Assembly: GCF_020026915.1 (NCBI RefSeq)
Contig: NZ_JAINUY010000004.1
Coordinates: 62,001 to 126,000 of the forward strand
Length of the DNA: 64,000 nt
DNA from: Flavobacterium potami
GTDB lineage: Bacteria > Bacteroidota > Bacteroidia > Flavobacteriales > Flavobacteriaceae
Direction of reading: 5' to 3'
Shown one piece after another: positions 1 through 64,000 of this stretch; the first letter of the stretch is position 1; every line of letters starts with the position of its first letter. Position numbers and translations under genes: made by a program. Under the pieces are notes generated by a model. The model did no database searches. It was not told the DNA's origin and saw nothing but the letters and a program-made list of their open reading frames with translations.

Positions 1-1873
1 GATTCGTTTGTAAAGCGATCGTATACACATTTTTATCAAAACCGGCTTTGATATTAAAATTAGAATCGATAGTTCCATCCGAATTTAAACGAACCAAACC
101 TGCAAAAGGCAATCCGTTAAAAGTTTTAAAATGACCACCAACCAAAATCTTTCCATCTAGTTGCAACACTACACTTTCGATGATATTATCTGCACCTGAA
201 CCAATATTAAAATCCGAATCTTTTGTACCATCAGGAAGTAATCTCACTATTCTGTTTGTATTAACTGTAGATCCGTTGTATTTTGTAAATGCACCAGCAG
301 CAATTATTTTAAAATCAGATTGAACTGCTATTGTATATACCTGACCATTAAACCCTTCTCCACTAACAAAAGAGTCGTCAATGGATCCATTTTGCAAAAT
401 CCGGACAATTCTATTATTTAAAACATCATTATATTTTGTAAAATTACCTCCCACAATTATTTTCTGATCGGTCTGTAGAACAGTCGTTTTGACCAGGTTG
501 TTTGCCCCAGACATTCCTTCATTAAAAGAAGTATCTATGGAACCGTTTTCTAAAAGACAAACAATTTTTGAAACCGCAACGCCATTAAACTTTTTAAAAT
601 TTCCGCCAACAATAATTTTTTTATTTGGAAGTGGTAAAATATTCAAAACAGAACTATCAAATCCGATTCCTGAAGACAAATATTCAATATCATGTTCTCC
701 CTCATTACTAATCTTAACCAATCTCCCTTGATTTTGTCCGTTAAAAACAGAAAAGGAACCTCCGGCGAACCATGAACCTTCATCATCAAATTCGAGCGCT
801 AAAATGGAAGCTGAGGCGGGTCCTGAACCAATATCAAAATCCGGTTTCGCTTTTCCGTCAGGGTTGAGAAAAACCAATCTGGTAACTGGTGTAGTATCAT
901 AATAACCAGTAAAAGAACCTCCAATCATTATTTCATCATTTTGGTTGATTTTAATTACTTCAACTCCTCCTTTGCCAAAACCCGTCCCGGATATAAAACT
1001 TGGATCTATGGTTCCATTTTCATTTAAGCGAATAATCCGATTTGCATCTATAGAATTGTAAGCTGTAAAATCGCCTCCTAAAACAATCTTTCCATCTGAT
1101 TGCATAGCAATTGCATTAACATCATCATTAAAACCATTTCCGGTTGCAAAACTTGTATCGACACTTCCGTTGTTATTTAAACGAATTATTCGATTCGCCG
1201 GCGTCCCATTAAATCCTGTAAAATTTCCGGTAAGAATTATTCTTTGATCATGCAAAATTTTTACATGAGTTACATTTGTGGCTGATCCTGAATTAGTGAG
1301 AAACGAATTATCTAGTGAACCGTTGGAAAATAAACGGGCAATTCGATTTACGGTAACTGAGTTATATTTTGTAAAACTGCCTACAATAATTAGTTTTCCA
1401 TCCGATTGTAAAGCGATATCATAAACAATTCCTGTTGTGGCCCCAATTTTTGTATCAAAACTTGGATCGTAAGTTCCATCTGCATTTAAGCGTATGATTC
1501 TTCCGGCGCTGATTCCGTTGTACATTGTAAAACTTCCTCCAACTATAATTTTACCGTCGTCCTGCAAGATTGAAGAATAAATTTTTCCATTAAATCCAGT
1601 TCCCGTATCGAAACTTTCGTCTATTGAGCCATCGGGATTTAAACGGGTAAGATACGAAACCGGAATTCCGTTTAGACTTAAATAATCTCCGCCGACTATG
1701 AGGTTTCCATTTCTTTGAATTAGTAGTGTTCGTACTGTACTATTAAAACCGTCTCCGTTTTCTCCGTTATCTACAACATTAAACGAATTATCGACTTTGC
1801 CTTGCTGTGCAAAAACTATTGCTTGTAAAGAAAATAAAATCAATATCAACAAATAAGGTAACTTTTTAATCAA
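1..1873 (-). CDS. Delta-60 repeat (beta-propeller-like) secreted protein, C-terminus cut off
   Basis: The reading frame is open from a TTG codon at 1871-1873 to the window edge, about 624 residues. The first residues (IKKLPYLLILILFSLQAIVF, then AQQ) form a signal peptide. After it come about 11 units of roughly 52 residues with the pattern LNPDGSID.SFD..GFNG.VY.I.LQ.DGKIIVGGSFT.YNG, the delta-60 repeat (WD40-like propeller class). No ATG lies in frame between the upstream TAG and the signal peptide, so TTG is the likeliest start; the exact start is inferred. Such proteins in flavobacteria are usually exported through T9SS, but the sorting domain would lie outside the window. The substrate is unknown. 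Confidence 0.8.
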   Translation of the reverse strand, partial: MIKKLPYLLILILFSLQAIVFAQQGKVDNSFNVVDNGENGDGFNSTVRTLLIQRNGNLIVGGDYLSLNGIPVSYLTRLNPDGSIDESFDTGTGFNGKIYSSILQDDGKIIVGGSFTMYNGISAGRIIRLNADGTYDPSFDTKIGATTGIVYDIALQSDGKLIIVGSFTKYNSVTVNRIARLFSNGSLDNSFLTNSGSATNVTHVKILHDQRIILTGNFTGFNGTPANRIIRLNNNGSVDTSFATGNGFNDDVNAIAMQSDGKIVLGGDFTAYNSIDANRIIRLNENGTIDPSFISGTGFGKGGVEVIKINQNDEIMIGGSFTGYYDTTPVTRLVFLNPDGKAKPDFDIGSGPASASILALEFDDEGSWFAGGSFSVFNGQNQGRLVKISNEGEHDIEYLSSGIGFDSSVLNILPLPNKKIIVGGNFKKFNGVAVSKIVCLLENGSIDTSFNEGMSGANNLVKTTVLQTDQKIIVGGNFTKYNDVLNNRIVRILQNGSIDDSFVSGEGFNGQVYTIAVQSDFKIIAAGAFTKYNGSTVNTNRIVRLLPDGTKDSDFNIGSGADNIIESVVLQLDGKILVGGHFKTFNGLPFAGLVRLNSDGTIDSNFNIKAGFDKNVYTIALQTN

Positions 1874-1965
1874 AACAATATAATTAAAGTTAAAAAATGT
1901 AAGAATTAAACTAAAATTATAAAGGATAGTTAAATTCTACAATACCTAGATTTAGGGATATTGCC

Positions 1966-2001
1966 AATAAAAAAAGCCCATTCTACAATAAGAATGGGCT
2001 T
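1966..2001 (-). terminator. Rho-independent terminator of the 1609-residue T9SS protein gene
   Basis: A 10-bp perfect stem AGCCCATTCT / AGAATGGGCT with a 6-base loop (stem 1975-2000) is followed on the minus strand by a T-run. It lies just past the stop codon of the minus-strand gene ending at 2023. Confidence 0.85.
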
Positions 2002-2022
2002 GGGGTTTATGTTTGTTTTTTA

Positions 2023-5000
2023 TTATAAATTAGAGTAAATAACTTTTTTACTAAATGAATACCCATTCTCTAAAGTCACTTTTACCAATAAAACCTGATT
2101 ACTTGAATTTAAATTTGAAATCACTAATTCAGATGAATTGACATTGTTCTTAGTATACATTAATTGTGCTCCGACATTGTAAATGCTCACTTCTTTTATT
2201 TCCTCTTTAGAAGAATTAATTTTTAACACTTTATTTTTTATCGAAACTACAACACTGTTTTCAAGATCTTCAAACTCTTCGTTTCCTAATGTTTTAGAAG
2301 TATAACGCAGTTTGAAACGATCTGTAAAAGTCCCTATTTCTGTTTTAAACTTATAATTTTCAGTACGTAAATTTATTATTTTACTTGTAGTCAAATCTTC
2401 CAAATAAACTTCCTGACTATCGAAAAATCCATCAGCGTCTTCAATTGCAATGGTAAACTCTCCAGCAATTGTTGTTTTGTATCCTAACGGAATGACATCT
2501 GTATTTACAAACGGAAGCGCTCGTCCCTGAATTGTAAACTTTTTAGATTCATTGATCGTGTAGAAATCCACATAACTATTAGAAGACATTGTCGTAGCAT
2601 CATAATCAATATCAATACCGTTTGTTGCCCCCTCAATATATCCAAGTAGCAATTGTTTATAAGCACCCTGCGTATTGGTAAAACTTAGCCAGATACGATT
2701 TCTTTCCAAATCATCTGCATTATTGTTTTTGTAGAATTGTGAGTTGTTACCCGCTCTACGCATTGAATTAGTGAAATGAATAACTCCTCCCGCTGGTGGT
2801 TTTGCCAAGAACCCTTGTCCTGCTGCTATGAATCCGTCAAAGTTTCTTCCATTAAGCATGGCTCCTGCAGGTCCAGAAAGGTTATATGCTGCGTAATCTG
2901 TACTACCATAGTAAAAGTTTGTATCTCCTGGAGCTCCACTTTGTATAGGAAGTGAATTATGAGTCCAGAAATATACTGTCCCTACACCTGTATTTCCGGT
3001 AATAAATGCATTTGCGCTTACTGCCGAAGGGTACGGATTACCGATTAAATTAAATTTTCCTGATACTACAGTTACATCGACGTTTCCGTTATTCGGAACC
3101 CCTACAAACCTACCAATGAAATCTGCAGGCGTCGTAGGATCAAAATATTGTGGAGCCCTGATGCTATAACCTATTCCTTTTTCCATAGGCCATTCTCCGT
3201 TAAGCTTGGAAACCCAACCCAAAGTAGTATCATAAATGTAATATTTATCTAATAAAGTATCTTCCGATAAATCATGCATTGTAAAACCACCAACTTTTGT
3301 AAGCGGATTTGACCAATACGTTAAATCCATACGTCTTACAGTTATCTTTCTTTCGTATGTAATATTTCCTGAATTGGCAACGTCTGTAGTTTGCATTAAA
3401 CTTGATTCACTTTCAAATGTCAATTGTCCATCGGTTGTTACAGCATTGGTAATTACCAAAGTTACTTCCTTAGGAACTGTGACATTTATACCTGGATTGA
3501 TGGTCAAAGCACAACCGTTTACAACTGGTGTACCAGAAGGGAAAGGCGTACCGACGTTTGAATTAATTATAATTCTTTTTGTACTATCTGGATTTCCATT
3601 TGACCATCCTGTCGCCGTCCATGTTGTCGATGAATTATCGCTAATTGTTTGTACAGCAGTAGCTGCCGATACACAAGTATTCGGAGTTTCGACTGTAAAA
3701 GTATAGTTTCCGGCAGCAAGTCCCGTTATTTGACGAGATGCTCCTGTACCTGTTATGGTAGAAGTTGCTGATCCTGGCCCTGTTTGATTTATTGTCCAAC
3801 CTGAAGCCGTTAAATTTCCTAATGTTATTGTTCCTGAACCCACACAATCGATATTAGTTTTGTCTAATATTGTTGGCGTTCCTTGTATTTGTTTTACTGT
3901 AATTACTGCATTTCCTGACATACCAGATGCAATAGCACTACAATTGGCATCACTTAAAGCTGTGATAGCATAGGTTGTAGTCGTTGATGGGCTAACAGTA
4001 GCTGTATAAGGATTTGTACTTGTGGTAAAAGTACCCGATGTTGCTCCGTATGTATAAGATATGTTCCAAGGTGCTGTACCTGTCAATGCTACAGAAACTG
4101 TTGTACTTTCTCCGTTGCATATTGTTCTTGTACCACTTACCGTTGAAGTTGGTCTTTCATTAACTCTTATTAATATTACTGGTGAAATATTTGTACATCC
4201 GCTTGAAGTAACAACTCTTCGGAAATAAGTAGTCTGAGTTAAAATTCCAGGCGAATAATTCTGCACATTACTACTCGGTATAGGTGCAAAACTTCCTGAA
4301 GTTCCCGTTGTACTACTTTCCCAACGATAAGTATAACTTCCCGGACCTGTTGGTGCACTTCCTGAAATAACTCCTGCATCTGTTCCATTACAAACTGGCT
4401 GAGAGTAAGAAGCTGAACCTCTATAACGTTTACCAGTTCCGTAACAAGGATCTCCAAAAGTATCATTATCTGCTCTGAAAGTTATTGTGTTGGAATTACC
4501 CAAAACCCTTCCTTCAGTTACCGATTGACTTGTAAGAGAATGACAAGTAGCTCCTACTGCATAAGAACCACATCCACCACTTGGTAAACCATAGCTAGCA
4601 AAAGTAACGGTATTGAAATAAGTTCCAGCCGGAGCAGTAAAAGCAACCGGATCATTCTCATTTACTTCTACACAAACTGATCCTGATGTACCATTATTAT
4701 ATGTTAGAACATTATTTCCAATACCAACAATGATATTACCACTCGCAGTTGCTACAGTACAAGAGTTACCCGTTGTTGTTATAGAATAACTATACACATC
4801 AATTACTGTTGGAGTACCACTAATTGTTAAAGTATTACCTGAAACGGAATAACTTACACCCGGTGGAAGATTCGACACAGTTGCATTTGTCGCACCACCG
4901 CCTAAAGTAAATGTAATATTACTCATGGCACTGTTTTGACAAACAGTTTGATTTACTGCTGTCGTTGCAGAAATAGTGTGGACTGGATTTACTGTAATGG

Positions 5001-6852
5001 CACCAGACACAGCGCTTGTAGTTGTACAATTATTAGAGTTTGTAACAATCGCATAATAGTATAATGTACCAGAAGTTGCACTAGACGGAGTATAACTGTT
5101 AGTTGTTGCACTTGAGTTAGCATTTTGAACTAATGTTCCTCCAGTATTTGAATTTGTGGTATTGCTATACCATTTGTAATTTGAAATTGTACCACTTCCT
5201 GCTGAAGCCGTTACAGATAATGCCGTCATAGCAGCATTTATACATACCGTCTGACCAGCCGGAGATGGCTGACTTAAAGTAGGACCTGAAACTACTGTTA
5301 CTGCTAAATTTTTAACTGCAGTTGTCCCGCATGCATTTGTTGCTGTTACTCCAATATTCCCATTTTGTCCAGAAGTTCCTGTAGTTACTGTAACAGTATT
5401 TGTACCTTGTCCTGCTGTTATTGACCATCCTGTTGGAACTGTCCAAGTGTAAGATAAAGCATTTGTTGCTGTTACAGAATAAACCTGACCAGCTAAAGAA
5501 GGACACTGCGTTACTGTCCCGCTAGTTGGCGTTGTTTGTAAAACCGGCAAAGCAGGACTTGTTGTAATAGTAACTATATTGCTATCTGCATAGGTACATC
5601 CTCCTTTTACTCCGTTAACATCTGCCATACTACTGGCAAAAGTTACTACTCTTTTATAACGTTTCACAACATTTACAGATGTAGTTGTTGCAGGTGGATC
5701 ATATGTTCTTCCTGTTGCACCTGCTATATTTGTAAAAGCACTTCCGTCTGTTGAAATTTGCCACTGAAAATTTAATTGAGGATTCTGCAAAGATGCATCA
5801 CTAGAGCTATATTGCAAAGAGCCTCCAATTACCGCAGGATCGCCACCTGAACAAAAATTAACTGTAGCCGGTGCTGTAATAGTATTAGAATTGGAATCAA
5901 ATGGAACCATTGAAAAACCAACGACATTACTTCCGGAATTTTCATAATAGTCCAGAATAAAATTATCATTTCCTGTCAAACGGACTAGAACATTACTGTA
6001 TGTAGTTGAACTTTGCTGAACCCACCTGTCAAAAATTTGTGTTCCATTTAAAGATAACCTAATTCCATCATCTCCTGTTATCGAGACAATATAACATCCT
6101 GATTTAGTAGTATTCATTTTATATCTCACAGCAAAACCTTCTGTATACATTTGTGCTCTTTGGACATCATCTGAATATACCGGAAAACAAGCACCATCAC
6201 CACCAAAGTTTTCATTTATAGTTTCTGAGGAAACATTATAATAACCTGCATAATTTGCAAGACTAAAAGGCTCCGGTGTAGAGCCACCTGCATTATAAAT
6301 ATGTCCAACCCAAGTATTTGATGCCGTTTCATTTTGGGTTTCTTGTGTATTTCCTAAAGAATTTAGCGTAATCGTTAATGCTCTATTTCCAGATCCATTT
6401 GTTGAACAAGTACCATTAGTCAACAAAACTTTTATTTGCCCGCTAATTGTTGATGTCCAAGAAAGATTGGTCCCACTACCTCCAGAACTATACCCAGCTG
6501 ATCCAAAATTTACGTTTGTCGCTGCATTAAATAATGTCAAATTTTCATTTCCACTAAATGCATTGCCGACAGCAAAAGTATAATTAAAGCCCTTTATAAC
6601 ATTTAATGTAACATATTGTCCAGATGAAACATTTGATGTGTTTATCGTATTAGAATTATCTATACAAAAGCTATATACCGATCCAACTTGTGTAGCTCCA
6701 CTAGGATATGAACATTGCCCATAATTTTTTGAGAACACAAAAAACAGCATTATGCAAGTAACACTTAAGCTTGGATTTAAAATCTTTCTCGAAGTAAGAT
6801 CAAAGATTCTTAAAAATAAAAAGCGAATAAACAAAAGTAGTTTTCGTTTCAT
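2023..6852 (-). CDS. Giant T9SS-secreted surface protein with PA14 and Ig/PKD-like domains
   Basis: This 1609-residue protein has a long basic/hydrophobic leader (signal region about residues 1-46, ending KNYGQ). A PA14-like domain lies at about 176-319 (NTWVGHIYNAGG to GFSMVPF, with GDDGIRLSLNG). A Ser/Thr/Gly-rich series of Ig- or PKD-like modules covers about 330-1120, with repeated SGTPTVID and VTATNACG type strands. A C-terminal module from about 1168 to the end finishes with a T9SS type A sorting domain (VSIYNVGAQLMYT...VLLVKVTLENG.SFSKKVI). PA14 domains often bind glycans, so an adhesin or polysaccharide-binding role is plausible but inferred. The last 440 or so residues are closely related to those of the protein at 8023-12246. 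An internal Met at residue 35 is an alternative start. Confidence 0.85.
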   Translation of the reverse strand: MKRKLLLFIRFLFLRIFDLTSRKILNPSLSVTCIMLFFVFSKNYGQCSYPSGATQVGSVYSFCIDNSNTINTSNVSSGQYVTLNVIKGFNYTFAVGNAFSGNENLTLFNAATNVNFGSAGYSSGGSGTNLSWTSTISGQIKVLLTNGTCSTNGSGNRALTITLNSLGNTQETQNETASNTWVGHIYNAGGSTPEPFSLANYAGYYNVSSETINENFGGDGACFPVYSDDVQRAQMYTEGFAVRYKMNTTKSGCYIVSITGDDGIRLSLNGTQIFDRWVQQSSTTYSNVLVRLTGNDNFILDYYENSGSNVVGFSMVPFDSNSNTITAPATVNFCSGGDPAVIGGSLQYSSSDASLQNPQLNFQWQISTDGSAFTNIAGATGRTYDPPATTTSVNVVKRYKRVVTFASSMADVNGVKGGCTYADSNIVTITTSPALPVLQTTPTSGTVTQCPSLAGQVYSVTATNALSYTWTVPTGWSITAGQGTNTVTVTTGTSGQNGNIGVTATNACGTTAVKNLAVTVVSGPTLSQPSPAGQTVCINAAMTALSVTASAGSGTISNYKWYSNTTNSNTGGTLVQNANSSATTNSYTPSSATSGTLYYYAIVTNSNNCTTTSAVSGAITVNPVHTISATTAVNQTVCQNSAMSNITFTLGGGATNATVSNLPPGVSYSVSGNTLTISGTPTVIDVYSYSITTTGNSCTVATASGNIIVGIGNNVLTYNNGTSGSVCVEVNENDPVAFTAPAGTYFNTVTFASYGLPSGGCGSYAVGATCHSLTSQSVTEGRVLGNSNTITFRADNDTFGDPCYGTGKRYRGSASYSQPVCNGTDAGVISGSAPTGPGSYTYRWESSTTGTSGSFAPIPSSNVQNYSPGILTQTTYFRRVVTSSGCTNISPVILIRVNERPTSTVSGTRTICNGESTTVSVALTGTAPWNISYTYGATSGTFTTSTNPYTATVSPSTTTTYAITALSDANCSAIASGMSGNAVITVKQIQGTPTILDKTNIDCVGSGTITLGNLTASGWTINQTGPGSATSTITGTGASRQITGLAAGNYTFTVETPNTCVSAATAVQTISDNSSTTWTATGWSNGNPDSTKRIIINSNVGTPFPSGTPVVNGCALTINPGINVTVPKEVTLVITNAVTTDGQLTFESESSLMQTTDVANSGNITYERKITVRRMDLTYWSNPLTKVGGFTMHDLSEDTLLDKYYIYDTTLGWVSKLNGEWPMEKGIGYSIRAPQYFDPTTPADFIGRFVGVPNNGNVDVTVVSGKFNLIGNPYPSAVSANAFITGNTGVGTVYFWTHNSLPIQSGAPGDTNFYYGSTDYAAYNLSGPAGAMLNGRNFDGFIAAGQGFLAKPPAGGVIHFTNSMRRAGNNSQFYKNNNADDLERNRIWLSFTNTQGAYKQLLLGYIEGATNGIDIDYDATTMSSNSYVDFYTINESKKFTIQGRALPFVNTDVIPLGYKTTIAGEFTIAIEDADGFFDSQEVYLEDLTTSKIINLRTENYKFKTEIGTFTDRFKLRYTSKTLGNEEFEDLENSVVVSIKNKVLKINSSKEEIKEVSIYNVGAQLMYTKNNVNSSELVISNLNSSNQVLLVKVTLENGYSFSKKVIYSNL
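3122..3216 (-). repeat. High-identity patch, copy 1 of an inverted repeat between two T9SS genes
   Basis: Read on the minus strand this 95-bp stretch (from TGGGTTTCCAAGC to CGCCTGCAGA) matches 11059-11153 on the plus strand with one mismatch by eye (ATA versus GTA codon). The surrounding coding sequence is clearly more diverged, including at synonymous sites. Confidence 0.85.
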
Positions 6853-7144
6853 ATCAATGTGGTATTTATTTTAAATTTGTTTTTGGTTGCTAAAAAGCAA
6901 AAAGGGCATTTTCTTTTGAAAAAGAGTGTGTTTTTTTATCTTTTTTCAGTCAAATTTAAAAGTTAAAATCCTGTTTATTAGCGGGATTACAAATCAGTTA
7001 AATTCTCGTACAAAAATATTTAAATTCGGCACATACACAACATTTTACAATCATTCTTTTCCAAAAATCTTAACAAATTTTAGAAGTTTTTTGTAAGTAT
7101 TTATCCGTTTTTAGATTTAATCGTTAAAATGCAGGAAAAACCCG

Positions 7145-7615
7145 ATGAAGAGCACATTTACACTCAAAGAAGCTTTACAAAAACTGGAACACTTTTGTGC
7201 CTATCAGGAACGTTGTCATGAAGAAGTTGTTTCGAAACTTTATAGTTTAAAAATGACTTCTGACGAAATTGACACTATTATCGTACAGCTTATTGAAGGT
7301 AATTTTTTAAATGAAACTCGGTTTGCTTGTAGTTTTGCACGTGGCAAACATCGTATTAAACATTGGGGAAAAATCAGAATCACCAACGAACTTAAAGCAA
7401 GACAAATTTCATCGACAAATATCACTTTGGCTTTAAAGGAAATTTCTTCGGAAGAATATTTCGAAACTTTCGAAAATCTGGCAGAAAGATGCTGGAATAG
7501 TTTATCAGAATCTAATGCATTAAAAAAACGCAAAAAATTTTGTGACTATATGCTTCGAAGAGGTTATGAAAGCAATTTGGTTTACGAAAAAGTAAAAGAA
7601 TTAGAATCGAACTAA
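7145..7615 (+). CDS. recX: Regulatory protein RecX
   Basis: This 156-residue, mostly helical protein matches RecX, which binds RecA filaments and limits recombination. Visible signatures are the N-terminal ALQKLEHFCAYQERCHEEV (compare AL..L..R..S..EL in the family), the middle F.NE.RFA.SFARGK.RIKHWG segment and the C-terminal KRKKFCDYMLRRGYES...VYEKV repeat. Flavobacterial RecX proteins have about this length. The ATG at 7129 is out of frame, so 7145 is the start. The gene sits alone between the divergent giant T9SS genes, and no recA is in the window. Confidence 0.88.
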   Translation: MKSTFTLKEALQKLEHFCAYQERCHEEVVSKLYSLKMTSDEIDTIIVQLIEGNFLNETRFACSFARGKHRIKHWGKIRITNELKARQISSTNITLALKEISSEEYFETFENLAERCWNSLSESNALKKRKKFCDYMLRRGYESNLVYEKVKELESN

Positions 7616-8022
7616 TTCTACTTCGATCAAAAAAAGACAATTCTATAATTATTTAAAAATCAAAATACTTCCTTTTAAAATTGTCTTAAATTCCATACAA
7701 AAACACCTTACAACACTTGGTTATAAATTAATCCGATTTTGACGATTTTATAGCCAAACTAGCGTTTTTGAGTCCAAAAATTGAAAAATGTATCAAAAAA
7801 AAGCCCGAATATTGCGATTATTCTTATATATTTTTTCTGGTTTTTATAAGAATATCCGCAAATTGTTAATTTTTTTTATGCATTTCGTCGAGTATTTTAA
7901 CAATTCATCGGATATATCTAGGTATTGAAAACCCTCCTTATTTCTAGCTCGTAGATGTATTTATCTTTGCGACGGCAAAAAAGTCCTATGCCAGCATAAC
8001 AAACTGATAGAAAACATTTAAC
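7616..8022. other. Intergenic region with a hairpin and a promoter upstream of the plus-strand T9SS gene
   Basis: No gene is seen in this 407-base AT-rich stretch. It holds an inverted repeat TATTCTTATA (7819-7828) / TATAAGAATA (7845-7854) flanked by GCG and CGC, which could end recX transcription or act in the leader region. It also holds TCTAGGTATTG at 7917-7927, shared with the upstream region of the delta-60 gene, and a -7 box at 7962-7969. Confidence 0.5.
7962..7969 (+). promoter_or_regulatory. Bacteroidota -7 promoter box (TATCTTTG) for the 1407-residue T9SS gene
   Basis: TATCTTTG followed by C matches TAnnTTTG. It lies 53 bases before the ATG at 8023. No good -33 TTG is visible at the usual spacing. 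Confidence 0.5.
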
Positions 8023-11000
8023 ATGAAAAAAACTTTACTTTTATTTTTATTGTTGCCTTTTTTGGGGTTTGCTCAAAATGCGAATTTAGTAAAATGGGAT
8101 AATCCTGCCGACAACGATCCTATCGTTCTTTCCCCTTACACAAACTCCGTTGAAGCTGAGCCGGTAAGCGCAGGGCCTGATTTAACTTTAGCTCCGCTAG
8201 ATTATCAAGGATTTAGAGGAAGTCCTTGGACAACATCTTTTTCTATTGATGAAAGAAAATATTTTCAATTTGTTGTTGGCTCTAAACCTGGCTATAAAAT
8301 TAAACTGAATACATTCAATTTTACTTACAGAGCAGAGAACATTAACAGCTTACAAAGATATCAAGTTCGTTATTCGAAAGATGGCTTCGCAACAAGTACG
8401 GTACTAATCGATGAAGCAACACAAAGTGGCAAAGTGAATAAATCTTTAGATTTATCAAAAATAACTTTGTACAATGGCGAAAAAATAACAATTCGCATCT
8501 ATGGATATAAAATAAAAAGTCGCTCAGACTTAGGGTCACCTCTTTTTTTAATTAACAAAAACACTGTAGAAGCAGGAAACACAACACCGACAATTAACGG
8601 AGCTGTTTCGGTTTACAATCCAGCAGATTTAAATGCAAATGACGATCTTATCACAACACAAGAAAAAACAGCCATTTCTTTTAATCCGTTAACAAATGAT
8701 ACAAACACTACTGGTGCAACTATCACCAATACACAACCTCCATCAACAGAAGGAACAGTTTCTAGAAATGGCAATATTTTCGTATTTACACCTACAGCGA
8801 CATTTACAGGAACAACTTCATTTACTTACACTCTGACGATTGGGGCAAAAAGCGCCACAGCAACTGTAGTAATATATGTTAATGCACTTACTCCTAAATT
8901 AATTATCTGGAATGGTGCAGATCAAACGCCAAAAGCAGTAGTGACTGATCAAAATATAACAGGAAATGACTTAACCGTTTCTCCACCAACTGCAAATCAA
9001 GCCAATTTGGAACTTGGTACATATAGTAACTATTTTAACATCAATGGCCTTCAAAATAATGGCTCAACCGCAGAAACTTTAAATCGCTACATTCAATTTA
9101 GTGTGACAGTTAAGGAAAAATACAAACTAACACTTAAACAATTAAAATTTGCTTATTTCTCTCAAAGTGATGATCAGGGAGCTTCAATGTTTCAAGTTCG
9201 TTACTCTAAAGATCCCAATTTTGCAGACAATGGTACTGTTTTTCTAGGTCCTACAACAGCTTTTAGAGGAACTGATACAGACGTTACTTTAAATTTTCCA
9301 AGTGGCACAACAATATCGAGCACTAAAAACGAGACTTTATATATAAGAATTTATCCTTATGCTGTTAGTAATTTATATAATGGATACTTTAAACTAAGAA
9401 ACGACACTGGTGGAGAAGTTGGACCAACCATTTCTGGTATTGTGGAGCCTGCAAATTTGATTACTGCCAATGCCGATTTTATACAAACTAATCCAAATAC
9501 AGCCGTTGTAGTTCCTATTTTATCAAATGATGAAAATTATACTCCCTTAGCATCAATAACAGCAACTCAACCAAGTTCTGGCGGAACTGTACAGGTTAAT
9601 GGTACAAATAACATAACATTTACGCCAACAGCTGGTTTTACAGGAACTTCTAAATTTGAGTATACAATTTTTAATGGATTGAATTACTCAACAGCTACTG
9701 TAACAGTAAATGTTAGTTGTCAAATATCAGGTAATCAAGTAGCTTTTGGTAATGGATCATGGATTGGATATGTTTACAGTTTCACCGGAAATACGGCTCC
9801 AAATCCAGCATACAATACTTTACCAACAGGTACAGGTGTAAATTATTTAGGAACTGTTACTGAAACAACCCAAAACTTTGACAGAAATGTTGAAGCTGGT
9901 GCCGTAAACGGTGCTACGAGAAATTTTTGTGACCCAGCACCAACCGACAGGTTTTTTGTACGATACAAAATGACTGCAAATATTGCCGAAGCAGGACAAT
10001 ACAATTTCATGCTTGGAAGTGATGATGGAGTAAGACTATATGTTGATGGAGTTAAAGTTTTGGAACGTTGGAACCAACATAGTTATACGGTAGATTCTGT
10101 TCTTAGAAACATCACAACAACTGGAACACACGAATTTATTCTTGAATATTTTGAACTTGACGGTTCTTCTAGAGTTCAGATTTCTTTTGGCTTAGTAAAA
10201 GGAGACCAAACTCTTCCTTATGGTGACAAAGTTTGGAATGTTTATGGTTTTGTTAAAAACGACCTTAATTTAAGCAATGTAGTGTACGCTGGAAATTTTG
10301 TTGATCCTAGCCTTAATGTAAAATCTACAACATATTGGCCAGTTGACAAATCACCTGCAGCTGCAACAGCTTGGCAAGGTGCTCCAATGCCAAATGATAA
10401 TTTTACTGTTTCGTACAGACGTCAAGGTTTTCCTTGTGGAACGTACAGAATAGAATTAGCAAATTCTGATGATGCAACTCAAATATATTTAGATAACAAT
10501 TTGATATTTACTCAAGCTGGATATACAAATACACCTGCATATATTAATACAGGAGCAACATACATTTTAGGAAGTAACTCTAAAATTGAAGTTCGTTTAA
10601 GAGAAGACGGAGGAAATGCAAACGTAGCAGTCAATTTCGTAAGAGTAATGACACCTTACACAGGAAGTGAGACGGTTAACTCAAACAGTTCTATCGAAAT
10701 TAGTTCAACCGTAAATTTAGGTTCAGACATTAGAGTTTGTTCTTGTACTGTAAAAGCAGGGGCTACGTTAAATATTCCTGCCAACAGAACACTTACTGTT
10801 GACGAAGACATAAATGTAATCAATACAGGAAAATTTGTAATACAAAGTGGCGGATCACTTCTTCAAACTTCTACAAGCACAACAATGTTTACAGGAAATA
10901 ACGCAAATGCGCTTGAAGTTCAAAGAAAAATAACTGCAAGACGTATGGATTTGACGTATTGGTCTAATCCGATTACAAAAGCTGGTGGTTTTACAATGCA

Positions 11001-12246
11001 CGATTTATCTCCAGACACTTTATTGGATAAATATTATATTTATGATACTTCTTTAGGATGGGTTTCCAAGCTTAACGGAGAATGGCCTATGGAAAAAGGA
11101 GTAGGTTATAGCATCAGGGCTCCACAATATTTTGATCCTACGACGCCTGCAGAATTTACAGGTACCTTTAAAGGAGGTGTTCCTAATAATGGTGATATCA
11201 ATGTAGATGTAGTACAAGGAAAATTCAACTTAATAGGAAATCCTTATCCATCAGCAATTTATGCAGATGACTTAATTAGAGGAAATACTGGTTTGGGTAC
11301 ATTGTATTTCTGGACACATAATTCAGTTCCTACGCAAAGTAAACCAGGAGATACTAATTTCTATTACGGAAATGCGGATTATGCAGCTTACAATTTATCT
11401 GGAAATGTTGGTGGTGCAAAACTTAACGGAAAATATTTCGAAGGATATATCGCTGTAGGACAGGGCTTTTTGGCAAAACCATCTTCAACAAAGGTGAATT
11501 TCAATAATACAATGCGTAGAGCTGGTAATAACTCACAATTTTATAAAAGCAATACTACAGGTGAGCTTGAAAAAAATCGTGTATGGTTAAATATGAGCAA
11601 CGATGAAGGTGCTTACAAACAGCTTTTGGTTGGATACATCGAAGGTGCAACAAACAGCATCGATATTGACTATGATGCCACAACTATGGGATCGAACAAT
11701 TATGTTGATTTTTATAGTATTAATGAATCTAAGAAACTGGCAATCCAAGGACGTGCGCTTCCTTTTGATGATACAGATGTAATTCCTTTAGGATACAAAG
11801 CAACGACTGCTGGAGAACTAACAATTTCAATTGACCATGCAGATGGATTTTTTGACAAACAAGCTGTTTATTTAGAAGATGCAATAACAGGTAAAACAAT
11901 AGATTTACGTACAGAAAATTATAAATTTACAACAGAAGTCGGAACTTTTGCAGATCGTTTCAAACTGCGTTATACTTCTAAAACATTAGGAACAGGAGAT
12001 TTTGAAACGGCAGATAATACTGTTTTTGTTTCTGTAAAATCAAAAGTTGTAAAAATTAACGTTACTAAAGAAAACATAAAAGACGTACAGATTTACAACA
12101 TCAGCGGACAATCTGTTTATAATAAGACTAAAATTGATTCAAATGAATTACAGATTACAAATCTTCCTTCAGGTTATCAGGTTTTATTAGTCAAAGTCAT
12201 TTTAGAAAACGGCTCTCAGGTCACTAAGAAAATTATTTTCAATTAA
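8023..12246 (+). CDS. Giant T9SS-secreted surface protein with two PA14-like domains
   Basis: This 1407-residue protein has a clean signal peptide (MKKTLLLFLLLPFLGFAQ). Two related beta modules lie at about 23-185 and 293-450 (LVKWDN..., LIIWNG..., each with YQVRYSKD or FQVRYSKD and IRIYGYK or IRIYPYA). Each is followed by a cadherin/Ig-like segment (FTPTATFTGTTSFTYTLT; FTPTAGFTGTSKFEYTIF). PA14-like domains lie at about 578-725 (GSWIGYVYSF, GSDDGVRLYVDGVKVLERW) and, more diverged, about 735-880. From about 969 to the end is the shared C-terminal module (RRMDLTYWSNP...) ending in a T9SS type A sorting domain (VQIYNISGQSVYN...VTKKIIFN). A cell-surface glycan-binding or adhesin role is inferred. 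The gene points away from its paralogue at 2023-6852. Confidence 0.87.
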   Translation: MKKTLLLFLLLPFLGFAQNANLVKWDNPADNDPIVLSPYTNSVEAEPVSAGPDLTLAPLDYQGFRGSPWTTSFSIDERKYFQFVVGSKPGYKIKLNTFNFTYRAENINSLQRYQVRYSKDGFATSTVLIDEATQSGKVNKSLDLSKITLYNGEKITIRIYGYKIKSRSDLGSPLFLINKNTVEAGNTTPTINGAVSVYNPADLNANDDLITTQEKTAISFNPLTNDTNTTGATITNTQPPSTEGTVSRNGNIFVFTPTATFTGTTSFTYTLTIGAKSATATVVIYVNALTPKLIIWNGADQTPKAVVTDQNITGNDLTVSPPTANQANLELGTYSNYFNINGLQNNGSTAETLNRYIQFSVTVKEKYKLTLKQLKFAYFSQSDDQGASMFQVRYSKDPNFADNGTVFLGPTTAFRGTDTDVTLNFPSGTTISSTKNETLYIRIYPYAVSNLYNGYFKLRNDTGGEVGPTISGIVEPANLITANADFIQTNPNTAVVVPILSNDENYTPLASITATQPSSGGTVQVNGTNNITFTPTAGFTGTSKFEYTIFNGLNYSTATVTVNVSCQISGNQVAFGNGSWIGYVYSFTGNTAPNPAYNTLPTGTGVNYLGTVTETTQNFDRNVEAGAVNGATRNFCDPAPTDRFFVRYKMTANIAEAGQYNFMLGSDDGVRLYVDGVKVLERWNQHSYTVDSVLRNITTTGTHEFILEYFELDGSSRVQISFGLVKGDQTLPYGDKVWNVYGFVKNDLNLSNVVYAGNFVDPSLNVKSTTYWPVDKSPAAATAWQGAPMPNDNFTVSYRRQGFPCGTYRIELANSDDATQIYLDNNLIFTQAGYTNTPAYINTGATYILGSNSKIEVRLREDGGNANVAVNFVRVMTPYTGSETVNSNSSIEISSTVNLGSDIRVCSCTVKAGATLNIPANRTLTVDEDINVINTGKFVIQSGGSLLQTSTSTTMFTGNNANALEVQRKITARRMDLTYWSNPITKAGGFTMHDLSPDTLLDKYYIYDTSLGWVSKLNGEWPMEKGVGYSIRAPQYFDPTTPAEFTGTFKGGVPNNGDINVDVVQGKFNLIGNPYPSAIYADDLIRGNTGLGTLYFWTHNSVPTQSKPGDTNFYYGNADYAAYNLSGNVGGAKLNGKYFEGYIAVGQGFLAKPSSTKVNFNNTMRRAGNNSQFYKSNTTGELEKNRVWLNMSNDEGAYKQLLVGYIEGATNSIDIDYDATTMGSNNYVDFYSINESKKLAIQGRALPFDDTDVIPLGYKATTAGELTISIDHADGFFDKQAVYLEDAITGKTIDLRTENYKFTTEVGTFADRFKLRYTSKTLGTGDFETADNTVFVSVKSKVVKINVTKENIKDVQIYNISGQSVYNKTKIDSNELQITNLPSGYQVLLVKVILENGSQVTKKIIFN
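11059..11153 (+). repeat. High-identity patch, copy 2 of an inverted repeat between two T9SS genes
   Basis: It is the partner of 3122-3216 in inverted orientation, with 94 of 95 positions equal by eye. It lies within the shared C-terminal module, at about residues 1013-1044 of this protein. Confidence 0.85.
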
Positions 12247-12255
12247 TATAAAAAT

Positions 12256-12286
12256 AAGAAACCCATCGATTAACGATGGGTTTCTT
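12256..12286. terminator. Bidirectional terminator between convergent genes
   Basis: A perfect 13-bp stem AAGAAACCCATCG / CGATGGGTTTCTT with a 5-base loop lies between the stop codons of the plus-strand T9SS gene and the minus-strand membrane protein gene. T-rich sequence follows on both strands. Confidence 0.85.
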
Positions 12287-12290
12287 GTTT

Positions 12291-12908
12291 TTATTCTTCT
12301 TTTAATTCGTCTATTACCTTTTTAATTTCCTTAGCATATTTTCCATAAAAACACTTTACCGACCATTCGAGAGAAAATCCCATAAATAAAATCGCAAACA
12401 CTACAGTGACAAAAACACTAATTAATTGTCCATTGCTAAAGTCCGTTATTTGAAATCTACCAGGTTTCATAGAAAATTTTTCATATAAAAAACCAAGTAA
12501 AAACAACACTAAAAATGGTGTTAATGCAAATCCAAAAGTTTTATATAATTCCATATTAAGCCTTACATCAAAGTACGTTTCATACAAACTGTCCTTAGTT
12601 TTCAATGTAATATTATTTAGCCTTTTATAAAAGAAATAAAGTTTGGTCAAGTAGTAAACACAAATGGCAAAAAAGATACTGAAAAGCAAGTAAAATGGTG
12701 CAATCCATTTTTGCGAGAAACCATATAAGTAAGGTGTAACACCAACAACTACAACAGCTATAGTCTGCGTTATAAGATCATTTCTCAGATTTCTCTTGAT
12801 CTTGCCTAAAGGCGTATTTGCCGAATTAATTTTTTCTAAATTATTTGGAAGAACTACATTTTCGGTCTTTTCGTTATTCCAAGCGTTTTGTATATCGTTA
12901 AAATCCAT
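12291..12908 (-). CDS. Four-helix membrane protein, putative anti-sigma factor
   Basis: This 205-residue protein has a soluble N-terminus (MDFNDIQNAWNNEK, about 45 residues) and four hydrophobic segments at about 45-64, 69-87, 124-142 and 161-179, with a charged C-terminal tail (KEIKKVIDELKEE). Its start overlaps the end of the ECF sigma gene by 11 bases, so the two are translationally coupled. A membrane protein directly after an ECF sigma gene is usually the cognate anti-sigma factor; that role is inferred from position, and I see no ZAS zinc motif. It could equally be an uncharacterised accessory membrane protein. Confidence 0.75.
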   Translation of the reverse strand: MDFNDIQNAWNNEKTENVVLPNNLEKINSANTPLGKIKRNLRNDLITQTIAVVVVGVTPYLYGFSQKWIAPFYLLFSIFFAICVYYLTKLYFFYKRLNNITLKTKDSLYETYFDVRLNMELYKTFGFALTPFLVLFLLGFLYEKFSMKPGRFQITDFSNGQLISVFVTVVFAILFMGFSLEWSVKCFYGKYAKEIKKVIDELKEE

Positions 12909-13401
12909 ATCCTTGATTTTTAATTATCTCTTTTAATTTTTCTTTTGCTCGATTCAGCTTAACTCTCGCATTTCCTTCTGAAATTCCCAGATTCTCTCCT
13001 ATTTCTTTATGAGAAAAGCCTTCCAGCTGATAAAAAATAATCGCTTTATCTATTTTTTCAAGTTTTTGTACCGCTTTATAAAAATGATCCAGCTGACTTT
13101 CTTTTATATGCGAATCGCTTTCATCTTCTTTGATGTTTTCTGAAGCGATTTCATATTTGTCTATTTTTTTCTTCTCCTTTCTAAGGAAAACGATCGCCGT
13201 ATTTACAGCCACTCGATACATCCAGGTTGAAAATTGACTTTCATTTCGAAATGTATCATACGATTTCCAAAGCTGACAGACGATTTCCTGAAATAAATCT
13301 TGCTGATCATCATGATTATCCATGTACATCTTCGAGACTTTGTACAGAATTCCCTTGTGACTTTCGATCCGATTTAAAAACTCTTGTTCTTTTTCTTTCA
13401 A
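12898..13401 (-). CDS. ECF-type RNA polymerase sigma factor
   Basis: This 167-residue protein has the two-domain ECF layout. Region 2 (about 25-75) includes DDQQDLFQEIVCQLWKSYDTF and FSTWMYRVAVNTAI. Region 4 (about 115-160) includes IIFYQLEGFSHKEIGENLGI and NARVKLNRAKEKLKE, a helix-turn-helix for -35 recognition. A charged linker with EDESDSH separates them. It starts 7 bases after the TraB/GumN gene and overlaps the membrane protein downstream, so all three are probably one transcript. The target regulon is not shown by the sequence. Confidence 0.92.
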   Translation of the reverse strand: MKEKEQEFLNRIESHKGILYKVSKMYMDNHDDQQDLFQEIVCQLWKSYDTFRNESQFSTWMYRVAVNTAIVFLRKEKKKIDKYEIASENIKEDESDSHIKESQLDHFYKAVQKLEKIDKAIIFYQLEGFSHKEIGENLGISEGNARVKLNRAKEKLKEIIKNQGYGF

Positions 13402-13408
13402 AATAGTT

Positions 13409-14272
13409 TTAATTCATTACTGGTTTTACAATATATCCTGCCTTTCTTAATAAATTAATCACTCCAAATTCTCCTGCCAAATGCCCCGCTCCAACTGCAA
13501 AAAATACACTTTCTTTTTTCATCATCTGAGGCATATCTATAATCCAGTTCAAATTTCTTTGATCTAGAATCATTTTTTTTGTTTTCTCGCTTGTAAATCT
13601 TTTATCTGTTACCGTATTATATATCTCTTCAATATTTTCGCTTTTATATGTAGCCACTAATTTAGTAGTTTCGTTTTGATTTGATTCTTCTAACATCGTA
13701 ATCATTTCATCATTTGTATAAGCATTTCCAAGAATATCCAACTGCGATTTCACCGTTTCAAGTCCGCCAATCTGCATGTTTTTCTTTTTAGCCATTTCGA
13801 TAAATTCCATCTCATAAAGCTTCATATCTGTACAGCCAAAAGTTTTCATAGAAATCAGACTCATTACCGTCATTAAACTAAAACCATCCACTTGCTGCAC
13901 CGTAATTCCTGCTGTTCTCTTTAAGATCTCATCCAATTCAGACAACTGCTTCAAACTTAATGTTTTACTTAAAGGTTCTTTTCCCATCGCCATTTTTTGC
14001 ATATTTGACATTTCTGTCGGATCAGCAAAGTTGATTTCTAAAATCAATTTATTTGATGCGTTGAATGCTTTTTTTGTTTTTTCAGAAAGAAAATAATCTG
14101 GTCCGCAAATCATATGAACCGTTCCATATAAATAGGAAGGTTTATCTAACCCATTTCCTGAAACTTCCCATAAAAGACTGTTTTCAAGTTTTACAGATTT
14201 TGCTTGTGCTTTGGCAGAAGAACTAAAAAGAATTACGATTACTGCGATTATAGATTGAATAAAATTTTTCAT
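13409..14272 (-). CDS. TraB/GumN family protein, exported
   Basis: This 287-residue protein has a signal peptide (about 1-24, ending AKAQAK). Family hallmarks are the N-terminal LLWEVSGNGLDKPSYLYGTVHM segment with the GTVH motif at about residue 50, conserved acidic LILEINFADP, and the C-terminal FFAVGAGHLAGEFGVINLLR followed by GYIVKPV. TraB/GumN (Tiki-like) proteins are thought to be metal-dependent proteases; the GxxH motifs are kept here, so activity is plausible but unproven. It is the gene just before the ECF sigma factor, which suggests an envelope role inside the same regulon. Confidence 0.85.
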   Translation of the reverse strand: MKNFIQSIIAVIVILFSSSAKAQAKSVKLENSLLWEVSGNGLDKPSYLYGTVHMICGPDYFLSEKTKKAFNASNKLILEINFADPTEMSNMQKMAMGKEPLSKTLSLKQLSELDEILKRTAGITVQQVDGFSLMTVMSLISMKTFGCTDMKLYEMEFIEMAKKKNMQIGGLETVKSQLDILGNAYTNDEMITMLEESNQNETTKLVATYKSENIEEIYNTVTDKRFTSEKTKKMILDQRNLNWIIDMPQMMKKESVFFAVGAGHLAGEFGVINLLRKAGYIVKPVMN

Positions 14273-14275
14273 TTT

Positions 14276-14341
14276 GTTGATTGATTTAAGTTGATAATTG
14301 ATTAATGATTTTATAATTGATTGATTTTTTTGATGATTGAA
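14276..14341. repeat. Short-period ATTGATT-type repeats in the spacer before the TraB/GumN gene
   Basis: The spacer between the small membrane protein gene and the TraB/GumN gene is made mostly of TTGATT, TTGATAATTGATTAATGAT and TTGATTGATTT variants, with a period of about 7-8 bases. It contains no ORF. Confidence 0.6.
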
Positions 14342-14354
14342 ACTCTCTAAAATT

Positions 14355-14543
14355 TTATTTGCTGTATTTATTTCGTTGCCACGAAGAAACAGTTCCCAGG
14401 ATTAAAGCTCCCATCATAACTAAAAAAACAACACTAATAATTTTGAATAAAATTTTGCAAAGCAAAGCGAATAAAAATCCTGCTAATGCAGCTAAGACAC
14501 ATTTGTAAATAGTATGTTTCGAAAAAGATGATTGTGTTTTCAT
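14355..14543 (-). CDS. Small two-helix membrane protein
   Basis: This 62-residue ORF encodes a short polar N-terminus (MKTQSSFSKHTIYK), two closely packed hydrophobic segments at about 15-30 and 33-52 (VLAALAGFLFALLCKILFK, VVFLVMMGALILGTV) and a basic tail (SSWQRNKYSK). It is upstream of and co-directional with gumN, the sigma factor and the membrane protein, with an 82-base spacer. The composition is that of a real membrane peptide and the ORF lies in no other gene. I do not recognise a family; a role with the ECF unit is inferred only from position. Confidence 0.55.
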   Translation of the reverse strand: MKTQSSFSKHTIYKCVLAALAGFLFALLCKILFKIISVVFLVMMGALILGTVSSWQRNKYSK

Positions 14544-14562
14544 AATTGTTTTGGTTTATTTG

Positions 14563-14603
14563 ATTACGACTCGTAAGTGACCAAACATTCAAAACGTTAC
14601 AAA
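14563..14603 (-). promoter_or_regulatory. Candidate ECF-type promoter and operator upstream of the small membrane protein gene
   Basis: Read on the minus strand, a TTTGTAACGTTTTG segment (14590-14603) has the GTAAC core of many ECF -35 elements. It is followed by a perfect 6-1-6 palindrome TTACGACTCGTAA (14564-14576) 20 bases before the ATG at 14543. Autoregulation by the ECF factor of the same unit is an inference; the -35/-10 spacing is not textbook. Confidence 0.4.
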
Positions 14604-14811
14604 AAAAATTAAACTTTTTTTAAAAAGTGAGGAAATTCAATCGTTGAGTAAAGAAAAAAAATAATCAGCCACCGATAAAACTGATTAAACTGGTTATCAC
14701 AGATTTGTCAGGTTTTGTTTTCTGTCATTAGTATAAATAAGCCTCTTAAACTCCTGAGTTTCTCCAAAATTCAACAATAAAACCTACCCGTATTTGAGTA
14801 TAGTCAGTGAG

Positions 14812-15966
14812 CTAAAACAGGTAATTTCTTACCAATAACAACACCTGATTAATTTCTTCTTCCGAGTTATAACTGTGAAGACAAAAACGCAAACGTTCCT
14901 GACCTTCTGGAACTTTTGGCGAAAAAATGGCCTGAACATCAAATCCTTTATCTTGAAGTTGCTCAGCCAACTGTTTTACATTTTTATTTCCCGGAACAAT
15001 AGCCGAATGTATAGCCGATTTACTATGAACAAACATAGGTTTCAACCCCAATAAATTTTTCTGCTGATTGAAAAATACAATATTCTGTCGAAGTTTTTCG
15101 ATACTTTCCTTTTCAATTTCCAACTGCTGGTAGGCTGTCAAAATTGTTGCGATTGCCTGAGGAGGTAAAGCTGTGGTATAAATAAAACTATTCGCAAAAT
15201 TGATAAGATATTCTTTGAGTCCAATACTTCCTAAAACTGCGGCGCCCAAGCAACCTAAACCTTTTCCCAAAGTCACAATTCGGGCAAAAACACGATTATG
15301 TAATTTTAAATACTGCAAAAGTCCCTCTCCTTTTTCTCCAAAAACACCCAATGAGTGCGCTTCATCAACAATCAAATAACAATTATACTTTTCAGAAAGT
15401 TGTACTAGTTCTTCCAAATTCGGACAATCCCCATCCATAGAAAAAACAGTTTCAGTGACAATATAAATTGTTGTATTTGGAAATTTAGCAATTAGACGTT
15501 CTAAATCTTCAAAATCGTTATGAATAAATGAATGTGATTTTGCCTTAGACAATGAAATCCCATCTTTTATTGAAACATGACATAATTCATCGTACAAAAC
15601 GACATCATTTTCTTGCGCTACAGCACTAAAAAAACCAATATTGGCATCATAACCCGAATTAAAAATTAACGCCGCTTCTGCTTCATGGAATTCAGCGATA
15701 AAACTTTCTGCAATTGGATAGACCGAATGATTTCCAGTACTTAATCTTGATCCAGTTGAACCATTTTGAAAAATTTCATTTTCCAGCAAATAAGCATGAG
15801 TGTGCTTAAAAATGACTTCTGATTTAGAAAACCCCAGATAATCATTAGAAGAAAAATCTACGAGATTATTAAAGGCAGGCAGTTTTTTAAACAAATCACT
15901 TTGTCTATGATTTTCTATTTTCTGATTAAGATGTTTCGGTAATTCCATAAAAACAAAGTTAGCCAT
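14812..15966 (-). CDS. bioF: 8-amino-7-oxononanoate synthase-like PLP enzyme
   Basis: This 384-residue protein belongs to the alpha-oxoamine synthase family (fold type I PLP enzymes), which condense an amino acid with an acyl-CoA or acyl-ACP. Seen are FSSNDYLGFS near residue 40, GSTGSRLSTGN at about 75, IVDEAHSLGVFG at about 200 and the PLP-lysine segment TLGKGLGCLGA at about 230. BioF uses L-alanine and pimeloyl thioester in biotin synthesis. No other biotin gene is nearby, and flavobacteria also have sulfonolipid (capnine-type) enzymes in this family, so substrate is not certain. Met at residue 7 is an alternative start. It follows an NAD(P)-binding protein gene, with a terminator between them. 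Confidence 0.75.
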   Translation of the reverse strand: MANFVFMELPKHLNQKIENHRQSDLFKKLPAFNNLVDFSSNDYLGFSKSEVIFKHTHAYLLENEIFQNGSTGSRLSTGNHSVYPIAESFIAEFHEAEAALIFNSGYDANIGFFSAVAQENDVVLYDELCHVSIKDGISLSKAKSHSFIHNDFEDLERLIAKFPNTTIYIVTETVFSMDGDCPNLEELVQLSEKYNCYLIVDEAHSLGVFGEKGEGLLQYLKLHNRVFARIVTLGKGLGCLGAAVLGSIGLKEYLINFANSFIYTTALPPQAIATILTAYQQLEIEKESIEKLRQNIVFFNQQKNLLGLKPMFVHSKSAIHSAIVPGNKNVKQLAEQLQDKGFDVQAIFSPKVPEGQERLRFCLHSYNSEEEINQVLLLVRNYLF

Positions 15967-15980
15967 TTGAAAGTTAGCAT

Positions 15981-16014
15981 AAAAAAACAGCGGATCGTAT
16001 CAACCCGCTGTTTT
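15981..16014 (-). terminator. Terminator after the NAD(P)-binding protein gene
   Basis: A 10-bp stem AAAACAGCGG / CCGCTGTTTT (15984-15993 and 16005-16014) is followed on the minus strand by T-rich sequence. It separates the gene ending at 16025 from the BioF-like gene. Confidence 0.75.
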
Positions 16015-16024
16015 ACATTCGAAA

Positions 16025-16669
16025 TTAAATGCCACTAATAAAAGGCGATTGTCTGTTATATTTTGATTCAATCATTTCTTTGATCATAAAAGATGCAATA
16101 TCTACCACATTAATTTTATCTCCTAAACAATCTTCAAGATTCACATTTATTTCAGAACTATCATCAGAAAACACAATAAGCGGAACACGAACTTGAGTCC
16201 AATCGACTGTACTTGCAACCAAAAGTTCATAAGCCAATTGTCGGTCTTTCTGGATTTCAGGAAAATTGGTTTTCATCCAATCCGTTGCTATAATTGTTTT
16301 AGGACTCTTATGATCGAATGGCGTGTCTATATTTAATCCTGCAAGCAAAATATATCTTCGAATATTATACATATTCATACTTTTTAAGATATTTTTGGTT
16401 GCTTGACTAGCTACCATTTGTTCTCCCGGACGCTGACCCACTGTATTCATTACAACTTGACAATCTTTAAGCAACAAATGAATTGCGCTTTCATCAACAG
16501 CATCACCTTCGATAATTTCTAAATTAGGATTTTGAATCGTAAAATTTTCAGGATTTCTTACTAATATTTTGACCGTAAATCCTTTTTCTAATAACTGGTT
16601 TACAAGATATTTTCCAGTTCTTCCTGCGCCGCCAAGAATGGCAACTTTTGATATATTTTTCATATACAC
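16025..16669 (-). CDS. NAD(P)-binding atypical SDR (NmrA-like) protein
   Basis: This 214-residue protein has a Rossmann dinucleotide-binding motif at the N-terminus (VAILGGAGRTGKYLVNQLLE, Gly-rich GGAGRTG) followed by VKILVRNPENF and EIIEGDAVDE, the usual order in NmrA-like/SDR-a5 oxidoreductases or quinone-reductase-like proteins. The mid region has DCQVVMNTVGQRPGE and RRYILLAGLNID; the C-terminal part has WTQVRVPLIVF. No catalytic YxxxK triad is clear, so it may be a redox sensor or reductase. Met at residue 3 is an alternative start. Substrate is unknown. Confidence 0.75.
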   Translation of the reverse strand: MYMKNISKVAILGGAGRTGKYLVNQLLEKGFTVKILVRNPENFTIQNPNLEIIEGDAVDESAIHLLLKDCQVVMNTVGQRPGEQMVASQATKNILKSMNMYNIRRYILLAGLNIDTPFDHKSPKTIIATDWMKTNFPEIQKDRQLAYELLVASTVDWTQVRVPLIVFSDDSSEINVNLEDCLGDKINVVDIASFMIKEMIESKYNRQSPFISGI

Positions 16670-16801
16670 TCTTTATAAAATTTGACATAAATAAATTGTG
16701 CCTCATCATTCAAGATGAAGCAAAAGTGCAAAAGCTTACTACGCTTTTACAATCAATCAAATATTTTATAAAGAGATTTTGATACTTCAAAAGTAAGAAA
16801 A

Positions 16802-16830
16802 TAAAAAAAGCCAGACAATACTGTCTGGCT
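16802..16830 (-). terminator. Terminator of the atpDC operon
   Basis: A perfect 9-bp stem AGCCAGACA / TGTCTGGCT with a 4-base loop is followed on the minus strand by a run of T. It lies 24 bases past the atpC stop codon. Confidence 0.88.
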
Positions 16831-16853
16831 TCTCTTCTTATTTTCAAATTGTT

Positions 16854-17135
16854 TTAGTCAACTAATACAATTATTTTATTGTCTTTCATCTCGATTGTTC
16901 CTGACTTAATCTCTAAAGTATAAGTTTGGTCATTCACTTTCTTGAATTTATCAGCAGCCTCTTTCGTAAAATTGAAGCTTGGAGCAGCAATTTTAATTGT
17001 TCCTTTCTCTAAAATAGAAACAATTGGCGCGTGATGATTTAAAATCTGAAAGCTTCCATCAACTCCTGGCAAAGTAACCGAAGTAACTTCTCCTGAAAAT
17101 AATTTCGCTTCTGGTGATACTATTTCTAAAATCAT
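16854..17135 (-). CDS. atpC: F1F0 ATP synthase epsilon subunit (short form)
   Basis: This 93-residue protein is the rotor-stalk epsilon subunit of F1. It has the N-terminal beta-sandwich signature (MILEIVSPEAKLFSGEVTSVTLPGVDGSFQIL then NHHAPIV). The usual C-terminal two-helix inhibitory arm of the 130-140 residue proteobacterial epsilon is absent; the chain stops after the beta-sandwich (IEMKDNKIIVLVD). Short epsilon is the common Bacteroidota form, so this is not a truncation. It follows atpD on the same strand with an 82-base repeat-filled spacer, and a strong terminator follows. Confidence 0.93.
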   Translation of the reverse strand: MILEIVSPEAKLFSGEVTSVTLPGVDGSFQILNHHAPIVSILEKGTIKIAAPSFNFTKEAADKFKKVNDQTYTLEIKSGTIEMKDNKIIVLVD

Positions 17136-17150
17136 ATTTTTTTTAGTTAA

Positions 17151-17210
17151 TAGTTGATGGTTGATGGTTGATGGTTGCTTCTAACAACTAACAACTAACA
17201 ACTAACAACC
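17151..17210. repeat. Paired heptad repeats in the atpD-atpC spacer
   Basis: The spacer has three tandem TTGATGG units (about 17152-17176) followed by four tandem AACAACT units (about 17182-17208). The two arrays are roughly reverse complements (GTTGATG against CAACTAA), so the mRNA could form an imperfect hairpin inside the operon. Confidence 0.75.
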
Positions 17211-17217
17211 AATATTA

Positions 17218-18732
<1,515 letters not shown>

Positions 18733-18790
18733 TTATGTATTTATTAAATAGCTATTTAGGTTTATCGAAAATACCTCTTTTTTCAGAGCG

Positions 18791-18820
18791 CAAAGATAAT
18801 TTTTTAAAATATAAAATCAA
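18791..18820 (-). promoter_or_regulatory. Promoter of atpDC (TTG-N19-TATCTTTG)
   Basis: On the minus strand TTG (complement of 18818-18820) is followed after 19 bases by TATCTTTG (complement of 18791-18798), the Bacteroidota housekeeping promoter pattern. It is 61 bases upstream of the atpD ATG. Confidence 0.75.
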
Positions 18821-18910
18821 TTTTTTTTTCATAAAAAATAGCATGATTTTGTTTGATTCCTAAAACTCATCAAAAAAACAACCAAAACTCTCATTTTTTA
18901 GTTAAAAGAA

Positions 18911-18945
18911 AAAAGCCACTACATTCTAAAAATGAGTGGCTTTTT
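18911..18945 (-). terminator. Terminator after the SGNH/GDSL lipoprotein gene
   Basis: A stem AAAGCCACT / AGTGGCTTT, with an inner ATT/AAT pairing and a bulge, is followed on the minus strand by a T-run. It lies about 20 bases past the stop codon at 18965. Confidence 0.75.
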
Positions 18946-18964
18946 CTGTTTTCTTTTTATATTA

Positions 18965-20536
18965 TCATGGAAGTGTTGAAGGATACTGAATTGGATAGAT
19001 CGACAAATCAACATGACGCAATGTCGAACCATATTTCGCATTAATTGCATCAATAAAGATATTTGCAATCAAACCATAACCTCTTGCACTTGGATGTACA
19101 CCATCTAGAGAAAATGCTCCACCAGTTGCAAAAGAAGAACTCATTACGAAATTTCCAAATCTAATTCCCCCGTTAGCCAACTGTGTCATAGTTGCTCTTG
19201 TATCTACAAATGCAAGGCCTTTTTCTTTAGCCACAGCCTCAATTGTCACGTTATAGGCATCAGTAGCTTTTTTAATCTCTGCAATTTCTGTTGGAATTAA
19301 TACATGTTTATCTTGTAAAGGATAAGATATTCCAAATGCATTCAACGGAGCCGGAGGTGCAATACCAATTCCAGAATTCGCAGCTGTTGGCGCAGTTCCA
19401 ATATCTGCTCTAGCTGTTAAAACAACTAAGTCTGTAGCTTTAGCTTGTCTTGCTTGCCCAAAAACAGCTCCATAAAAAGCCGCATTTTGCGCCCCAAGTG
19501 TTGGTGTAAATGCTGCAGTTAATTGCGCAGACAAATTTGTCAAACTTTCATCTTTTATTAATAAAGGACTTGCACCAGTCTCAGAAAGCAAATTAATTCT
19601 ATCACCAGCATTAAAAGCTGTCAAGGCTTGTTTTAAAGGACCATATAATTGTGCATTAAGCGCTTTTATTGTAGCCACACCCACAGCTTCATTGTTTTTA
19701 CCAATTAACTTAGGCGTAAGCGGATTATACGGAACTGTTGTAAAATGCGGCAAAGTAGTAATGTATGGCAAATTTGCCACAACACCTTTTGCTCCTTTTA
19801 CTGTTAAAGCCGTCGCTAAATTAGTATACACACTTGCAAAAACTGAAGGATCTGTTATATCACTCGCTCCATAAGTTGCCGGATTAGGATTTCCAGTTTG
19901 ATCTTTTCCTGTTCCCCCAGAAGTCGCATATCCTAAGACATCATTACCTCCAATAAACAAAGAGAAAAACGTTGGATCCTGCGAAATAGCATCTCCTAAA
20001 ACTGTAGCTGTAGCAGTACTTGAAAATCTCGCATAATATGGATTTGCAGCACCTGTTGCCACACCAGCAACATTACCATAGCCAGCAGCTAGCAAATGAT
20101 AACTTTTAGCACCCGGAACTCCTAAATTATTAAATGTTCCCGAAAGATGGGCAGTAACTTCTGTGGTTGGTTTCCCCACTACATTTACTGGAGTTTGGGT
20201 TGGGCCATCAAAATACAAACGCGTTGCCGCTACTACATTTCCTCCCAAAAGCAAGCCTCCAATATTATCATTCATTAGCGGTTGCGCAAAAGCTCCTCCT
20301 CCTGCAGCCACAAATTGTTGCGCCAAAATATTCGGATATGAATTCTCTTGTCCTTTCTTAAACAAAGCATTATCGCTATAACCTGCCGCAAAAGAATCTC
20401 CAAGAGCTACATATTTTGTAAAAACAGCAGAACCTGGCACTACCGGAACTTCTGCCGGAGCATTATTATCATCATTATTACAAGCTGCCATAACGGATAA
20501 AGAAACCAACAACAGCATTTTTATATTTTTTTTCAT
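18965..20536 (-). CDS. SGNH/GDSL hydrolase-family lipoprotein
   Basis: This 523-residue lipoprotein has signal sequence MKKNIKMLLLVSLSVMAAC with lipid-accepting Cys19. The hydrolase blocks are present: block I YVALGDSFAAGYS (nucleophile Ser48), block III-like FSLFIGGNDVLGYA, and block V DGVHPSARGYG near residue 480, which supplies Asp and His. It should therefore be an esterase or lipase at the outer membrane, substrate unknown. A region between about 330 and 420 rich in Ala and Thr is less conserved. It ends 84 bases after the TonB-dependent receptor gene on the same strand, suggesting hydrolysis and uptake of one substrate, possibly a lipid. Confidence 0.85.
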   Translation of the reverse strand: MKKNIKMLLLVSLSVMAACNNDDNNAPAEVPVVPGSAVFTKYVALGDSFAAGYSDNALFKKGQENSYPNILAQQFVAAGGGAFAQPLMNDNIGGLLLGGNVVAATRLYFDGPTQTPVNVVGKPTTEVTAHLSGTFNNLGVPGAKSYHLLAAGYGNVAGVATGAANPYYARFSSTATATVLGDAISQDPTFFSLFIGGNDVLGYATSGGTGKDQTGNPNPATYGASDITDPSVFASVYTNLATALTVKGAKGVVANLPYITTLPHFTTVPYNPLTPKLIGKNNEAVGVATIKALNAQLYGPLKQALTAFNAGDRINLLSETGASPLLIKDESLTNLSAQLTAAFTPTLGAQNAAFYGAVFGQARQAKATDLVVLTARADIGTAPTAANSGIGIAPPAPLNAFGISYPLQDKHVLIPTEIAEIKKATDAYNVTIEAVAKEKGLAFVDTRATMTQLANGGIRFGNFVMSSSFATGGAFSLDGVHPSARGYGLIANIFIDAINAKYGSTLRHVDLSIYPIQYPSTLP

Positions 20537-20620
20537 AATTAGTACTTTTAGATTTATTACCTCTTCATTTTTAAATAACTTCAGTGAAGCTATATCAATT
20601 TCACATAAATAATTACCTCG

Positions 20621-23413
20621 TTATGGGTTGATTGTCCAAGACGCAAACCACATTTGACCAATCATACCCGCTCCAATAACCTGAAGATAATCTGATCCAA
20701 AAAGATTTGTTGCTCCAACTTTGATTACTGATTTCCATTTTGGAAGCGCATAATTTACTTGAGCATCAAGAACCGTATTTTCAGGAATCATACCATCTCC
20801 AAAAGAAGATTCCCATAAATATTCAGAATTCCATCTTACATTTACATTAAAACCTAAGTTTTTAATCACTTTTGCATTCCCTAAAGAAGCTTTGATTCTG
20901 TGCTTTGGAGTATTAAATCCTGCAACGAAATCAGGGTCATCTTGCTGATTGAAATTAAATTGAGAATAATTATAATTTACACCAACCTCAAAATCTTTAT
21001 ATACTTTTTTAGACAATCCTGCTCCAAAACCGAAAGATGAAATCTGAGCAGTTGTATTGGTATATACCTGATACACTCTTCTATCGCCAAACGCAAGTGC
21101 TTGATATGTTTGTTGTACCGCAGGATTTGTTGCATCTGTTCCAACTGTTCCATAATATGGCGAAATAACTCTCGCTGTATTCATGAAATCATTATAAATA
21201 TTATAGTAAGCATTCAAATCTACTGATAAGTCATTTTGAACTACTGTACGGTATCCTGCTTCAAAAGCCTGAACTTGCTCTGGTTTTACTAAGCCGATAT
21301 CTGCCACCTGAAGATCTCCAGGATTAGATGAAGCTGCAAAAGCCTGCACAGATGCAACTGTATAAGCATTACGATAAGCATTTTGACCCGACATATTTAC
21401 AGTTGCTGGCTGACCAGCTATTGCCTGACCTGCCGCACTTACATTTACTGTTTCTTGAAAACGATCTAAGTTTTCTGGAGCAGAACCAATTAAAGCAAAT
21501 GGCCCTAGATCTAAACCAATATATTGATCTTGTGTAGTTGGATTACGAAAACCTGTTTGATAAGACAATCTGAAATTATGAGTTTTTGATGCTCCCGCAG
21601 AATACACAAACGAAATTCTTGGAGACACATTTCCATCAAAGTTCTGACTTTTGTCATAACGTAAAGATCCAGTAAATTTCAGCCTGTCGTCTAAGAATTT
21701 TTTCTGCAACTGAGCATAAGCACCATACTCTTTATATTCAATTGGACCATCATAATCTGTAAAAATAGTCCCTTCAGAATCCATGATATATTTTCTCCAT
21801 GAACCCCCAACTTGAACTTCTGCCCATTTAATAATATCTCTAAAATTATAATTCACATCTGAGTGATATAATTTTGAATGATCAATAAATTTAGCTCCTT
21901 GTGTCAAATCTGGATTTGCTACTACATTTGCCAAAGCATTATTAAACTGAGCGCTTCCCGGTTCGAATCTTGGAGAACCCGTTGGTTTTGGAAGAAATGA
22001 AATTGCAGCTGGCAATACATTGTAATCTGCAAAGTTTCTTGCAATTGAAGCCGATTCATTTGCATTAGTTCCCATAACCGCTCCAGCATATTGATAAGCT
22101 GTAGCATAATTTGTAAACCACTCCTGATCAGATTTTGCCGCTCTGTTAACGTTCCATGCCGCAAATCTCATATCATAAGAATTCCCAGCGTCTTCGCTTG
22201 TAAAATAAACTCGTCCGAAGAAGTTTTTTCCTTTAACCTCAAATTTACCTTGTTGCATTAAGAAATCTTTCAAAGCATATCTGTTTGCTCCTTGATAAAT
22301 GGTACTTCCTGTCCCTATTTTATATTGTAAAATGAATTCTGTATCATCAGCCCAAGGTTTAATATGCGCACTAAAGTCCGCTTTCATACTTTGAACCTTA
22401 TTATCCGTCAAGTCCTGCTCGCGATAACCTGTTCTACTAACCTGCCCAACATTCGGAATAAAAGTTGTTACCTCGTCACCATATATATTCAAACCATCAT
22501 AATTCTGATTTACTGCATGGCTATCGCCTCCGCTTGTCATACTTCTTTTATCAGCAGCAATCCACTCACTTGCTTCCATATAAGTAAAATTAGCCTTCAT
22601 TGCAAAATGCTTTGTAAACGCTTTTGCTGCTCTAATTCCAAAATCATTATAATCATTTGTACCAGCAGCATCTTGACTTGTTTGTCCGTATTTGTAATAA
22701 ACACTTATACCTTCATTTGTAAAAGGACTTTTACTAGTCATAAACATGATTCCGTTAAAAGCATTTGCACCATACAACGCAGAAGAAGCTCCTGGCAATA
22801 ACTCAACACTTGCCACATCAATGTCCGATACCCCAATAAGATTTCCTAAAACGAAATTCAAGGCTGGAGAAGAATTATCCATTCCATCCACCAGCTGCAT
22901 AAAACGCGTATTAGCTACTGTTGCAAAACCACGAGTATTTACAGATTTAAAAGAAATACTACTTGTATTAAAGTTTACCTCTTTCAAATTTTCCAAGCCA
23001 TCGTAAAAAGTTGCAGCCGTCGTATTTTTAATTTCCTGAATTCCCATACGCTCAATTGTAACTGGCGATTCAATTACACGTTCTGGAGTTCTTGATGCAG
23101 AAACTACGATTTCGTCTAGTTTTGTTTCTTCATCTTTTAAAATCACATTAACTTTTTGATTTGCCGATGTCACGTTTATCGTTTTAGACTCAAATCCTAT
23201 TGCCGAAACCTTTACAGAAAAAGGCAATTTAGCATTAGTAGTTAATTTAAACGATCCGTCAAAATCTGTGGATGCACCACTAGATTCTCCGACAACAACA
23301 ACATTAGCACCAGGAATAGATTGTTTGTTACCATCTGTAACCGAACCTGTTATTGTATTCTGCGCAAAAGATACTCCGCTGAACAACAACATAATTAGCA
23401 AGTAGACTCTCAT
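20621..23413 (-). CDS. TonB-dependent outer-membrane receptor
   Basis: This 930-residue protein has a signal peptide (MRVYLLIMLLFSGVSFAQ). A carboxypeptidase-regulatory-like beta domain covers about 19-95 (ITGSVTDGNKQSIPGANVVVVG, TDFDGSFKL). A TonB box-like KLDEIVVSASR segment follows, then the plug (about 110-235, including VELLPGASSALYGANAFNGIM) and a beta-barrel to the end. Such proteins import bulky ligands using TonB energy. Homologues are not SusC type: no SusD follows, and the partner is the SGNH lipoprotein downstream. The barrel ends ...WFASWTINP rather than in an aromatic residue. Ligand unknown. Confidence 0.88.
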   Translation of the reverse strand: MRVYLLIMLLFSGVSFAQNTITGSVTDGNKQSIPGANVVVVGESSGASTDFDGSFKLTTNAKLPFSVKVSAIGFESKTINVTSANQKVNVILKDEETKLDEIVVSASRTPERVIESPVTIERMGIQEIKNTTAATFYDGLENLKEVNFNTSSISFKSVNTRGFATVANTRFMQLVDGMDNSSPALNFVLGNLIGVSDIDVASVELLPGASSALYGANAFNGIMFMTSKSPFTNEGISVYYKYGQTSQDAAGTNDYNDFGIRAAKAFTKHFAMKANFTYMEASEWIAADKRSMTSGGDSHAVNQNYDGLNIYGDEVTTFIPNVGQVSRTGYREQDLTDNKVQSMKADFSAHIKPWADDTEFILQYKIGTGSTIYQGANRYALKDFLMQQGKFEVKGKNFFGRVYFTSEDAGNSYDMRFAAWNVNRAAKSDQEWFTNYATAYQYAGAVMGTNANESASIARNFADYNVLPAAISFLPKPTGSPRFEPGSAQFNNALANVVANPDLTQGAKFIDHSKLYHSDVNYNFRDIIKWAEVQVGGSWRKYIMDSEGTIFTDYDGPIEYKEYGAYAQLQKKFLDDRLKFTGSLRYDKSQNFDGNVSPRISFVYSAGASKTHNFRLSYQTGFRNPTTQDQYIGLDLGPFALIGSAPENLDRFQETVNVSAAGQAIAGQPATVNMSGQNAYRNAYTVASVQAFAASSNPGDLQVADIGLVKPEQVQAFEAGYRTVVQNDLSVDLNAYYNIYNDFMNTARVISPYYGTVGTDATNPAVQQTYQALAFGDRRVYQVYTNTTAQISSFGFGAGLSKKVYKDFEVGVNYNYSQFNFNQQDDPDFVAGFNTPKHRIKASLGNAKVIKNLGFNVNVRWNSEYLWESSFGDGMIPENTVLDAQVNYALPKWKSVIKVGATNLFGSDYLQVIGAGMIGQMWFASWTINP

Positions 23414-23723
23414 TTGGGTTTAGTTTTTTCGTTAGTATATATAGCCAAAATACATAAATATTTTAATATGCATAAAAAAACGTTAAATAAAATTCATATT
23501 TACCACCTTTTTTTACAATATTTTAACTATTTCTTAATTCAATTTATTAAACTAAAATCAAAGAAAACAAGAAGAAAAACCAATATACTATGCATACATA
23601 TAAATTTTTATCAAAAAATTGAAAAATTCATAAAAATACATATGCCGAAAAAAATTTTTGACAATAAAAAAAAGCGAGACCTAAATCTCGCTTTTTTAAC
23701 ATTATTTATATTTAAAAATAAAT
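23414..23723. other. AT-rich leader between glmS and the TonB receptor gene
   Basis: This 310-base stretch is extremely AT-rich with many poly-A and poly-T tracts and holds no convincing gene. It carries the glmS terminator (23665-23697) and presumably the receptor promoter and 5' leader. I see no TAnnTTTG box with correct spacing and no clear riboswitch. The only sizeable ORF is low-complexity Lys/Ile/Phe/Asn and is not taken as a gene. Confidence 0.6.
23665..23697 (-). terminator. Terminator of the GT5-half protein/DUF4270/glmS unit
   Basis: A perfect 9-bp stem AAAGCGAGA / TCTCGCTTT with a 6-base loop has T-rich sequence on the minus-strand side. It lies 27 bases past the glmS stop codon. 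Confidence 0.88.
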
Positions 23724-25574
23724 TTATTCTACCGTAACAGACTTCGCTAAATTACGTGGTTGGTCCACATTACAACCTCTCATTACAGCAATGTAATAAG
23801 AAAGCAATTGCAACGGAATCGTTGTTACCAATGGAGATAATGCATCTGAAGTTTCTGGAATTTCAATTACATAATCTGCCAATTCACGAACCTGAACATC
23901 ACCTTTTGTAACTACAGCAATAATTTTACCACTTCTTGATTTAATCTCTTGAATGTTACTTACAATTTTATCGTAATGTCCTTGTTTAGGAGCAATTACA
24001 ATCACCGGCATTTGCTCATCAATTAAAGCAATTGGACCGTGTTTCATTTCTGCAGCTGGATAACCTTCTGCATGAATATAAGAAATCTCTTTTAATTTCA
24101 AAGCTCCTTCTAACGCTACAGGGAAATTGTATCCTCTACCTAAATAAAGACAGTTTGGAGAATCTTTAAACGCAGCAGCAATTTCTTTTGCTTTATCATT
24201 AGTTTCTAAAGCCTCAGCTACTTTCTCAGGAATAATTTCTAATTCTTGAAGATACGTATGGAAATCTGTATTTGACAATGTTCCTTTTGCTTTTCCTAAT
24301 TTCAAAGCAATCATAGTTAAAACAGTGATTTGCGTAGTAAAAGCTTTCGTAGAAGCTACTCCAATTTCTGGTCCAGCGTGTGTGTAAGCACCCGCATGAC
24401 TTTCTCTTGAAATAGAAGAACCAACAACATTACAAACTCCAAAGACAAACGCTCCGTTTTCTTTAGCCAATTTAATTGCGGCCATAGTATCTGCAGTTTC
24501 ACCAGATTGTGAAATAGCAATAACAACGTCATCCTTATTGATAATAGGATTTCTGTATCTAAACTCAGAAGCATATTCTACTTCAACAGGAATACGTGTA
24601 AATTCTTCAAAGATATATTCTGCAACTAAACCTGCATGCCATGAAGTTCCACAAGCTACAATTAGAATACGTTTTGCGTTTAAGAATTTCCCTAAATTAT
24701 CTTCAACACCAGCCATTTGAACAATCCCTTCATTTGCATGAAGCCTTCCTCTGTACGTATCTTTAATTACACTTGGCTGTTCGTAGATTTCCTTTAGCAT
24801 GAAATGATCATACCCCCCTTTTTCAATTTGCTCCAAATTCATTTGAAGTTCTTGAATATAAGGATCTACTAAAGAGTCATCTTTAATTTTTCTGATTTTG
24901 ATATCTTTATGCAGTCTAATATTTGCCATTTCACCATCTTCCAGGTAAACAGCATTAGAAGTATATTCAATAAATGGCGACGCATCTGAAGCAACAAAGT
25001 ACTCTCCTTCACCAACACCAATCGCTAATGGACTACCTAATCTTGCCGCAACAATTTCGTTTGGATTTTTTTTATCAAAAACAGCAATTGCATAAGCCCC
25101 AACAACTTGGTTTAATGCAACCTGAACCGCTTTTCCTAATTTAATATTTTCTTTCTTTTGAACTTCTTCTATTAAATTAACTAAAACTTCTGTATCGGTA
25201 TCTGATTTAAAAGTATATCCTCTTTTTATAAGCTCTTCTTTTAGAGGAGCATAATTCTCAATAATTCCATTATGAATAATTGCTAAATCTCCAGAATTAG
25301 AAAGATGAGGGTGAGAATTCACATCATTTGGAACCCCGTGAGTTGCCCAACGAGTATGTCCAATTCCAATATTACCGTTTACAGCAAAACCTTCATTGGC
25401 TTTAGCTTCAAGATCAGAAACCTTACCTTTGGTTTTGCAAACTTTAATGCCCGACTCTTCGTCATACAGCATAACGCCGGCACTATCATATCCTCTGTAC
25501 TCAAGACGCTTTAATCCTTTGATAACAATAGGATAAGCATCTCGATGACCGATATATCCAACAATTCCACACAT
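23724..25574 (-). CDS. glmS: Glutamine-fructose-6-phosphate aminotransferase (isomerizing)
   Basis: This 616-residue enzyme makes glucosamine-6-phosphate from fructose-6-phosphate and glutamine, the first step of amino-sugar and peptidoglycan precursor synthesis. The N-terminal glutaminase domain starts MCGIVGYIGHR with catalytic Cys2 and includes HTRWATHG and SDTDTEVL. Two SIS sugar-binding domains follow (CGTSWHAG, SQSGETADTMAAI, then GRGYNFPVALEGALKLKEISY). The C-terminus DQPRNLAKSVTVE is the classical ending. It starts 9 bases after the DUF4270 lipoprotein gene, so both are one transcript. Confidence 0.97.
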   Translation of the reverse strand: MCGIVGYIGHRDAYPIVIKGLKRLEYRGYDSAGVMLYDEESGIKVCKTKGKVSDLEAKANEGFAVNGNIGIGHTRWATHGVPNDVNSHPHLSNSGDLAIIHNGIIENYAPLKEELIKRGYTFKSDTDTEVLVNLIEEVQKKENIKLGKAVQVALNQVVGAYAIAVFDKKNPNEIVAARLGSPLAIGVGEGEYFVASDASPFIEYTSNAVYLEDGEMANIRLHKDIKIRKIKDDSLVDPYIQELQMNLEQIEKGGYDHFMLKEIYEQPSVIKDTYRGRLHANEGIVQMAGVEDNLGKFLNAKRILIVACGTSWHAGLVAEYIFEEFTRIPVEVEYASEFRYRNPIINKDDVVIAISQSGETADTMAAIKLAKENGAFVFGVCNVVGSSISRESHAGAYTHAGPEIGVASTKAFTTQITVLTMIALKLGKAKGTLSNTDFHTYLQELEIIPEKVAEALETNDKAKEIAAAFKDSPNCLYLGRGYNFPVALEGALKLKEISYIHAEGYPAAEMKHGPIALIDEQMPVIVIAPKQGHYDKIVSNIQEIKSRSGKIIAVVTKGDVQVRELADYVIEIPETSDALSPLVTTIPLQLLSYYIAVMRGCNVDQPRNLAKSVTVE

Positions 25575-25583
25575 ATATATTTA

Positions 25584-27167
25584 TTAATTTGGTTTCGTGT
25601 AGTAGACTTCAAGTTTCAATCTCTTATCTGCAGCGGAAGCTTTTCCTCCATACAAGATTGTACCTAAAGTGCTCATAACAGATCCTCTTGGTACCTGAGA
25701 AAAATATTTGACTGGATCTGCCTGAAGCTGAATTCTGTCTTTCAACACATTTGAAGCCACAGCAGCGGTTCCACTTGATTGGGAAACAGAAATTCCTAAA
25801 TCTACATTTTCAGCTGTTGCATCTTTGATAAGATTGCGAATATGATTTGTAATTCTAAATTTATAATACGTTCCTCTTTTGTCGGTGCCTTTGGTAATTG
25901 CTCCCCCATACGCCTCAGTCGAATAATCGGCTAAAACTGTATTATTTGTTAAATTATATAGATACAATCTCATTGGCTCAGTAGCTCCGGCCATTTTATC
26001 AGCATCAATATAGAAAACAAGATTTGCTTCATTAATTTTCCAGTTTTTATCTCTGATTGTTGCCAATTGCGACCCAAAACCGCTTAGACGAATAACAGCC
26101 ACAGATCCCTGACCTCCTTTTAAATAAAGTCTTTCATCGCCATCCGTTTTATTCACATTTGTAGTGATAGCCGCTTCATAATCGGGTTTTCTAACATTTT
26201 GAAGGAAACTAGCTGTACTGGCACTGCTAGCTGTTGTACCACCTATATTAAGATTCAAAACAAGTGATTTTCTCTCTGTTAAATTAGGATCATCCGTTGT
26301 AGAAGCTGTTTTAGCTTTATAATATACAGTAATTTTCCCTCCAACAAAATTCAAAAGAGCCAAATTACTCGGACTTGATCCTGATCTCGCAACACTAAAA
26401 TACAATCCTCTAAAATATTCAAGAAAAACATCCTCAGAAGCCAACTTTGATGCAGGCGCATTTAAAATTTTCTGTTGAAAAAAGTCTTTATTAAGATGCA
26501 GTACCATTTGAGGTGCTGTTCTTGTAATTACTTCCTTTTTATCAGCATCTAGTGTTTTGGTTACAATCTCCTTAGGATCAAAAAAGAATGCCGTATTTTC
26601 TGCTGGATTTGCTAAACTATCATTCAAAAAGGTTCCTTTTTTATCGTAAAACTCAGCATTCTGATCTGTATAATAGAATTGAGGCAATTGAGAACCACCA
26701 CTAAAATAACTATTCCTCATCTGAATACCAGAATCATAAACTTTTAAATCAAGCTTTCCGTTTTTATCTCCATAAATTGAATCCAAAACATACGTACTAT
26801 TTCCTTCTGCATCAGTCACTTTATTTTTAGTAAAATATGGAATAGTCAGAACAGCGCTTTCAATAACCGGAGACTCTCCAATAGTTGGAGAATAGCTTTC
26901 CAGCGATACCTGTGTAACAAAATTTGCAGTTGTAGTTCCAAAAAGCGGGTCATCATAAATACCTAAAGCATTTATAGGCATTAGATTAGACTGAACAGGA
27001 GTTACTTCTTGATTAAAGGCTAAAACGTCGTAATTTTCAGGTTCAAGACCAAAATGATCATCTACAATCAAACCATCACCAATCGCATTAAAATCTTTAT
27101 CGCAAGAATATAAAAAAACTACAGTTAAAGCTAAAAGAAATTTCTTAATAAAAGAAGTATTAATCAT
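25584..27167 (-). CDS. DUF4270 lipoprotein
   Basis: This 527-residue lipoprotein has signal sequence MINTSFIKKFLLALTVVFLYSC with Cys22 and the DUF4270 hallmarks DFNAIGDGLI...DDHF and PLFGTTTANFVTQVSL at its N-terminus. The rest is beta-rich with LAI-type strands and ends KRLKLEVYYTKPN. The function of DUF4270 is unknown; it is found across Bacteroidota. Here it lies between the half glycogen-synthase-like gene (21-base gap) and glmS (9-base gap), an arrangement common in flavobacteria, which suggests a link to envelope sugar or cell-wall metabolism. That link is inference. Confidence 0.85.
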   Translation of the reverse strand: MINTSFIKKFLLALTVVFLYSCDKDFNAIGDGLIVDDHFGLEPENYDVLAFNQEVTPVQSNLMPINALGIYDDPLFGTTTANFVTQVSLESYSPTIGESPVIESAVLTIPYFTKNKVTDAEGNSTYVLDSIYGDKNGKLDLKVYDSGIQMRNSYFSGGSQLPQFYYTDQNAEFYDKKGTFLNDSLANPAENTAFFFDPKEIVTKTLDADKKEVITRTAPQMVLHLNKDFFQQKILNAPASKLASEDVFLEYFRGLYFSVARSGSSPSNLALLNFVGGKITVYYKAKTASTTDDPNLTERKSLVLNLNIGGTTASSASTASFLQNVRKPDYEAAITTNVNKTDGDERLYLKGGQGSVAVIRLSGFGSQLATIRDKNWKINEANLVFYIDADKMAGATEPMRLYLYNLTNNTVLADYSTEAYGGAITKGTDKRGTYYKFRITNHIRNLIKDATAENVDLGISVSQSSGTAAVASNVLKDRIQLQADPVKYFSQVPRGSVMSTLGTILYGGKASAADKRLKLEVYYTKPN

Positions 27168-27188
27168 TTTTTATAATAAGTTAAAATT

Positions 27189-27995
27189 TTAAAGTCCAAA
27201 CGTTCTATAGAAATTTGTATAAGCTTCAGCAAATGCATCTTTCGTGGCGAAAGGTAAAAAAGGTTTTCCTGAAGATTCTATAAATTTTGTTAAACTTGGA
27301 GAAACATTTTCAGACGCAATGATTACTCCATCAGAATGTAAAATACTAGCTTTTAAAACATTCTCATAATTTGGAACTTCTAAATCTGATACGGAATCAT
27401 GAGGAACACCGTCAAATTTGACTTTATTAATCATTTCTAAATCTAAATTTTCATCAAAAGATTGTCCATAAACAGACGTTATGATTTTAGTTTCAGAAAA
27501 TAAGGCTTCATGCTTATAATAATGTTTCATGTAAATTGGAAGCATTGCAGCCAACCATCCATGAACATGAATAATATCCGGAACCCAGTTTAATTTTTTA
27601 ACTGTTTCTACAACACCTTTAGCAAAGAAAATTGCTCTTTCGTCATTATCAGGATACAAAACACCTTCTTCATCAGCGAAAGTTGCTTTGCGTTTAAAGT
27701 ATTCGTCATTATCGATAAAGTAAACCTGAATTCTTTCTTTCGGAATTGATGCTACTTTGATAATCAATGGCATATCTAAGTCATTCACTACCAAATTCAT
27801 TCCAGAAAGTCTAATCACTTCATGCAATTGATGTCTTCTTTCATTGATATTCCCATATCTTGGCATGAAAATTCTTATCTGACCCCCTTGGTCATTAATC
27901 ATTTTCGGAACGTCATAAGACATTAAAGAAACCTCATTTTCAGCCAAATAAGGCACGACTTCAGATGATACATATAATATCCTCTTATCTTTCAT
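27189..27995 (-). CDS. Glycogen/starch synthase-like protein, GT5 N-terminal half only
   Basis: This 268-residue protein resembles the N-terminal (ADP-glucose synthase catalytic-type) Rossmann domain of glycogen synthase: ILYVSSEVVPYL at the start, GGQIRIFMPRYGNINERRHQL, PDIIHVHGWLAAMLPIYM and YGQSFDENLDLEMIN. The GT1-type C-terminal half (about 200 residues) with the second KTGGL loop is missing. The first KxGG ADP-glucose loop is replaced by ENEVSLMSYDVPK. It is therefore unlikely to be a complete synthase. Such half proteins are widespread in Bacteroidota. It is first in a run with DUF4270 and glmS and is divergent from panC. Confidence 0.85.
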   Translation of the reverse strand: MKDKRILYVSSEVVPYLAENEVSLMSYDVPKMINDQGGQIRIFMPRYGNINERRHQLHEVIRLSGMNLVVNDLDMPLIIKVASIPKERIQVYFIDNDEYFKRKATFADEEGVLYPDNDERAIFFAKGVVETVKKLNWVPDIIHVHGWLAAMLPIYMKHYYKHEALFSETKIITSVYGQSFDENLDLEMINKVKFDGVPHDSVSDLEVPNYENVLKASILHSDGVIIASENVSPSLTKFIESSGKPFLPFATKDAFAEAYTNFYRTFGL

Positions 27996-28031
27996 AATAG
28001 TATTTTACTTAATTTTGGTAATAAAAACGTC

Positions 28032-28039
28032 GCAAAATT
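28032..28039 (-). promoter_or_regulatory. -7 box (TAATTTTG) of the GT5-half/DUF4270/glmS unit
   Basis: On the minus strand TAATTTTG, followed by C, matches TAnnTTTG. It lies 37 bases upstream of the ATG at 27995. No -33 TTG is visible at 17-21 bases. Confidence 0.4.
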
Positions 28040-28071
28040 ACAAAATTTTATGCAGTTTATAACTAATATAT

Positions 28072-28079
28072 TATGTTTG
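28072..28079 (+). promoter_or_regulatory. -7 box (TATGTTTG) of panC
   Basis: TATGTTTGC lies 24 bases upstream of the ATG at 28103 and contains the ATG at 28073. This favours 28103 as the panC start, because a transcript from here would begin downstream of 28073. Confidence 0.5.
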
Positions 28080-28102
28080 CACTAAATTTTAATAATACCT
28101 CA

Positions 28103-28951
28103 ATGCATATTTTCTACAGTAAAGCCGCTTTGATAGCCTATTTAAAAACTATCAAAACTGCAAATTCAACCATCGGATTTGTACCTACAATGGGCGCTTT
28201 ACACCAAGGACATTTGGCTTTAATGCAGCGTTCGATCAAAGAAAACGACGATACGGTCGTAAGCATTTTTGTCAATCCAACTCAGTTTAATAATCCGGAA
28301 GATTTAGCAAAATATCCTCGAACCCTTGAAGAAGATGTTAAGAAAATGCGTACATTAAGTGACAAAATCATTTTATACGCACCTTCTGTCGAAGATATTT
28401 ACGAAGGAAATACTGTTTCACAAACATTTGATTTTGACGGATTAGAAAATCAGATGGAAGGAAAATTCAGACCAGGTCATTTCAACGGAGTTGGTACCAT
28501 TGTAAAAAGGTTATTTGAAATTGTAACGCCGACAAATGCTTATTTTGGAGAAAAAGATTTTCAGCAACTTCAAATTGTAAAAAAACTGGTAGAGAAAAAT
28601 AACTTGCCAGTACATATTATTGGATGTCCGATTTTTAGGGAAGACAACCAACTGGCAATGAGTTCGCGCAATGAACGATTAACAGCAGAAGAAAGAAAGG
28701 AAGCTTCTATCATTTACAAGACTTTAACCGAAGCAAAAGAGATTTTTCAAAACAAATCTCCGCAAGAAACAATCGAATTTGTAGAAAATTCTTTCAAAGA
28801 CAATCCACAGTTTGAATTGGAATATTTCGTTATTGCTGACGAATCAACACTTTTATCTATCGATCAAAAAGAGAAAGACAAAAAATACCGTGCATTTATA
28901 GCAGTATTTGTTAATTCTATAAGACTGATAGACACCATTTCATTAAATTAA
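28103..28951 (+). CDS. panC: Pantothenate synthetase
   Basis: This 282-residue enzyme joins pantoate and beta-alanine using ATP to make pantothenate (vitamin B5, coenzyme A precursor). Signature motifs are FVPTMGALHQGHLALM near residues 22-37 (HxGH nucleotidyl-transfer motif), FVNPTQFNNPEDLAKYPR, HFNGVGTIVKRLF, FGEKDFQQL and the KMSKS-like MSSRN. The start at 28103 (MHIFYSKAAL) matches the usual family N-terminus; an upstream ATG at 28073 falls in the promoter box. panD follows 14 bases downstream, so the two B5 genes are probably co-transcribed. Confidence 0.96.
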   Translation: MHIFYSKAALIAYLKTIKTANSTIGFVPTMGALHQGHLALMQRSIKENDDTVVSIFVNPTQFNNPEDLAKYPRTLEEDVKKMRTLSDKIILYAPSVEDIYEGNTVSQTFDFDGLENQMEGKFRPGHFNGVGTIVKRLFEIVTPTNAYFGEKDFQQLQIVKKLVEKNNLPVHIIGCPIFREDNQLAMSSRNERLTAEERKEASIIYKTLTEAKEIFQNKSPQETIEFVENSFKDNPQFELEYFVIADESTLLSIDQKEKDKKYRAFIAVFVNSIRLIDTISLN

Positions 28952-28965
28952 TCTAACTTTGCACC

Positions 28966-29316
28966 ATGCAAATTCAAGTTATAAAATCAAAAATTCATCG
29001 TGTTAAAGTAACCGGAGCCGATTTAAATTATATTGGCAGCATTACTATTGATGAAACTCTACTCGAAGCTTCCAATATTATTGAAGGCGAAAAGGTATCT
29101 ATTGTTAACATTAATAATGGCGAGCGTTTTGAAACTTACGCTATTAAAGGTGAAAAAAATTCGGGCGAAATTACTTTGAATGGTCCTGCAGCAAGAAAAG
29201 TACAGAAAGACGATATCATTATCATTATTTCTTACGCTACTTTGGATTTTGAAGAAGCTAAAACCTTCAAACCATGGATTATTTTCCCGAATGAAAATGA
29301 CAATTCTTTAACCTAA
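28966..29316 (+). CDS. panD: Aspartate 1-decarboxylase
   Basis: This 116-residue pyruvoyl enzyme makes beta-alanine from aspartate for PanC. The proenzyme cleavage site Gly24-Ser25 is visible in LNYIGSITID, where Ser25 becomes the pyruvoyl group. Other family features are KIHRVKVTGADL at the N-terminus, NGERFETYAIKGE and NGPAARKVQKDDIIIIISYA. Length is normal. It follows panC by 14 bases; a TAACTTTG box (28954-28961) sits only 4 bases before the ATG, so an additional, nearly leaderless promoter is possible. Confidence 0.96.
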   Translation: MQIQVIKSKIHRVKVTGADLNYIGSITIDETLLEASNIIEGEKVSIVNINNGERFETYAIKGEKNSGEITLNGPAARKVQKDDIIIIISYATLDFEEAKTFKPWIIFPNENDNSLT

Positions 29317-29520
29317 GATTTTCTTTTTCTTATTGAATTTTCTTGCCTTGTCAAAAGTCAATTTTGCACAAGACAATCTTCTTTTGCCTAACTCAAAATA
29401 TTTTTAGGTTATAATTTTCTTTGCTTCAATTTTAAAAACCTACTTATAAAGAAGCAAATAAAATAGTATATTGCTACCCTGTTTTCAATACTTTTTAATA
29501 CACTGAAATCCCCACAAATC

Positions 29521-30672
29521 ATGAAAAAAGTTTACCTACTAATTCTTTTTATTTCATTTTCGTCGTTTGCTCAAAAAACATTCGACAACATTAAATCGGA
29601 AAAACTCGGAGAAGAACGAAGAATCACCATCGGGCTTCCTGCTTCTTATGAAGCCAACAAAGACAAAAAATACCCTGTTCTTTATTTATTAGACGGAGAT
29701 TATTTGTTTGATCCTTTTTCTGGAGCTGCAAGTTATGGTAATTATTGGGATGATATTCCGGAAATGATCATTATCGGAATTCATCAAAATAAAGACGGAG
29801 AACGTTTTGACGACACAACAATAGACCAAAACGAAGGTTTGCCTTTTGAAAAAGGAGCAAAATTCTTCGAATTCATCGGAGCAGAATTAGTTCCGTACAT
29901 CGAGAAAAAATATCGTACCTCTCCTTTCAGAATGATTGCAGGTCACGATTTGACGGCTAGTTTTGCTAATTTTTATTTGTATAAAGAAGTTCCACTTTTC
30001 AATGCTTATATCTGCTTAAGCCCAGAACTTGCGCCAAAAATGGAAGTACGTATCGCTGAAAAGTTTGCTAAAATAAAAAGTCCGGTTTTCTATTACCTTT
30101 CAGCAGGAGAAGGTGATATTAAGAAAATAAAAGAACCAATAGATAAATTAAACGGCAATATTAAAATCGCTAATAATCCGTTAGTGAATTATAAATATGA
30201 TGTTTTTAAAGGCGCAACGCATTACACAGAAGTTCTACACTCTATACCAAGTGCATTGTACCAGATTTTTGAAGTTTACCGACCTATAAATTCTGCCGAA
30301 TACAACGACAAAATTGCGGTTCTTCAAGAAGGTTATGCAGAATATTTAGAAAAAAAATATGCAACTATGTCTGAAGTTTTAGGAGTTCAGATTCCAGTTA
30401 GAATAAGTGATTTTAAAGTAGTTGAAAATCTTATTTTAAAAAGAAATGCTTACAGCGAACTAGGAAAAATGGCCGAAATAGGAAATGTAAATTACCCAAA
30501 AGCCATGTTGGGAGAATATGAATTAGGTTTGATGTACGAAAAACAAGGCGATCCGAAACATGCTTCAAAAAAATACCAAAATGCTTCTCAAATGGAGCCA
30601 ATTGGTGATTTGAACAAAGACATGATGTATGAGAAAATCGACGAAATGAATACACTTGCGAAAAAAAAATAA
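29521..30672 (+). CDS. Esterase-fold protein with Asp at the nucleophile position
   Basis: This 383-residue protein has a signal peptide (MKKVYLLILFISFSSFAQ) and a putative-esterase (Esterase D/enterochelin esterase-like) alpha/beta-hydrolase domain: RRITIGLPASY, YPVLYLLDGDYLF, EMIIIGIHQNKDGERFDD and GATHYTEVLHSIPSALY (His near residue 240). The nucleophile elbow, normally GHSxGG, reads AGHDLTASFANF, with Asp143 where the catalytic Ser should be. The C-terminal part (about 325-380) is TPR-like (KAMLGEYELGLMYEKQGDPKHASKKYQNA). Classical serine esterase activity is thus doubtful; a binding or non-catalytic role is possible. It ends three bases before radA, so the two are co-transcribed. Confidence 0.8.
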   Translation: MKKVYLLILFISFSSFAQKTFDNIKSEKLGEERRITIGLPASYEANKDKKYPVLYLLDGDYLFDPFSGAASYGNYWDDIPEMIIIGIHQNKDGERFDDTTIDQNEGLPFEKGAKFFEFIGAELVPYIEKKYRTSPFRMIAGHDLTASFANFYLYKEVPLFNAYICLSPELAPKMEVRIAEKFAKIKSPVFYYLSAGEGDIKKIKEPIDKLNGNIKIANNPLVNYKYDVFKGATHYTEVLHSIPSALYQIFEVYRPINSAEYNDKIAVLQEGYAEYLEKKYATMSEVLGVQIPVRISDFKVVENLILKRNAYSELGKMAEIGNVNYPKAMLGEYELGLMYEKQGDPKHASKKYQNASQMEPIGDLNKDMMYEKIDEMNTLAKKK

Positions 30673-30675
30673 ATA

Positions 30676-32037
30676 ATGTCAAAAGTTAAAACTTCCTTTT
30701 TTTGTCAGAACTGCGGAACTCAATATGCCAAATGGCAAGGTCAATGCAATGCCTGCAAAGAATGGAATACGATTGCCGAAGAAATTATCCAAAAACAGGA
30801 TAAAGTTGCCTGGAAAAGTGAATCTGCTCCAACTGGAAAAGCACCGAGACCTTTAAAAATAAACGAAATTGATTCTGCTCAGGAAGTCCGTATGGATACG
30901 ACCGACAGCGAATTGAATCGTGTTTTAGGCGGCGGACTAGTTCCTGGATCTTTAACACTTTTGGGTGGAGAACCCGGCATCGGAAAAAGTACACTTTTGT
31001 TGCAAGTCTCTTTAAAATTACCTTATAAAACTTTATATGTTTCTGGAGAAGAAAGTCAGAAACAAATTAAAATGCGTGCAGAAAGAATTACGCCAAACAG
31101 CGAAAACTGTTATATTCTAACCGAAACCAAAACGCAGAACATTTTCAAACAGATTGAAACGATTCAGCCAGAAGTGGTCATTATCGACTCCATTCAGACT
31201 TTGCATACCGATTATATTGAATCGACCGCAGGAAGTATTTCCCAAATTAGAGAAACAACTGCAGAATTGATCAAATTTGCCAAAGAAAGTAATATTCCAG
31301 TTATTTTAATTGGACATATCACGAAAGACGGAAACATCGCTGGTCCGAAAATTTTGGAACATATGGTTGATACCGTTTTACAGTTTGAAGGTGACAGAAA
31401 TCACGTGTATCGCATTTTGCGTTCGCTGAAAAACCGTTTTGGATCGACTGCAGAATTGGGAATCTACGAAATGCTCGGAAGCGGATTAAGAGAAGTGAAC
31501 AATCCTTCTGAAATTCTAATTTCTCATAAAGATGAAGAACTTTCAGGAACTGCAATTGCCACAACTCTCGAAGGCATGCGTCCGCTAATGATTGAAATTC
31601 AATCTTTGGTTAGTACCGCAGTTTACGGAACACCGCAAAGAAGCACAACAGGCTACAATGCTAAAAGACTGAATATGATTTTGGCTGTTTTAGAAAAAAG
31701 AGCGGGATTCCGTTTAGGCGCAAAAGATGTTTTCTTGAATGTTACTGGTGGAATTTCTGTTGATGATCCTGCAATTGATCTGGCTGTTGTGGCTGCCATT
31801 TTATCTTCAAACGAAGATATTCCAGTCGGAAAAGGATTCTGTTTTGCTGGCGAAGTTGGTCTTTCTGGAGAAATTCGTCCTGTAAATCGTGTGGATCAGC
31901 GTATTCAAGAAGCTGAAAAACTAGGTTTCGACACTATATTTGTTTCTAAATACAACAAAATTGCTTTAAAAAACACAGGAATTAAGATTGAATTGGTTGC
32001 TAAAATTGAAGATGTTGCCAGTATTCTTTTCGGCTGA
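30676..32037 (+). CDS. radA: DNA repair protein RadA (Sms)
   Basis: This 453-residue RecA-like ATPase promotes branch migration and processing of recombination intermediates. Seen are the N-terminal four-Cys zinc finger (CQNCGTQYAKWQGQCNACKEW), the Walker A motif GGEPGIGKSTLLLQV, the Walker B segment VVIIDSIQTL, the RadA-specific LKNRFGS motif, and a C-terminal Lon-like domain (about 290-450) with GGISVDDPAIDLAVVAA and GEVGLSGEIRPV. Length is normal. Its start follows the esterase-like gene by three bases. Confidence 0.96.
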   Translation: MSKVKTSFFCQNCGTQYAKWQGQCNACKEWNTIAEEIIQKQDKVAWKSESAPTGKAPRPLKINEIDSAQEVRMDTTDSELNRVLGGGLVPGSLTLLGGEPGIGKSTLLLQVSLKLPYKTLYVSGEESQKQIKMRAERITPNSENCYILTETKTQNIFKQIETIQPEVVIIDSIQTLHTDYIESTAGSISQIRETTAELIKFAKESNIPVILIGHITKDGNIAGPKILEHMVDTVLQFEGDRNHVYRILRSLKNRFGSTAELGIYEMLGSGLREVNNPSEILISHKDEELSGTAIATTLEGMRPLMIEIQSLVSTAVYGTPQRSTTGYNAKRLNMILAVLEKRAGFRLGAKDVFLNVTGGISVDDPAIDLAVVAAILSSNEDIPVGKGFCFAGEVGLSGEIRPVNRVDQRIQEAEKLGFDTIFVSKYNKIALKNTGIKIELVAKIEDVASILFG

Positions 32038-32047
32038 TTTTTTTTCA

Positions 32048-32151
32048 CCACAAATTTCACAAATTAAACACGAATTTTATTTTTAAATTTACGTTCATTT
32101 CAAAATAAATACCACATCAGTTATAATTCGGGAAATTAGTGAAATTCGTGG
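32048..32151. repeat. Imperfect palindromic intergenic element (CCACAAATTTCAC type)
   Basis: CCACAAATTTCACAAATT at the left end is answered by AATTAGTGAAATTCGTGG at the right end. This gives an outer stem of about 18 bp with few mismatches, with an AT-rich centre. It lies between radA and the transglycosylase gene. Confidence 0.7.
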
Positions 32152-32206
32152 CTAGAAAACTATCATTCTTTGCGAACAATCCTAAAATCTTTATGAAATC
32201 GACTTT

Positions 32207-34171
32207 ATGAATTTTCCAAAACAAAAAATATACAAAGCCTTAAAAGTACTAGGAATAATAGTGGTTTTGCTTTGCATTGCACTTTACTATTTCCGTGATT
32301 CTCTTTTAAAGCAGGCTATAGCCAAAGTGACTCATAAAATGGCTGTCGAATACAATAGTAATTTCTCTGTAAAATCGGCAACATTTGATGGTTTGTCTAC
32401 CATCCATTTGACAGATGTGGTTTTGGCTCCAATAAATGCTGATACACTCTGCAAAATTAAAAATGTAGAAACCAGTATCAGTCTAAGCAATTTACTAATT
32501 GGAGATGTTCAAGTTGGAACTTTAAAAATTGACAACGGTTACATTCAGCTAGTAAAAAAAGGCAAAAAAAGAAATTTTGATGCTTTTCTAAAAAGAGATC
32601 GCGAAGAAACAGAATCCAACGAAAAACGCAAATACGCTGCTTTTGCCTACAGAATTATTTCGAAAGTTTTGAATTTGGTTCCAACCGACATGGATTTGAA
32701 AAACTTCAAATTCAAAATCAACGATAATGACAAACTAACAACTGTCGATGTAGATAAACTGGTTTTAAACAACAAACAATTAGAAACCAATCTTCATGTT
32801 CAAGCCAAAGATTTTGATCAGCGCTGGAACATAAAAGGATTTGCTGATCCGAGAAACAAAAAAGCCGATATTCGTTTTTTCAATTTAGATACAGGCGCCA
32901 TTCGTGTTCCTTATTTAGATCAGCGTTATAACTTAAAAGCAAGTTTTGATTCGATTCGGTTGAATGTTCAAAACATTGACAAAAGTGGTAGCGAATTGCA
33001 TATTGACGGTTATACTTCTATCGCCAATCTTACCATCAATCACCCGAAAATTGCCAGCAAAGATGTAGTCATTAAAAATGCCCGTTTTGATTACCGCTTT
33101 TTACTAGGAGATAGTTTTATTTCGATTGACAGCACTTCGACAATGCAGTTAAATAAAATAAAAGTTCGTCCTTATATTTCTTATGATACTGAAAAAGACA
33201 CGGTTTATACTTTGAAAGTGGATATTCTGAAAATGAAAGCGCAAGATTTTATCGTTTCGCTTCCTGACGGATTATTTACGCATTTTCAGGGAATGCAAGC
33301 AACCGGAAATTTTGATTATAAATTGGATTTCAAATTCAATAAAAACAAACCCAATACCCTTGTTTTTGATAGTAAACTCAACAAAGAAGATTTACGAATT
33401 ACCAAATATGGAGAAGCCGATTTAAATAAGCTAAACGGCGAATTTGTATATCGAGCAATTATTCAGAATGTTTTGCAAAGACCTGTTTTGGTTGGAAATG
33501 CCAATCCGAATTACACGCCTTTGGATCAAATTTCTCCTTATTTGAGAAAATCTGTTTTAACTACAGAAGATCCTTCTTTCTTCTCACATCGCGGATTTAT
33601 CAATGAAGCTTTCAAACAATCAATTCTTAAAAATATAAGAACTAAGAAATTTTCTCGCGGCGCGAGTACAATTAGTATGCAATTGATTAAGAATGTCTTT
33701 TTGACTCGTGAAAAAACGCTTTCGCGAAAGCTTGAAGAAATTCTTTTAGTTTACATTTTAGAAAACAACCGAATTGTAAGCAAGGAAAGAATGCTGGAGG
33801 TATATTTCAACATTATCGAATGGGGGCCAAACGTTTACGGAATTGGCGAAGCAAGTCATTTCTATTTCCAAAAAAGTCCTTCTGCTTTAAATGTGGATGA
33901 ATGTTTATACTTGGCAACGATTATTCCGAAACCAAGAAAATTCATGTATCAGTTTAATGATCAAGGCAATTTGAAGGATTACGCCATTAAAAACCAAAAA
34001 TTCCTAAAGAATTTGATGTTCAGAAGAGGGCTTTTAGTTCCTGAAGATACGACAGGTATATTACCAGTTTACATTTCTGGAAATGCACGTTCTTTCATAA
34101 AAATTAAAGTACCAGATTCTACAGCAATCAAAGCAGATTCTTTGGCAGTTGATGATGAATTTGATTTATAA
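32207..34171 (+). CDS. AsmA-like / GT51 peptidoglycan glycosyltransferase fusion
   Basis: This 654-residue inner-membrane protein has one N-terminal transmembrane helix (about 13-28). A long beta-rich region (about 30-400) resembles AsmA/DUF748-type repeats (VKSATFDGLSTIHLTDVVL, VGTLKIDNGYIQL). A GT51 transglycosylase domain lies at about 430-620: LTTEDPSFFSHRGF with the catalytic Glu near 452, GASTISMQLIKNVFLTREKTLSRK near 485, and LYLATIIPKPRKF. GT51 polymerises lipid II glycan chains. No penicillin-binding transpeptidase domain follows, so it is monofunctional. The AsmA-like assignment is by pattern only. It is preceded by an intergenic palindromic element. Confidence 0.85.
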   Translation: MNFPKQKIYKALKVLGIIVVLLCIALYYFRDSLLKQAIAKVTHKMAVEYNSNFSVKSATFDGLSTIHLTDVVLAPINADTLCKIKNVETSISLSNLLIGDVQVGTLKIDNGYIQLVKKGKKRNFDAFLKRDREETESNEKRKYAAFAYRIISKVLNLVPTDMDLKNFKFKINDNDKLTTVDVDKLVLNNKQLETNLHVQAKDFDQRWNIKGFADPRNKKADIRFFNLDTGAIRVPYLDQRYNLKASFDSIRLNVQNIDKSGSELHIDGYTSIANLTINHPKIASKDVVIKNARFDYRFLLGDSFISIDSTSTMQLNKIKVRPYISYDTEKDTVYTLKVDILKMKAQDFIVSLPDGLFTHFQGMQATGNFDYKLDFKFNKNKPNTLVFDSKLNKEDLRITKYGEADLNKLNGEFVYRAIIQNVLQRPVLVGNANPNYTPLDQISPYLRKSVLTTEDPSFFSHRGFINEAFKQSILKNIRTKKFSRGASTISMQLIKNVFLTREKTLSRKLEEILLVYILENNRIVSKERMLEVYFNIIEWGPNVYGIGEASHFYFQKSPSALNVDECLYLATIIPKPRKFMYQFNDQGNLKDYAIKNQKFLKNLMFRRGLLVPEDTTGILPVYISGNARSFIKIKVPDSTAIKADSLAVDDEFDL

Positions 34172-34184
34172 TTTGGAGCAAAGT

Positions 34185-34320
34185 TTAACCGCAAAGTTCG
34201 CAAAGATTTACGCAAAGCACACAAAGATTTTTCTACTCTAAAAAGGAAAATCTTTGTGTGCTTTTTTATTAATCAAAACATTGCGAACTTGGCGTAAATC
34301 TTTGCGCCCTTTGCGGTTAA
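34185..34320. repeat. Long nested inverted repeat between convergent genes, likely bidirectional terminator
   Basis: Three nested pairs run inwards: TTAACCGCAAAG / CTTTGCGGTTAA; GCAAAGATTTACGC / GCGTAAATCTTTGC; AAAGCACACAAAGATTTT / AAAATCTTTGTGTGCTTTT. The whole spans 136 bases and fills the gap between the convergent GT51 and aldo/keto reductase genes. It is of the GCAAAG-type palindromic element also seen near 42950, 58600 and 60400. Confidence 0.85.
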
Positions 34321-34328
34321 GTATATTT

Positions 34329-35366
34329 TTAAGGTGCAGGATCAGGAATTACAGCCTGAACAGCATCAATTTCTGCCAAGATTTGTTTAGAAAGAACCAC
34401 ATCAATTGTATCGACGTTTTCTTTTAATTGCTTCATAGTTGTTGCACCAATAATAGCACTTGTTAAGAATGGCTGCTGCAAAACAAATCCCATTGCTAAT
34501 TCGGTTAGTGTTAAACCATGTTTTTTAGCGATTTCCAGATACAATTTTGTTGCCTGAGTACATTGGTCGCTTTTGTAACGGGTATATTGCGGAAAAAGGT
34601 TAACTCTCGCTTTCGGGTGACTTTCTCCTGTTAAGAATTTTCCAGTCAAAACTCCGAACGCCAAAGGTGAATAACCTAACAAACCAACGTTTTCATATTT
34701 TGAAACTTCGGCAGAATTCACTTCAAACAAACGGTTCAATAAAGAATACGGATTTTGAACGGTTTTGATTCTTGGTAGATTGTTGTATTTGCTTTCCTCC
34801 AACAAACGCATCATTCCCCAAGCATTTTCATTAGAAACCCCGATATGTTTGATTTTCCCTTCTTTGATTAATCCGTCGAAAGTTTCTAGAATTTCTCTGA
34901 AATTATCTTCCCAAACATCATCATGTCCGTGAAAAGCGCGTGTTCCAAAATTATTCGTTTTTCTTTGTGGCCAGTGCATCTGATACAAATCGATATAATC
35001 TGTTTGCAGTCTTTTCAAACTATTTTCAACCGCATATTTAATACTTGCTGGAGAAAAATCCAGTTTCTCGCGCATATATCCAAAATTCGGATTCGGACCA
35101 GCGATTTTTGATGCTAAAATAACCTTCTCACGATTTCCTGATTTCTTAAACCAAGTTCCAATGATTTTTTCTGTGCTTCCGTAAGTCGCCTCGCTCGCAG
35201 GAACCGAATACATTTCGGCTGTATCGAAGAAATTTATACCTCTTTCAAGAGCATAATCCATTTGTCCGTGTCCTTCTGCTTCTGTATTTTGCTGTCCGAA
35301 AGTCATCGTTCCAAGACAGATTTTACTAACTTTTATATCGGTGTTAGGTAATGTAGTGTATTTCAT
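34329..35366 (-). CDS. Aldo/keto reductase
   Basis: This 345-residue NADP-dependent oxidoreductase has the aldo/keto reductase tetrad segments: INFFDTAEMYS (Asp, Tyr), VILASKIAG (Lys) and DLYQMHWPQR (His), plus IKHIGVSNENAWGM and the C-terminal SAIIGATTMKQLKENV nucleotide-binding stretch. It resembles the Tas/YajO-like subgroup. The start at 35366 (MKYTTLPNTDIKVSK) is chosen because the family begins there; an upstream in-frame ATG at 35408 would add an atypical 14-residue leader. Physiological substrate unknown. Confidence 0.9.
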   Translation of the reverse strand: MKYTTLPNTDIKVSKICLGTMTFGQQNTEAEGHGQMDYALERGINFFDTAEMYSVPASEATYGSTEKIIGTWFKKSGNREKVILASKIAGPNPNFGYMREKLDFSPASIKYAVENSLKRLQTDYIDLYQMHWPQRKTNNFGTRAFHGHDDVWEDNFREILETFDGLIKEGKIKHIGVSNENAWGMMRLLEESKYNNLPRIKTVQNPYSLLNRLFEVNSAEVSKYENVGLLGYSPLAFGVLTGKFLTGESHPKARVNLFPQYTRYKSDQCTQATKLYLEIAKKHGLTLTELAMGFVLQQPFLTSAIIGATTMKQLKENVDTIDVVLSKQILAEIDAVQAVIPDPAP

Positions 35367-35397
35367 TTTTTTCTTTAGGTTCAAAGTTGCAAAGAGA

Positions 35398-35405
35398 CAA
35401 AGGTA
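35398..35405 (-). promoter_or_regulatory. -7 box (TACCTTTG) of the aldo/keto reductase gene
   Basis: On the minus strand TACCTTTG lies 31 bases upstream of the ATG at 35366 and inside the longer alternative ORF. This supports the shorter start. The -33 element is unclear. Confidence 0.4.
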
Positions 35406-35469
35406 CAAAGTGATTTTTCAAATCGAAATGTGAGAAAGGTTAAAAAAAGTACAAGGTTTTTTATGCTTT

Positions 35470-35556
35470 CCTGCAAGGTTTCCAAAACCTTGTAGGTAAT
35501 TGTAAGTTTGATTCAAACACAAAGCTAAACCTACAAGGTTTTATAAACCTTGCAGG
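35470..35556. repeat. Pair of 27-bp palindromes in inverted orientation (CCTGCAAGGTTT type)
   Basis: Each 27-base unit (35470-35496 and 35530-35556) is a palindrome with arms CCTGCAAGGTTT / AAACCTTGTAGG or CCTACAAGGTTT / AAACCTTGCAGG. The two units are themselves reverse complements in their end variants, so either local hairpins or one long stem can form. No gene overlaps. Confidence 0.85.
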
Positions 35557-35586
35557 ATGACAATTCTAGAAATTGGAAAATTAAAA

Positions 35587-35615
35587 AAGGCTCAAAAGTA
35601 AAACCTTTGAGCCTT
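35587..35615 (-). terminator. Terminator after the OmpA-family lipoprotein gene
   Basis: A perfect 10-bp stem AAGGCTCAAA / TTTGAGCCTT with a 9-base loop is followed on the minus strand by TTTT. It lies 22 bases past the stop codon at 35638. Confidence 0.85.
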
Positions 35616-35637
35616 TGCACCTTAGAACCATAGTTCC

Positions 35638-36585
35638 TTAGTTTATGCTATTTAACATCTCAGCAATCTCATCTAATCTTGGCGTCAAGATAATTTCGAT
35701 TCTTCGGTTTTTAGCTTTTCCTTCTGGAGTTGCGTTACTTGCCAAAGGAGAAAATTCGCTTCTTCCTGCTGCTGTTAATTTTTGTTTATTGATTTTTGGG
35801 TTTTCGCTCAAAATAGCCACGATTGCTGTTGCTCTTTTTGTAGATAAATCCCAGTTGTTTGCAATTGGTCCTGAACCTGCATACGGATCGTCATCTGTAT
35901 GTCCTTCGATTAAAACAGAAAGATCTGGATTATCACCTAAAACTTTTCCAAGTTCTACAACGGCTCTTTTACCTTCTGTTCCAACAGCCCAGCTTCCTGA
36001 GTTGAAAAGCAATTTGTTTTCCATAGAAACATAAACTTTTCCGTTTTTGTGCTCCACTGTTAAACCTTTACCTTCAAAACCAGTTAATGCTTTAGATAAA
36101 GTTTCTTTTAGTTTACGCATTGCTTCTTCTTTCGCAGCAATCATATCTTCCAATTCTTTCAAACGATTTGCTGTTTTGTCCAAACGAGCTTGTTCGTCTG
36201 CAAGAGCTTTTCCTTTTGCTTCTAATTGTGCTAACAATTCACGGTTTTTAGCCAAATTTTTCTCTAACGCATCGTTGCTGTTTTTTTCTAATGCATTATA
36301 AGAATCTTGAAGCACTTTATATTTCTTTTGTTCCGCCGCAAGATCTGCTTTTTGTTTTGCCAAGTCATCTTTTGTGCTCGCCAAATCTTTAGTTAGTTTA
36401 TCGCGATCCAGTTCTAACTGATTTTTTGCTTTCTTTAAATTATCATTTTCATCAGTTATAGAACGATTTTCTTTCTTCAAATCTGAATACTTCGTTTCTA
36501 AATCATTATAAATTTTCTTAGAAACACAAGACGTTGTGGACAAGGCTAATGCCAGCAATCCGATGGAAACTTTTTTAATCATCAT
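35638..36585 (-). CDS. OmpA-family peptidoglycan-binding lipoprotein with coiled coil
   Basis: This 315-residue lipoprotein has signal sequence MMIKKVSIGLLALALSTTSC with Cys20. A long Lys/Glu/Leu-rich coiled coil covers about 25-165 (DLKKENRSITDENDNLKKAK...). A C-terminal OmpA domain at about 185-305 carries the peptidoglycan contacts: VLIEGHTDDDPYAGSG, NWDLSTKRATAIV, LTAAGRSEFSP and KAKNRRIEIIL. It should anchor the outer membrane to peptidoglycan. Single gene, with its own terminator. The first two Met codons are both possible starts. Confidence 0.9.
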   Translation of the reverse strand: MMIKKVSIGLLALALSTTSCVSKKIYNDLETKYSDLKKENRSITDENDNLKKAKNQLELDRDKLTKDLASTKDDLAKQKADLAAEQKKYKVLQDSYNALEKNSNDALEKNLAKNRELLAQLEAKGKALADEQARLDKTANRLKELEDMIAAKEEAMRKLKETLSKALTGFEGKGLTVEHKNGKVYVSMENKLLFNSGSWAVGTEGKRAVVELGKVLGDNPDLSVLIEGHTDDDPYAGSGPIANNWDLSTKRATAIVAILSENPKINKQKLTAAGRSEFSPLASNATPEGKAKNRRIEIILTPRLDEIAEMLNSIN

Positions 36586-36729
36586 TTTAATTGGTTTTAT
36601 TTCGGGGCGTTTAACAAATCTGATTTTTCATCAAACTCCAAATTTTAAATTCTAAATTCCAAAAGCAAGAACTTGAACTCATACTTGAAATTTAAACTGC
36701 ATTTTACTTTACAAGAACAATACCAAAGA

Positions 36730-37491
36730 TTACTCAATTTCGACTAAAATCGGACAATGATCTGAATGCATAGCATCTGGTAGTATAACAGCTCTTTTTA
36801 ATCTGCTTTCTAATGAGTCACTTACTAAATTATAATCGATACGCCAACCTTTGTTGTTACCTCTCGCCCCTGCACGGTAACTCCACCAAGAATAATGATG
36901 CGGTTCTTTATTAAAATGACGGAAACTATCAATAAATCCAGATTTCATAAAAGCATCCAACCAAGCACGTTCTGCCGGAAGAAATCCTGAAACCGTTTTG
37001 TTACGAACCGGATCGTGAATGTCAATTGCTTCGTGGCAGATGTTATAATCACCACAAATGATCAAGTTCGGAATCGTAACTTTTAATTCATTAATATAAT
37101 TTTGAAAATCATCCATAAACATAAATTTATGATCCAATCTTTCGATGTTTGTTCCCGACGGAAGATACAAGCTCATAACAGAAACATCGTCAAAGTCTGC
37201 ACGAAGATTTCTACCTTCAAAATCCATGTGATGAATACCTGTTCCAAAAACAATATTATTGGGTTTTGTTTTAGAAAGAATAGCCACGCCGCTGTACCCT
37301 TTTTTGGTTGCAGGATAGTAATACTGAAACGGATAACCCGCCGCTGTTATATCATCAACTGGAATTTGATCTTGTATTGCTTTTATTTCCTGAAGACATA
37401 TTACATCAGGATTTGCTTGCTTTAGCCACTCAATAAAACCTTTGTTTATTGCTGCTCTAATTCCGTTTACATTATAAGAAATAATTTTCAT
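36730..37491 (-). CDS. xth: Exodeoxyribonuclease III
   Basis: This 253-residue AP endonuclease/3'-5' exonuclease of base-excision repair has the EEP-family motifs: MKIISYNVNGIRAA at the N-terminus, DVICLQEIKAIQDQIP (metal-binding Glu), RNLRADFDDVSVMSLYLPSG, CGDYNICHEAIDIHD, WWSYRAGARGNNKGWRIDY and the final SDHCPILVEI (catalytic Asp-His). The start at 37491 matches the family; the upstream ATG at 37551 adds an unrelated 20-residue leader. The gene is divergent from the acyltransferase fusion gene. Confidence 0.95.
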   Translation of the reverse strand: MKIISYNVNGIRAAINKGFIEWLKQANPDVICLQEIKAIQDQIPVDDITAAGYPFQYYYPATKKGYSGVAILSKTKPNNIVFGTGIHHMDFEGRNLRADFDDVSVMSLYLPSGTNIERLDHKFMFMDDFQNYINELKVTIPNLIICGDYNICHEAIDIHDPVRNKTVSGFLPAERAWLDAFMKSGFIDSFRHFNKEPHHYSWWSYRAGARGNNKGWRIDYNLVSDSLESRLKRAVILPDAMHSDHCPILVEIE

Positions 37492-37571
37492 CAGTGATTT
37501 TTTTAGGATTTCAAATGTAATAAAAAAGTGCAAAGTTTGTCTTGGAAACAATGAAAAGTAGACTTTTTTGT

Positions 37572-37579
37572 TATCTTTG
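37572..37579 (+). promoter_or_regulatory. -7 box (TATCTTTG) of the acyltransferase fusion gene
   Basis: TATCTTTG followed by C lies 30 bases before the ATG at 37610. No -33 TTG is present at the usual distance. Confidence 0.5.
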
Positions 37580-37609
37580 CTCGCTGTTCTAATAAATTAA
37601 AAGTAGTAC

Positions 37610-39418
37610 ATGGGTTTAGTTACCGCGAAAGAAGTTGCAAAGGCAATAAATGTTGAAAAGTACGGAGTTTTCGGTACGTTTTCTGGCTGGATTCTTATGA
37701 AGGTTCTTAAGATCTCAACCCTTAATAAAATTTACGATCGTAATAAACATTTGGAAGACCTTGCTTTTTTGAATGGAATTTTGGATGAGATGGAAATCAA
37801 ATTTGAAATACCTGAAGAAGATTTAAAACGTCTGCCAAAAGATGGTGCCTATATTACTATTTCAAATCATCCGCTTGGAGGAATTGACGGAATTTTACTT
37901 TTGAAATTAATGCTTGAAAGAGAGCCAAATTTCAAAATCATTGCCAATTTCCTATTACACAGAATTGTTCCGATGAAAAAATACATTATGCCGGTTAATC
38001 CTTTTGAAAATCATAAGGATGCAAAATCGAGTGTAATTGGTATTAAAGAAACTTTACGCCACTTGAGCGACGGAAAACCTTTAGGAATTTTTCCTGCAGG
38101 TGAAGTTTCTACTTATAAAGATGGCAAATTAGTTGTCGATAAACCTTGGGAAGAAGGTGCACTGAAATTAATCAGAAAAGCAAAAGTTCCTGTTGTTCCA
38201 ATTTATTTCCACGCCAAAAACAGTAAATTATTCTATTGGCTTTCTAAAATCGATGATACTTTAAGAACCGCAAAACTTCCTTCTGAACTTTTAACGCAGA
38301 AAGACCGAGTTATTAAAGTTCGTATTGGAAAACCTATCTCTGTTAACGAGCAAAATGAAATCGAATCTTTTGAAGAATATTCAGAATTCTTAAGAAAGAA
38401 AACCTATATGTTGGCTAATCCTTTTGAAAAGGACACGAAACTGATCGATACAGCAACGGCAAGTCTTAAAATCACAAAAGCGCCAAAGAAAATTGCTACT
38501 GCAGCAAATGAATCAAAATTAATTGATGAAGTTCAGGCCTTAAGAAACAGTGACAGCAGATTTTTACAAAGTAAGAATTATGAAGTTTTCTTTGCTAGTG
38601 CAAAAGAAATTCCGAATATTTTACATGAAATTGGCCGTTTACGCGAAATCACTTTCCGTGAAGTTGGTGAAGGAACGAACGAATCTATTGACTTAGACGA
38701 ATACGATCAATATTATCACCATATGTTCTTATGGGATGACGAAACCAAGAAAATCGCTGGAGCATACCGTATGGGATTAGGTTCTGAAATTTATCCAAAA
38801 TACGGAATTGAAGGTTTCTATTTAACGGATCTTTTCAGATTTGAACCAGAACTTCATGATATGATGCACAAATCGATCGAAATGGGTCGTGCGTTTATTG
38901 TAAAAGAATATCAGCAAAAGCCAATGCCTTTGTTCTTATTATGGAAAGGTATTATTCATACTACTTTGCGCCATCCGGAGCATAAATATTTAGTTGGTGG
39001 TGTAAGTATCAGCAATCAGTTTTCAGATTTCTCTAAATCATTGATGATTGAGTTTATGAAATCAAACTATTACGATCCTTATATTGCACAGTACATTCAC
39101 CCGAAAAAAGCATATAAAGTTAAACTGAAAGACGCAGACAAAGATTTCATCTTCGACGAAGCAGAATCGGATTTGAATAAATTTGATAAAATCATTGACG
39201 AATTAGAACCAGGAAACTTACGTTTGCCTGTTTTAATTAAAAAATACATCAAACAAAATGCAAGAGTTGTGGCGTTCAACGTCGATCCTCTTTTCAACAA
39301 TGCTATTGATGGTTTAATGTACATTAGAATTGCAGATATTCCAGAAAGCACCATGAAACCTGTTATCGAAGAGTTTCAGATCGAACTGGAAAAGAAATTG
39401 TCTGAGAAAGAAGATTAA
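37610..39418 (+). CDS. Bifunctional acyltransferase, PlsC-like plus GNAT-like (amino-acid lipid synthesis)
   Basis: This 602-residue protein joins two acyltransferase domains. The N-terminal half (about 75-270) is a PlsC/LPLAT O-acyltransferase with ISNHPLGGIDGILL (NHxxxxD-like, near 85) and LGIFPAGEVSTYKDG. The C-terminal half (about 310-540) is a GNAT-like/hemolysin-type N-acyltransferase with LREITFREVGEGTNES, YHHMFLWDDETKKIAGAYRMG, SIEMGRAFIVKEYQ and LVGGVSISNQFSD. This is the domain pair of ornithine- and glycine-lipid synthesis (OlsB/OlsA or GlsB/GlsA; fused forms are called OlsF). Acyl donor and head group cannot be told from sequence. It is a single gene with its own terminator. Confidence 0.82.
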   Translation: MGLVTAKEVAKAINVEKYGVFGTFSGWILMKVLKISTLNKIYDRNKHLEDLAFLNGILDEMEIKFEIPEEDLKRLPKDGAYITISNHPLGGIDGILLLKLMLEREPNFKIIANFLLHRIVPMKKYIMPVNPFENHKDAKSSVIGIKETLRHLSDGKPLGIFPAGEVSTYKDGKLVVDKPWEEGALKLIRKAKVPVVPIYFHAKNSKLFYWLSKIDDTLRTAKLPSELLTQKDRVIKVRIGKPISVNEQNEIESFEEYSEFLRKKTYMLANPFEKDTKLIDTATASLKITKAPKKIATAANESKLIDEVQALRNSDSRFLQSKNYEVFFASAKEIPNILHEIGRLREITFREVGEGTNESIDLDEYDQYYHHMFLWDDETKKIAGAYRMGLGSEIYPKYGIEGFYLTDLFRFEPELHDMMHKSIEMGRAFIVKEYQQKPMPLFLLWKGIIHTTLRHPEHKYLVGGVSISNQFSDFSKSLMIEFMKSNYYDPYIAQYIHPKKAYKVKLKDADKDFIFDEAESDLNKFDKIIDELEPGNLRLPVLIKKYIKQNARVVAFNVDPLFNNAIDGLMYIRIADIPESTMKPVIEEFQIELEKKLSEKED

Positions 39419-39438
39419 ACTATATCATCATACAATAA

Positions 39439-39468
39439 AAAACTCATAAGTCTACACTTATGAGTTTT
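39439..39468. terminator. Bidirectional terminator between the acyltransferase and SUFU genes
   Basis: A perfect 13-bp stem AAAACTCATAAGT / ACTTATGAGTTTT with a 4-base loop lies between convergent genes, with T-runs on both sides. Confidence 0.88.
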
Positions 39469-39485
39469 TCTTTTTTATAGTGTTC

Positions 39486-40586
39486 TTAAACCACTTCTTC
39501 CCTTTCTAAATTGAATATTTCTTCGCCAATGCTGTCCAGTTTATCCAATACAAATTGCGAACCAGATTCTTTCATTACTTGCCATTCTGCATTTGAAACA
39601 GGTACAATCCACAAGAAATTGGTTTTTGAATTTCCTAAAGTTGGCACACTCATTTTAGGCAAGACTTTTAATTTATTAGTAAGAACCGCATACTTGAATT
39701 TTTCGCTAACAGCGGCTTGAAATTCAACAGTATGTCCTTCTGCCAAAAAAGTGATATAATCCCACGGTATTGCTGTAGTGCCGCTTACAAAACTTGCCAC
39801 ACTATTGATTTGCTCGTTGGTTAATCCTGATTTCAAAATAATTCCAAGTTCAATTCTATTTATTTCGTCAGGATTTTCAAAATACATTTCGATTTTGGGC
39901 TGCGATCGCAATGATACTGCTACGGTAGCAAAAACAATCTTTTCTGGACCTTCATACACATACAAACCTTTCGGAGGCCATTCTGAATTATCTATTGCAT
40001 AATACTTTTCGCTTTTCCCAAATACTTCATCATAATAATCCAAAATTTTTGGTTGTAATAACTGAAAAGGATTCTCATCTTCCTCCCATGCTTTTGCAAA
40101 ATAAATTGCTTCTTTAATCCTTTTGTTCATTTCATTATCTGCTGAAAGTTCCCAAGCAAAATGTCCTTCTCCTTTACAATCACGTGCATATCCATAAAAA
40201 TCACCACTGCCTCCCCAACTCGGAATTACACACAAAATTTCTCCATTTTCCAATAATGCTGCTCCATCTCCTTCTTCCAGCCAGACGATTTCAAGATCTT
40301 TAACATTAAGTAATTCCTGTCCTTGTGGAAATTTACAAAACTCTTTGGTCAACATAGGAGGAACGCCTTTTTCCATCAATTTTACCTCTATCTCTTCTGG
40401 TGCAGCAGTTAAATTTCTTATCCAACAGCTTTTTACACCAAAATCTTCATTATCTCCAAACAAATAAAAATAAGCCGTCCTGTTATCTTGTTCTACAATT
40501 GCTGTTAATGGACAACTAGGGCTTCTAACTTCAAGAACAACTTCTGGTTTTTCAATCTTATTATTGTTTCTACTAAATAATCCCAT
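39486..40586 (-). CDS. Suppressor-of-fused (SUFU) domain protein
   Basis: This 366-residue cytoplasmic protein has a SUFU-like C-terminal half (about 190-360: WPPKGLYVYEGPEKIVFATVAVSLR, RIELGIIL, TTAIPWDYITFLAEGHT, TNFLWIVPVSNAEWQVM). The N-terminal half has LEIVWLEEGDGAALLENGEI and IPSWGGSGDFYGYARDCKGEG, typical of bacterial SUFU proteins that occur near polymorphic toxins as immunity or inhibitor proteins. No toxin gene is next to it here: neighbours are an acyltransferase and a TM2 protein. Function not known; family assignment is by pattern. Confidence 0.75.
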   Translation of the reverse strand: MGLFSRNNNKIEKPEVVLEVRSPSCPLTAIVEQDNRTAYFYLFGDNEDFGVKSCWIRNLTAAPEEIEVKLMEKGVPPMLTKEFCKFPQGQELLNVKDLEIVWLEEGDGAALLENGEILCVIPSWGGSGDFYGYARDCKGEGHFAWELSADNEMNKRIKEAIYFAKAWEEDENPFQLLQPKILDYYDEVFGKSEKYYAIDNSEWPPKGLYVYEGPEKIVFATVAVSLRSQPKIEMYFENPDEINRIELGIILKSGLTNEQINSVASFVSGTTAIPWDYITFLAEGHTVEFQAAVSEKFKYAVLTNKLKVLPKMSVPTLGNSKTNFLWIVPVSNAEWQVMKESGSQFVLDKLDSIGEEIFNLEREEVV

Positions 40587-40712
40587 AATTTTATGATTAA
40601 TATTTTTAGATTTAAACTTTACTCAAGTAACGAATTTTATTTAAAAAACACAAAAGCTCCATTTGCAAATGCCGACTAATTTTCATTATAAAAAAGCAAA
40701 ATCTTTAAACAT

Positions 40713-40750
40713 AAAAAAAGTCCCATTCAGAAATGAATGGGACTTTTTTT
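40713..40750 (-). terminator. Terminator after the TM2 protein gene
   Basis: A perfect 10-bp stem GTCCCATTCA / TGAATGGGAC is extended by A/T pairs, with a 4-base loop and a T-run on the minus strand. It lies 8 bases past the stop codon at 40759. Confidence 0.9.
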
Positions 40751-40758
40751 TATGTTTG

Positions 40759-41031
40759 TCAAAACCAGCCTTTGTAACCAACCTGATAGGTTTCGTAAAA
40801 TTCGCGATCTGATTTTGTGAGGTAAATAATTCCTTCAATTATTCCTATCAAGGCTCCTATTCCTAAAGCCGCCGTTAGAAGTATTTGAATTAAACCTTCT
40901 TTGGTATAACCTAGATAGAATTTATGAATTCCTAAATACCCAAGTAAAATAGCCAAAATTCCGGCAATTATTTTTTTATTTTCCTGATCGTACCGCGGAT
41001 TATTCCAATCTTCTCTTTTTGTATTTTCCAT
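40759..41031 (-). CDS. TM2 domain membrane protein
   Basis: This 90-residue protein has a polar N-terminus (MENTKREDWNNPRYDQENKK) and the TM2 domain: helix one IIAGILAILLGYLGIHKFYLG (GxxGxHKFYLG motif), helix two QILLTAALGIGALIGIIEGIIYL, and a tail with DREFYETYQVGYKGWF. TM2 proteins are small two-helix membrane proteins of unknown function. It follows the RDD protein gene by 79 bases on the same strand and may be co-transcribed. Confidence 0.88.
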   Translation of the reverse strand: MENTKREDWNNPRYDQENKKIIAGILAILLGYLGIHKFYLGYTKEGLIQILLTAALGIGALIGIIEGIIYLTKSDREFYETYQVGYKGWF

Positions 41032-41110
41032 TTTTATTCCCTTTATAGTTAATAATACAGTTTTACAAATCGTTAAACTTCAGATTCAATCCGCGCAAAC
41101 AAATCTACTT

Positions 41111-41758
41111 TTATTTGTCAACAACCATTGTTCTGGCAGCTAAATCATGAAGGGCTCTTTTATCGTCATTCAACAATGATGTCAAATAGATAAACGGAAA
41201 AACAGCACACATACCTTTAATTAAATTTCTCAAAATAACATTAAATGCAAGAATATCTCCATTTTGTTCATAATCAACAGCTTTGATAGACAAAGCTAAT
41301 TTCCCTAACGAAGAACCTTTCAATAAAAGATCGCAGGCAATAAAATAAATAAAGGCAAACAAAATAACAAACAAAGTTGCTTCAGGCGCAATAAACGCAA
41401 GAGCAATATTTACAGCGTAGATTATTACTACATCCAAAATAAAAGCTCCTATCCTTTTTCCAAAATCGCAAGGAACAAGGCCAATGGCATGATTTTCTTC
41501 TTGCGACGTATTTCCTAATCTATTTCTTGTATCATACTCATGCGATGACAATACAGATCCAGGAACGTAAGTTGAGTTACAAAAGAAACAGTTTAATTCA
41601 TCGCCCAGTTCTCTAATTTTAAGCAATGGAATAAAGAAAATATGAAAATAAAGTTGATAGTTTTTTAATTGATAACTTTCTTGTCTTCTGCAATTCGGGC
41701 ATTCAAATTTTCCAGATTTAATAGTACTTTGAACTGTTTTTCTTCCGTAAATAATCAT
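41111..41758 (-). CDS. RDD family membrane protein with N-terminal zinc ribbon
   Basis: This 215-residue protein has two CxxC pairs near its N-terminus (FECPNCRRQ at about 18-26 and NCFFCNS at about 55-61), which read as a zinc ribbon. Three hydrophobic segments follow in an RDD domain (about 95-212), with FGKRIGAFILDVVIIYAVNI (conserved Arg and Asp), the GSSLGKLALSIKAV motif and KRALHDLAARTMVV. RDD proteins are linked to transport or solute homeostasis but are poorly defined. The TM2 gene follows. Confidence 0.82.
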   Translation of the reverse strand: MIIYGRKTVQSTIKSGKFECPNCRRQESYQLKNYQLYFHIFFIPLLKIRELGDELNCFFCNSTYVPGSVLSSHEYDTRNRLGNTSQEENHAIGLVPCDFGKRIGAFILDVVIIYAVNIALAFIAPEATLFVILFAFIYFIACDLLLKGSSLGKLALSIKAVDYEQNGDILAFNVILRNLIKGMCAVFPFIYLTSLLNDDKRALHDLAARTMVVDK

Positions 41759-41930
41759 AAGGTTTTAAAATTTATAGGTTATGTTTCTTGTTTTTGGGGG
41801 AGTTTTGATTTAACAATCCAAAAAAATTGTTAAAAAAACCGAAACAATATTATTAAAAATTAACATACAAAACTAGTCTGCCCTATAATTAAAAAAGAAA
41901 AGATCTTCTACTTTAAATCTTTGCAACAAT

Positions 41931-42878
41931 CTAAACGTTATAAATCGCTTTTATCTTATCTACAATTACTTGCGCCAAACGCTCATGGCTTTCAAAAGTC
42001 CATCCTGCGATGTGGGGCGTAAGTAAAACATTTTTTGATTCCATCAGATATTGAAGAGCTTCTGGGGTATTGTTTTCTTGAAAAAGCGTTTCAAAAGATA
42101 GTTTCTCATATTCCAAAACATCCAAACCAGCGCCAAATATTTTCTTTGCTTTCATCGCTTCAACCAAATCGGCAGTCACTATATTTTTACCACGAGAAGT
42201 ATTTATGATCCAGAATGGCTTTTTAAATGCATTTATAAAGCTTTCATCGACCATTTTATCCGTTTCTGGTGTCCAAGGAAGGTGAAGACTTAAAACGTCT
42301 GTTTTTTCGCGTAATTCTTCAAGAGAAACTTGTTTGGCATTTTCGTCTCCAACATTATCCAAAATATCATAACATAAAACCTCTACATCAAAACCTCTCA
42401 ACTTTTTAGCGAAAGCTTTGCCCATATTTCCGTAACCGATAATTCCGACTGTTTTCAAATCCAATTCATGTCCGCGGTTGCTTTCACGATTCCATTGTCC
42501 CGCTTTTACTTCGGCGTCGGCCTGATTCAAATTGTTGAATAAGGATAAAATTACACCAAGTGAATGTTCTGCAACAGCGTTGCGATTTCCTTCTGGAGCC
42601 GCAATGAGATGAATTCCTTTCGAGGAAGCATACTCACAATCAATACTTTCCAGACCTGCGCCAACTCTTGCAATAAATTGCAACTTTGTTGCAGCATCTA
42701 AAAAAGTCTTATCAATCTTGAATCGGCTTCGAATTACGATTCCGTTATAGTCTTGAATTTTTGCTTCGATTTCTTCTTTTGAAGATTTGAAATCAGCGTG
42801 ATTTTCGAAACCAGCCTCTTCCAATTGATTCCAAAGAATTGGATTATTGCTGTCAATATGAAGAATTTTTATACTCAT
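41931..42878 (-). CDS. D-2-hydroxyacid dehydrogenase (phosphoglycerate dehydrogenase-like)
   Basis: This 315-residue NAD-dependent enzyme has the D-2-hydroxyacid dehydrogenase layout: an N-terminal substrate domain (ILHIDSNNPILW, GIVIRSRFKID, ARVGAGLESID), a Rossmann motif VGIIGYGNMGKAFAKKLRG near 143, and the catalytic Arg (INTSRGKNIVT), Glu (GLDVLEYE) and His (LLTPHIAGWT). It lacks a C-terminal ACT domain, so it is the short PGDH-like class; serine synthesis or another 2-ketoacid role cannot be separated. A -7 box lies 23 bases upstream. Confidence 0.88.
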   Translation of the reverse strand: MSIKILHIDSNNPILWNQLEEAGFENHADFKSSKEEIEAKIQDYNGIVIRSRFKIDKTFLDAATKLQFIARVGAGLESIDCEYASSKGIHLIAAPEGNRNAVAEHSLGVILSLFNNLNQADAEVKAGQWNRESNRGHELDLKTVGIIGYGNMGKAFAKKLRGFDVEVLCYDILDNVGDENAKQVSLEELREKTDVLSLHLPWTPETDKMVDESFINAFKKPFWIINTSRGKNIVTADLVEAMKAKKIFGAGLDVLEYEKLSFETLFQENNTPEALQYLMESKNVLLTPHIAGWTFESHERLAQVIVDKIKAIYNV

Positions 42879-42901
42879 TTTGTGTTGAATTTTTATTAAT
42901 A

Positions 42902-42909
42902 CAAAAATA
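42902..42909 (-). promoter_or_regulatory. -7 box (TATTTTTG) of the 2-hydroxyacid dehydrogenase gene
   Basis: On the minus strand TATTTTTG matches TAnnTTTG, 23 bases before the ATG at 42878. A TTG lies 24 bases further upstream, longer than the usual spacing. Confidence 0.4.
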
Positions 42910-42949
42910 CGGGAAATGTTTAAGATTTCATTTCAAGCGCTATGTTTTA

Positions 42950-43037
42950 ATCTCGCAAAGAAGCAAAGTCGGAAACAAGAAACTCTAACAGCTAAAAAAC
43001 AAAAAAATTTGTGCCTGTGTGCCTTCATGGCAAATCT
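42950..43037. repeat. Decayed GCAAAG-type palindromic element upstream of nhaA
   Basis: The stretch CTCGCAAAGAAGCAAAGTC and the downstream GTGCCTGTGTGCCTTCATGG resemble the arms of the elements around 58530-58793 and 60361-60672 but are imperfect. It lies between divergent genes. Confidence 0.5.
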
Positions 43038-43061
43038 CTTTTTATTGCACGATTTTTTTTT

Positions 43062-43069
43062 TAACTTTG
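43062..43069 (+). promoter_or_regulatory. -7 box (TAACTTTG) of nhaA
   Basis: TAACTTTG lies 52 bases upstream of the nhaA ATG. A 6-bp hairpin ATGACA / TGTCAT (43081-43098) follows in the predicted leader. Confidence 0.45.
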
Positions 43070-43121
43070 AAAGTATTAGAATGACAAAGATCTGTCATAA
43101 ATCTTCAGAAAATCTTCCCAA

Positions 43122-44279
43122 ATGAAACTAACCAAGACTTTTAAAGCCTTTTTTGAAAACGAAAAATCAGGAGGAATTATCTTGCTCTTTGTCACGCTTT
43201 TATCACTTTTTCTTGCTAACTCATCTTTTCATGTTCCTTATGTTGCATTTTGGGAAAAAGAAATTGCAGGACACACCATAACCGATTGGATTAACGATGG
43301 ATTAATGACAATCTTCTTCCTTTTAATAGGATTAGAATTGGAACGCGAAATTTACCACGGAGAATTATCTAATTTTAAAAATGCTTCATTACCAATAATG
43401 GCCGCATTTGGCGGAATGTTAGTTCCTGCTGCCATTTTTCTTGTTTTAAATTATGGAACTACAACGCAAAACGGCGCCGGAATTCCGATGGCGACCGATA
43501 TCGCTTTTGCAATTGGTATTTTATCACTTCTTGGAAATAGAGTTCCCACTTCTTTAAAAGTCTTCTTAACTGCTTTAGCCGTAATTGACGATTTAGGAGC
43601 GATTATTGTCATTGCGATATTTTACACCACTTCGATCTCTTTTCTAAATCTCGGCATTGCGCTAGGAATCTGGATTATCTTGTTTGTTTTGAATCGAATG
43701 AAAATTCATAATCTTATTCCATATCTCGTTGGTGGCGTTATTATGTGGTATTTTATGCTGAATTCGGGAGTTCATGCGACAATAACTGGAGTTATTCTAG
43801 CATTTGTTATTCCGTTTGGCGATGGTGGCGAAAAAACTTCTTCGTACAAGTTACAGCATTTTCTACATCAGCCCGTCGCTTTTTTTATTTTGCCTCTATT
43901 CGCTGTTGCAAATACTGCTTTAACCATCGAATCAAACTGGCATGAAGGTTTAAACCACTCCAACACGTACGGAATTATTCTTGGCCTTGTAGTTGGAAAA
44001 CCGCTCGGAATATTACTGTTTTCTTCTGTTGGTGTTACTTCTGGCCTATGCATGCTTCCAAAAAATTTAAAATGGTCGCATATTTTGGGCGCAGGAATGT
44101 TGGGCGGAATAGGTTTTACGATGTCCATTTTTATTACTGTTCTGGCTTTTAAAAATCCGGAAGTAATTGTTTTCTCAAAAATCGCTATTCTTATCGCCTC
44201 TTTCTTAGCCGGACTTTTAGGATTTATATTCTTAAAGTATGTTTTGAATAAAAAGCATAGTAATTTGCTCGATTTATGA
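43122..44279 (+). CDS. nhaA: Na+/H+ antiporter NhaA
   Basis: This 385-residue protein with about 12 transmembrane helices exports Na+ in exchange for H+. Family features are LTKTFKAFFENEKSGGIILL at the N-terminus, WINDGLMTIFFLLIGLELEREI, PMATDIAFAIGIL and the ion-binding Asp pair in LTALAVIDDLGAIIVIAIF, corresponding to Asp163-Asp164 of E. coli NhaA. Length is normal. The stop overlaps the next gene's start (4 bases, ATGA), so a lipoprotein is translationally coupled to it. Confidence 0.95.
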   Translation: MKLTKTFKAFFENEKSGGIILLFVTLLSLFLANSSFHVPYVAFWEKEIAGHTITDWINDGLMTIFFLLIGLELEREIYHGELSNFKNASLPIMAAFGGMLVPAAIFLVLNYGTTTQNGAGIPMATDIAFAIGILSLLGNRVPTSLKVFLTALAVIDDLGAIIVIAIFYTTSISFLNLGIALGIWIILFVLNRMKIHNLIPYLVGGVIMWYFMLNSGVHATITGVILAFVIPFGDGGEKTSSYKLQHFLHQPVAFFILPLFAVANTALTIESNWHEGLNHSNTYGIILGLVVGKPLGILLFSSVGVTSGLCMLPKNLKWSHILGAGMLGGIGFTMSIFITVLAFKNPEVIVFSKIAILIASFLAGLLGFIFLKYVLNKKHSNLLDL

Positions 44280-44776
44280 ATAAAATCCTAATCCTTATAT
44301 TGTCTTTTTACCTGATTTTGAGTTCTTGCAATCAAAAAACAGAAACTGTTGCTGTTACCGAAAATGCAAAAAATGAAGCTATTTCAGCAGTAAACAATTC
44401 AAAAGATGAAATTGAAGGAACTTATAAAGCTGACGGATGTGATCTTTCGATAATAATTTCAAAAATCAAAAATGATTATCAATATGTTTTCAAATCCAAT
44501 CTTAGAACTTTAAAAGGAAAAGCAAAGTATTCAAAAAGCAGTTCGGGTGAAAACTATATTACTTTAGAAGGAATTCAATGGGATGAATACGAAGGCGACA
44601 TTAGCAATGAGGACGAAAATGATTCAATTCCCGAAAAAGAACTAGAAATCCCGATTGGAATTGATGCTTTGTATGTAAAAGATACGTTGACAATTCAGAA
44701 TTACGGCAATGCAATGAATTATTACACAAAGATTTCGGAATGCGGATTGAAGTATATTCAGCTAATTAAAAAGTAA
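44276..44776 (+). CDS. Hypothetical lipoprotein coupled to nhaA
   Basis: This 166-residue lipoprotein has signal sequence MNKILILILSFYLILSSC with Cys18. The mature part is charged and low in hydrophobicity (IEGTYKADGCDLSIIISKIK..., EGIQWDEYEGDISNEDENDS). I do not recognise a family. The ATGA overlap with nhaA suggests they are made together, but a role in Na+ handling is only a guess. A palindromic element starts right after the stop codon. Confidence 0.7.
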   Translation: MNKILILILSFYLILSSCNQKTETVAVTENAKNEAISAVNNSKDEIEGTYKADGCDLSIIISKIKNDYQYVFKSNLRTLKGKAKYSKSSSGENYITLEGIQWDEYEGDISNEDENDSIPEKELEIPIGIDALYVKDTLTIQNYGNAMNYYTKISECGLKYIQLIKK

Positions 44777-44782
44777 TTCAGG

Positions 44783-44884
44783 TTGTCATCCTGAGGAACG
44801 AAGGATCACACCAGAAATTCTACAATCTAAATCGCCAATCTTTGCGGAATCTCAAGTGTGATCCTTCGTTCCTCAGGATGACAA
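44783..44884. repeat. Palindromic intergenic element with perfect 29-bp arms (GTCATCCTGAGG type)
   Basis: Left arm 44783-44811 (TTGTCATCCTGAGGAACG...) and right arm 44856-44884 (...CGTTCCTCAGGATGACAA) are perfect reverse complements. The centre holds AGAAATTCTAC and CCAATCTTTGCGGA. It is related to the two elements near 58645 and 60455, where the arms start GTTTGTCATTTCGAGG and share GAACGA and ATCACAC. Confidence 0.92.
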
Positions 44885-44905
44885 ATAGCACTTAACTAAA
44901 AAACA

Positions 44906-44946
44906 AAAATTCCAAATTCCACTAATAAATTGGAATTTGGAATTTT
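44906..44946. terminator. Terminator-like hairpin downstream of proC
   Basis: A perfect 16-bp stem AAAATTCCAAATTCCA / TGGAATTTGGAATTTT with a 9-base loop lies 23 bases past the proC stop codon on the minus strand. It can also stop the plus-strand nhaA transcript. Confidence 0.8.
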
Positions 44947-44969
44947 AAAATATTGGAATTTCTTTAAAC

Positions 44970-45746
44970 CTATCCTTTGATTTGTTTCAAAGAAGTCTTG
45001 ATTCCTTTAATTAATGACGAACTGAAACCATTGTGCTCCATTTCATTTAAACCCACAATTGTACAGCCTTGAGGCGTTGTTACGCGGTCGATTAATTGTT
45101 CTGGATGTACTCGTTCTTCTAAAAGCATTTTCGCAGCTCCTTTTACAGTTTGTGCTGCAATTGCTAAAGCGGTGTTAGAATCAAAACCGATTTCGATTCC
45201 TGCTTGCATAGACGCACGAATATAACGCAATGCATACGCTGTTCCGCACGCGCCTAAAACTGTCGCCGCATCCATTAACTTTTCGTCGATTACAGGAGCA
45301 GTTCCTAAATCTTGGAATAAATCAACAATTGGCGTAGCGTTTGCCGCATATTTTTCTGGGAAAGAAATACAAGTTGCCGATTCTCCAAACTGAGCCGCAA
45401 TATTTGGCATAATGCGAACTACCGGATATTCGTAATTTGTTTTGGTTTGAAGCACTTCCAAAGACAATCCACTAACAGCAGAAGCTATTGTTTTGTTTTG
45501 AATGACAGGTAAAATTTCAGCCAAAACAGTATCAACCTGATACGGTTTTATGGTTAAAATTACCACATCTGCTTCCTGAATATTATGTTTATTATCATTT
45601 GAAACTGTAATTCCATATTCAGATAAATACTGAATACTTCCTGTGTTTCTTCTTGTGACAGTAACTTGGTTGTTTTTCGAGAATTTAGCAATTCCCAAGG
45701 CAATAGAAACCCCAAGGTTTCCTCCTCCAATAATGTGTACTTTCAT
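44970..45746 (-). CDS. proC: Pyrroline-5-carboxylate reductase
   Basis: This 258-residue NAD(P)H enzyme makes L-proline from 1-pyrroline-5-carboxylate. It has the Rossmann motif VHIIGGGNLGVSIALGI at the N-terminus, VVILTIKPYQVDTVL, VVRIMPNIAAQFGES and the C-terminal substrate region KMLLEERVHPEQLIDRVTTPQGCTIVGLNEMEHNGF. Length is normal. It follows mgtE with a 111-base spacer on the same strand, and a hairpin terminator follows it. Confidence 0.93.
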   Translation of the reverse strand: MKVHIIGGGNLGVSIALGIAKFSKNNQVTVTRRNTGSIQYLSEYGITVSNDNKHNIQEADVVILTIKPYQVDTVLAEILPVIQNKTIASAVSGLSLEVLQTKTNYEYPVVRIMPNIAAQFGESATCISFPEKYAANATPIVDLFQDLGTAPVIDEKLMDAATVLGACGTAYALRYIRASMQAGIEIGFDSNTALAIAAQTVKGAAKMLLEERVHPEQLIDRVTTPQGCTIVGLNEMEHNGFSSSLIKGIKTSLKQIKG

Positions 45747-45857
45747 TCTGGTTGGCTTTAATTATTTCTGGCTGATAAACAGCATTTTTTCCGCCTGTAA
45801 ATTACGGAGATTTTAGAGATCTTAAATCACTGTAATCCGCTAATTTGTGGCAAAAAT

Positions 45858-47207
45858 CTAAAATCCAAGAATTAAGTTTGCTACTCCAAAGTAGAGCATA
45901 ATTCCAAAAACATCGTTGGTTGTCGTGATAAACGGACCAGTTGCAATTGCGGGGTCTATTTTATTTTTGTTAAGAAAGAGCGGCACTAAAGTTCCTAAAG
46001 TTGCGGCAAACAAAATCACCACAATCATGGAGATTGAAATCGCAAATCCGACCAAATATTGCTGATACATTATGGAATGATATCCTAACAAAAGCAATGA
46101 AATTATACTTCCAGAAATCATAGAAACGGTAATTTCTTTAGTAAAATAACCACGACTGAATTCTTTTAAAGTTCCGTTTGCCAAACCTTGAACCACGATT
46201 GCCGAAGCCTGAACTCCGATATTTCCTGCAGTTGCAGAAAGCAAAGGCACAAAAATGATTAAAGTTGAATATTTTTGAAAGGTACTTTCGTTTCCTTTTA
46301 AAACAAAAGAAGCCACAATTTCGATTACCATTCCGATTAAAAGCCAAGGTAAACGCGCTTTTGTCAATTCGTAAACGCTGTCATTCGATTCAACGTCTTG
46401 GGTAATACCCGCTGCTAACTGATAATCTTTATCGGCTTCTTCCTTGATTACGTCTACGATGTCGTCAATGGTAATTCTTCCAACCAAACGACCTAATTCG
46501 TCTACAACCGGAATTGCTTCTAAGTCATACTTCTGCATGATACGAGCGACCTCAATATCTTCTGTATCAACTTTTACAAAATTTAATTTTCGGATATAAA
46601 CGTCACCAATTTGTGTTTTGGTTGACGAAGTCAATAGATCTTTAAGTGATAATCTTCCTTTTAAACGGTTTTCATCATCAACAACATAAATAGAATGTAC
46701 TCTTGAAACGTTTTCTGCTTGAATTCGCATTTCCTTCACACAGGTCAAAACATTCCAGTTTTCATTTACTTTTACCAACTCTTTTCCCATCAAACCACCG
46801 GCCGTGTTCTCGTCGTAACGCAAAAGATCAACAATGTCTTTGGCGTGTTCAACGTCTACTAATTCCGAGATTACTTCTGCTTTGATATCATGCGAAAGTT
46901 CGGCAATAATATCGGCAGCGTCATTGGTTTCTAGCTCATCAAGCTCTTCCGCAATTTCTTTTGGTGAAAGTCGGCTTAAGATATTTTCACGTAGATCTTC
47001 TTCCAATTCCAGAAGAATTTCGGCTGTTTTATCACTATCTAAAACCTTAAAGATATAAGTAGCTTCGTCGAATTCTAGTTCTTCTAAAATTTCGGCTATA
47101 TCGGCATGGTGCAAATCATTCAATAAAACTTCAAGTTCATTGTCGTTTTTACTAATGATTAGCTCTTCTAACTGGTGTATAAATTCTTTACTAACTTTGA
47201 ACTCCAT
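45858..47207 (-). CDS. mgtE: Magnesium transporter MgtE
   Basis: This 449-residue Mg2+ channel has an acidic N-domain (about 20-125, rich in Glu/Asp), two CBS domains (about 130-255, [19 protein letters not shown] and [22 protein letters not shown]) that sense Mg2+, and a transmembrane domain (about 285-449) of five helices with the pore segment [18 protein letters not shown] and the final [21 protein letters not shown]. Its start overlaps rsmA by 17 bases, so they are translationally coupled. Confidence 0.95.
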
Positions 47208-47982
47208 CGGCTTCTATTTTTTGAGTTAGTTCAATAAATTCATCGACACTTAACTGCTCGGGACGTTTATCAAAGATAGTGTCTTCTCGCAATTGGTCTG
47301 ATAAATTTAATGTTTTCAAACTGTTACGTAATGTTTTTCGTCTCTGCTGAAAAGCCGTTTTTACAACCGTAAAAAACAACTTTTCACCACAAGGAAGACT
47401 GTAATCTTCCTTTCGGGTCATTTTCATCACACCCGATTTCACCTTGGGCGGAGGAATAAAAACATTTTCGTCTACAGTAAACAAATACTCAGTATCATAG
47501 AAAGCCTGTGCCAAGACAGACAAAATTCCGTATGTTTTTGATCCTTTTTTCTCGCAGATGCGCTCTGCAACTTCCTTTTGAAACATTCCAGAAAATTCTG
47601 GAATCTGATCTCTAAATTCTAATGTTCTAAAAACAATTTGAGAAGAGATGTTATAAGGAAAGTTACCAATAATAGCGAACTGCTTATTTTCGTAAACTTG
47701 ATTTATATTGTATTTCAGGAAGTCTTCTGAAATAATTTTGTCTTTTAACTTTGGATAATTAGCATCTAAATACGCAACAGATTCCGTGTCAATCTCGATT
47801 ACTCGAGTCACAACTGGTTTGTCAAGTAAATATTTAGTAAGCACACCCATCCCTGGTCCTATTTCTAAAACCTCATCATACCCTTTCATACTCAAAGTAT
47901 CTGCAATGGCTTTTGCAATACTTTCATCTTTAAGAAAGTGCTGTCCTAAATGTTTTTTGGCTTTTACTTTTTCCATATTCAT
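47191..47982 (-). CDS. rsmA: 16S rRNA (adenine1518-N6/adenine1519-N6) dimethyltransferase
   Basis: This 263-residue enzyme (KsgA) dimethylates two adenines in 16S rRNA helix 45. It has [16 protein letters not shown] at the N-terminus, the SAM-binding motif [16 protein letters not shown], the catalytic [12 protein letters not shown] (NLPY-type), and [12 protein letters not shown]. Length is normal. Overlap with mgtE by 17 bases. Met1 or Met3 may start translation. Confidence 0.95.
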
Positions 47983-48021
47983 TATTCGCTTTCTGCTTTT
48001 ATCAAAATATTAATACAATTT

Positions 48022-48675
48022 TTAATGAGCAGATCCTATAATCGTATTCATGAACATATATTGAAAATGAATAACGTCAAATTGAATTTTTTCTAAACCT
48101 GTCAACAGTCCAATGTTGGCTTTGTAACCGAATTTATAGTTTAAAAAATCTACACTTTTACCTTCCTTATTGATGAAGGTTTTATTCGTGTTAAATAGCT
48201 TTTCATTGTCCGCTTTAAAAGAAGCATAAACTCCAGGAGAAGACGTAATTATTTTATTTTGTTTGTAAAATTTATCTATTTTACCTTTTAAAACAGTATA
48301 TTTTTGTTTTACAAATGCATCATAAAGTGCAGTATCATTTGTTACAAAACAATCTTCTTCTGAGATTTCTGATTTGATTTCGTCAATGTATTCATTAATT
48401 TCATTACCCGTATCATAAATCTGTGTTGCAAATCCTGTCATTTCTCCAAATGATTTAGGCGACTCTTCGTTTTTTACTTTCAACACTTGATATTTGGAAA
48501 AGACAATATTCTTTAAAATTTCCTTCGAAGTATTGTCAATTTCCCTAAATTCATTCAGCTGTAAAATAATCGATTTTGCTGTTTCTTCATCATTCTGCCC
48601 CTCTTTATTACTTTGACAACAAACATTCAGACTTAGCATTAGAAATAAGACGAGTTTAATTTGTAGTTTTTTCAT
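48022..48675 (-). CDS. Hypothetical lipoprotein
   Basis: This 217-residue lipoprotein has signal sequence MKKLQIKLVLFLMLSLNVCC with a Cys pair at 19-20. The mature part is helical and charged (ILKNIVFSKYQVLKVKNEES, TAYDAFVKQ-like stretch, LEKIQFDVIHFQYMFMNT). No family recognised. It sits in the serS-to-mgtE run, 39 bases before rsmA on the same strand. Any role is unknown. Confidence 0.65.
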   Translation of the reverse strand: MKKLQIKLVLFLMLSLNVCCQSNKEGQNDEETAKSIILQLNEFREIDNTSKEILKNIVFSKYQVLKVKNEESPKSFGEMTGFATQIYDTGNEINEYIDEIKSEISEEDCFVTNDTALYDAFVKQKYTVLKGKIDKFYKQNKIITSSPGVYASFKADNEKLFNTNKTFINKEGKSVDFLNYKFGYKANIGLLTGLEKIQFDVIHFQYMFMNTIIGSAH

Positions 48676-48838
48676 AAAAAAGATGAGTGGACAAATACAA
48701 TTTATTAAAAATTAATTTTTTGCAAATATACTTTTTTTAGCTATTAAGCAGATAGACCTGTTAATTTTAATCTTTAATATTATTATATCTTAGAAAACTG
48801 TTATTTCAGGCAAATTATAGTTGCTTCAAATTAAAAAA

Positions 48839-49150
48839 TTAATGTTCTGAAATCACTTCCAATTCTGTTCTGAAAGAAAGCATTTTATCTGCAAACAAAC
48901 TCAAAGCTTCTCTGTGAAATTCTGGTTCGTCTTCGATATAAAACTTATCCAAAGTTTCTTTGCTATCTGTTACATATTGTACAGAATAAGTAATGCCGCC
49001 CATTTCTTCTTCAACCAGAACTTTTACAATTCTTGCCGAGGAAAATTTCTGAGTTGCTAAAATTTCTGGTATGTGTTTTTCCTGCATCCATTTCAACCAT
49101 TTTTCGTGGACGCTTTCGTGTATATTGGTGGTAACGTTGTAAATAATCAT
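48839..49150 (-). CDS. DUF4286 family protein
   Basis: This 103-residue ferredoxin-like-fold protein starts MIIYNVTTNIHESVHEKWLKWM and continues EKHIPEILATQKFSSARI, EEEMGGITYSVQYV and FHREALSLFADKMLSFRTELEVI, matching DUF4286. Function is unknown. Its usual flavobacterial location between a TPR protein gene and rsmA is kept here. It starts 60 bases after the TPR gene, and a palindrome fills that gap. Confidence 0.85.
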   Translation of the reverse strand: MIIYNVTTNIHESVHEKWLKWMQEKHIPEILATQKFSSARIVKVLVEEEMGGITYSVQYVTDSKETLDKFYIEDEPEFHREALSLFADKMLSFRTELEVISEH

Positions 49151-49157
49151 TTTTTCT

Positions 49158-49203
49158 TGTTTAATCGTTTATTCGGTTAAACGGTTAATCGATTAACCGC
49201 TTA
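49158..49203. repeat. Palindrome-rich spacer (CGGTTAATCGATTAACCG)
   Basis: A perfect 18-base palindrome at 49182-49199 lies within the 60-base spacer before DUF4286. Flanking GTTTAATCG and GCTTAAAC, and GGTTAAACGGTTAA, extend the symmetry imperfectly. Confidence 0.8.
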
Positions 49204-49210
49204 AACAGAA

Positions 49211-50992
49211 TTACAAATTCTTATCTCCTCTCAATTCTCGGTATTTTTTTCTGGCATCGACAAAGTAAATACTGTCTTGATGGTTAAAAATTACCTTTTC
49301 ATATAAAGGCTTTGCTTTTTCTGGATCTTTTAGTTCGTCGTTGTAAATTTCAGCTGAGAAAAACAATGCTTCATCAACATAAATTCCGTCACTGTGATTG
49401 TCAATTATTTGTTGGTATTGGCTTAAAGCCGAAACATAATCCTTCTGACTTTCGTAAACCTTTCCCAAACGAAGTAATGTTACCGCTTCAATTTCTTGTC
49501 CTTTGTAGGTTTTTAAAATATTCTGAAACTGCGTTATCGCTTCTTGTTTTTTATTCTGATAAATTAAGAAATCTCCTTTTGCAAATTGTTTTAAAGCAAC
49601 TTGAGTCGAATCTGCTGCCGTATTATCATTAATTAAAAGAAAATATTCAAGAGCGTCGTTTGCAATTAATTGTGTATTGGCTGCTTTTAATTCTTTGAAT
49701 TGTTTGTTCGCCCATTCAAAATCGCCTTTGTAATAACTTGTTTTGGCTGCTTTCAAACTGGCTTCGTGCGCCATAACATCATTCTTTAAATCCAATTGAA
49801 TCTGCGAATAATAAATCAATGCCTGATTGTACTTTTCTTCCAAAAGCAAAATATCGGCCAATTCCATTTTGGCATCGGCTTTTTGATATTCGTTTAAATT
49901 CAATTCTAACGCCTTTTTGACTACTGCCTTTCCTTCTTCTGTCTTCTTTAAATTAAAAGCCAGAAAATGAGCTTGAATCAGCTGCAAAGATAAGGTAAAA
50001 GGATTGATTTCGTAAGTTGCCAGCAATTGCTTTAATTCCTGATCGATTACCGGATAATCTTTTTCTTGTGCATTATTGATTTTGATCTGCATTAAATTCG
50101 CATTCGACTGTATCAATAAATCCAGATCTTTCGTGTTTTGAAGAATGAAAGTCAGAATTTCGATAGCTGTTTCATCATCCTCTTCATTCATTGCAAACTG
50201 ACTCAAATTAACAATGCTCAATAAAGATTCTGGCTCACGTTTGTAAATTGCTTTTTCCTGAATAAATGCCTTTCCAAATTCTTTTTGCTGTACATAAAAC
50301 CAACTCAAATAATGATTCCAGAAAACATCTTGATCTTTTTGGGTTTTTAAGATTAATGCTTTTCGCATGGCATCTTTAAAAGCGGTATTATCTGTTTCAC
50401 CATTCATAAAACGAGACAATTGTGTCTGAATCAAATTCGTGTTTTGCGGATTGTTGAAAGATTCTGTCAATAATAAATCGATCATCTGATCGGTTTTCCC
50501 TAATTGACCGTACAACATTCCGATCTGAAAATTGAAATTGAAATTCGGCTGAATCTGCATCGCTGTTTGATAGGCTTTTAAAGCATATTCCAACAATACT
50601 TTTTTCTCAAATGAACTCGCAATTCCGTAAACATCGTTCGGACTTGTTTTTATTTTTTCGATTGCTTGTTCGTAGTAGTTTTTAGCTTTTGAATCATTTT
50701 TTTGCAATTGAAAATTATAACCTAATTCAACTAAAAAAACGCCTTGTTTGTAACGATTGTAACGATCCTGAATGGCTTTTTCTGCATTCGCAAATTGTTG
50801 CAATTGCTGGTAACAATCTACAGTTCGCAAAAAATATTGTGTATTGGAAGGAGCAGCTTTTAAAAGTTCTTCGTAACTGATTTTAGCTTTATCAAAATCT
50901 CCTTTATCATAATAATATTGAGCCAGCTGCTCGTTTTGACCAAATGCAAAACCAGAGTATAGTAAAACGATACAGATTAGAATGTCTTTCAT
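49211..50992 (-). CDS. Tetratricopeptide repeat protein, exported
   Basis: This 593-residue protein has a signal peptide (MKDILICIVLLYSGFAFGQ) and is helical throughout, with at least a dozen TPR-type units: LAQYYYDKGDFDKAKISYEELLKAAP at the start, KIKTSPNDVYGIASSFEKK, QTAMQIQPNFNFNFQIGMLY, MELADILLLEEKYNQALIYYSQI, LLRLGKVYESQKDYVSALSQYQQIIDNH and LKDPEKAKPLYEKVIF. It probably acts as a periplasmic or outer-membrane scaffold; partners are unknown. It follows lgt with a repeat-filled spacer. Confidence 0.88.
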   Translation of the reverse strand: MKDILICIVLLYSGFAFGQNEQLAQYYYDKGDFDKAKISYEELLKAAPSNTQYFLRTVDCYQQLQQFANAEKAIQDRYNRYKQGVFLVELGYNFQLQKNDSKAKNYYEQAIEKIKTSPNDVYGIASSFEKKVLLEYALKAYQTAMQIQPNFNFNFQIGMLYGQLGKTDQMIDLLLTESFNNPQNTNLIQTQLSRFMNGETDNTAFKDAMRKALILKTQKDQDVFWNHYLSWFYVQQKEFGKAFIQEKAIYKREPESLLSIVNLSQFAMNEEDDETAIEILTFILQNTKDLDLLIQSNANLMQIKINNAQEKDYPVIDQELKQLLATYEINPFTLSLQLIQAHFLAFNLKKTEEGKAVVKKALELNLNEYQKADAKMELADILLLEEKYNQALIYYSQIQLDLKNDVMAHEASLKAAKTSYYKGDFEWANKQFKELKAANTQLIANDALEYFLLINDNTAADSTQVALKQFAKGDFLIYQNKKQEAITQFQNILKTYKGQEIEAVTLLRLGKVYESQKDYVSALSQYQQIIDNHSDGIYVDEALFFSAEIYNDELKDPEKAKPLYEKVIFNHQDSIYFVDARKKYRELRGDKNL

Positions 50993-51000
50993 ATTTTTTA

Positions 51001-51240
51001 GTTTTCAGTCTCAGTCTCAGTTTTCAGTCGCAGCTCTCAGTCTCAGTCGCAGTCTCAGTTTACAAACTGTTACTGTAAAGTTTTCAGTTGCGGTCGCAGT
51101 TTTCAGTCTCCAAACTGTAAACTGTCACTGTAAACTGAGACTTTTTTAAGTTTCAAGTCGCGGTTGCAGTTTTCGGCATCACAAACTGTAAACTGCGACT
51201 GTAAACTGCGACTTTTTCAATTACTGTAAACTGTGACTCT
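51001..51240. repeat. CAGTCTCAGTTTTCAG-type repeats between lgt and the TPR gene, entering lgt
   Basis: The spacer is made of CAGTCT, CAGTTT, CAGTCG and their reverse complements (CTGTAAACTGCGACTG), in two opposed blocks that could pair. The repeat reaches past the lgt stop codon at 51221-51223 so that the last Lgt residues (SHSLQ) are encoded by it. Confidence 0.85.
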
Positions 51241-52051
51241 TTTTACTTTTCCAAAAAATCAAACCTAAACCGATTAAAATAAACGGAATACTCAGAATCT
51301 GTCCCATATTAATCAGCATATTATTCTCGAAAGCTTCTTGATTTTCTTTGAAAAATTCAATTATAAAACGAGCTGTAAATAATAAAGTTAAGAAAGTTCC
51401 AAAGATTAATCCCTGCGCATTTCTGATTTTTTCTGATTTGTACATGTAAAGCAGGATTCCAAAAATCAACAAATAAGCAAAAGCTTCATACAATTGTGTT
51501 GGATGTCTCGGAATCAAATCGTCTCTTTGAAAAACAACTCCCCAATTTCCGTTGGTTGGTTTTCCGTAGATTTCAGAATTCATAAAATTCCCCATTCTGA
51601 TAAAAGCGCCTGTTACAGGAACTGCGACCGCCATTTTATCCAAAAGTCCTAAGAATTGTACTTTATATTTTCGACAATATAAGATCATTGCCGTAATTAC
51701 TCCGATTGAACCTCCGTGACTTGCCAAACCTTGATAACCCACAAATTGATAAACTCCTTTTATTTTTTGAATTGGTAAAAGAATTTCTATCGGATGTTTG
51801 AAGAAATAATCAGGTTCGTAAAAGAAACAATGCCCAAGTCTGGCACCTAAAACGGTTCCGACGATGACATAAATAAGTAAAGAATCGAGATTGTCTAAAG
51901 AAAGATTTTCTTTTTTGTAAATGTTTCTGACAATGTAAAAGCCAAGTAGAAGTCCGCAGGCAAAAAGAGCTCCGTAATATTTAAGAGGAAAACTATCTGT
52001 AATCCAGAATATAACGGGATCAACGTTCCAGTTTAAGATACCGTTTTTCAT
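51221..52051 (-). CDS. lgt: Prolipoprotein diacylglyceryl transferase
   Basis: This 276-residue inner-membrane enzyme adds diacylglycerol to the lipobox Cys of lipoproteins, of which this window encodes many. It has seven or so hydrophobic segments, the conserved LGARLGHCFFYEP, YQGLASHGGSIGVITAM and GAFIRMGNFMNSEIYGKPTNGNWG (Lgt signature with GNFMN), and PRHPTQLYEAF. The C-terminus KKSHSLQ is encoded by the repeat spacer and is unlikely to be conserved. It lies between serS and the TPR gene. Confidence 0.95.
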   Translation of the reverse strand: MKNGILNWNVDPVIFWITDSFPLKYYGALFACGLLLGFYIVRNIYKKENLSLDNLDSLLIYVIVGTVLGARLGHCFFYEPDYFFKHPIEILLPIQKIKGVYQFVGYQGLASHGGSIGVITAMILYCRKYKVQFLGLLDKMAVAVPVTGAFIRMGNFMNSEIYGKPTNGNWGVVFQRDDLIPRHPTQLYEAFAYLLIFGILLYMYKSEKIRNAQGLIFGTFLTLLFTARFIIEFFKENQEAFENNMLINMGQILSIPFILIGLGLIFWKSKKSHSLQ

Positions 52052-52139
52052 GTAGTCTCAGTTTTCAGTCTCAGTTTTCAGTTTTCAGTCTCAGTTAGCA
52101 GCCGAAACTGTAAACTGAGACTGTGACTGTAAACTAAAA
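52052..52139. repeat. CAGTCTCAGTTTTCAG-type repeats between serS and lgt
   Basis: The entire 89-base spacer between the serS stop and the lgt ATG is built of the same CAGTYT units in one orientation, followed by CTGTAAACTGAGACTGTGAC in the other. It gives a potential hairpin immediately upstream of the lgt start. Confidence 0.85.
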
Positions 52140-52140
52140 A

Positions 52141-53412
52141 CTAGTTTATAATATCAAATCCGCAGTAAGGACGTAAAACCTCTGGTATTACGATACCTTC
52201 TGGAGTTTGGTAGTTTTCAATAATTCCAGCTAAAACACGTGGAAGCGCCAATGAACTTCCGTTAAGTGTATGAGCCAATTGATTTTTTCCGTCTTTGTCT
52301 TTGAAACGTAATTTCAAGCGGTTTGCCTGGAAAGTTTCAAAGTTAGAAACAGAACTAATCTCTAACCAACGATCTTGTGCAGTAGAAAACACTTCAAAAT
52401 CATAAGTCAAAGCAGATGTGAATCCCATATCGCCTCCACAAAGACGTAAAACTCTATATGGTAATTTCAATTCCTGAAGAATTTCTTTTACGTGTTCTAC
52501 CATTCCGTCAAGCGCCGCATAAGAATTATCTGGATGCTCGACACGAACAATTTCTACTTTGTCAAATTGATGCAAACGGTTTAATCCACGAACGTGTGCT
52601 CCGTAAGAACCTGCTTCACGACGGAAACATGGTGTATACGCTGTATGTAAAACCGGAAGATCACTTTCGTTTAAAATAACATCACGGAATAAATTCGTAA
52701 CTGGAACCTCAGCCGTTGGAATCAAATACAAATCATCAATTGTAGAATGATACATTTGTCCTTCTTTGTCTGGCAATTGACCTGTTCCAAAACCAGAAGC
52801 TTCGTTTACCAAATGCGGAACCTGAACTTCGTTGTATCCTGCAGCGGTATTTTTGTCTAAAAAGTAGTTGATCAAAGCACGTTGAAGTCTTGCTCCTTTT
52901 CCTTTATAAACAGGAAATCCTGCTCCGGTGATTTTTACACCTAATTCAAAATCAATGATATCGTATTTCTTTACCAATTCCCAGTGTGGTTGTGCGCCTT
53001 CGTGTAAAACTGGAATATCTCCTTCCTGAAAAACATTTAAGTTATCGTCTGGAGTTTTTCCTTCAGGAACAATATCAGCCGGAAGGTTTGGTAAAGTGTA
53101 TAATTTATTGGTTAACTCAACAGCCAAAGCTTCTGCTTTTTCGCTCAGTTCTTTACTTTTTTCTTTTAGTGAAACTGTTTTTTCTTTTAAGATTGCTGCT
53201 TTAGCTTTCTCACCAGCTTTCATCAATTCACCAATATCTTTGGACAATTTATTAGATTCTGATAAAGTATTGTCTAATTCTACTTGTGCAGCACGACGGT
53301 TTTCGTCTAATTGAACCACTTCTTCAACAACGCTTTTAGCATCGATATTTCGTTTTGCTAAAGCTTTGATTACTTTCTCTTGATTGTCTCTAATAAATGC
53401 AATTTGTAACAT
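52141..53412 (-). CDS. serS: Seryl-tRNA synthetase
   Basis: This 423-residue class II synthetase charges tRNA-Ser. It has the N-terminal coiled-coil arm (about 30-100: EEVVQLDENRRAAQVELDNT, KAKAAILKEKTVSLKEKSKE), motif 2 FRREAGSYGAHVRGLNRLHQF and motif 3 GSSLALPRVLAGIIENYQ, and TAEVPVTN. Length normal. It is the first gene of the minus-strand run serS-lgt-TPR-DUF4286-lipoprotein-rsmA-mgtE-proC. Confidence 0.97.
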   Translation of the reverse strand: MLQIAFIRDNQEKVIKALAKRNIDAKSVVEEVVQLDENRRAAQVELDNTLSESNKLSKDIGELMKAGEKAKAAILKEKTVSLKEKSKELSEKAEALAVELTNKLYTLPNLPADIVPEGKTPDDNLNVFQEGDIPVLHEGAQPHWELVKKYDIIDFELGVKITGAGFPVYKGKGARLQRALINYFLDKNTAAGYNEVQVPHLVNEASGFGTGQLPDKEGQMYHSTIDDLYLIPTAEVPVTNLFRDVILNESDLPVLHTAYTPCFRREAGSYGAHVRGLNRLHQFDKVEIVRVEHPDNSYAALDGMVEHVKEILQELKLPYRVLRLCGGDMGFTSALTYDFEVFSTAQDRWLEISSVSNFETFQANRLKLRFKDKDGKNQLAHTLNGSSLALPRVLAGIIENYQTPEGIVIPEVLRPYCGFDIIN

Positions 53413-53451
53413 AGCTTGTTTTTTATAACTATTCTATTTTTATAACGGAAG

Positions 53452-53459
53452 CAAATTTA
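53452..53459 (-). promoter_or_regulatory. -7 box (TAAATTTG) of serS
   Basis: On the minus strand TAAATTTG followed by C lies 39 bases upstream of the serS ATG. A TTG lies 24 bases further upstream. Confidence 0.45.
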
Positions 53460-53521
53460 ATGAAATGTTTGTTAACATAAGGACAAAGTTTTAAAGGAAA
53501 ACTTAAAACTCTTACAAACAG

Positions 53522-53546
53522 CAAAAGCACTCAAAAAGTGCTTTTG
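53522..53546 (-). terminator. Hairpin after the lipoprotein gene ending at 53572
   Basis: A perfect 10-bp stem CAAAAGCACT / AGTGCTTTTG with a 5-base loop lies 25 bases past the stop codon; the T-tail is partly in the stem. Confidence 0.65.
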
Positions 53547-53571
53547 TTATGATTTGAAATTCGCAAAAAAA

Positions 53572-54483
53572 TTACTCCAAGAAACGATGTCTGTCATCAC
53601 GGTGAAAAGCATATTCTTTGCCATTATACTTTAGCTTTTCGGCTTCTTTTTTAGTTTTAAGATTGCTGTGTTCCTCTATACCATTTTCTGGATCACTTTC
53701 GACTGCTTCTTCGTAAGAGAAATTTTTAGTCACAATTAAATCGTAATAACCGTTTGTTTTTTGATCTCCAAAACTCATTCCGGTTTCTAAAGTCTCGATT
53801 TGGAAAGTTCCGCTTCCGTTAGAATCGCCGTTGGTTAAGAAAATTGGATATTCGTATAAGACTTTTTTAATTTCATTATTATCCAAAGTCAGCAAAGTAA
53901 ATTTCTGTTCCGAGTACAAGACGATTCTGCTACTTGCACTTGCCTCTGTATAAAAAGCAACTGCCGGAGTGGTTTCGTTTAAATATACCAAATCTTTGAG
54001 AATATGCGATTTAGAAAAACGAATTGCTTCGTTATCATAATAACCTAAATTATTATCAAACTCTTCTGCAATTACACTTCCGTCTTCTCTATTTACAAAC
54101 AAATATTTACGTTGAAAATAATTCCCAACTTCTCCTTCTTCTTCAGATTTGAGTATTTTTTTATTTTTTTCAACCGTAGTTAGGACAAAAAAAGTGGTTT
54201 TATCATCGTAATTGATAGAACTAGTTTCCCTAATTCTAATTGTAGAATATTTGATTTTAAGATTGGAGGCTACTTTTGAAAGCAATTCCAAATTCAATTC
54301 TTCTGAATCTGAAATGTCTTCCAGTTTTTTGAAAACCAGTTTTTTGAAAGGCTTTTTCAAACCTGTTTTTGTCTGCGAAAACAAATCCTGATTTTGAAAG
54401 TCTGTTTCGTTTTTGATTTTTTCGTTATTTCCGCAAGAAAGCAAAAACATCAAAACGGCACTTAAAAGTATAGTTTTTTTCAT
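53572..54483 (-). CDS. Hypothetical lipoprotein
   Basis: This 303-residue lipoprotein has signal sequence MKKTILLSAVLMFLLSC with Cys17. The mature chain is beta-rich and charged (IKYSTIRIRETSSINYDD, RKYLFVNREDGSVIAEEFDN, ASASSRIVLYSEQKFTLLTLDN, KTNGYYDLIVTKNF) and ends RHRFLE. No family recognised. It is separated by 147 bases from the DMP19-like gene upstream and may be independent. Confidence 0.65.
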   Translation of the reverse strand: MKKTILLSAVLMFLLSCGNNEKIKNETDFQNQDLFSQTKTGLKKPFKKLVFKKLEDISDSEELNLELLSKVASNLKIKYSTIRIRETSSINYDDKTTFFVLTTVEKNKKILKSEEEGEVGNYFQRKYLFVNREDGSVIAEEFDNNLGYYDNEAIRFSKSHILKDLVYLNETTPAVAFYTEASASSRIVLYSEQKFTLLTLDNNEIKKVLYEYPIFLTNGDSNGSGTFQIETLETGMSFGDQKTNGYYDLIVTKNFSYEEAVESDPENGIEEHSNLKTKKEAEKLKYNGKEYAFHRDDRHRFLE

Positions 54484-54630
54484 AGGCTAGATTTGGTTTG
54501 AAATTTTTGGGCGCTTCAAATATATAATTTTCTTACAAATACTACTAGAAAAATTAAAGTTTCGAAACCGTATTCTTAAAAACATTACTTATTTGCAACT
54601 AAAATACAGTTTTGTTATTACCAAAACAAT

Positions 54631-55170
54631 TTAGTCTCTTTTAATTTCATGTCCGACAAACTCTTCTATAGCGGCAAACATTTCTTCAACCGAAAGTACT
54701 TCTGTGTCAGGATGCGATTTTAGAAATGCCGCATTCAATTCAACCAAATTTTCATCCAATTCAAAATAGGCATTGTTATTTAACACATCACGGAATGCAC
54801 TTGGAACATCAAATTTTTCTTTTAGAAATTTCCCTAATTTAATGTTACTCTGCAAACGCAGTTTTCGACATTGTTCCTTAAATAACTCCAAATGTTTTTC
54901 GGCACCGATTAATGCCAAACCTTCTTCGATTAATTCGTTCAGTTCTTTATTCCAGCCTGAATCGTATACAAATTTCGAAAAGTTTCCTTCTGTATATTTT
55001 GAGGCATAAAAATCGAGATAATAACTCATCAAAGCATCTTCGTGAATCAGATCGTCGTCTATTTTTTCTTCGCGCATTAAATTGATTACTGAAATATTCG
55101 AATTCACAACATCTTGTGGATTTTCGCTGTTTGCCGCTGTTTCTGAAATAATGATTCTACCGAATTCCAT
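54631..55170 (-). CDS. DMP19/DUF4375-like protein
   Basis: This 179-residue cytoplasmic protein is acidic and helical. LMSYYLDFYASKYTEGNFSKFVYDSG and LIEEGLALIGAEKHLELFKE resemble the DMP19-type (DUF4375) domain, whose members occur near toxin or stress genes and whose function is not well known. The N-terminal MEFGRIIISETAANSENPQ and C-terminal VLSVEEMFAAIEEFVGHE have no clear match. The assignment is tentative. It is divergent from the lipoprotein at 55291. Confidence 0.6.
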   Translation of the reverse strand: MEFGRIIISETAANSENPQDVVNSNISVINLMREEKIDDDLIHEDALMSYYLDFYASKYTEGNFSKFVYDSGWNKELNELIEEGLALIGAEKHLELFKEQCRKLRLQSNIKLGKFLKEKFDVPSAFRDVLNNNAYFELDENLVELNAAFLKSHPDTEVLSVEEMFAAIEEFVGHEIKRD

Positions 55171-55254
55171 TTGATTTTCTGTTTAAATGATAGTTTTGCA
55201 AAGTTGAGGGAAATAATTGATATAAAATTACTTTTATAATTGATTCACAAAAAA

Positions 55255-55262
55255 TATCTTTG
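55255..55262 (+). promoter_or_regulatory. -7 box (TATCTTTG) of the lipoprotein gene at 55291
   Basis: TATCTTTG lies 28 bases before the ATG at 55291. It is downstream of the in-frame ATG at 55240, so the shorter start is preferred. Confidence 0.5.
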
Positions 55263-55290
55263 GATTACACAATCCTTTTACTCTTATTAT

Positions 55291-55794
55291 ATGTATAAGT
55301 CGTTTTTCCTCATAGCATTATTACTCATTGTGTTATCAAGTTGTCAAAAAAAAGAAATTGAGAAATATCAAATTGATGAAATTACATTCTCTTATCAGGG
55401 TGGATTAAAAATTCCCTATAATAAAGTCACAATATATGTCTTAAAAAATAACGACAGCGCAAAAGTTATTGTTCAATCTCGACCTTTGTTTGACCAACCA
55501 AAATGGAAATACAGCAATATTGACAAACGTTTTAACATCAATACAAAAACCTTTGAAGATTTTGCTGAAACCGCAAGGTCTTTTGATCAAATAAATATCG
55601 ATAAAGCATATATCGTAGGCAATGACGGAAGTACGTGGGAAATAGAATTTGGTTCGAAAGGAAAAAATAAAAGCTATAGTTTTTGGAATCCTGAGTCAGA
55701 AACAAAAAATAGAGGTCTTACTGAATTTAGAAAAATGTTTGAGCGAATTATAGACATCTCTAAATTAAACAAAAAAGAAATTTTAGAGAATTAA
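55291..55794 (+). CDS. Hypothetical lipoprotein
   Basis: This 167-residue lipoprotein starts MYKSFFLIALLLIVLSSC with Cys18. The mature part is beta-rich: ITFSYQGGLKIPYNKVTIYV, DNSAKVIVQSRP-like strand, AYIVGNDGSTWEIEFGSKGK, and RGLTEFRKMFERIIDI at the end. No family recognised. The start follows from the lipobox position and the promoter box; an upstream in-frame ATG at 55240 would add 17 non-signal residues. Confidence 0.7.
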   Translation: MYKSFFLIALLLIVLSSCQKKEIEKYQIDEITFSYQGGLKIPYNKVTIYVLKNNDSAKVIVQSRPLFDQPKWKYSNIDKRFNINTKTFEDFAETARSFDQINIDKAYIVGNDGSTWEIEFGSKGKNKSYSFWNPESETKNRGLTEFRKMFERIIDISKLNKKEILEN

Positions 55795-56036
55795 AGCCTA
55801 ATTTGTCTGATTTGGATTTGAATTGTAATGATAGAAATATTGAATAAGTAAAGGTCTAAAGAAATAGATTGAAATTTTTATTGTTTTTAAAGATATTCAG
55901 TACAATTTTTAATCAAAACTTTCGTTATCTTTAGATTAAATTGGAAATAACCTTCCTATTTAACGCAACCTTTTAAAAAGAATCACATCTTTTTAATAAA
56001 AGAACTTGCAAAAGTTCGACACCAAAACCAGAACTC

Positions 56037-56489
56037 ATGAGACAGATTTACTTAATTTTCAGCATTCTGCTTGTTTTTTTAACAAGCTGTGATAAAGATG
56101 ATTTACCACAATCTGATGTGCAATTTTCAGTAATTGGAAAAGGAGATTCTTTTCCTACTGATAAAAGCACAGCTCAAAGACATTTGGTTATTAACGACAT
56201 AAAATCCTGGAACAACCTTAAAAAAGAAATGAATACTGCTGGCAATTTGTCTAAAAATCTAAAAGAAACCAACATTGATTTTAGTACGTTTCAGGTTATT
56301 GCTGTTATCGACAAAAACCAGAACAACAGCGGACATTCTATAGACATTATTTCACTAAATGAAAACCGAAACACGATAATTGTAAAAGTCGAAAAGCTAA
56401 AAAACGGTAATTCTTCTACTAAAAAATCGAGACCGTACGACATTATCAAAATAGCAAAAACAGACAAAAAAATTGTTTTTGAACAATAG
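56037..56489 (+). CDS. PrcB-like lipoprotein
   Basis: This 150-residue lipoprotein has signal sequence MRQIYLIFSILLVFLTSC with Cys18 and a C-terminal PrcB-like domain: HLVINDIKSWNNLKKEMN, IDFSTFQVIAVIDKNQNNSGHSIDII and KSRPYDIIKIAKTDKKIVFE. PrcB is the name of a partner of the dentilisin protease in Treponema; the domain's function elsewhere is unclear. It ends 11 bases from the patatin gene, which converges on it without a visible terminator. Confidence 0.75.
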   Translation: MRQIYLIFSILLVFLTSCDKDDLPQSDVQFSVIGKGDSFPTDKSTAQRHLVINDIKSWNNLKKEMNTAGNLSKNLKETNIDFSTFQVIAVIDKNQNNSGHSIDIISLNENRNTIIVKVEKLKNGNSSTKKSRPYDIIKIAKTDKKIVFEQ

Positions 56490-56500
56490 TCAAATCGTTT

Positions 56501-58066
56501 TTACAATCCCTTATTCTCCGTCAACAAAGCTTTCAGTTCGTCTGTTTTTAGATATGCTGCAAAACGGCCGGAAAGTAATAACATTTCTTTTTCTTCGGGC
56601 GTTATTTTTAGTTTCGTTTCTACATGTGATGCATATTCATACAGCATCAGAAGTTCGCTGGCTCCGAAATCCTTAAAAGTTTCTTTGTCTAAACTAGAGA
56701 GCAAAGGTTCGCCAATTTTATCTTTTTTAAAACGTTCAACACCAAACTTTTCAATCAGATTGGCTTTAAAATCATCATGAAGTTTTAACCAGCTTGCCGC
56801 TTCGTCATCGGTATTTTTTAATTGCGTTACCAAATCTTCATATGCTTGATCTTTCTTCAATTTCAATAATTGATCACGTAAAGTCGTGAAACCGATAATC
56901 TGATAATTTGAAGTTGGAATTTTATAGCGATCCAAAATATTTTCGACATCTTTTTCAAAAGTCATATATCGGGTCTGAACCGTATATAAAGAAGCCGTTT
57001 CCAGCAAAGAAAGCAATCTTATTTTCTCATCATTTATAAAAGGAGCCTTTTTTCCTTGTCCCAAACAATCAATAAAAAGCGCTTTTTTATTTTTGTCTTT
57101 CACTTTTGAATCATTGTGAAGCAATTCAATCAACGTTTCATACCCCATATTATCAGATGCACCACCATCAATTACACATAAAATCTTATCTTGGTTTTTG
57201 ATTCCGAATTTGGTTTTAGGAAGAACCCCTGGAAAAGCAGAACTTGCCGTAATAGCATAAGTAAGCGGAAAGTCGTAACCATTATTAATTTGATTTCCGT
57301 CAAGCGGAAGAGACGCTTTATTGGGAGCCAAAGACGAATTGATTTTCAGAGCACGAATAATATGCGGCATAAACGGAAAACGTTCTCCATTGTTATAAGC
57401 CGTTCCGTTGGCTACCATAATCGGCAATTGCGGATTGAGTTTGCTGTCTTTCGGAATAAAAAAATCAGATAATAACATTTGAGTTTTAAATTTATTCTGA
57501 TTTTCTGGATTTGTGCTGTCGTATTGCAGTACTTCCAAATCTAAGCGCTGCGCCATAGAAACTTTCTCTCCTTTTTCGTTTCGACTATTATTTAAGAGCG
57601 AAAAAAGTGTTGCCGATTTATTGACATCCGATTTAAAAGCATCTGCCTTTGAAAAGTAAAATTCGTTAAAGGAACAATTATCATATTGCAATTTGTTTTT
57701 CAGAATCGTCAAATAATATCCCGCAGAATAGCAACCTCCAGAAACGGTAGAGAAATAATCAATTTCATTCAGAAAATTACGATTCGCATTGTCTTCCTTA
57801 ACGTCTTCCAAACCCAAAAGAACGCCCATACTGAAAAACTGTGCCCGCGATCCACCACCAGAAATTCCGACTCCCAAAGCAATATTCGGATTCTGAATTC
57901 GATTATCACGATCCTGAACCGATTTGTATTCGTTTAAATTAACAGCCGGAATCGAATTATAATTGATCTCAGAAAAAAGATTGATCTTATTTTGAGCAAT
58001 TCCTTCATTCATTAGAAAAAGAAAAAATAATCCTATCGAAAATCTTTTAAACATCATAAATGACAA
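56501..58066 (-). CDS. Patatin-like phospholipase family protein
   Basis: This 521-residue protein has a signal peptide (about 1-25, ending EGIAQ) and a patatin domain. The oxyanion-hole motif is GVGISGGGSRAQFF (about 66-78), the nucleophile segment is FSTVSGGCYSAGYYL with Ser109, and the catalytic Asp lies in CVIDGGASDNMGYETLI near residue 300. The nucleophile motif reads TVSGG rather than strict GxSxG. It probably hydrolyses lipid acyl chains in the periplasm or outer membrane. Several Met codons near the N-terminus leave the exact start open. Confidence 0.83.
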   Translation of the reverse strand: MSFMMFKRFSIGLFFLFLMNEGIAQNKINLFSEINYNSIPAVNLNEYKSVQDRDNRIQNPNIALGVGISGGGSRAQFFSMGVLLGLEDVKEDNANRNFLNEIDYFSTVSGGCYSAGYYLTILKNKLQYDNCSFNEFYFSKADAFKSDVNKSATLFSLLNNSRNEKGEKVSMAQRLDLEVLQYDSTNPENQNKFKTQMLLSDFFIPKDSKLNPQLPIMVANGTAYNNGERFPFMPHIIRALKINSSLAPNKASLPLDGNQINNGYDFPLTYAITASSAFPGVLPKTKFGIKNQDKILCVIDGGASDNMGYETLIELLHNDSKVKDKNKKALFIDCLGQGKKAPFINDEKIRLLSLLETASLYTVQTRYMTFEKDVENILDRYKIPTSNYQIIGFTTLRDQLLKLKKDQAYEDLVTQLKNTDDEAASWLKLHDDFKANLIEKFGVERFKKDKIGEPLLSSLDKETFKDFGASELLMLYEYASHVETKLKITPEEKEMLLLSGRFAAYLKTDELKALLTENKGL

Positions 58067-58151
58067 CTTTGTTTTTGATGGTTTAAAATTAGTTGAATTA
58101 ATTCAAAATGAAAGATTTATGTCTCAATTTTTAACTTTTTTATAAAATATT

Positions 58152-58186
58152 AAAATAAAAAAACCGCATCTGGCAGAATACGGTTT
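58152..58186 (-). terminator. Terminator after the CDGSH protein gene
   Basis: On the minus strand AAACCGTAT / ATGCGGTTT (9 bp with a G:T pair) with an 8-base loop is followed by a T-run. It lies 25 bases past the stop codon. Confidence 0.75.
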
Positions 58187-58211
58187 AAATTATTTAAAAC
58201 TAGAAAACTTC

Positions 58212-58439
58212 TTAGTTCGTTTTCATTGGTGGTAAATCGAATGCAACAGAATCGTGTTCGAAGTTGTTTCTGTGTCCTCCATCGCAGAATGGTTTGTTTT
58301 TAGACAATCCACAACGGCAAAGACCTAGTGCAGATCTTCCTTGTAAACCGTAAAGTGCTCCTTCTGGATCCATGATTTCAAAATCTCCTTCGATCTTGAT
58401 AGAACCGTTTTTATTGATGATTAATTTAGTCTTGCTCAT
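58212..58439 (-). CDS. CDGSH iron-sulfur domain protein
   Basis: This 75-residue protein carries the CDGSH [2Fe-2S] motif LCRCGLSKNKPFCDGGH, with three Cys and one His as ligands. The N-terminal strand region reads TKLIINKNGSIKIEGDFEI, and the tail ends DLPPMKTN. CDGSH proteins act in redox or iron handling. Met at 58439 (MSKTKLIINKNG) is chosen as start because the eight upstream residues (MQPKKTKF) are encoded by leader-like sequence; the start is inferred. Confidence 0.88.
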   Translation of the reverse strand: MSKTKLIINKNGSIKIEGDFEIMDPEGALYGLQGRSALGLCRCGLSKNKPFCDGGHRNNFEHDSVAFDLPPMKTN

Positions 58440-58529
58440 AAATTTTGTTTTTTTCGGCTGCAAAGATTGCGAAATATATTGTCATTTATAAGCTCGAAAC
58501 GTAGTTTAAACTGGTTCTATTTTATTTGA

Positions 58530-58793
58530 GTTTTGCCACGAAGGCACTAAGGCGCAAAGTTTTTTTCTACATTAAAAGTTAAAGTAATCTCGCAAAGGCG
58601 CAGAGTCGCAAAATATTTTGTTTTAAGCTAAACATTAACCATGGGTTTGTCATTTCGAGGAACGAGAAATCACACTAGAAATTCCGTAAAGAAATTCACC
58701 AATCTTTGTCGATTAACGAGTGCGATTTCTCCTCCGTCGAAATGACAAACTAGAACAAAAATCTTCGTGCCTTAGCGTCTTAGCGGCAAAAAA
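58530..58793. repeat. Nested palindromic element cluster, copy 1, next to the GH43 gene
   Basis: Outer arms TTTTGCCACGAAGGCACTAA... and ...GTCTTAGCGGCAAA are imperfect inverses. Inside are TCTCGCAAAGGCGCAGAGTC and a core (58645-58750) with arms GTTTGTCATTTCGAGG / TCGAAATGACAAAC. The part 58588-58750 is a close direct copy of 60399-60560. The cluster abuts the GH43 stop codon and fills, with the CDGSH leader region, the 355-base gap to 58440. Confidence 0.85.
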
Positions 58794-58794
58794 C

Positions 58795-60294
58795 CTAAAG
58801 CGTCTTATAAACAAAGTTTTTAAACTTTACACTTCCTTTTCCAATAGAACAAAGACCAATTCTTAATCCCAAGAAACCACTCAAAACATTATGATTGTAT
58901 CCTGAAACTTCTACCGAGTTTTCGATTTTCTTCCAATCTTTTCCATCAAGGCTGTAGAACATATCAACCGTATTTTTGATATTTTTTAGTTTAAGAAAGA
59001 CTTTTCGTTTATGCGTATTTTTCTCTGTTGGAAATTGCCACCCTCTCAAATTTGCCAAAATATTGTTCTGATCGGCTAATATTCCTGAGTAATATTTATT
59101 ATCGTAAAAAAGCGTTAATCCGCCTATGGCATTGCCTTTAATTTCCATTTCAACCTCAGCAGAGTACGAATGTCCGCCTGGAACTACAACAAGTGGAGAA
59201 CTGTTTCCTACTCCATCGCCTTCTCCTTCAATTGTTAATGTGTTGTTGGCTACTTTAAATCTTGAAGCTTCTACTCCATTATAAAATTTCCATTGTGGTT
59301 TAAGGGCCGAACCTCCGAAATTGTCACTCAAAGAAAATTCAGGAAGCGTTTTGCCTTTTGGTTTTGCAATGGGTTTATCGGTCTGTATGTTATCAGGAAT
59401 TTTGTACCAACCATCTTTTGTCCATTCAACAGGTTGCAATAAAGTTTGGCGTCCTAAATTGTAATAATCTTTTTCGTAACCGTGAAAAATCATCCACCAT
59501 TTTCCGTTTGCATCTTCAAAAACGGTGCTGTGCCCTTTTGACCACCAAGTTTCAGAACTGCTATTGGTTCTCACAATCGGATTATGTGGCGAGTTCTCCC
59601 AAGGGCCAAAAGGCGATTTTGATCTTGCCGAAATTACCATATGACTTGTCGCTGGTCCTGCGGTTCCGCCTTCGGCAACTGTCAAATAATAATATTCTCC
59701 GCGTTTGAACAATTTCGGCCCTTCCATACAAAAACATTCAATGCTCCATTCACGCGGAATTTTCCAACCATCGTAAACATGTTTTAATTCACTTGTTACC
59801 GAAAGTCCGTCTTTTGATAACGCTACATAACCGCCATTGCTGAAATATAAAAAGCGATTTCCTTTATCATCTGTCACGTGTCCCGGATCAATATTTCCGA
59901 TTTTCAAATCTACAGGCTCACTCCACGGACCATTTATAGAATCGGCTGTTACGACAAAATTGGTATTATTGGCAGGAAAATAGATGTAATATTTGTTGTT
60001 GTATTTGATTAAATCGGGCGCCCAAACGGCTCCAACATATTTATGAAGCGCATTGGTTACAGGTTGCCAATTCATTAAATCGGTCGAATGCCAAATTAAA
60101 AGTCCAGGATAATAATCGAACGAAGAATGCACCACATAATAATCTTTTCCATCACGCAACAAACTCGGATCTGGATAATCGCCCGCAAAAATCGGATTAG
60201 AATATTGTCCTTGTTTTAGACTTTCTGCTGATTGCGATTGAGAATAACCACAATACGTAAACAATACTAAAAAGGTTAGATATATTTTTTTCAT
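58795..60294 (-). CDS. Glycoside hydrolase family 43 protein, secreted
   Basis: This 499-residue protein has a signal peptide (MKKIYLTFLVLFTYCGYSQ) and a five-bladed GH43 propeller. The catalytic residues are visible: the general base Asp in FAGDYPDPSLLRDGKDYYVV, Asp in VWAPDLIKYNNKYYIYF and the general acid Glu in CMEGPKLFKRGEYYYL. A C-terminal beta-sandwich (about 330-499; PEFSLSDNFGG..., VSGYNHNVLSGFLGLRIGL) is a DUF1349/xylosidase-C2-like module. It should cleave xylosyl or arabinosyl units of plant polysaccharides; substrate is not known. It stands alone between two nested palindromic clusters. The 60294 start matches a signal peptide; 60333 would add 13 residues. Confidence 0.88.
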   Translation of the reverse strand: MKKIYLTFLVLFTYCGYSQSQSAESLKQGQYSNPIFAGDYPDPSLLRDGKDYYVVHSSFDYYPGLLIWHSTDLMNWQPVTNALHKYVGAVWAPDLIKYNNKYYIYFPANNTNFVVTADSINGPWSEPVDLKIGNIDPGHVTDDKGNRFLYFSNGGYVALSKDGLSVTSELKHVYDGWKIPREWSIECFCMEGPKLFKRGEYYYLTVAEGGTAGPATSHMVISARSKSPFGPWENSPHNPIVRTNSSSETWWSKGHSTVFEDANGKWWMIFHGYEKDYYNLGRQTLLQPVEWTKDGWYKIPDNIQTDKPIAKPKGKTLPEFSLSDNFGGSALKPQWKFYNGVEASRFKVANNTLTIEGEGDGVGNSSPLVVVPGGHSYSAEVEMEIKGNAIGGLTLFYDNKYYSGILADQNNILANLRGWQFPTEKNTHKRKVFLKLKNIKNTVDMFYSLDGKDWKKIENSVEVSGYNHNVLSGFLGLRIGLCSIGKGSVKFKNFVYKTL

Positions 60295-60360
60295 GTTTTT
60301 GATATTTTTTTCAAATATAGTCAAAAAGACCATAATGTTTTTGTGAAGGAGAATTTTGTT

Positions 60361-60672
60361 GGGTTATTACGCGGAGATGCGCTAAGGATTTTTATAGTTC
60401 TCGCAAAGACGCAAGGTCGCAAAGTTTTATTTTAAGCCAATAATTTACCGCACAGTTTGTCATTTCGAGGAACGAGAAATCACACTAGAAAATCCGTAAA
60501 GAAATTCACCAATCTTTGTCGATTAGCGAGTGCGATTTCTCGTTCCTCGAAATGACATACTAAGGAAAAAAACGCTACGTCTATGTTCCTTTGCGAGATT
60601 AATTTTCACTTCTTTCAAAAAAAATCTTTGCGAATCTCAGCGAAAAATCCTCCGTGCATCTCTGCGTAATAA
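60361..60672. repeat. Nested palindromic element cluster, copy 2, upstream of metG
   Basis: Outer arms TTATTACGCGGAGATGCG (60363 on) and CGTGCATCTCTGCGTAATAA (ending 60672) are imperfect inverses. A middle pair is CTCGCAAAGACGCAAGGTCG with CTTTGCGAGA. The core 60455-60560 has arms GTTTGTCATTTCGAGG / CCTCGAAATGACATAC and differs from copy 1 at only a few positions. The gap 60295-60719 holds this cluster and the metG promoter and no gene. Confidence 0.87.
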
Positions 60673-60693
60673 TGAAATCTCAATTCTATTGCT

Positions 60694-60701
60694 TATTTTT
60701 G
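60694..60701 (+). promoter_or_regulatory. -7 box (TATTTTTG) of metG
   Basis: TATTTTTG followed by C lies 19 bases before the ATG at 60720. It is downstream of an earlier in-frame ATG at 60654, which it rules out as start for a transcript made here. Confidence 0.5.
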
Positions 60702-60719
60702 CACTCTAAAATTCATATA

Positions 60720-62855
60720 ATGACACAGAATCCAAAGAGATATACGATCACGGCGGCATTGCCTTACACCAACGGACCTATTCATATTGGTCACTTGGCG
60801 GGAGTTTATGTGCCTGCAGATATATATTCGAGATATTTAAGATTGCAAGGAAAAGATGTAGCATTTATTTGCGGAAGCGATGAACACGGGGTTGCGATCT
60901 CTATGAAAGCCAAAAAAGAAGGAGTTACACCACAGGAAGTTATTGATAAATATGATGGAATTATTCGCAAATCGTTCTCAGATTTCGGAATTTCATTTAA
61001 CAATTATTCTAGAACTTCGGCAAAAATCCATCACGATACGGCTTCGGAATTCTTTAGAACATTATATGATAAAGGTGATTTTATCGAAGAAGTAACCGAA
61101 CAATTATACGATGCAAAAGCAAATCAGTTTTTGGCAGACCGTTTTGTTGTGGGTACTTGCCCGAAATGTGATAATCCGGAAGCTTACGGAGATCAGTGTG
61201 AAAAATGTGGCTCTACGTTGAACGCGACCGATTTGATCAATCCAAAATCGACTATTACAGGAGAAACTCCTATTCTTAAAGAAACAAAACACTGGTTTTT
61301 ACCTTTAGACAGATATACAGATTTCTTAACTAAATGGATTTTAGAAGGCCATAAAAGTGACTGGAAAACGAACGTTTACGGACAAGTAAAATCTTGGATC
61401 GATGCAGGATTAGAACCTCGTGCAGTAACACGTGACTTAGATTGGGGAATTGATGTTCCTGTTGAAGGTGCCGAAGGCAAAAAACTTTACGTTTGGTTTG
61501 ATGCGCCAATTGGATACATTTCTTCTACAAAAGAATGGGCTGCTCGCGAAGGAAAAGATTGGGAACCATATTGGAAAGACGAAGAAACGAAATTGGTTCA
61601 CTTTATCGGAAAAGATAATATTGTTTTCCACTGCATCATTTTCCCAGCAATGCTTAAAGCTGAAGGAAGTTATATTCTGCCAGACAACGTTCCAGCAAAT
61701 GAGTTCTTGAATTTGGAAGGAAATAAACTTTCGACTTCTAAAAATTGGGCGGTTTGGTTGCACGAATATTTAGAGGAATTTCCAGACAAACAAGATGTTT
61801 TACGTTACGCTTTAACATCAAATGCGCCTGAAACAAAAGACAACGATTTTACTTGGAAAGATTTCCAAGCTAGAAATAACAACGAATTGGTTGCCGTTTT
61901 CGGAAACTTCGTGAATCGTGTTGTGGTTTTGACCAACAAATATTATGATGGTGTAATCCCAACTCCAAACGAATTTAGTGAAATTGACGAGGCTACTTTA
62001 AACGAATTAAAAGCTTATCCAGCTGTTATTGCAAGTTCGGTTGAGCGTTACAGATTCCGTGAAGCTTTGGGCGAATTGATGAATGTGGCTCGTTTAGGAA
62101 ATAAATACTTGGCAGACGAAGAGCCTTGGAAAGTGATGAAAGACAATCCAGAGCGTGTAAAAACTCAAATGTATGTAGCGTTGCAAATTGCTGCTGCGTT
62201 GAGCGTTTTGGCTGAGCCATTTTTACCGTTTACAGCGGCTAAATTATCAAGAATCTTGAATTTAGGTGATTTGAAAGAACACTTTAAAGGATTCAGCAAA
62301 TTCTTGAAAGAAAATCATCCAGGAGCTACAGATGTATTTTTGGATAAAACATTAGGTTGGAATGATATTTCTGAGCATTCAGATCTATTGCCAGCAGGAC
62401 ATAAAATTGGTGAAGCAGAATTGCTTTTTGCTAAAATCGAAGACGAAGAAATACAAAAACAAATAGATAAATTGGAAGCAACAAAAACAGCTAATTTGGC
62501 TGAAAACAAACAAGCTGAACCACAAAAAGATTTAATTCAGTTTGAGGATTTCGCGAAAATGGATATTCGTATCGGAACTATTTTGGAAGCTGAAAAAATG
62601 CCAAAAGCAAACAAACTTTTAGTGCTTAAAGTAGATACAGGAATCGATGTTCGTACCATTGTTTCGGGAATTGCTGAAAGTTTTTCTCCAGAAGAAATTA
62701 TCGGAAAACGAGTTTCTGTATTAGCGAACTTAGCTCCAAGAGCTTTACGAGGTGTTGAAAGTCAAGGTATGATTTTAATGACAACAAATGCTGAAGGAAA
62801 ATTAGTTTTCGTAAATCCAGATGCTGATGCACCAAATGGAGCGACTGTAAACTAA
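60720..62855 (+). CDS. metG: Methionyl-tRNA synthetase
   Basis: This 711-residue class I synthetase charges tRNA-Met. It has the HIGH motif in [17 protein letters not shown], a zinc-finger pair ([19 protein letters not shown]), the KMSKS-type loop [13 protein letters not shown], the anticodon-binding helical domain (about 420-560) and a C-terminal EMAP/Trbp111 tRNA-binding domain (about 600-711; [37 protein letters not shown]). The start at 60720 ([19 protein letters not shown]) is chosen because the family begins there and the promoter box lies after the earlier ATG. A terminator follows. Confidence 0.96.
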
Positions 62856-62877
62856 GATTTTAGACATTACAAATATT

Positions 62878-62920
62878 AAGCGTGAATCGATTGAATTTCT
62901 CAATTGATTCACGCTTTTTT
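62878..62920 (+). terminator. Terminator of metG
   Basis: A stem AAGCGTGAATCGATTGA / TCAATTGATTCACGCTT (with one G:T pair) followed by a T-run starts 23 bases after the stop codon. Confidence 0.9.
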
Positions 62921-63020
62921 CATTCTACAAATAGCTGTAAATACATTTTTCATCGAAATTAGTTTTCTTACAAAAAAAATGAGATATTAGCGCCAGAAGT
63001 TATTCGAAAAACTGAAAATT

Positions 63021-63584
63021 ATGGAGCTATTAGAAAGTTTACCTACGTTGCTTAAATCTTTTTGGTACATCGCGATTCCAACAAGTTTGATTTTTCTTAT
63101 TCAAACCATTATTACCTTTTCGGGTCTTGACATTGCCGATGGTTTCGACACCGATTTTGATGCACATCTTCATGATGGAGGCGATTTTCAATGGTTCTCT
63201 TTAAGAAACCTAATCAACTTTCTTTTAGGTTTTAGCTGGACCGGAATATCATTTTATTCTACGATTGGCGAAAAACCTTGGTTTCTAATTACGCTCGCTT
63301 TTGTTGTTGGAGTTTTGTTTGTGCTTTTGTTTTTCTTTGTCATCAAACAAGTGCAAAAACTAGCCGAAGACAATTCTTTTAAAATCACCAATACACTCGA
63401 TAAAACTGCCAAAGTTTACCTGACCATTCCAGAAAACAAAACCGGAAAAGGCAAAATTATGATCAGTGTTAATGGCGCTTTTCATGAATTGGAAGCCATG
63501 ACAGAAAAGGAAAGAATTCCTTCTGGAAGTGCAGTAAAAGTCATCAAAATCGAAAACAATATTTTAATCGTAGAAACCATATAA
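63021..63584 (+). CDS. NfeD-like membrane protein (flotillin partner)
   Basis: This 187-residue protein has three hydrophobic segments (about 14-34, 58-78 and 86-110, FLITLAFVVGVLFVLLFFFV) and a C-terminal OB-fold-like domain (about 125-187; LDKTAKVYLTIPENKTGKGK, SGSAVKVIKIENNILIVETI), the layout of NfeD-like proteins. It starts 10 bases after which a flotillin gene begins (63595), the common pairing for membrane-microdomain proteins. Role inferred from that pairing. Confidence 0.8.
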   Translation: MELLESLPTLLKSFWYIAIPTSLIFLIQTIITFSGLDIADGFDTDFDAHLHDGGDFQWFSLRNLINFLLGFSWTGISFYSTIGEKPWFLITLAFVVGVLFVLLFFFVIKQVQKLAEDNSFKITNTLDKTAKVYLTIPENKTGKGKIMISVNGAFHELEAMTEKERIPSGSAVKVIKIENNILIVETI

Positions 63585-63594
63585 CATAAATACA

Positions 63595-64000
63595 ATGATA
63601 ATGAACCCAATTATTTTGATTGCAGTTGCGGCAATCGTTCTATTCGTAACCATTTCGGCATTAATCTCGAGGTACAAACGATGTCCTTCAGATAAAATTT
63701 TAGTTATTTACGGTCGCACCGGCGGAACCTCAGCACGTTGTGTACATGGTGGAGGTGCTTTCATCTGGCCCGTTATTCAGGATTACTCTTTTCTGGATTT
63801 AAAACCGCTTTCTATCGAAGCCAATTTAACAAATGCTTTAAGCCGTCAGAACATTCGAGTTGATGTTCCTTGTCGATTTACCATTGCGATTTCTACAGAA
63901 TCTGACAGTATGAATACGGCTGCTGAAAGATTGTTAGGTTTATCATCAGAACAAGTTCAGGAATTGGCAAAAGATATTTTATTTGGTCAGTTGCGTTTGG
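63595..64000 (+). CDS. Flotillin/SPFH-domain protein, C-terminus cut off
   Basis: 135 residues are visible to the window edge. There is one N-terminal membrane segment (NPIILIAVAAIVLFVTISAL), then the start of an SPFH (band 7) domain: CPSDKILVIYGRTGGTSARC, GGGAFIWPVIQDYSFLDLKPL, NIRVDVPCRFTIAIST and AAERLLGLSSEQVQELAKDI. This matches bacterial flotillins, membrane scaffold proteins. ATG codons at 63595 and 63601 are both possible starts. It follows the NfeD-like gene by 10 bases. Confidence 0.88.
   Translation, partial: MIMNPIILIAVAAIVLFVTISALISRYKRCPSDKILVIYGRTGGTSARCVHGGGAFIWPVIQDYSFLDLKPLSIEANLTNALSRQNIRVDVPCRFTIAISTESDSMNTAAERLLGLSSEQVQELAKDILFGQLRL

Follow-up and report, generated by a model that had tools for sequence, protein, structure and literature searches.

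Gene conversion and repeated inversion between species as a probable history of paired RemA-family adhesin genes around recX in Flavobacterium

In Flavobacterium potami two large genes, A and B, diverge around recX, and their related 3' modules are therefore inverted repeats, ~7.6 kb apart at a nearly identical 95-bp patch. An earlier note, made from the sequence alone, took this patch as a sign of gene conversion and proposed that recombination between the copies would invert recX and re-pair the two surface proteins, possibly as a surface-variation device. The locus thus raises the question of whether its modules recombine and, if so, in which form. The window analysed here is a stretch of 64,000 nucleotides (contig NZ_JAINUY010000004.1, positions 62,001 to 126,000). 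The account favoured below, at a probability of roughly 0.85 and on comparative sequence evidence, is that the inverted RemA-family paralogues recombine by homology, conversion being commoner than inversion.

The locus and its genes

The segment and its flanks contain the following features:

1..1873, minus strand: D60, the 5' part of a delta-60/DUF5122 gene; left flank of the invertible segment
2023..6852, minus strand: gene A (1609 aa), RemA orthologue with PKD-like, PA14 and SUEL-lectin-like stretches and the shared 3' module
2026..2265, minus strand: tail of A, the T9SS C-terminal domain (CTD)
2296..3345, minus strand: module head of A (~350 residues, modelled as beta-rich), with clear conversion with B in its first ~250 nt
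3101..3353, minus strand: 253-nt block in A, 90% identical to B, including the patch
3122..3216, minus strand: 95-bp near-identical patch in A, 1 mismatch
4429..4626, minus strand: SUEL (galactose/rhamnose) lectin-like stretch of A (E 3e-6, below the Pfam cut-off)
5941..6108, minus strand: PA14 domain match (Pfam), gene A residues 249-304
7145..7615, plus strand: recX (Pfam RecX domains), between the two inverted modules
8023..12246, plus strand: gene B (1407 aa), with Big_9/cadherin-like and PA14 domains and the shared 3' module
9898..10200, plus strand: PA14 domain match, gene B residues 626-726
10922..11174, plus strand: 253-nt block in B, 90% identical to A
10924..11973, plus strand: module head of B
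11059..11153, plus strand: 95-bp patch in B
12004..12243, plus strand: tail of B, the T9SS C-terminal domain
12291..15966, minus strand: right-flank anchor, four ORFs labelled duf, sig, traB and bioF by eye

The D60 gene also ends in the shared module, beyond the window edge; the contig carries four consecutive module genes, among them A and B. Inside the segment the ORFs of at least 100 aa are A, recX, B and one antisense ORF. No recombinase gene was recognised by eye among the 9 ORFs of at least 100 aa in 1-16000 (the family scan covered A, B, recX and D60), and recX is probably a mere passenger between the modules.

Judged by the position, domains and module that it shares with RemA of Flavobacterium johnsoniae (Fjoh_0808; RemZ is Fjoh_0803), gene A is an orthologue of this gliding adhesin. 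The two proteins are 56% identical over A residues 57-433 and 43% over 812-1606. The SUEL lectin profile scores 27.8 bits on A (Pfam cut-off 31.4) and 35.9 bits on RemA itself. Both A and B end in an NCBIfam T9SS C-terminal signal, and the modelled tail of A, superposed on 8gl6_D over 76 columns (TM 0.94 by target, 47% identity), is predicted to fold like the RemA CTD. For the module head, the fold search gave no solved relative at E 0.001 apart from the CTD. In the apparent F. johnsoniae genome (G136), the A-side gene matches RemA (PDB 8gl6_D) over 1-1436 of 1436 and the C gene matches RemZ (8gl8_D) across all 1114 residues. In the favoured account A and B are RemA-family adhesins exported through the type IX system, each combining its own N-terminal part with a common 3' module made of a beta-rich head of ~350 residues and a secretion CTD of ~80 residues. 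In the portions available, texts on RemA treat secretion and movement, not recombination at its locus (PMC10994853, PMC12618676, PMC5445135), and a literature search of that scope brought up no account of the RemA/recX locus inverting or undergoing conversion.

Identity along the module pair and mosaic trees

The shared module spans ~440 codons, with 72% protein and 77% DNA identity over 436 codons, and the N-terminal parts differ. Identity along the modules was non-uniform: the patch, in which exactly one mismatch was counted as previously read by eye, sits in the 253-nt, 90% identical block, and a second high-identity stretch lies near 2300-2390/11890-11985. The flanks of the patch had been described as more diverged, which holds in so far as the remaining 60-nt windows are mostly 63-80% identical, but the DNA directly 5' of it is 83% alike over 150 nt, so that the patch marks the peak of a ~250-bp tract. 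The longest exact A-B tract in the window is 52 bp. In 20,000 codon shuffles the best 32-codon window (2 mismatches) and the best 84-codon window (26) each gave a p-value of about 5e-5. A GENECONV-like run test on eight modules gave p = 5e-5 over all polymorphic columns and, with fully silent columns alone, a non-significant p = 0.12 for the window pair.

Could selection on DNA or protein sequence have conserved the patch without recombination? The protein sequence of the module is well conserved, 53 columns being invariant across 29 sequences, but at the patch region A and B of the window genome are only 0.04-0.16 apart, where orthologues of three sister species differ by 0.30-0.39. Constraint cannot explain a patch region that is 4-16% divergent within one genome and 30-39% between sister species; it is ruled out as the cause, and we give it practically no weight. 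Past the first ~250 nt of the head the A-B distance (0.15-0.35) matches that of orthologues (0.21-0.41) or lies only slightly under it, and in the last ~250 nt of the module orthologues are 0.17-0.26 and A and B 0.26-0.32 apart. The tail of A (last ~80 residues, the CTD) is nearer to same-position orthologues than to the tail of B.

Trees were built separately for the head (first 300 residues) and the tail. Within the window's clade A heads mostly group with B of their own genome, whereas tails separate into left and right orthologues with no grouping by genome. Together with the distances along the module, these mosaic trees bear out the suggestion of gene conversion. When genomes lacking either an A-side or a B-side module were left out, the nearest head was found in the same genome for 27/60 A-side, 29/72 B-side, 0/29 D60 and 4/18 C modules; for tails the counts were 8/60, 10/72, 0/29 and 1/18. 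The best A-B head pair was more alike than orthologues in 22 of 56 genomes, and in the other 34/56 another species held a head at least as similar to the A head as the B head of the same genome. A large subclade (G006, G063, G057, G077, G109) shows no recent conversion. Direct B/B2 pairs are homogenised in some genomes (92% aa in G121, 89% in G183), and inverted order is therefore not required. In F. tyrosinilyticum (L130) the heads of A and B have an exact tract of 473 bp in common, against 76% and 69% identity in the last two 55-codon blocks. The head did not, as a general rule, follow the species tree less closely than the tail: Spearman correlations with species identity were 0.52 (head) and 0.39 (tail) in 58 species, and 0.52 for both in 26 species of the window's clade.

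The clustering of heads by genome could also mean that the B module is a recent duplicate of the A module in each lineage. However, in the window's clade the orthologues of a tail in other species lie at the same position, and recent duplication is rejected there on that ground; B-type N-termini also recur in 24 genomes. Both genes are thus old, with only the head overwritten, and the chance that duplication accounts for the pattern is very slim.

Orientation of the A-recX-B segment among species

The orientation was compared in two genome collections with one genome per species each, loci sharing recX with a G genome being removed before counting. Orientation in related genomes is not fixed: among 80 named loci A-recX-B is inverted between fixed flanks in 8 and not inverted in 53, with 19 unassigned. 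The inverted form is also present in the single-contig genomes G136, G244 and G312, and in G450, judged by its left-flank genes alone. Orientation follows the tree, 29 of the 30 species in the window's clade having the same one (1 unassigned), and an inverted clade of 11 comprising 8 inverted, 2 unassigned and 1 non-inverted member (Root186, G438). With further genomes, and with taxa of 300 or fewer aligned residues removed (99 to 82 rows), the states require 7-8 changes on the tree (7 without the doubtful G438), and a single origin of the inverted state in one clade was rejected (p-AU 6e-65).

B-type N-termini lie downstream of recX in all 24 genomes having them, 5 of which are inverted. By eye, the DNA after the stop codon follows position on the right in 7/7 inverted genomes and on the left in 5/6 listed; on the left side of G312 the usual leader is absent. 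Since flanks mostly stay put and N-termini travel with recX, the crossovers probably lie in the module, with the junction within the homologous 3' part. Inversion by another route (site-specific recombinase, mobile element or assembly error) would sit well with assemblies that break or look scrambled at the locus in several species and with breakpoints not placed at base level. Against it speak the single-contig inverted genomes, the few ORFs in the window's segment and the DNA past the stop codon, and we regard it as highly unlikely. The module pairs of G136, G244 and G312 are 96-97% alike in DNA, and inverted genomes (n = 11) have a more similar best A-B module pair than the others (n = 44; p = 0.0003, the species not being independent).

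Does frequent flipping of the segment in a culture make cells differ in the pairing of N-terminal parts and ends? The closely matching inverted modules, the two orientations in the genus and Root186 beside its inverted kin would agree with such a phase-variable device, as would assembly breaks: in 15/80 named loci the contig that carries recX is short and truncated at both ends, and in 5 of these (L149, L150, L153, L159, L177) the two ends match closely as inverted copies (90-97% over 110-585 bp, or 95 identical bases in F. circumlabens). L170 has an 88% match away from its right end and the remaining doubly cut contigs end elsewhere; with only 5/15 fitting, contig breaks were discarded as proof of identical inverted ends. 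No joinable overlaps between recX and flank contigs were found in 6/6 genomes. On the other side, orientation follows the tree, A and B retain their own starts whichever way the segment lies, and the module of G438 is broken into different frames, as in L132, which suggests misassembly; G438 was therefore set aside as evidence of a recent flip. A frequently flipping device is thus unlikely, though less so than the alternatives above. The proposed surface-variation device is so far unsupported, with one constant orientation in the 29 species of the window's clade that could be assigned and a longest exact tract of only 52 bp in the window, and the predicted inversion of recX with a swap of N-terminal parts between sorting ends is seen repeatedly, but between species only. 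The anatomy also argues against a switch of surface-protein expression, as both genes would keep their 5' ends.

Proposed account and known systems

In the favoured account of homologous recombination between the paralogues, conversion often replaces one gene's head by the other's, as the mosaic trees show, and less often a crossover inverts A-recX-B and, as seen between species, gives each N-terminal part the end of the other. The youngest conversion tract in the window would be the 95-253 bp patch, no inversion being seen in its clade. The agent is presumably RecA-type homologous recombination. Inversion would be nearly neutral, because both genes keep their own starts and receive the same kind of CTD.

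A more tentative possibility, rather doubtful at present, is that the locus serves as a cassette-renewal device for a fast-changing adhesin domain, in which a head allele from another species is copied by conversion onto the divergent RemA-type adhesins around recX and the CTD is spared. The pattern in L130 fits this reading: its heads are mostly 90-96% alike in DNA to those of L142 (first block 81-99% by gene) and 53-82% to those of G077, the closest sampled species, while the last 55 codons are 95% (A) and 92% (B) alike between L130 and G077. If true, the surface adhesins of a cell would change together, and crossovers would join N-terminal parts to other ends.

What began as a conjecture on a 95-bp patch has become a view of RemA-type gliding adhesin evolution that can be tested: paralogues often have their heads rewritten together, the secretion CTD descends mostly vertically, and the DNA between the modules has been inverted several times. 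RemA orthologues are mosaics, and short-read assemblies of the A-recX-B locus can be wrong. F. johnsoniae, a laboratory model for gliding and the T9SS, appears to have a 96% identical inverted pair (G136), so that switching can be checked in existing strains.

Inverted paralogous surface-protein genes with shared and variable parts are also found in the sap locus of Campylobacter fetus and the slp locus of Lactobacillus acidophilus, where RecA-dependent inversion of surface-layer genes occurs. In those loci it is the 5' end that is shared, and inversion switches the gene that is expressed, whereas A and B share their 3' end and each retains its start. Within the same genus, a 1.9-Mb inversion of F. 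psychrophilum lies between inverted repeats holding an adhesin, a PorP/SprF-family gene and an outer-membrane protein gene (PMC5808330), and likewise involves inverted copies of T9SS-related surface genes. It differs in its 10-kb repeats and megabase segment, recX not being mentioned in the part of that report available, and its orientation differs between isolates (PMC5808330), whereas that of A-recX-B differs between species.

Module genes at the RemA locus

Two large genes flanking recX had been described in the earlier note, and the ORFs and coordinates found in the window agree with that layout. The window covers bases 62001-126000 of contig C59. In the list below, the module is the 3' part of about 440 codons shared by A and B.

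Genes at the recX locus (window positions)
2-1873 (C59:60019-63873 of the contig), same strand as A: D60, a delta-60/DUF5122 repeat gene ending in the module
2023-6852, minus strand: gene A, RemA orthologue, 1609 aa
7145-7615, plus strand: recX
8023-12246, plus strand: gene B, adhesin gene, 1407 aa

Since A and B are divergent, the modules at their 3' ends are inverted repeats of each other. A carries PKD-like and PA14 domains, plus a SUEL-lectin-like stretch scoring under Pfam's cut-off, B carries Big_9/cadherin-like and PA14 domains, and a T9SS C-terminal signal closes each protein. Two further module genes, D60 and (further left) C, lie upstream of A in window coordinates, on the same strand. 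Elsewhere in the window genome (5.69 Mb, 113 contigs), contig C26 holds one partial module copy and one weak match; a small stand-alone ORF there (G000:C26:1403526-1404221) comprises the second module half only, and several relatives have similar half-module matches, roughly 280-300 aa long.

The module matches F. johnsoniae RemA and RemZ in PDB. In genome G136, the A-side gene matches RemA across all 1436 residues (identical in the displayed part) and the C gene is a full-length match to RemZ, and therefore G136 is either F. johnsoniae or nearly indistinguishable from it. A of the window matches RemA with 56% identity over 57-433 and 43% over 812-1606.

Separate histories of module head and tail

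The full modules of A and B are 72% identical as protein and 77% as DNA, and identity along them is non-uniform. The near-identical 95-bp patch noticed earlier (3122-3216 versus 11059-11153) differs at 1 of 95 bases on direct comparison and lies within a block of 253 nt that is 90% identical, while a second peak (90-92%) lies at approximately 2300-2390/11890-11985. The best 32- and 84-codon windows were never matched in 20,000 codon shuffles. A run test on eight modules from four species gave p = 5e-5 with all 672 polymorphic columns versus p = 0.12 with the 171 silent columns only, so run tests by themselves are not decisive.

The decisive evidence for a mosaic module is the comparison across species. 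Over its first ~250 nt, the A-B distance in the window genome is 0.04-0.16, as against 0.30-0.39 between orthologues in three sister species (G015, G210 and G346). Across the remaining head (the head being the first ~350 residues) A-B distances of 0.15-0.35 are slightly under or equal to orthologue distances (0.21-0.41), and over the last ~250 nt the order is reversed (orthologues 0.17-0.26, A-B 0.26-0.32). The trees give the same picture: those of the first 300 residues group A with B by genome in G000 (the window genome), G015, G042 and G083, and likewise A with the additional B-side gene B2 in G049, whereas those of the last 90 residues split left from right genes within the window's clade. 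The gene conversion suggested in the earlier note is thus supported, and the mosaic trees that it proposed to look for among orthologues are seen. The reversal point maps to approximately residues 346-380 of P0001, the module query, immediately before the ~76-residue CTD of PDB 8gl6 and 8gl8; residues 364-373 within this zone are a low-confidence linker in the predicted model.

Among the modules of 84 genomes, the nearest head was in the same genome for 27/60 A-side, 29/72 B-side and 4/18 C genes, and the nearest tail (the secretion CTD, ~80 residues) for 8/60, 10/72 and 1/18, respectively. D60 shares the module, yet its nearest head or tail was in its own genome in 0/29 cases. The best A-B pair was closer than any other species in 22/56 heads and 4/56 tails. 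These counts indicate that conversion is common, yet far from universal; in a subclade with G006, G057, G063, G077 and G109, A and B constitute old, separate groups.

One case could be followed in F. tyrosinilyticum (L130; modules at 4869-6185 and 13785-15092), whose A and B heads have a 473-bp exact tract in common. Both heads are mostly 90-96% identical in DNA to those of F. tagetis (L142), with 0.81-0.99 in the first 55-codon block, varying by gene. Between L130 and G077, the nearest species in the sample, similarity is 53-82% over the head blocks, yet 95% (A) and 92% (B) over the last 55 codons. It looks as if the head was imported from an F. tagetis-like donor and then spread to both genes.

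Inversion of the A-recX-B piece

The locus, found through recX in relatives mostly named Flavobacterium, lies between conserved left anchors (ribF, jmj, then C and D60) and a right block that contains a ketoacyl-synthase-like gene in some cases but not in others; these anchor names were assigned by eye. Most genomes share the window's arrangement, recX pointing to the right block, and in others the entire A-recX-B(-B2) piece is reversed between unchanged flanks. Inversion of the recX segment, foreseen in the earlier note, is thus seen between species: among 80 named loci picked by recX similarity irrespective of layout, the inverted state is present in 8, absent from 53 and not decidable in 19. 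With fetched genomes included (99 distinct genomes, a set enriched by eight fetched since listings hinted at rearrangement), 61 are window-like, 14 inverted, 21 not decidable and 3 otherwise rearranged. The inverted state is found on single contigs in G136, G244 and G312 and on a 6.49-Mb contig of G416; G450 (single contig) was scored from left-flank genes alone, the right block not being found there. Inverted named species include F. panici, F. defluvii, F. poyangense, F. reichenbachii and F. hercynium.

Other layouts were also seen. In G249, G466 and G296 (fetched) and G476 and G495 (listings), recX sits beyond the right block, ~27-34 kb away. F. oncorhynchi (L147), sp. YO12 (L154), F. frigidimaris (L175) and F. 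azizsancarii (L180) have no A/B module beside recX, which stands directly between left-flank genes and the synthase-like gene.

Mapped onto a tree of 82 rows, 74 of them with a state, orientation takes 8 changes, or 7 leaving out the doubtful G438, and forcing the 14 inverted rows into one group was rejected (p-AU 6e-65). The tree is a quick one with some weak forks and the forced group was defined once the states were known, which makes the figure of 7 an estimate. From these comparisons, repeated origin of the inverted orientation is firm. Orientation follows the tree, with 29/30 rows of the window's clade sharing one orientation (1 not decidable); this speaks against a switch within a strain, which we consider improbable. 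Assemblies frequently break here. The recX contig is broken at both ends in 15/80 named loci, 5 of these 15 having closely matching inverted ends, and contigs of G375 and G472 end within modules, the middle being absent from the fetched contigs. Given such breaks, short reads may not settle orientation where modules are most alike. In L160 (Root186) and L132 (Root935), the outermost modules are in pieces with differing frames, probably a misassembly of near-identical copies.

As to where the pieces are joined, B-type N-termini lie downstream of recX in all 24 genomes having that type, 5 of them inverted, and DNA directly past the stop codon (read by eye) tracks position, not gene. On the right, a synthase-like gene follows in 7/7 inverted genomes; on the left, the D60 leader follows in 5/6, G312 having other DNA and G319 being absent from the listing. 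This accords with the earlier proposal that N-terminal parts exchange sorting ends. As the shared module lies between N-terminal part and stop, the junction is most likely inside it, or else in the short terminator, which is also shared in G079. The two members of the best A-B pair resemble each other more closely in inverted (n = 11) than in other genomes (n = 44; one-sided p = 0.0003, no kinship correction), with DNA identity up to 96-97% in G136, G244 and G312.

Relation to known surface-protein systems

The RemZ and RemA CTDs have been visualised bound in SprA-PorV and classed as type A, according to an excerpt of PMC10994853, and CTD exchange between RemA and SprB is stated in part of PMC12618676 to alter the protein's final location. 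A and B have CTDs of the same kind, so a swap between them should be nearly neutral. The literature searched, which did not include the original RemA paper, held no report of RemA-locus recombination, a head/CTD split or repeated inversion around recX. Recombination between inverted surface-protein genes as such is already known, including in this genus, as described in a portion of PMC5808330.
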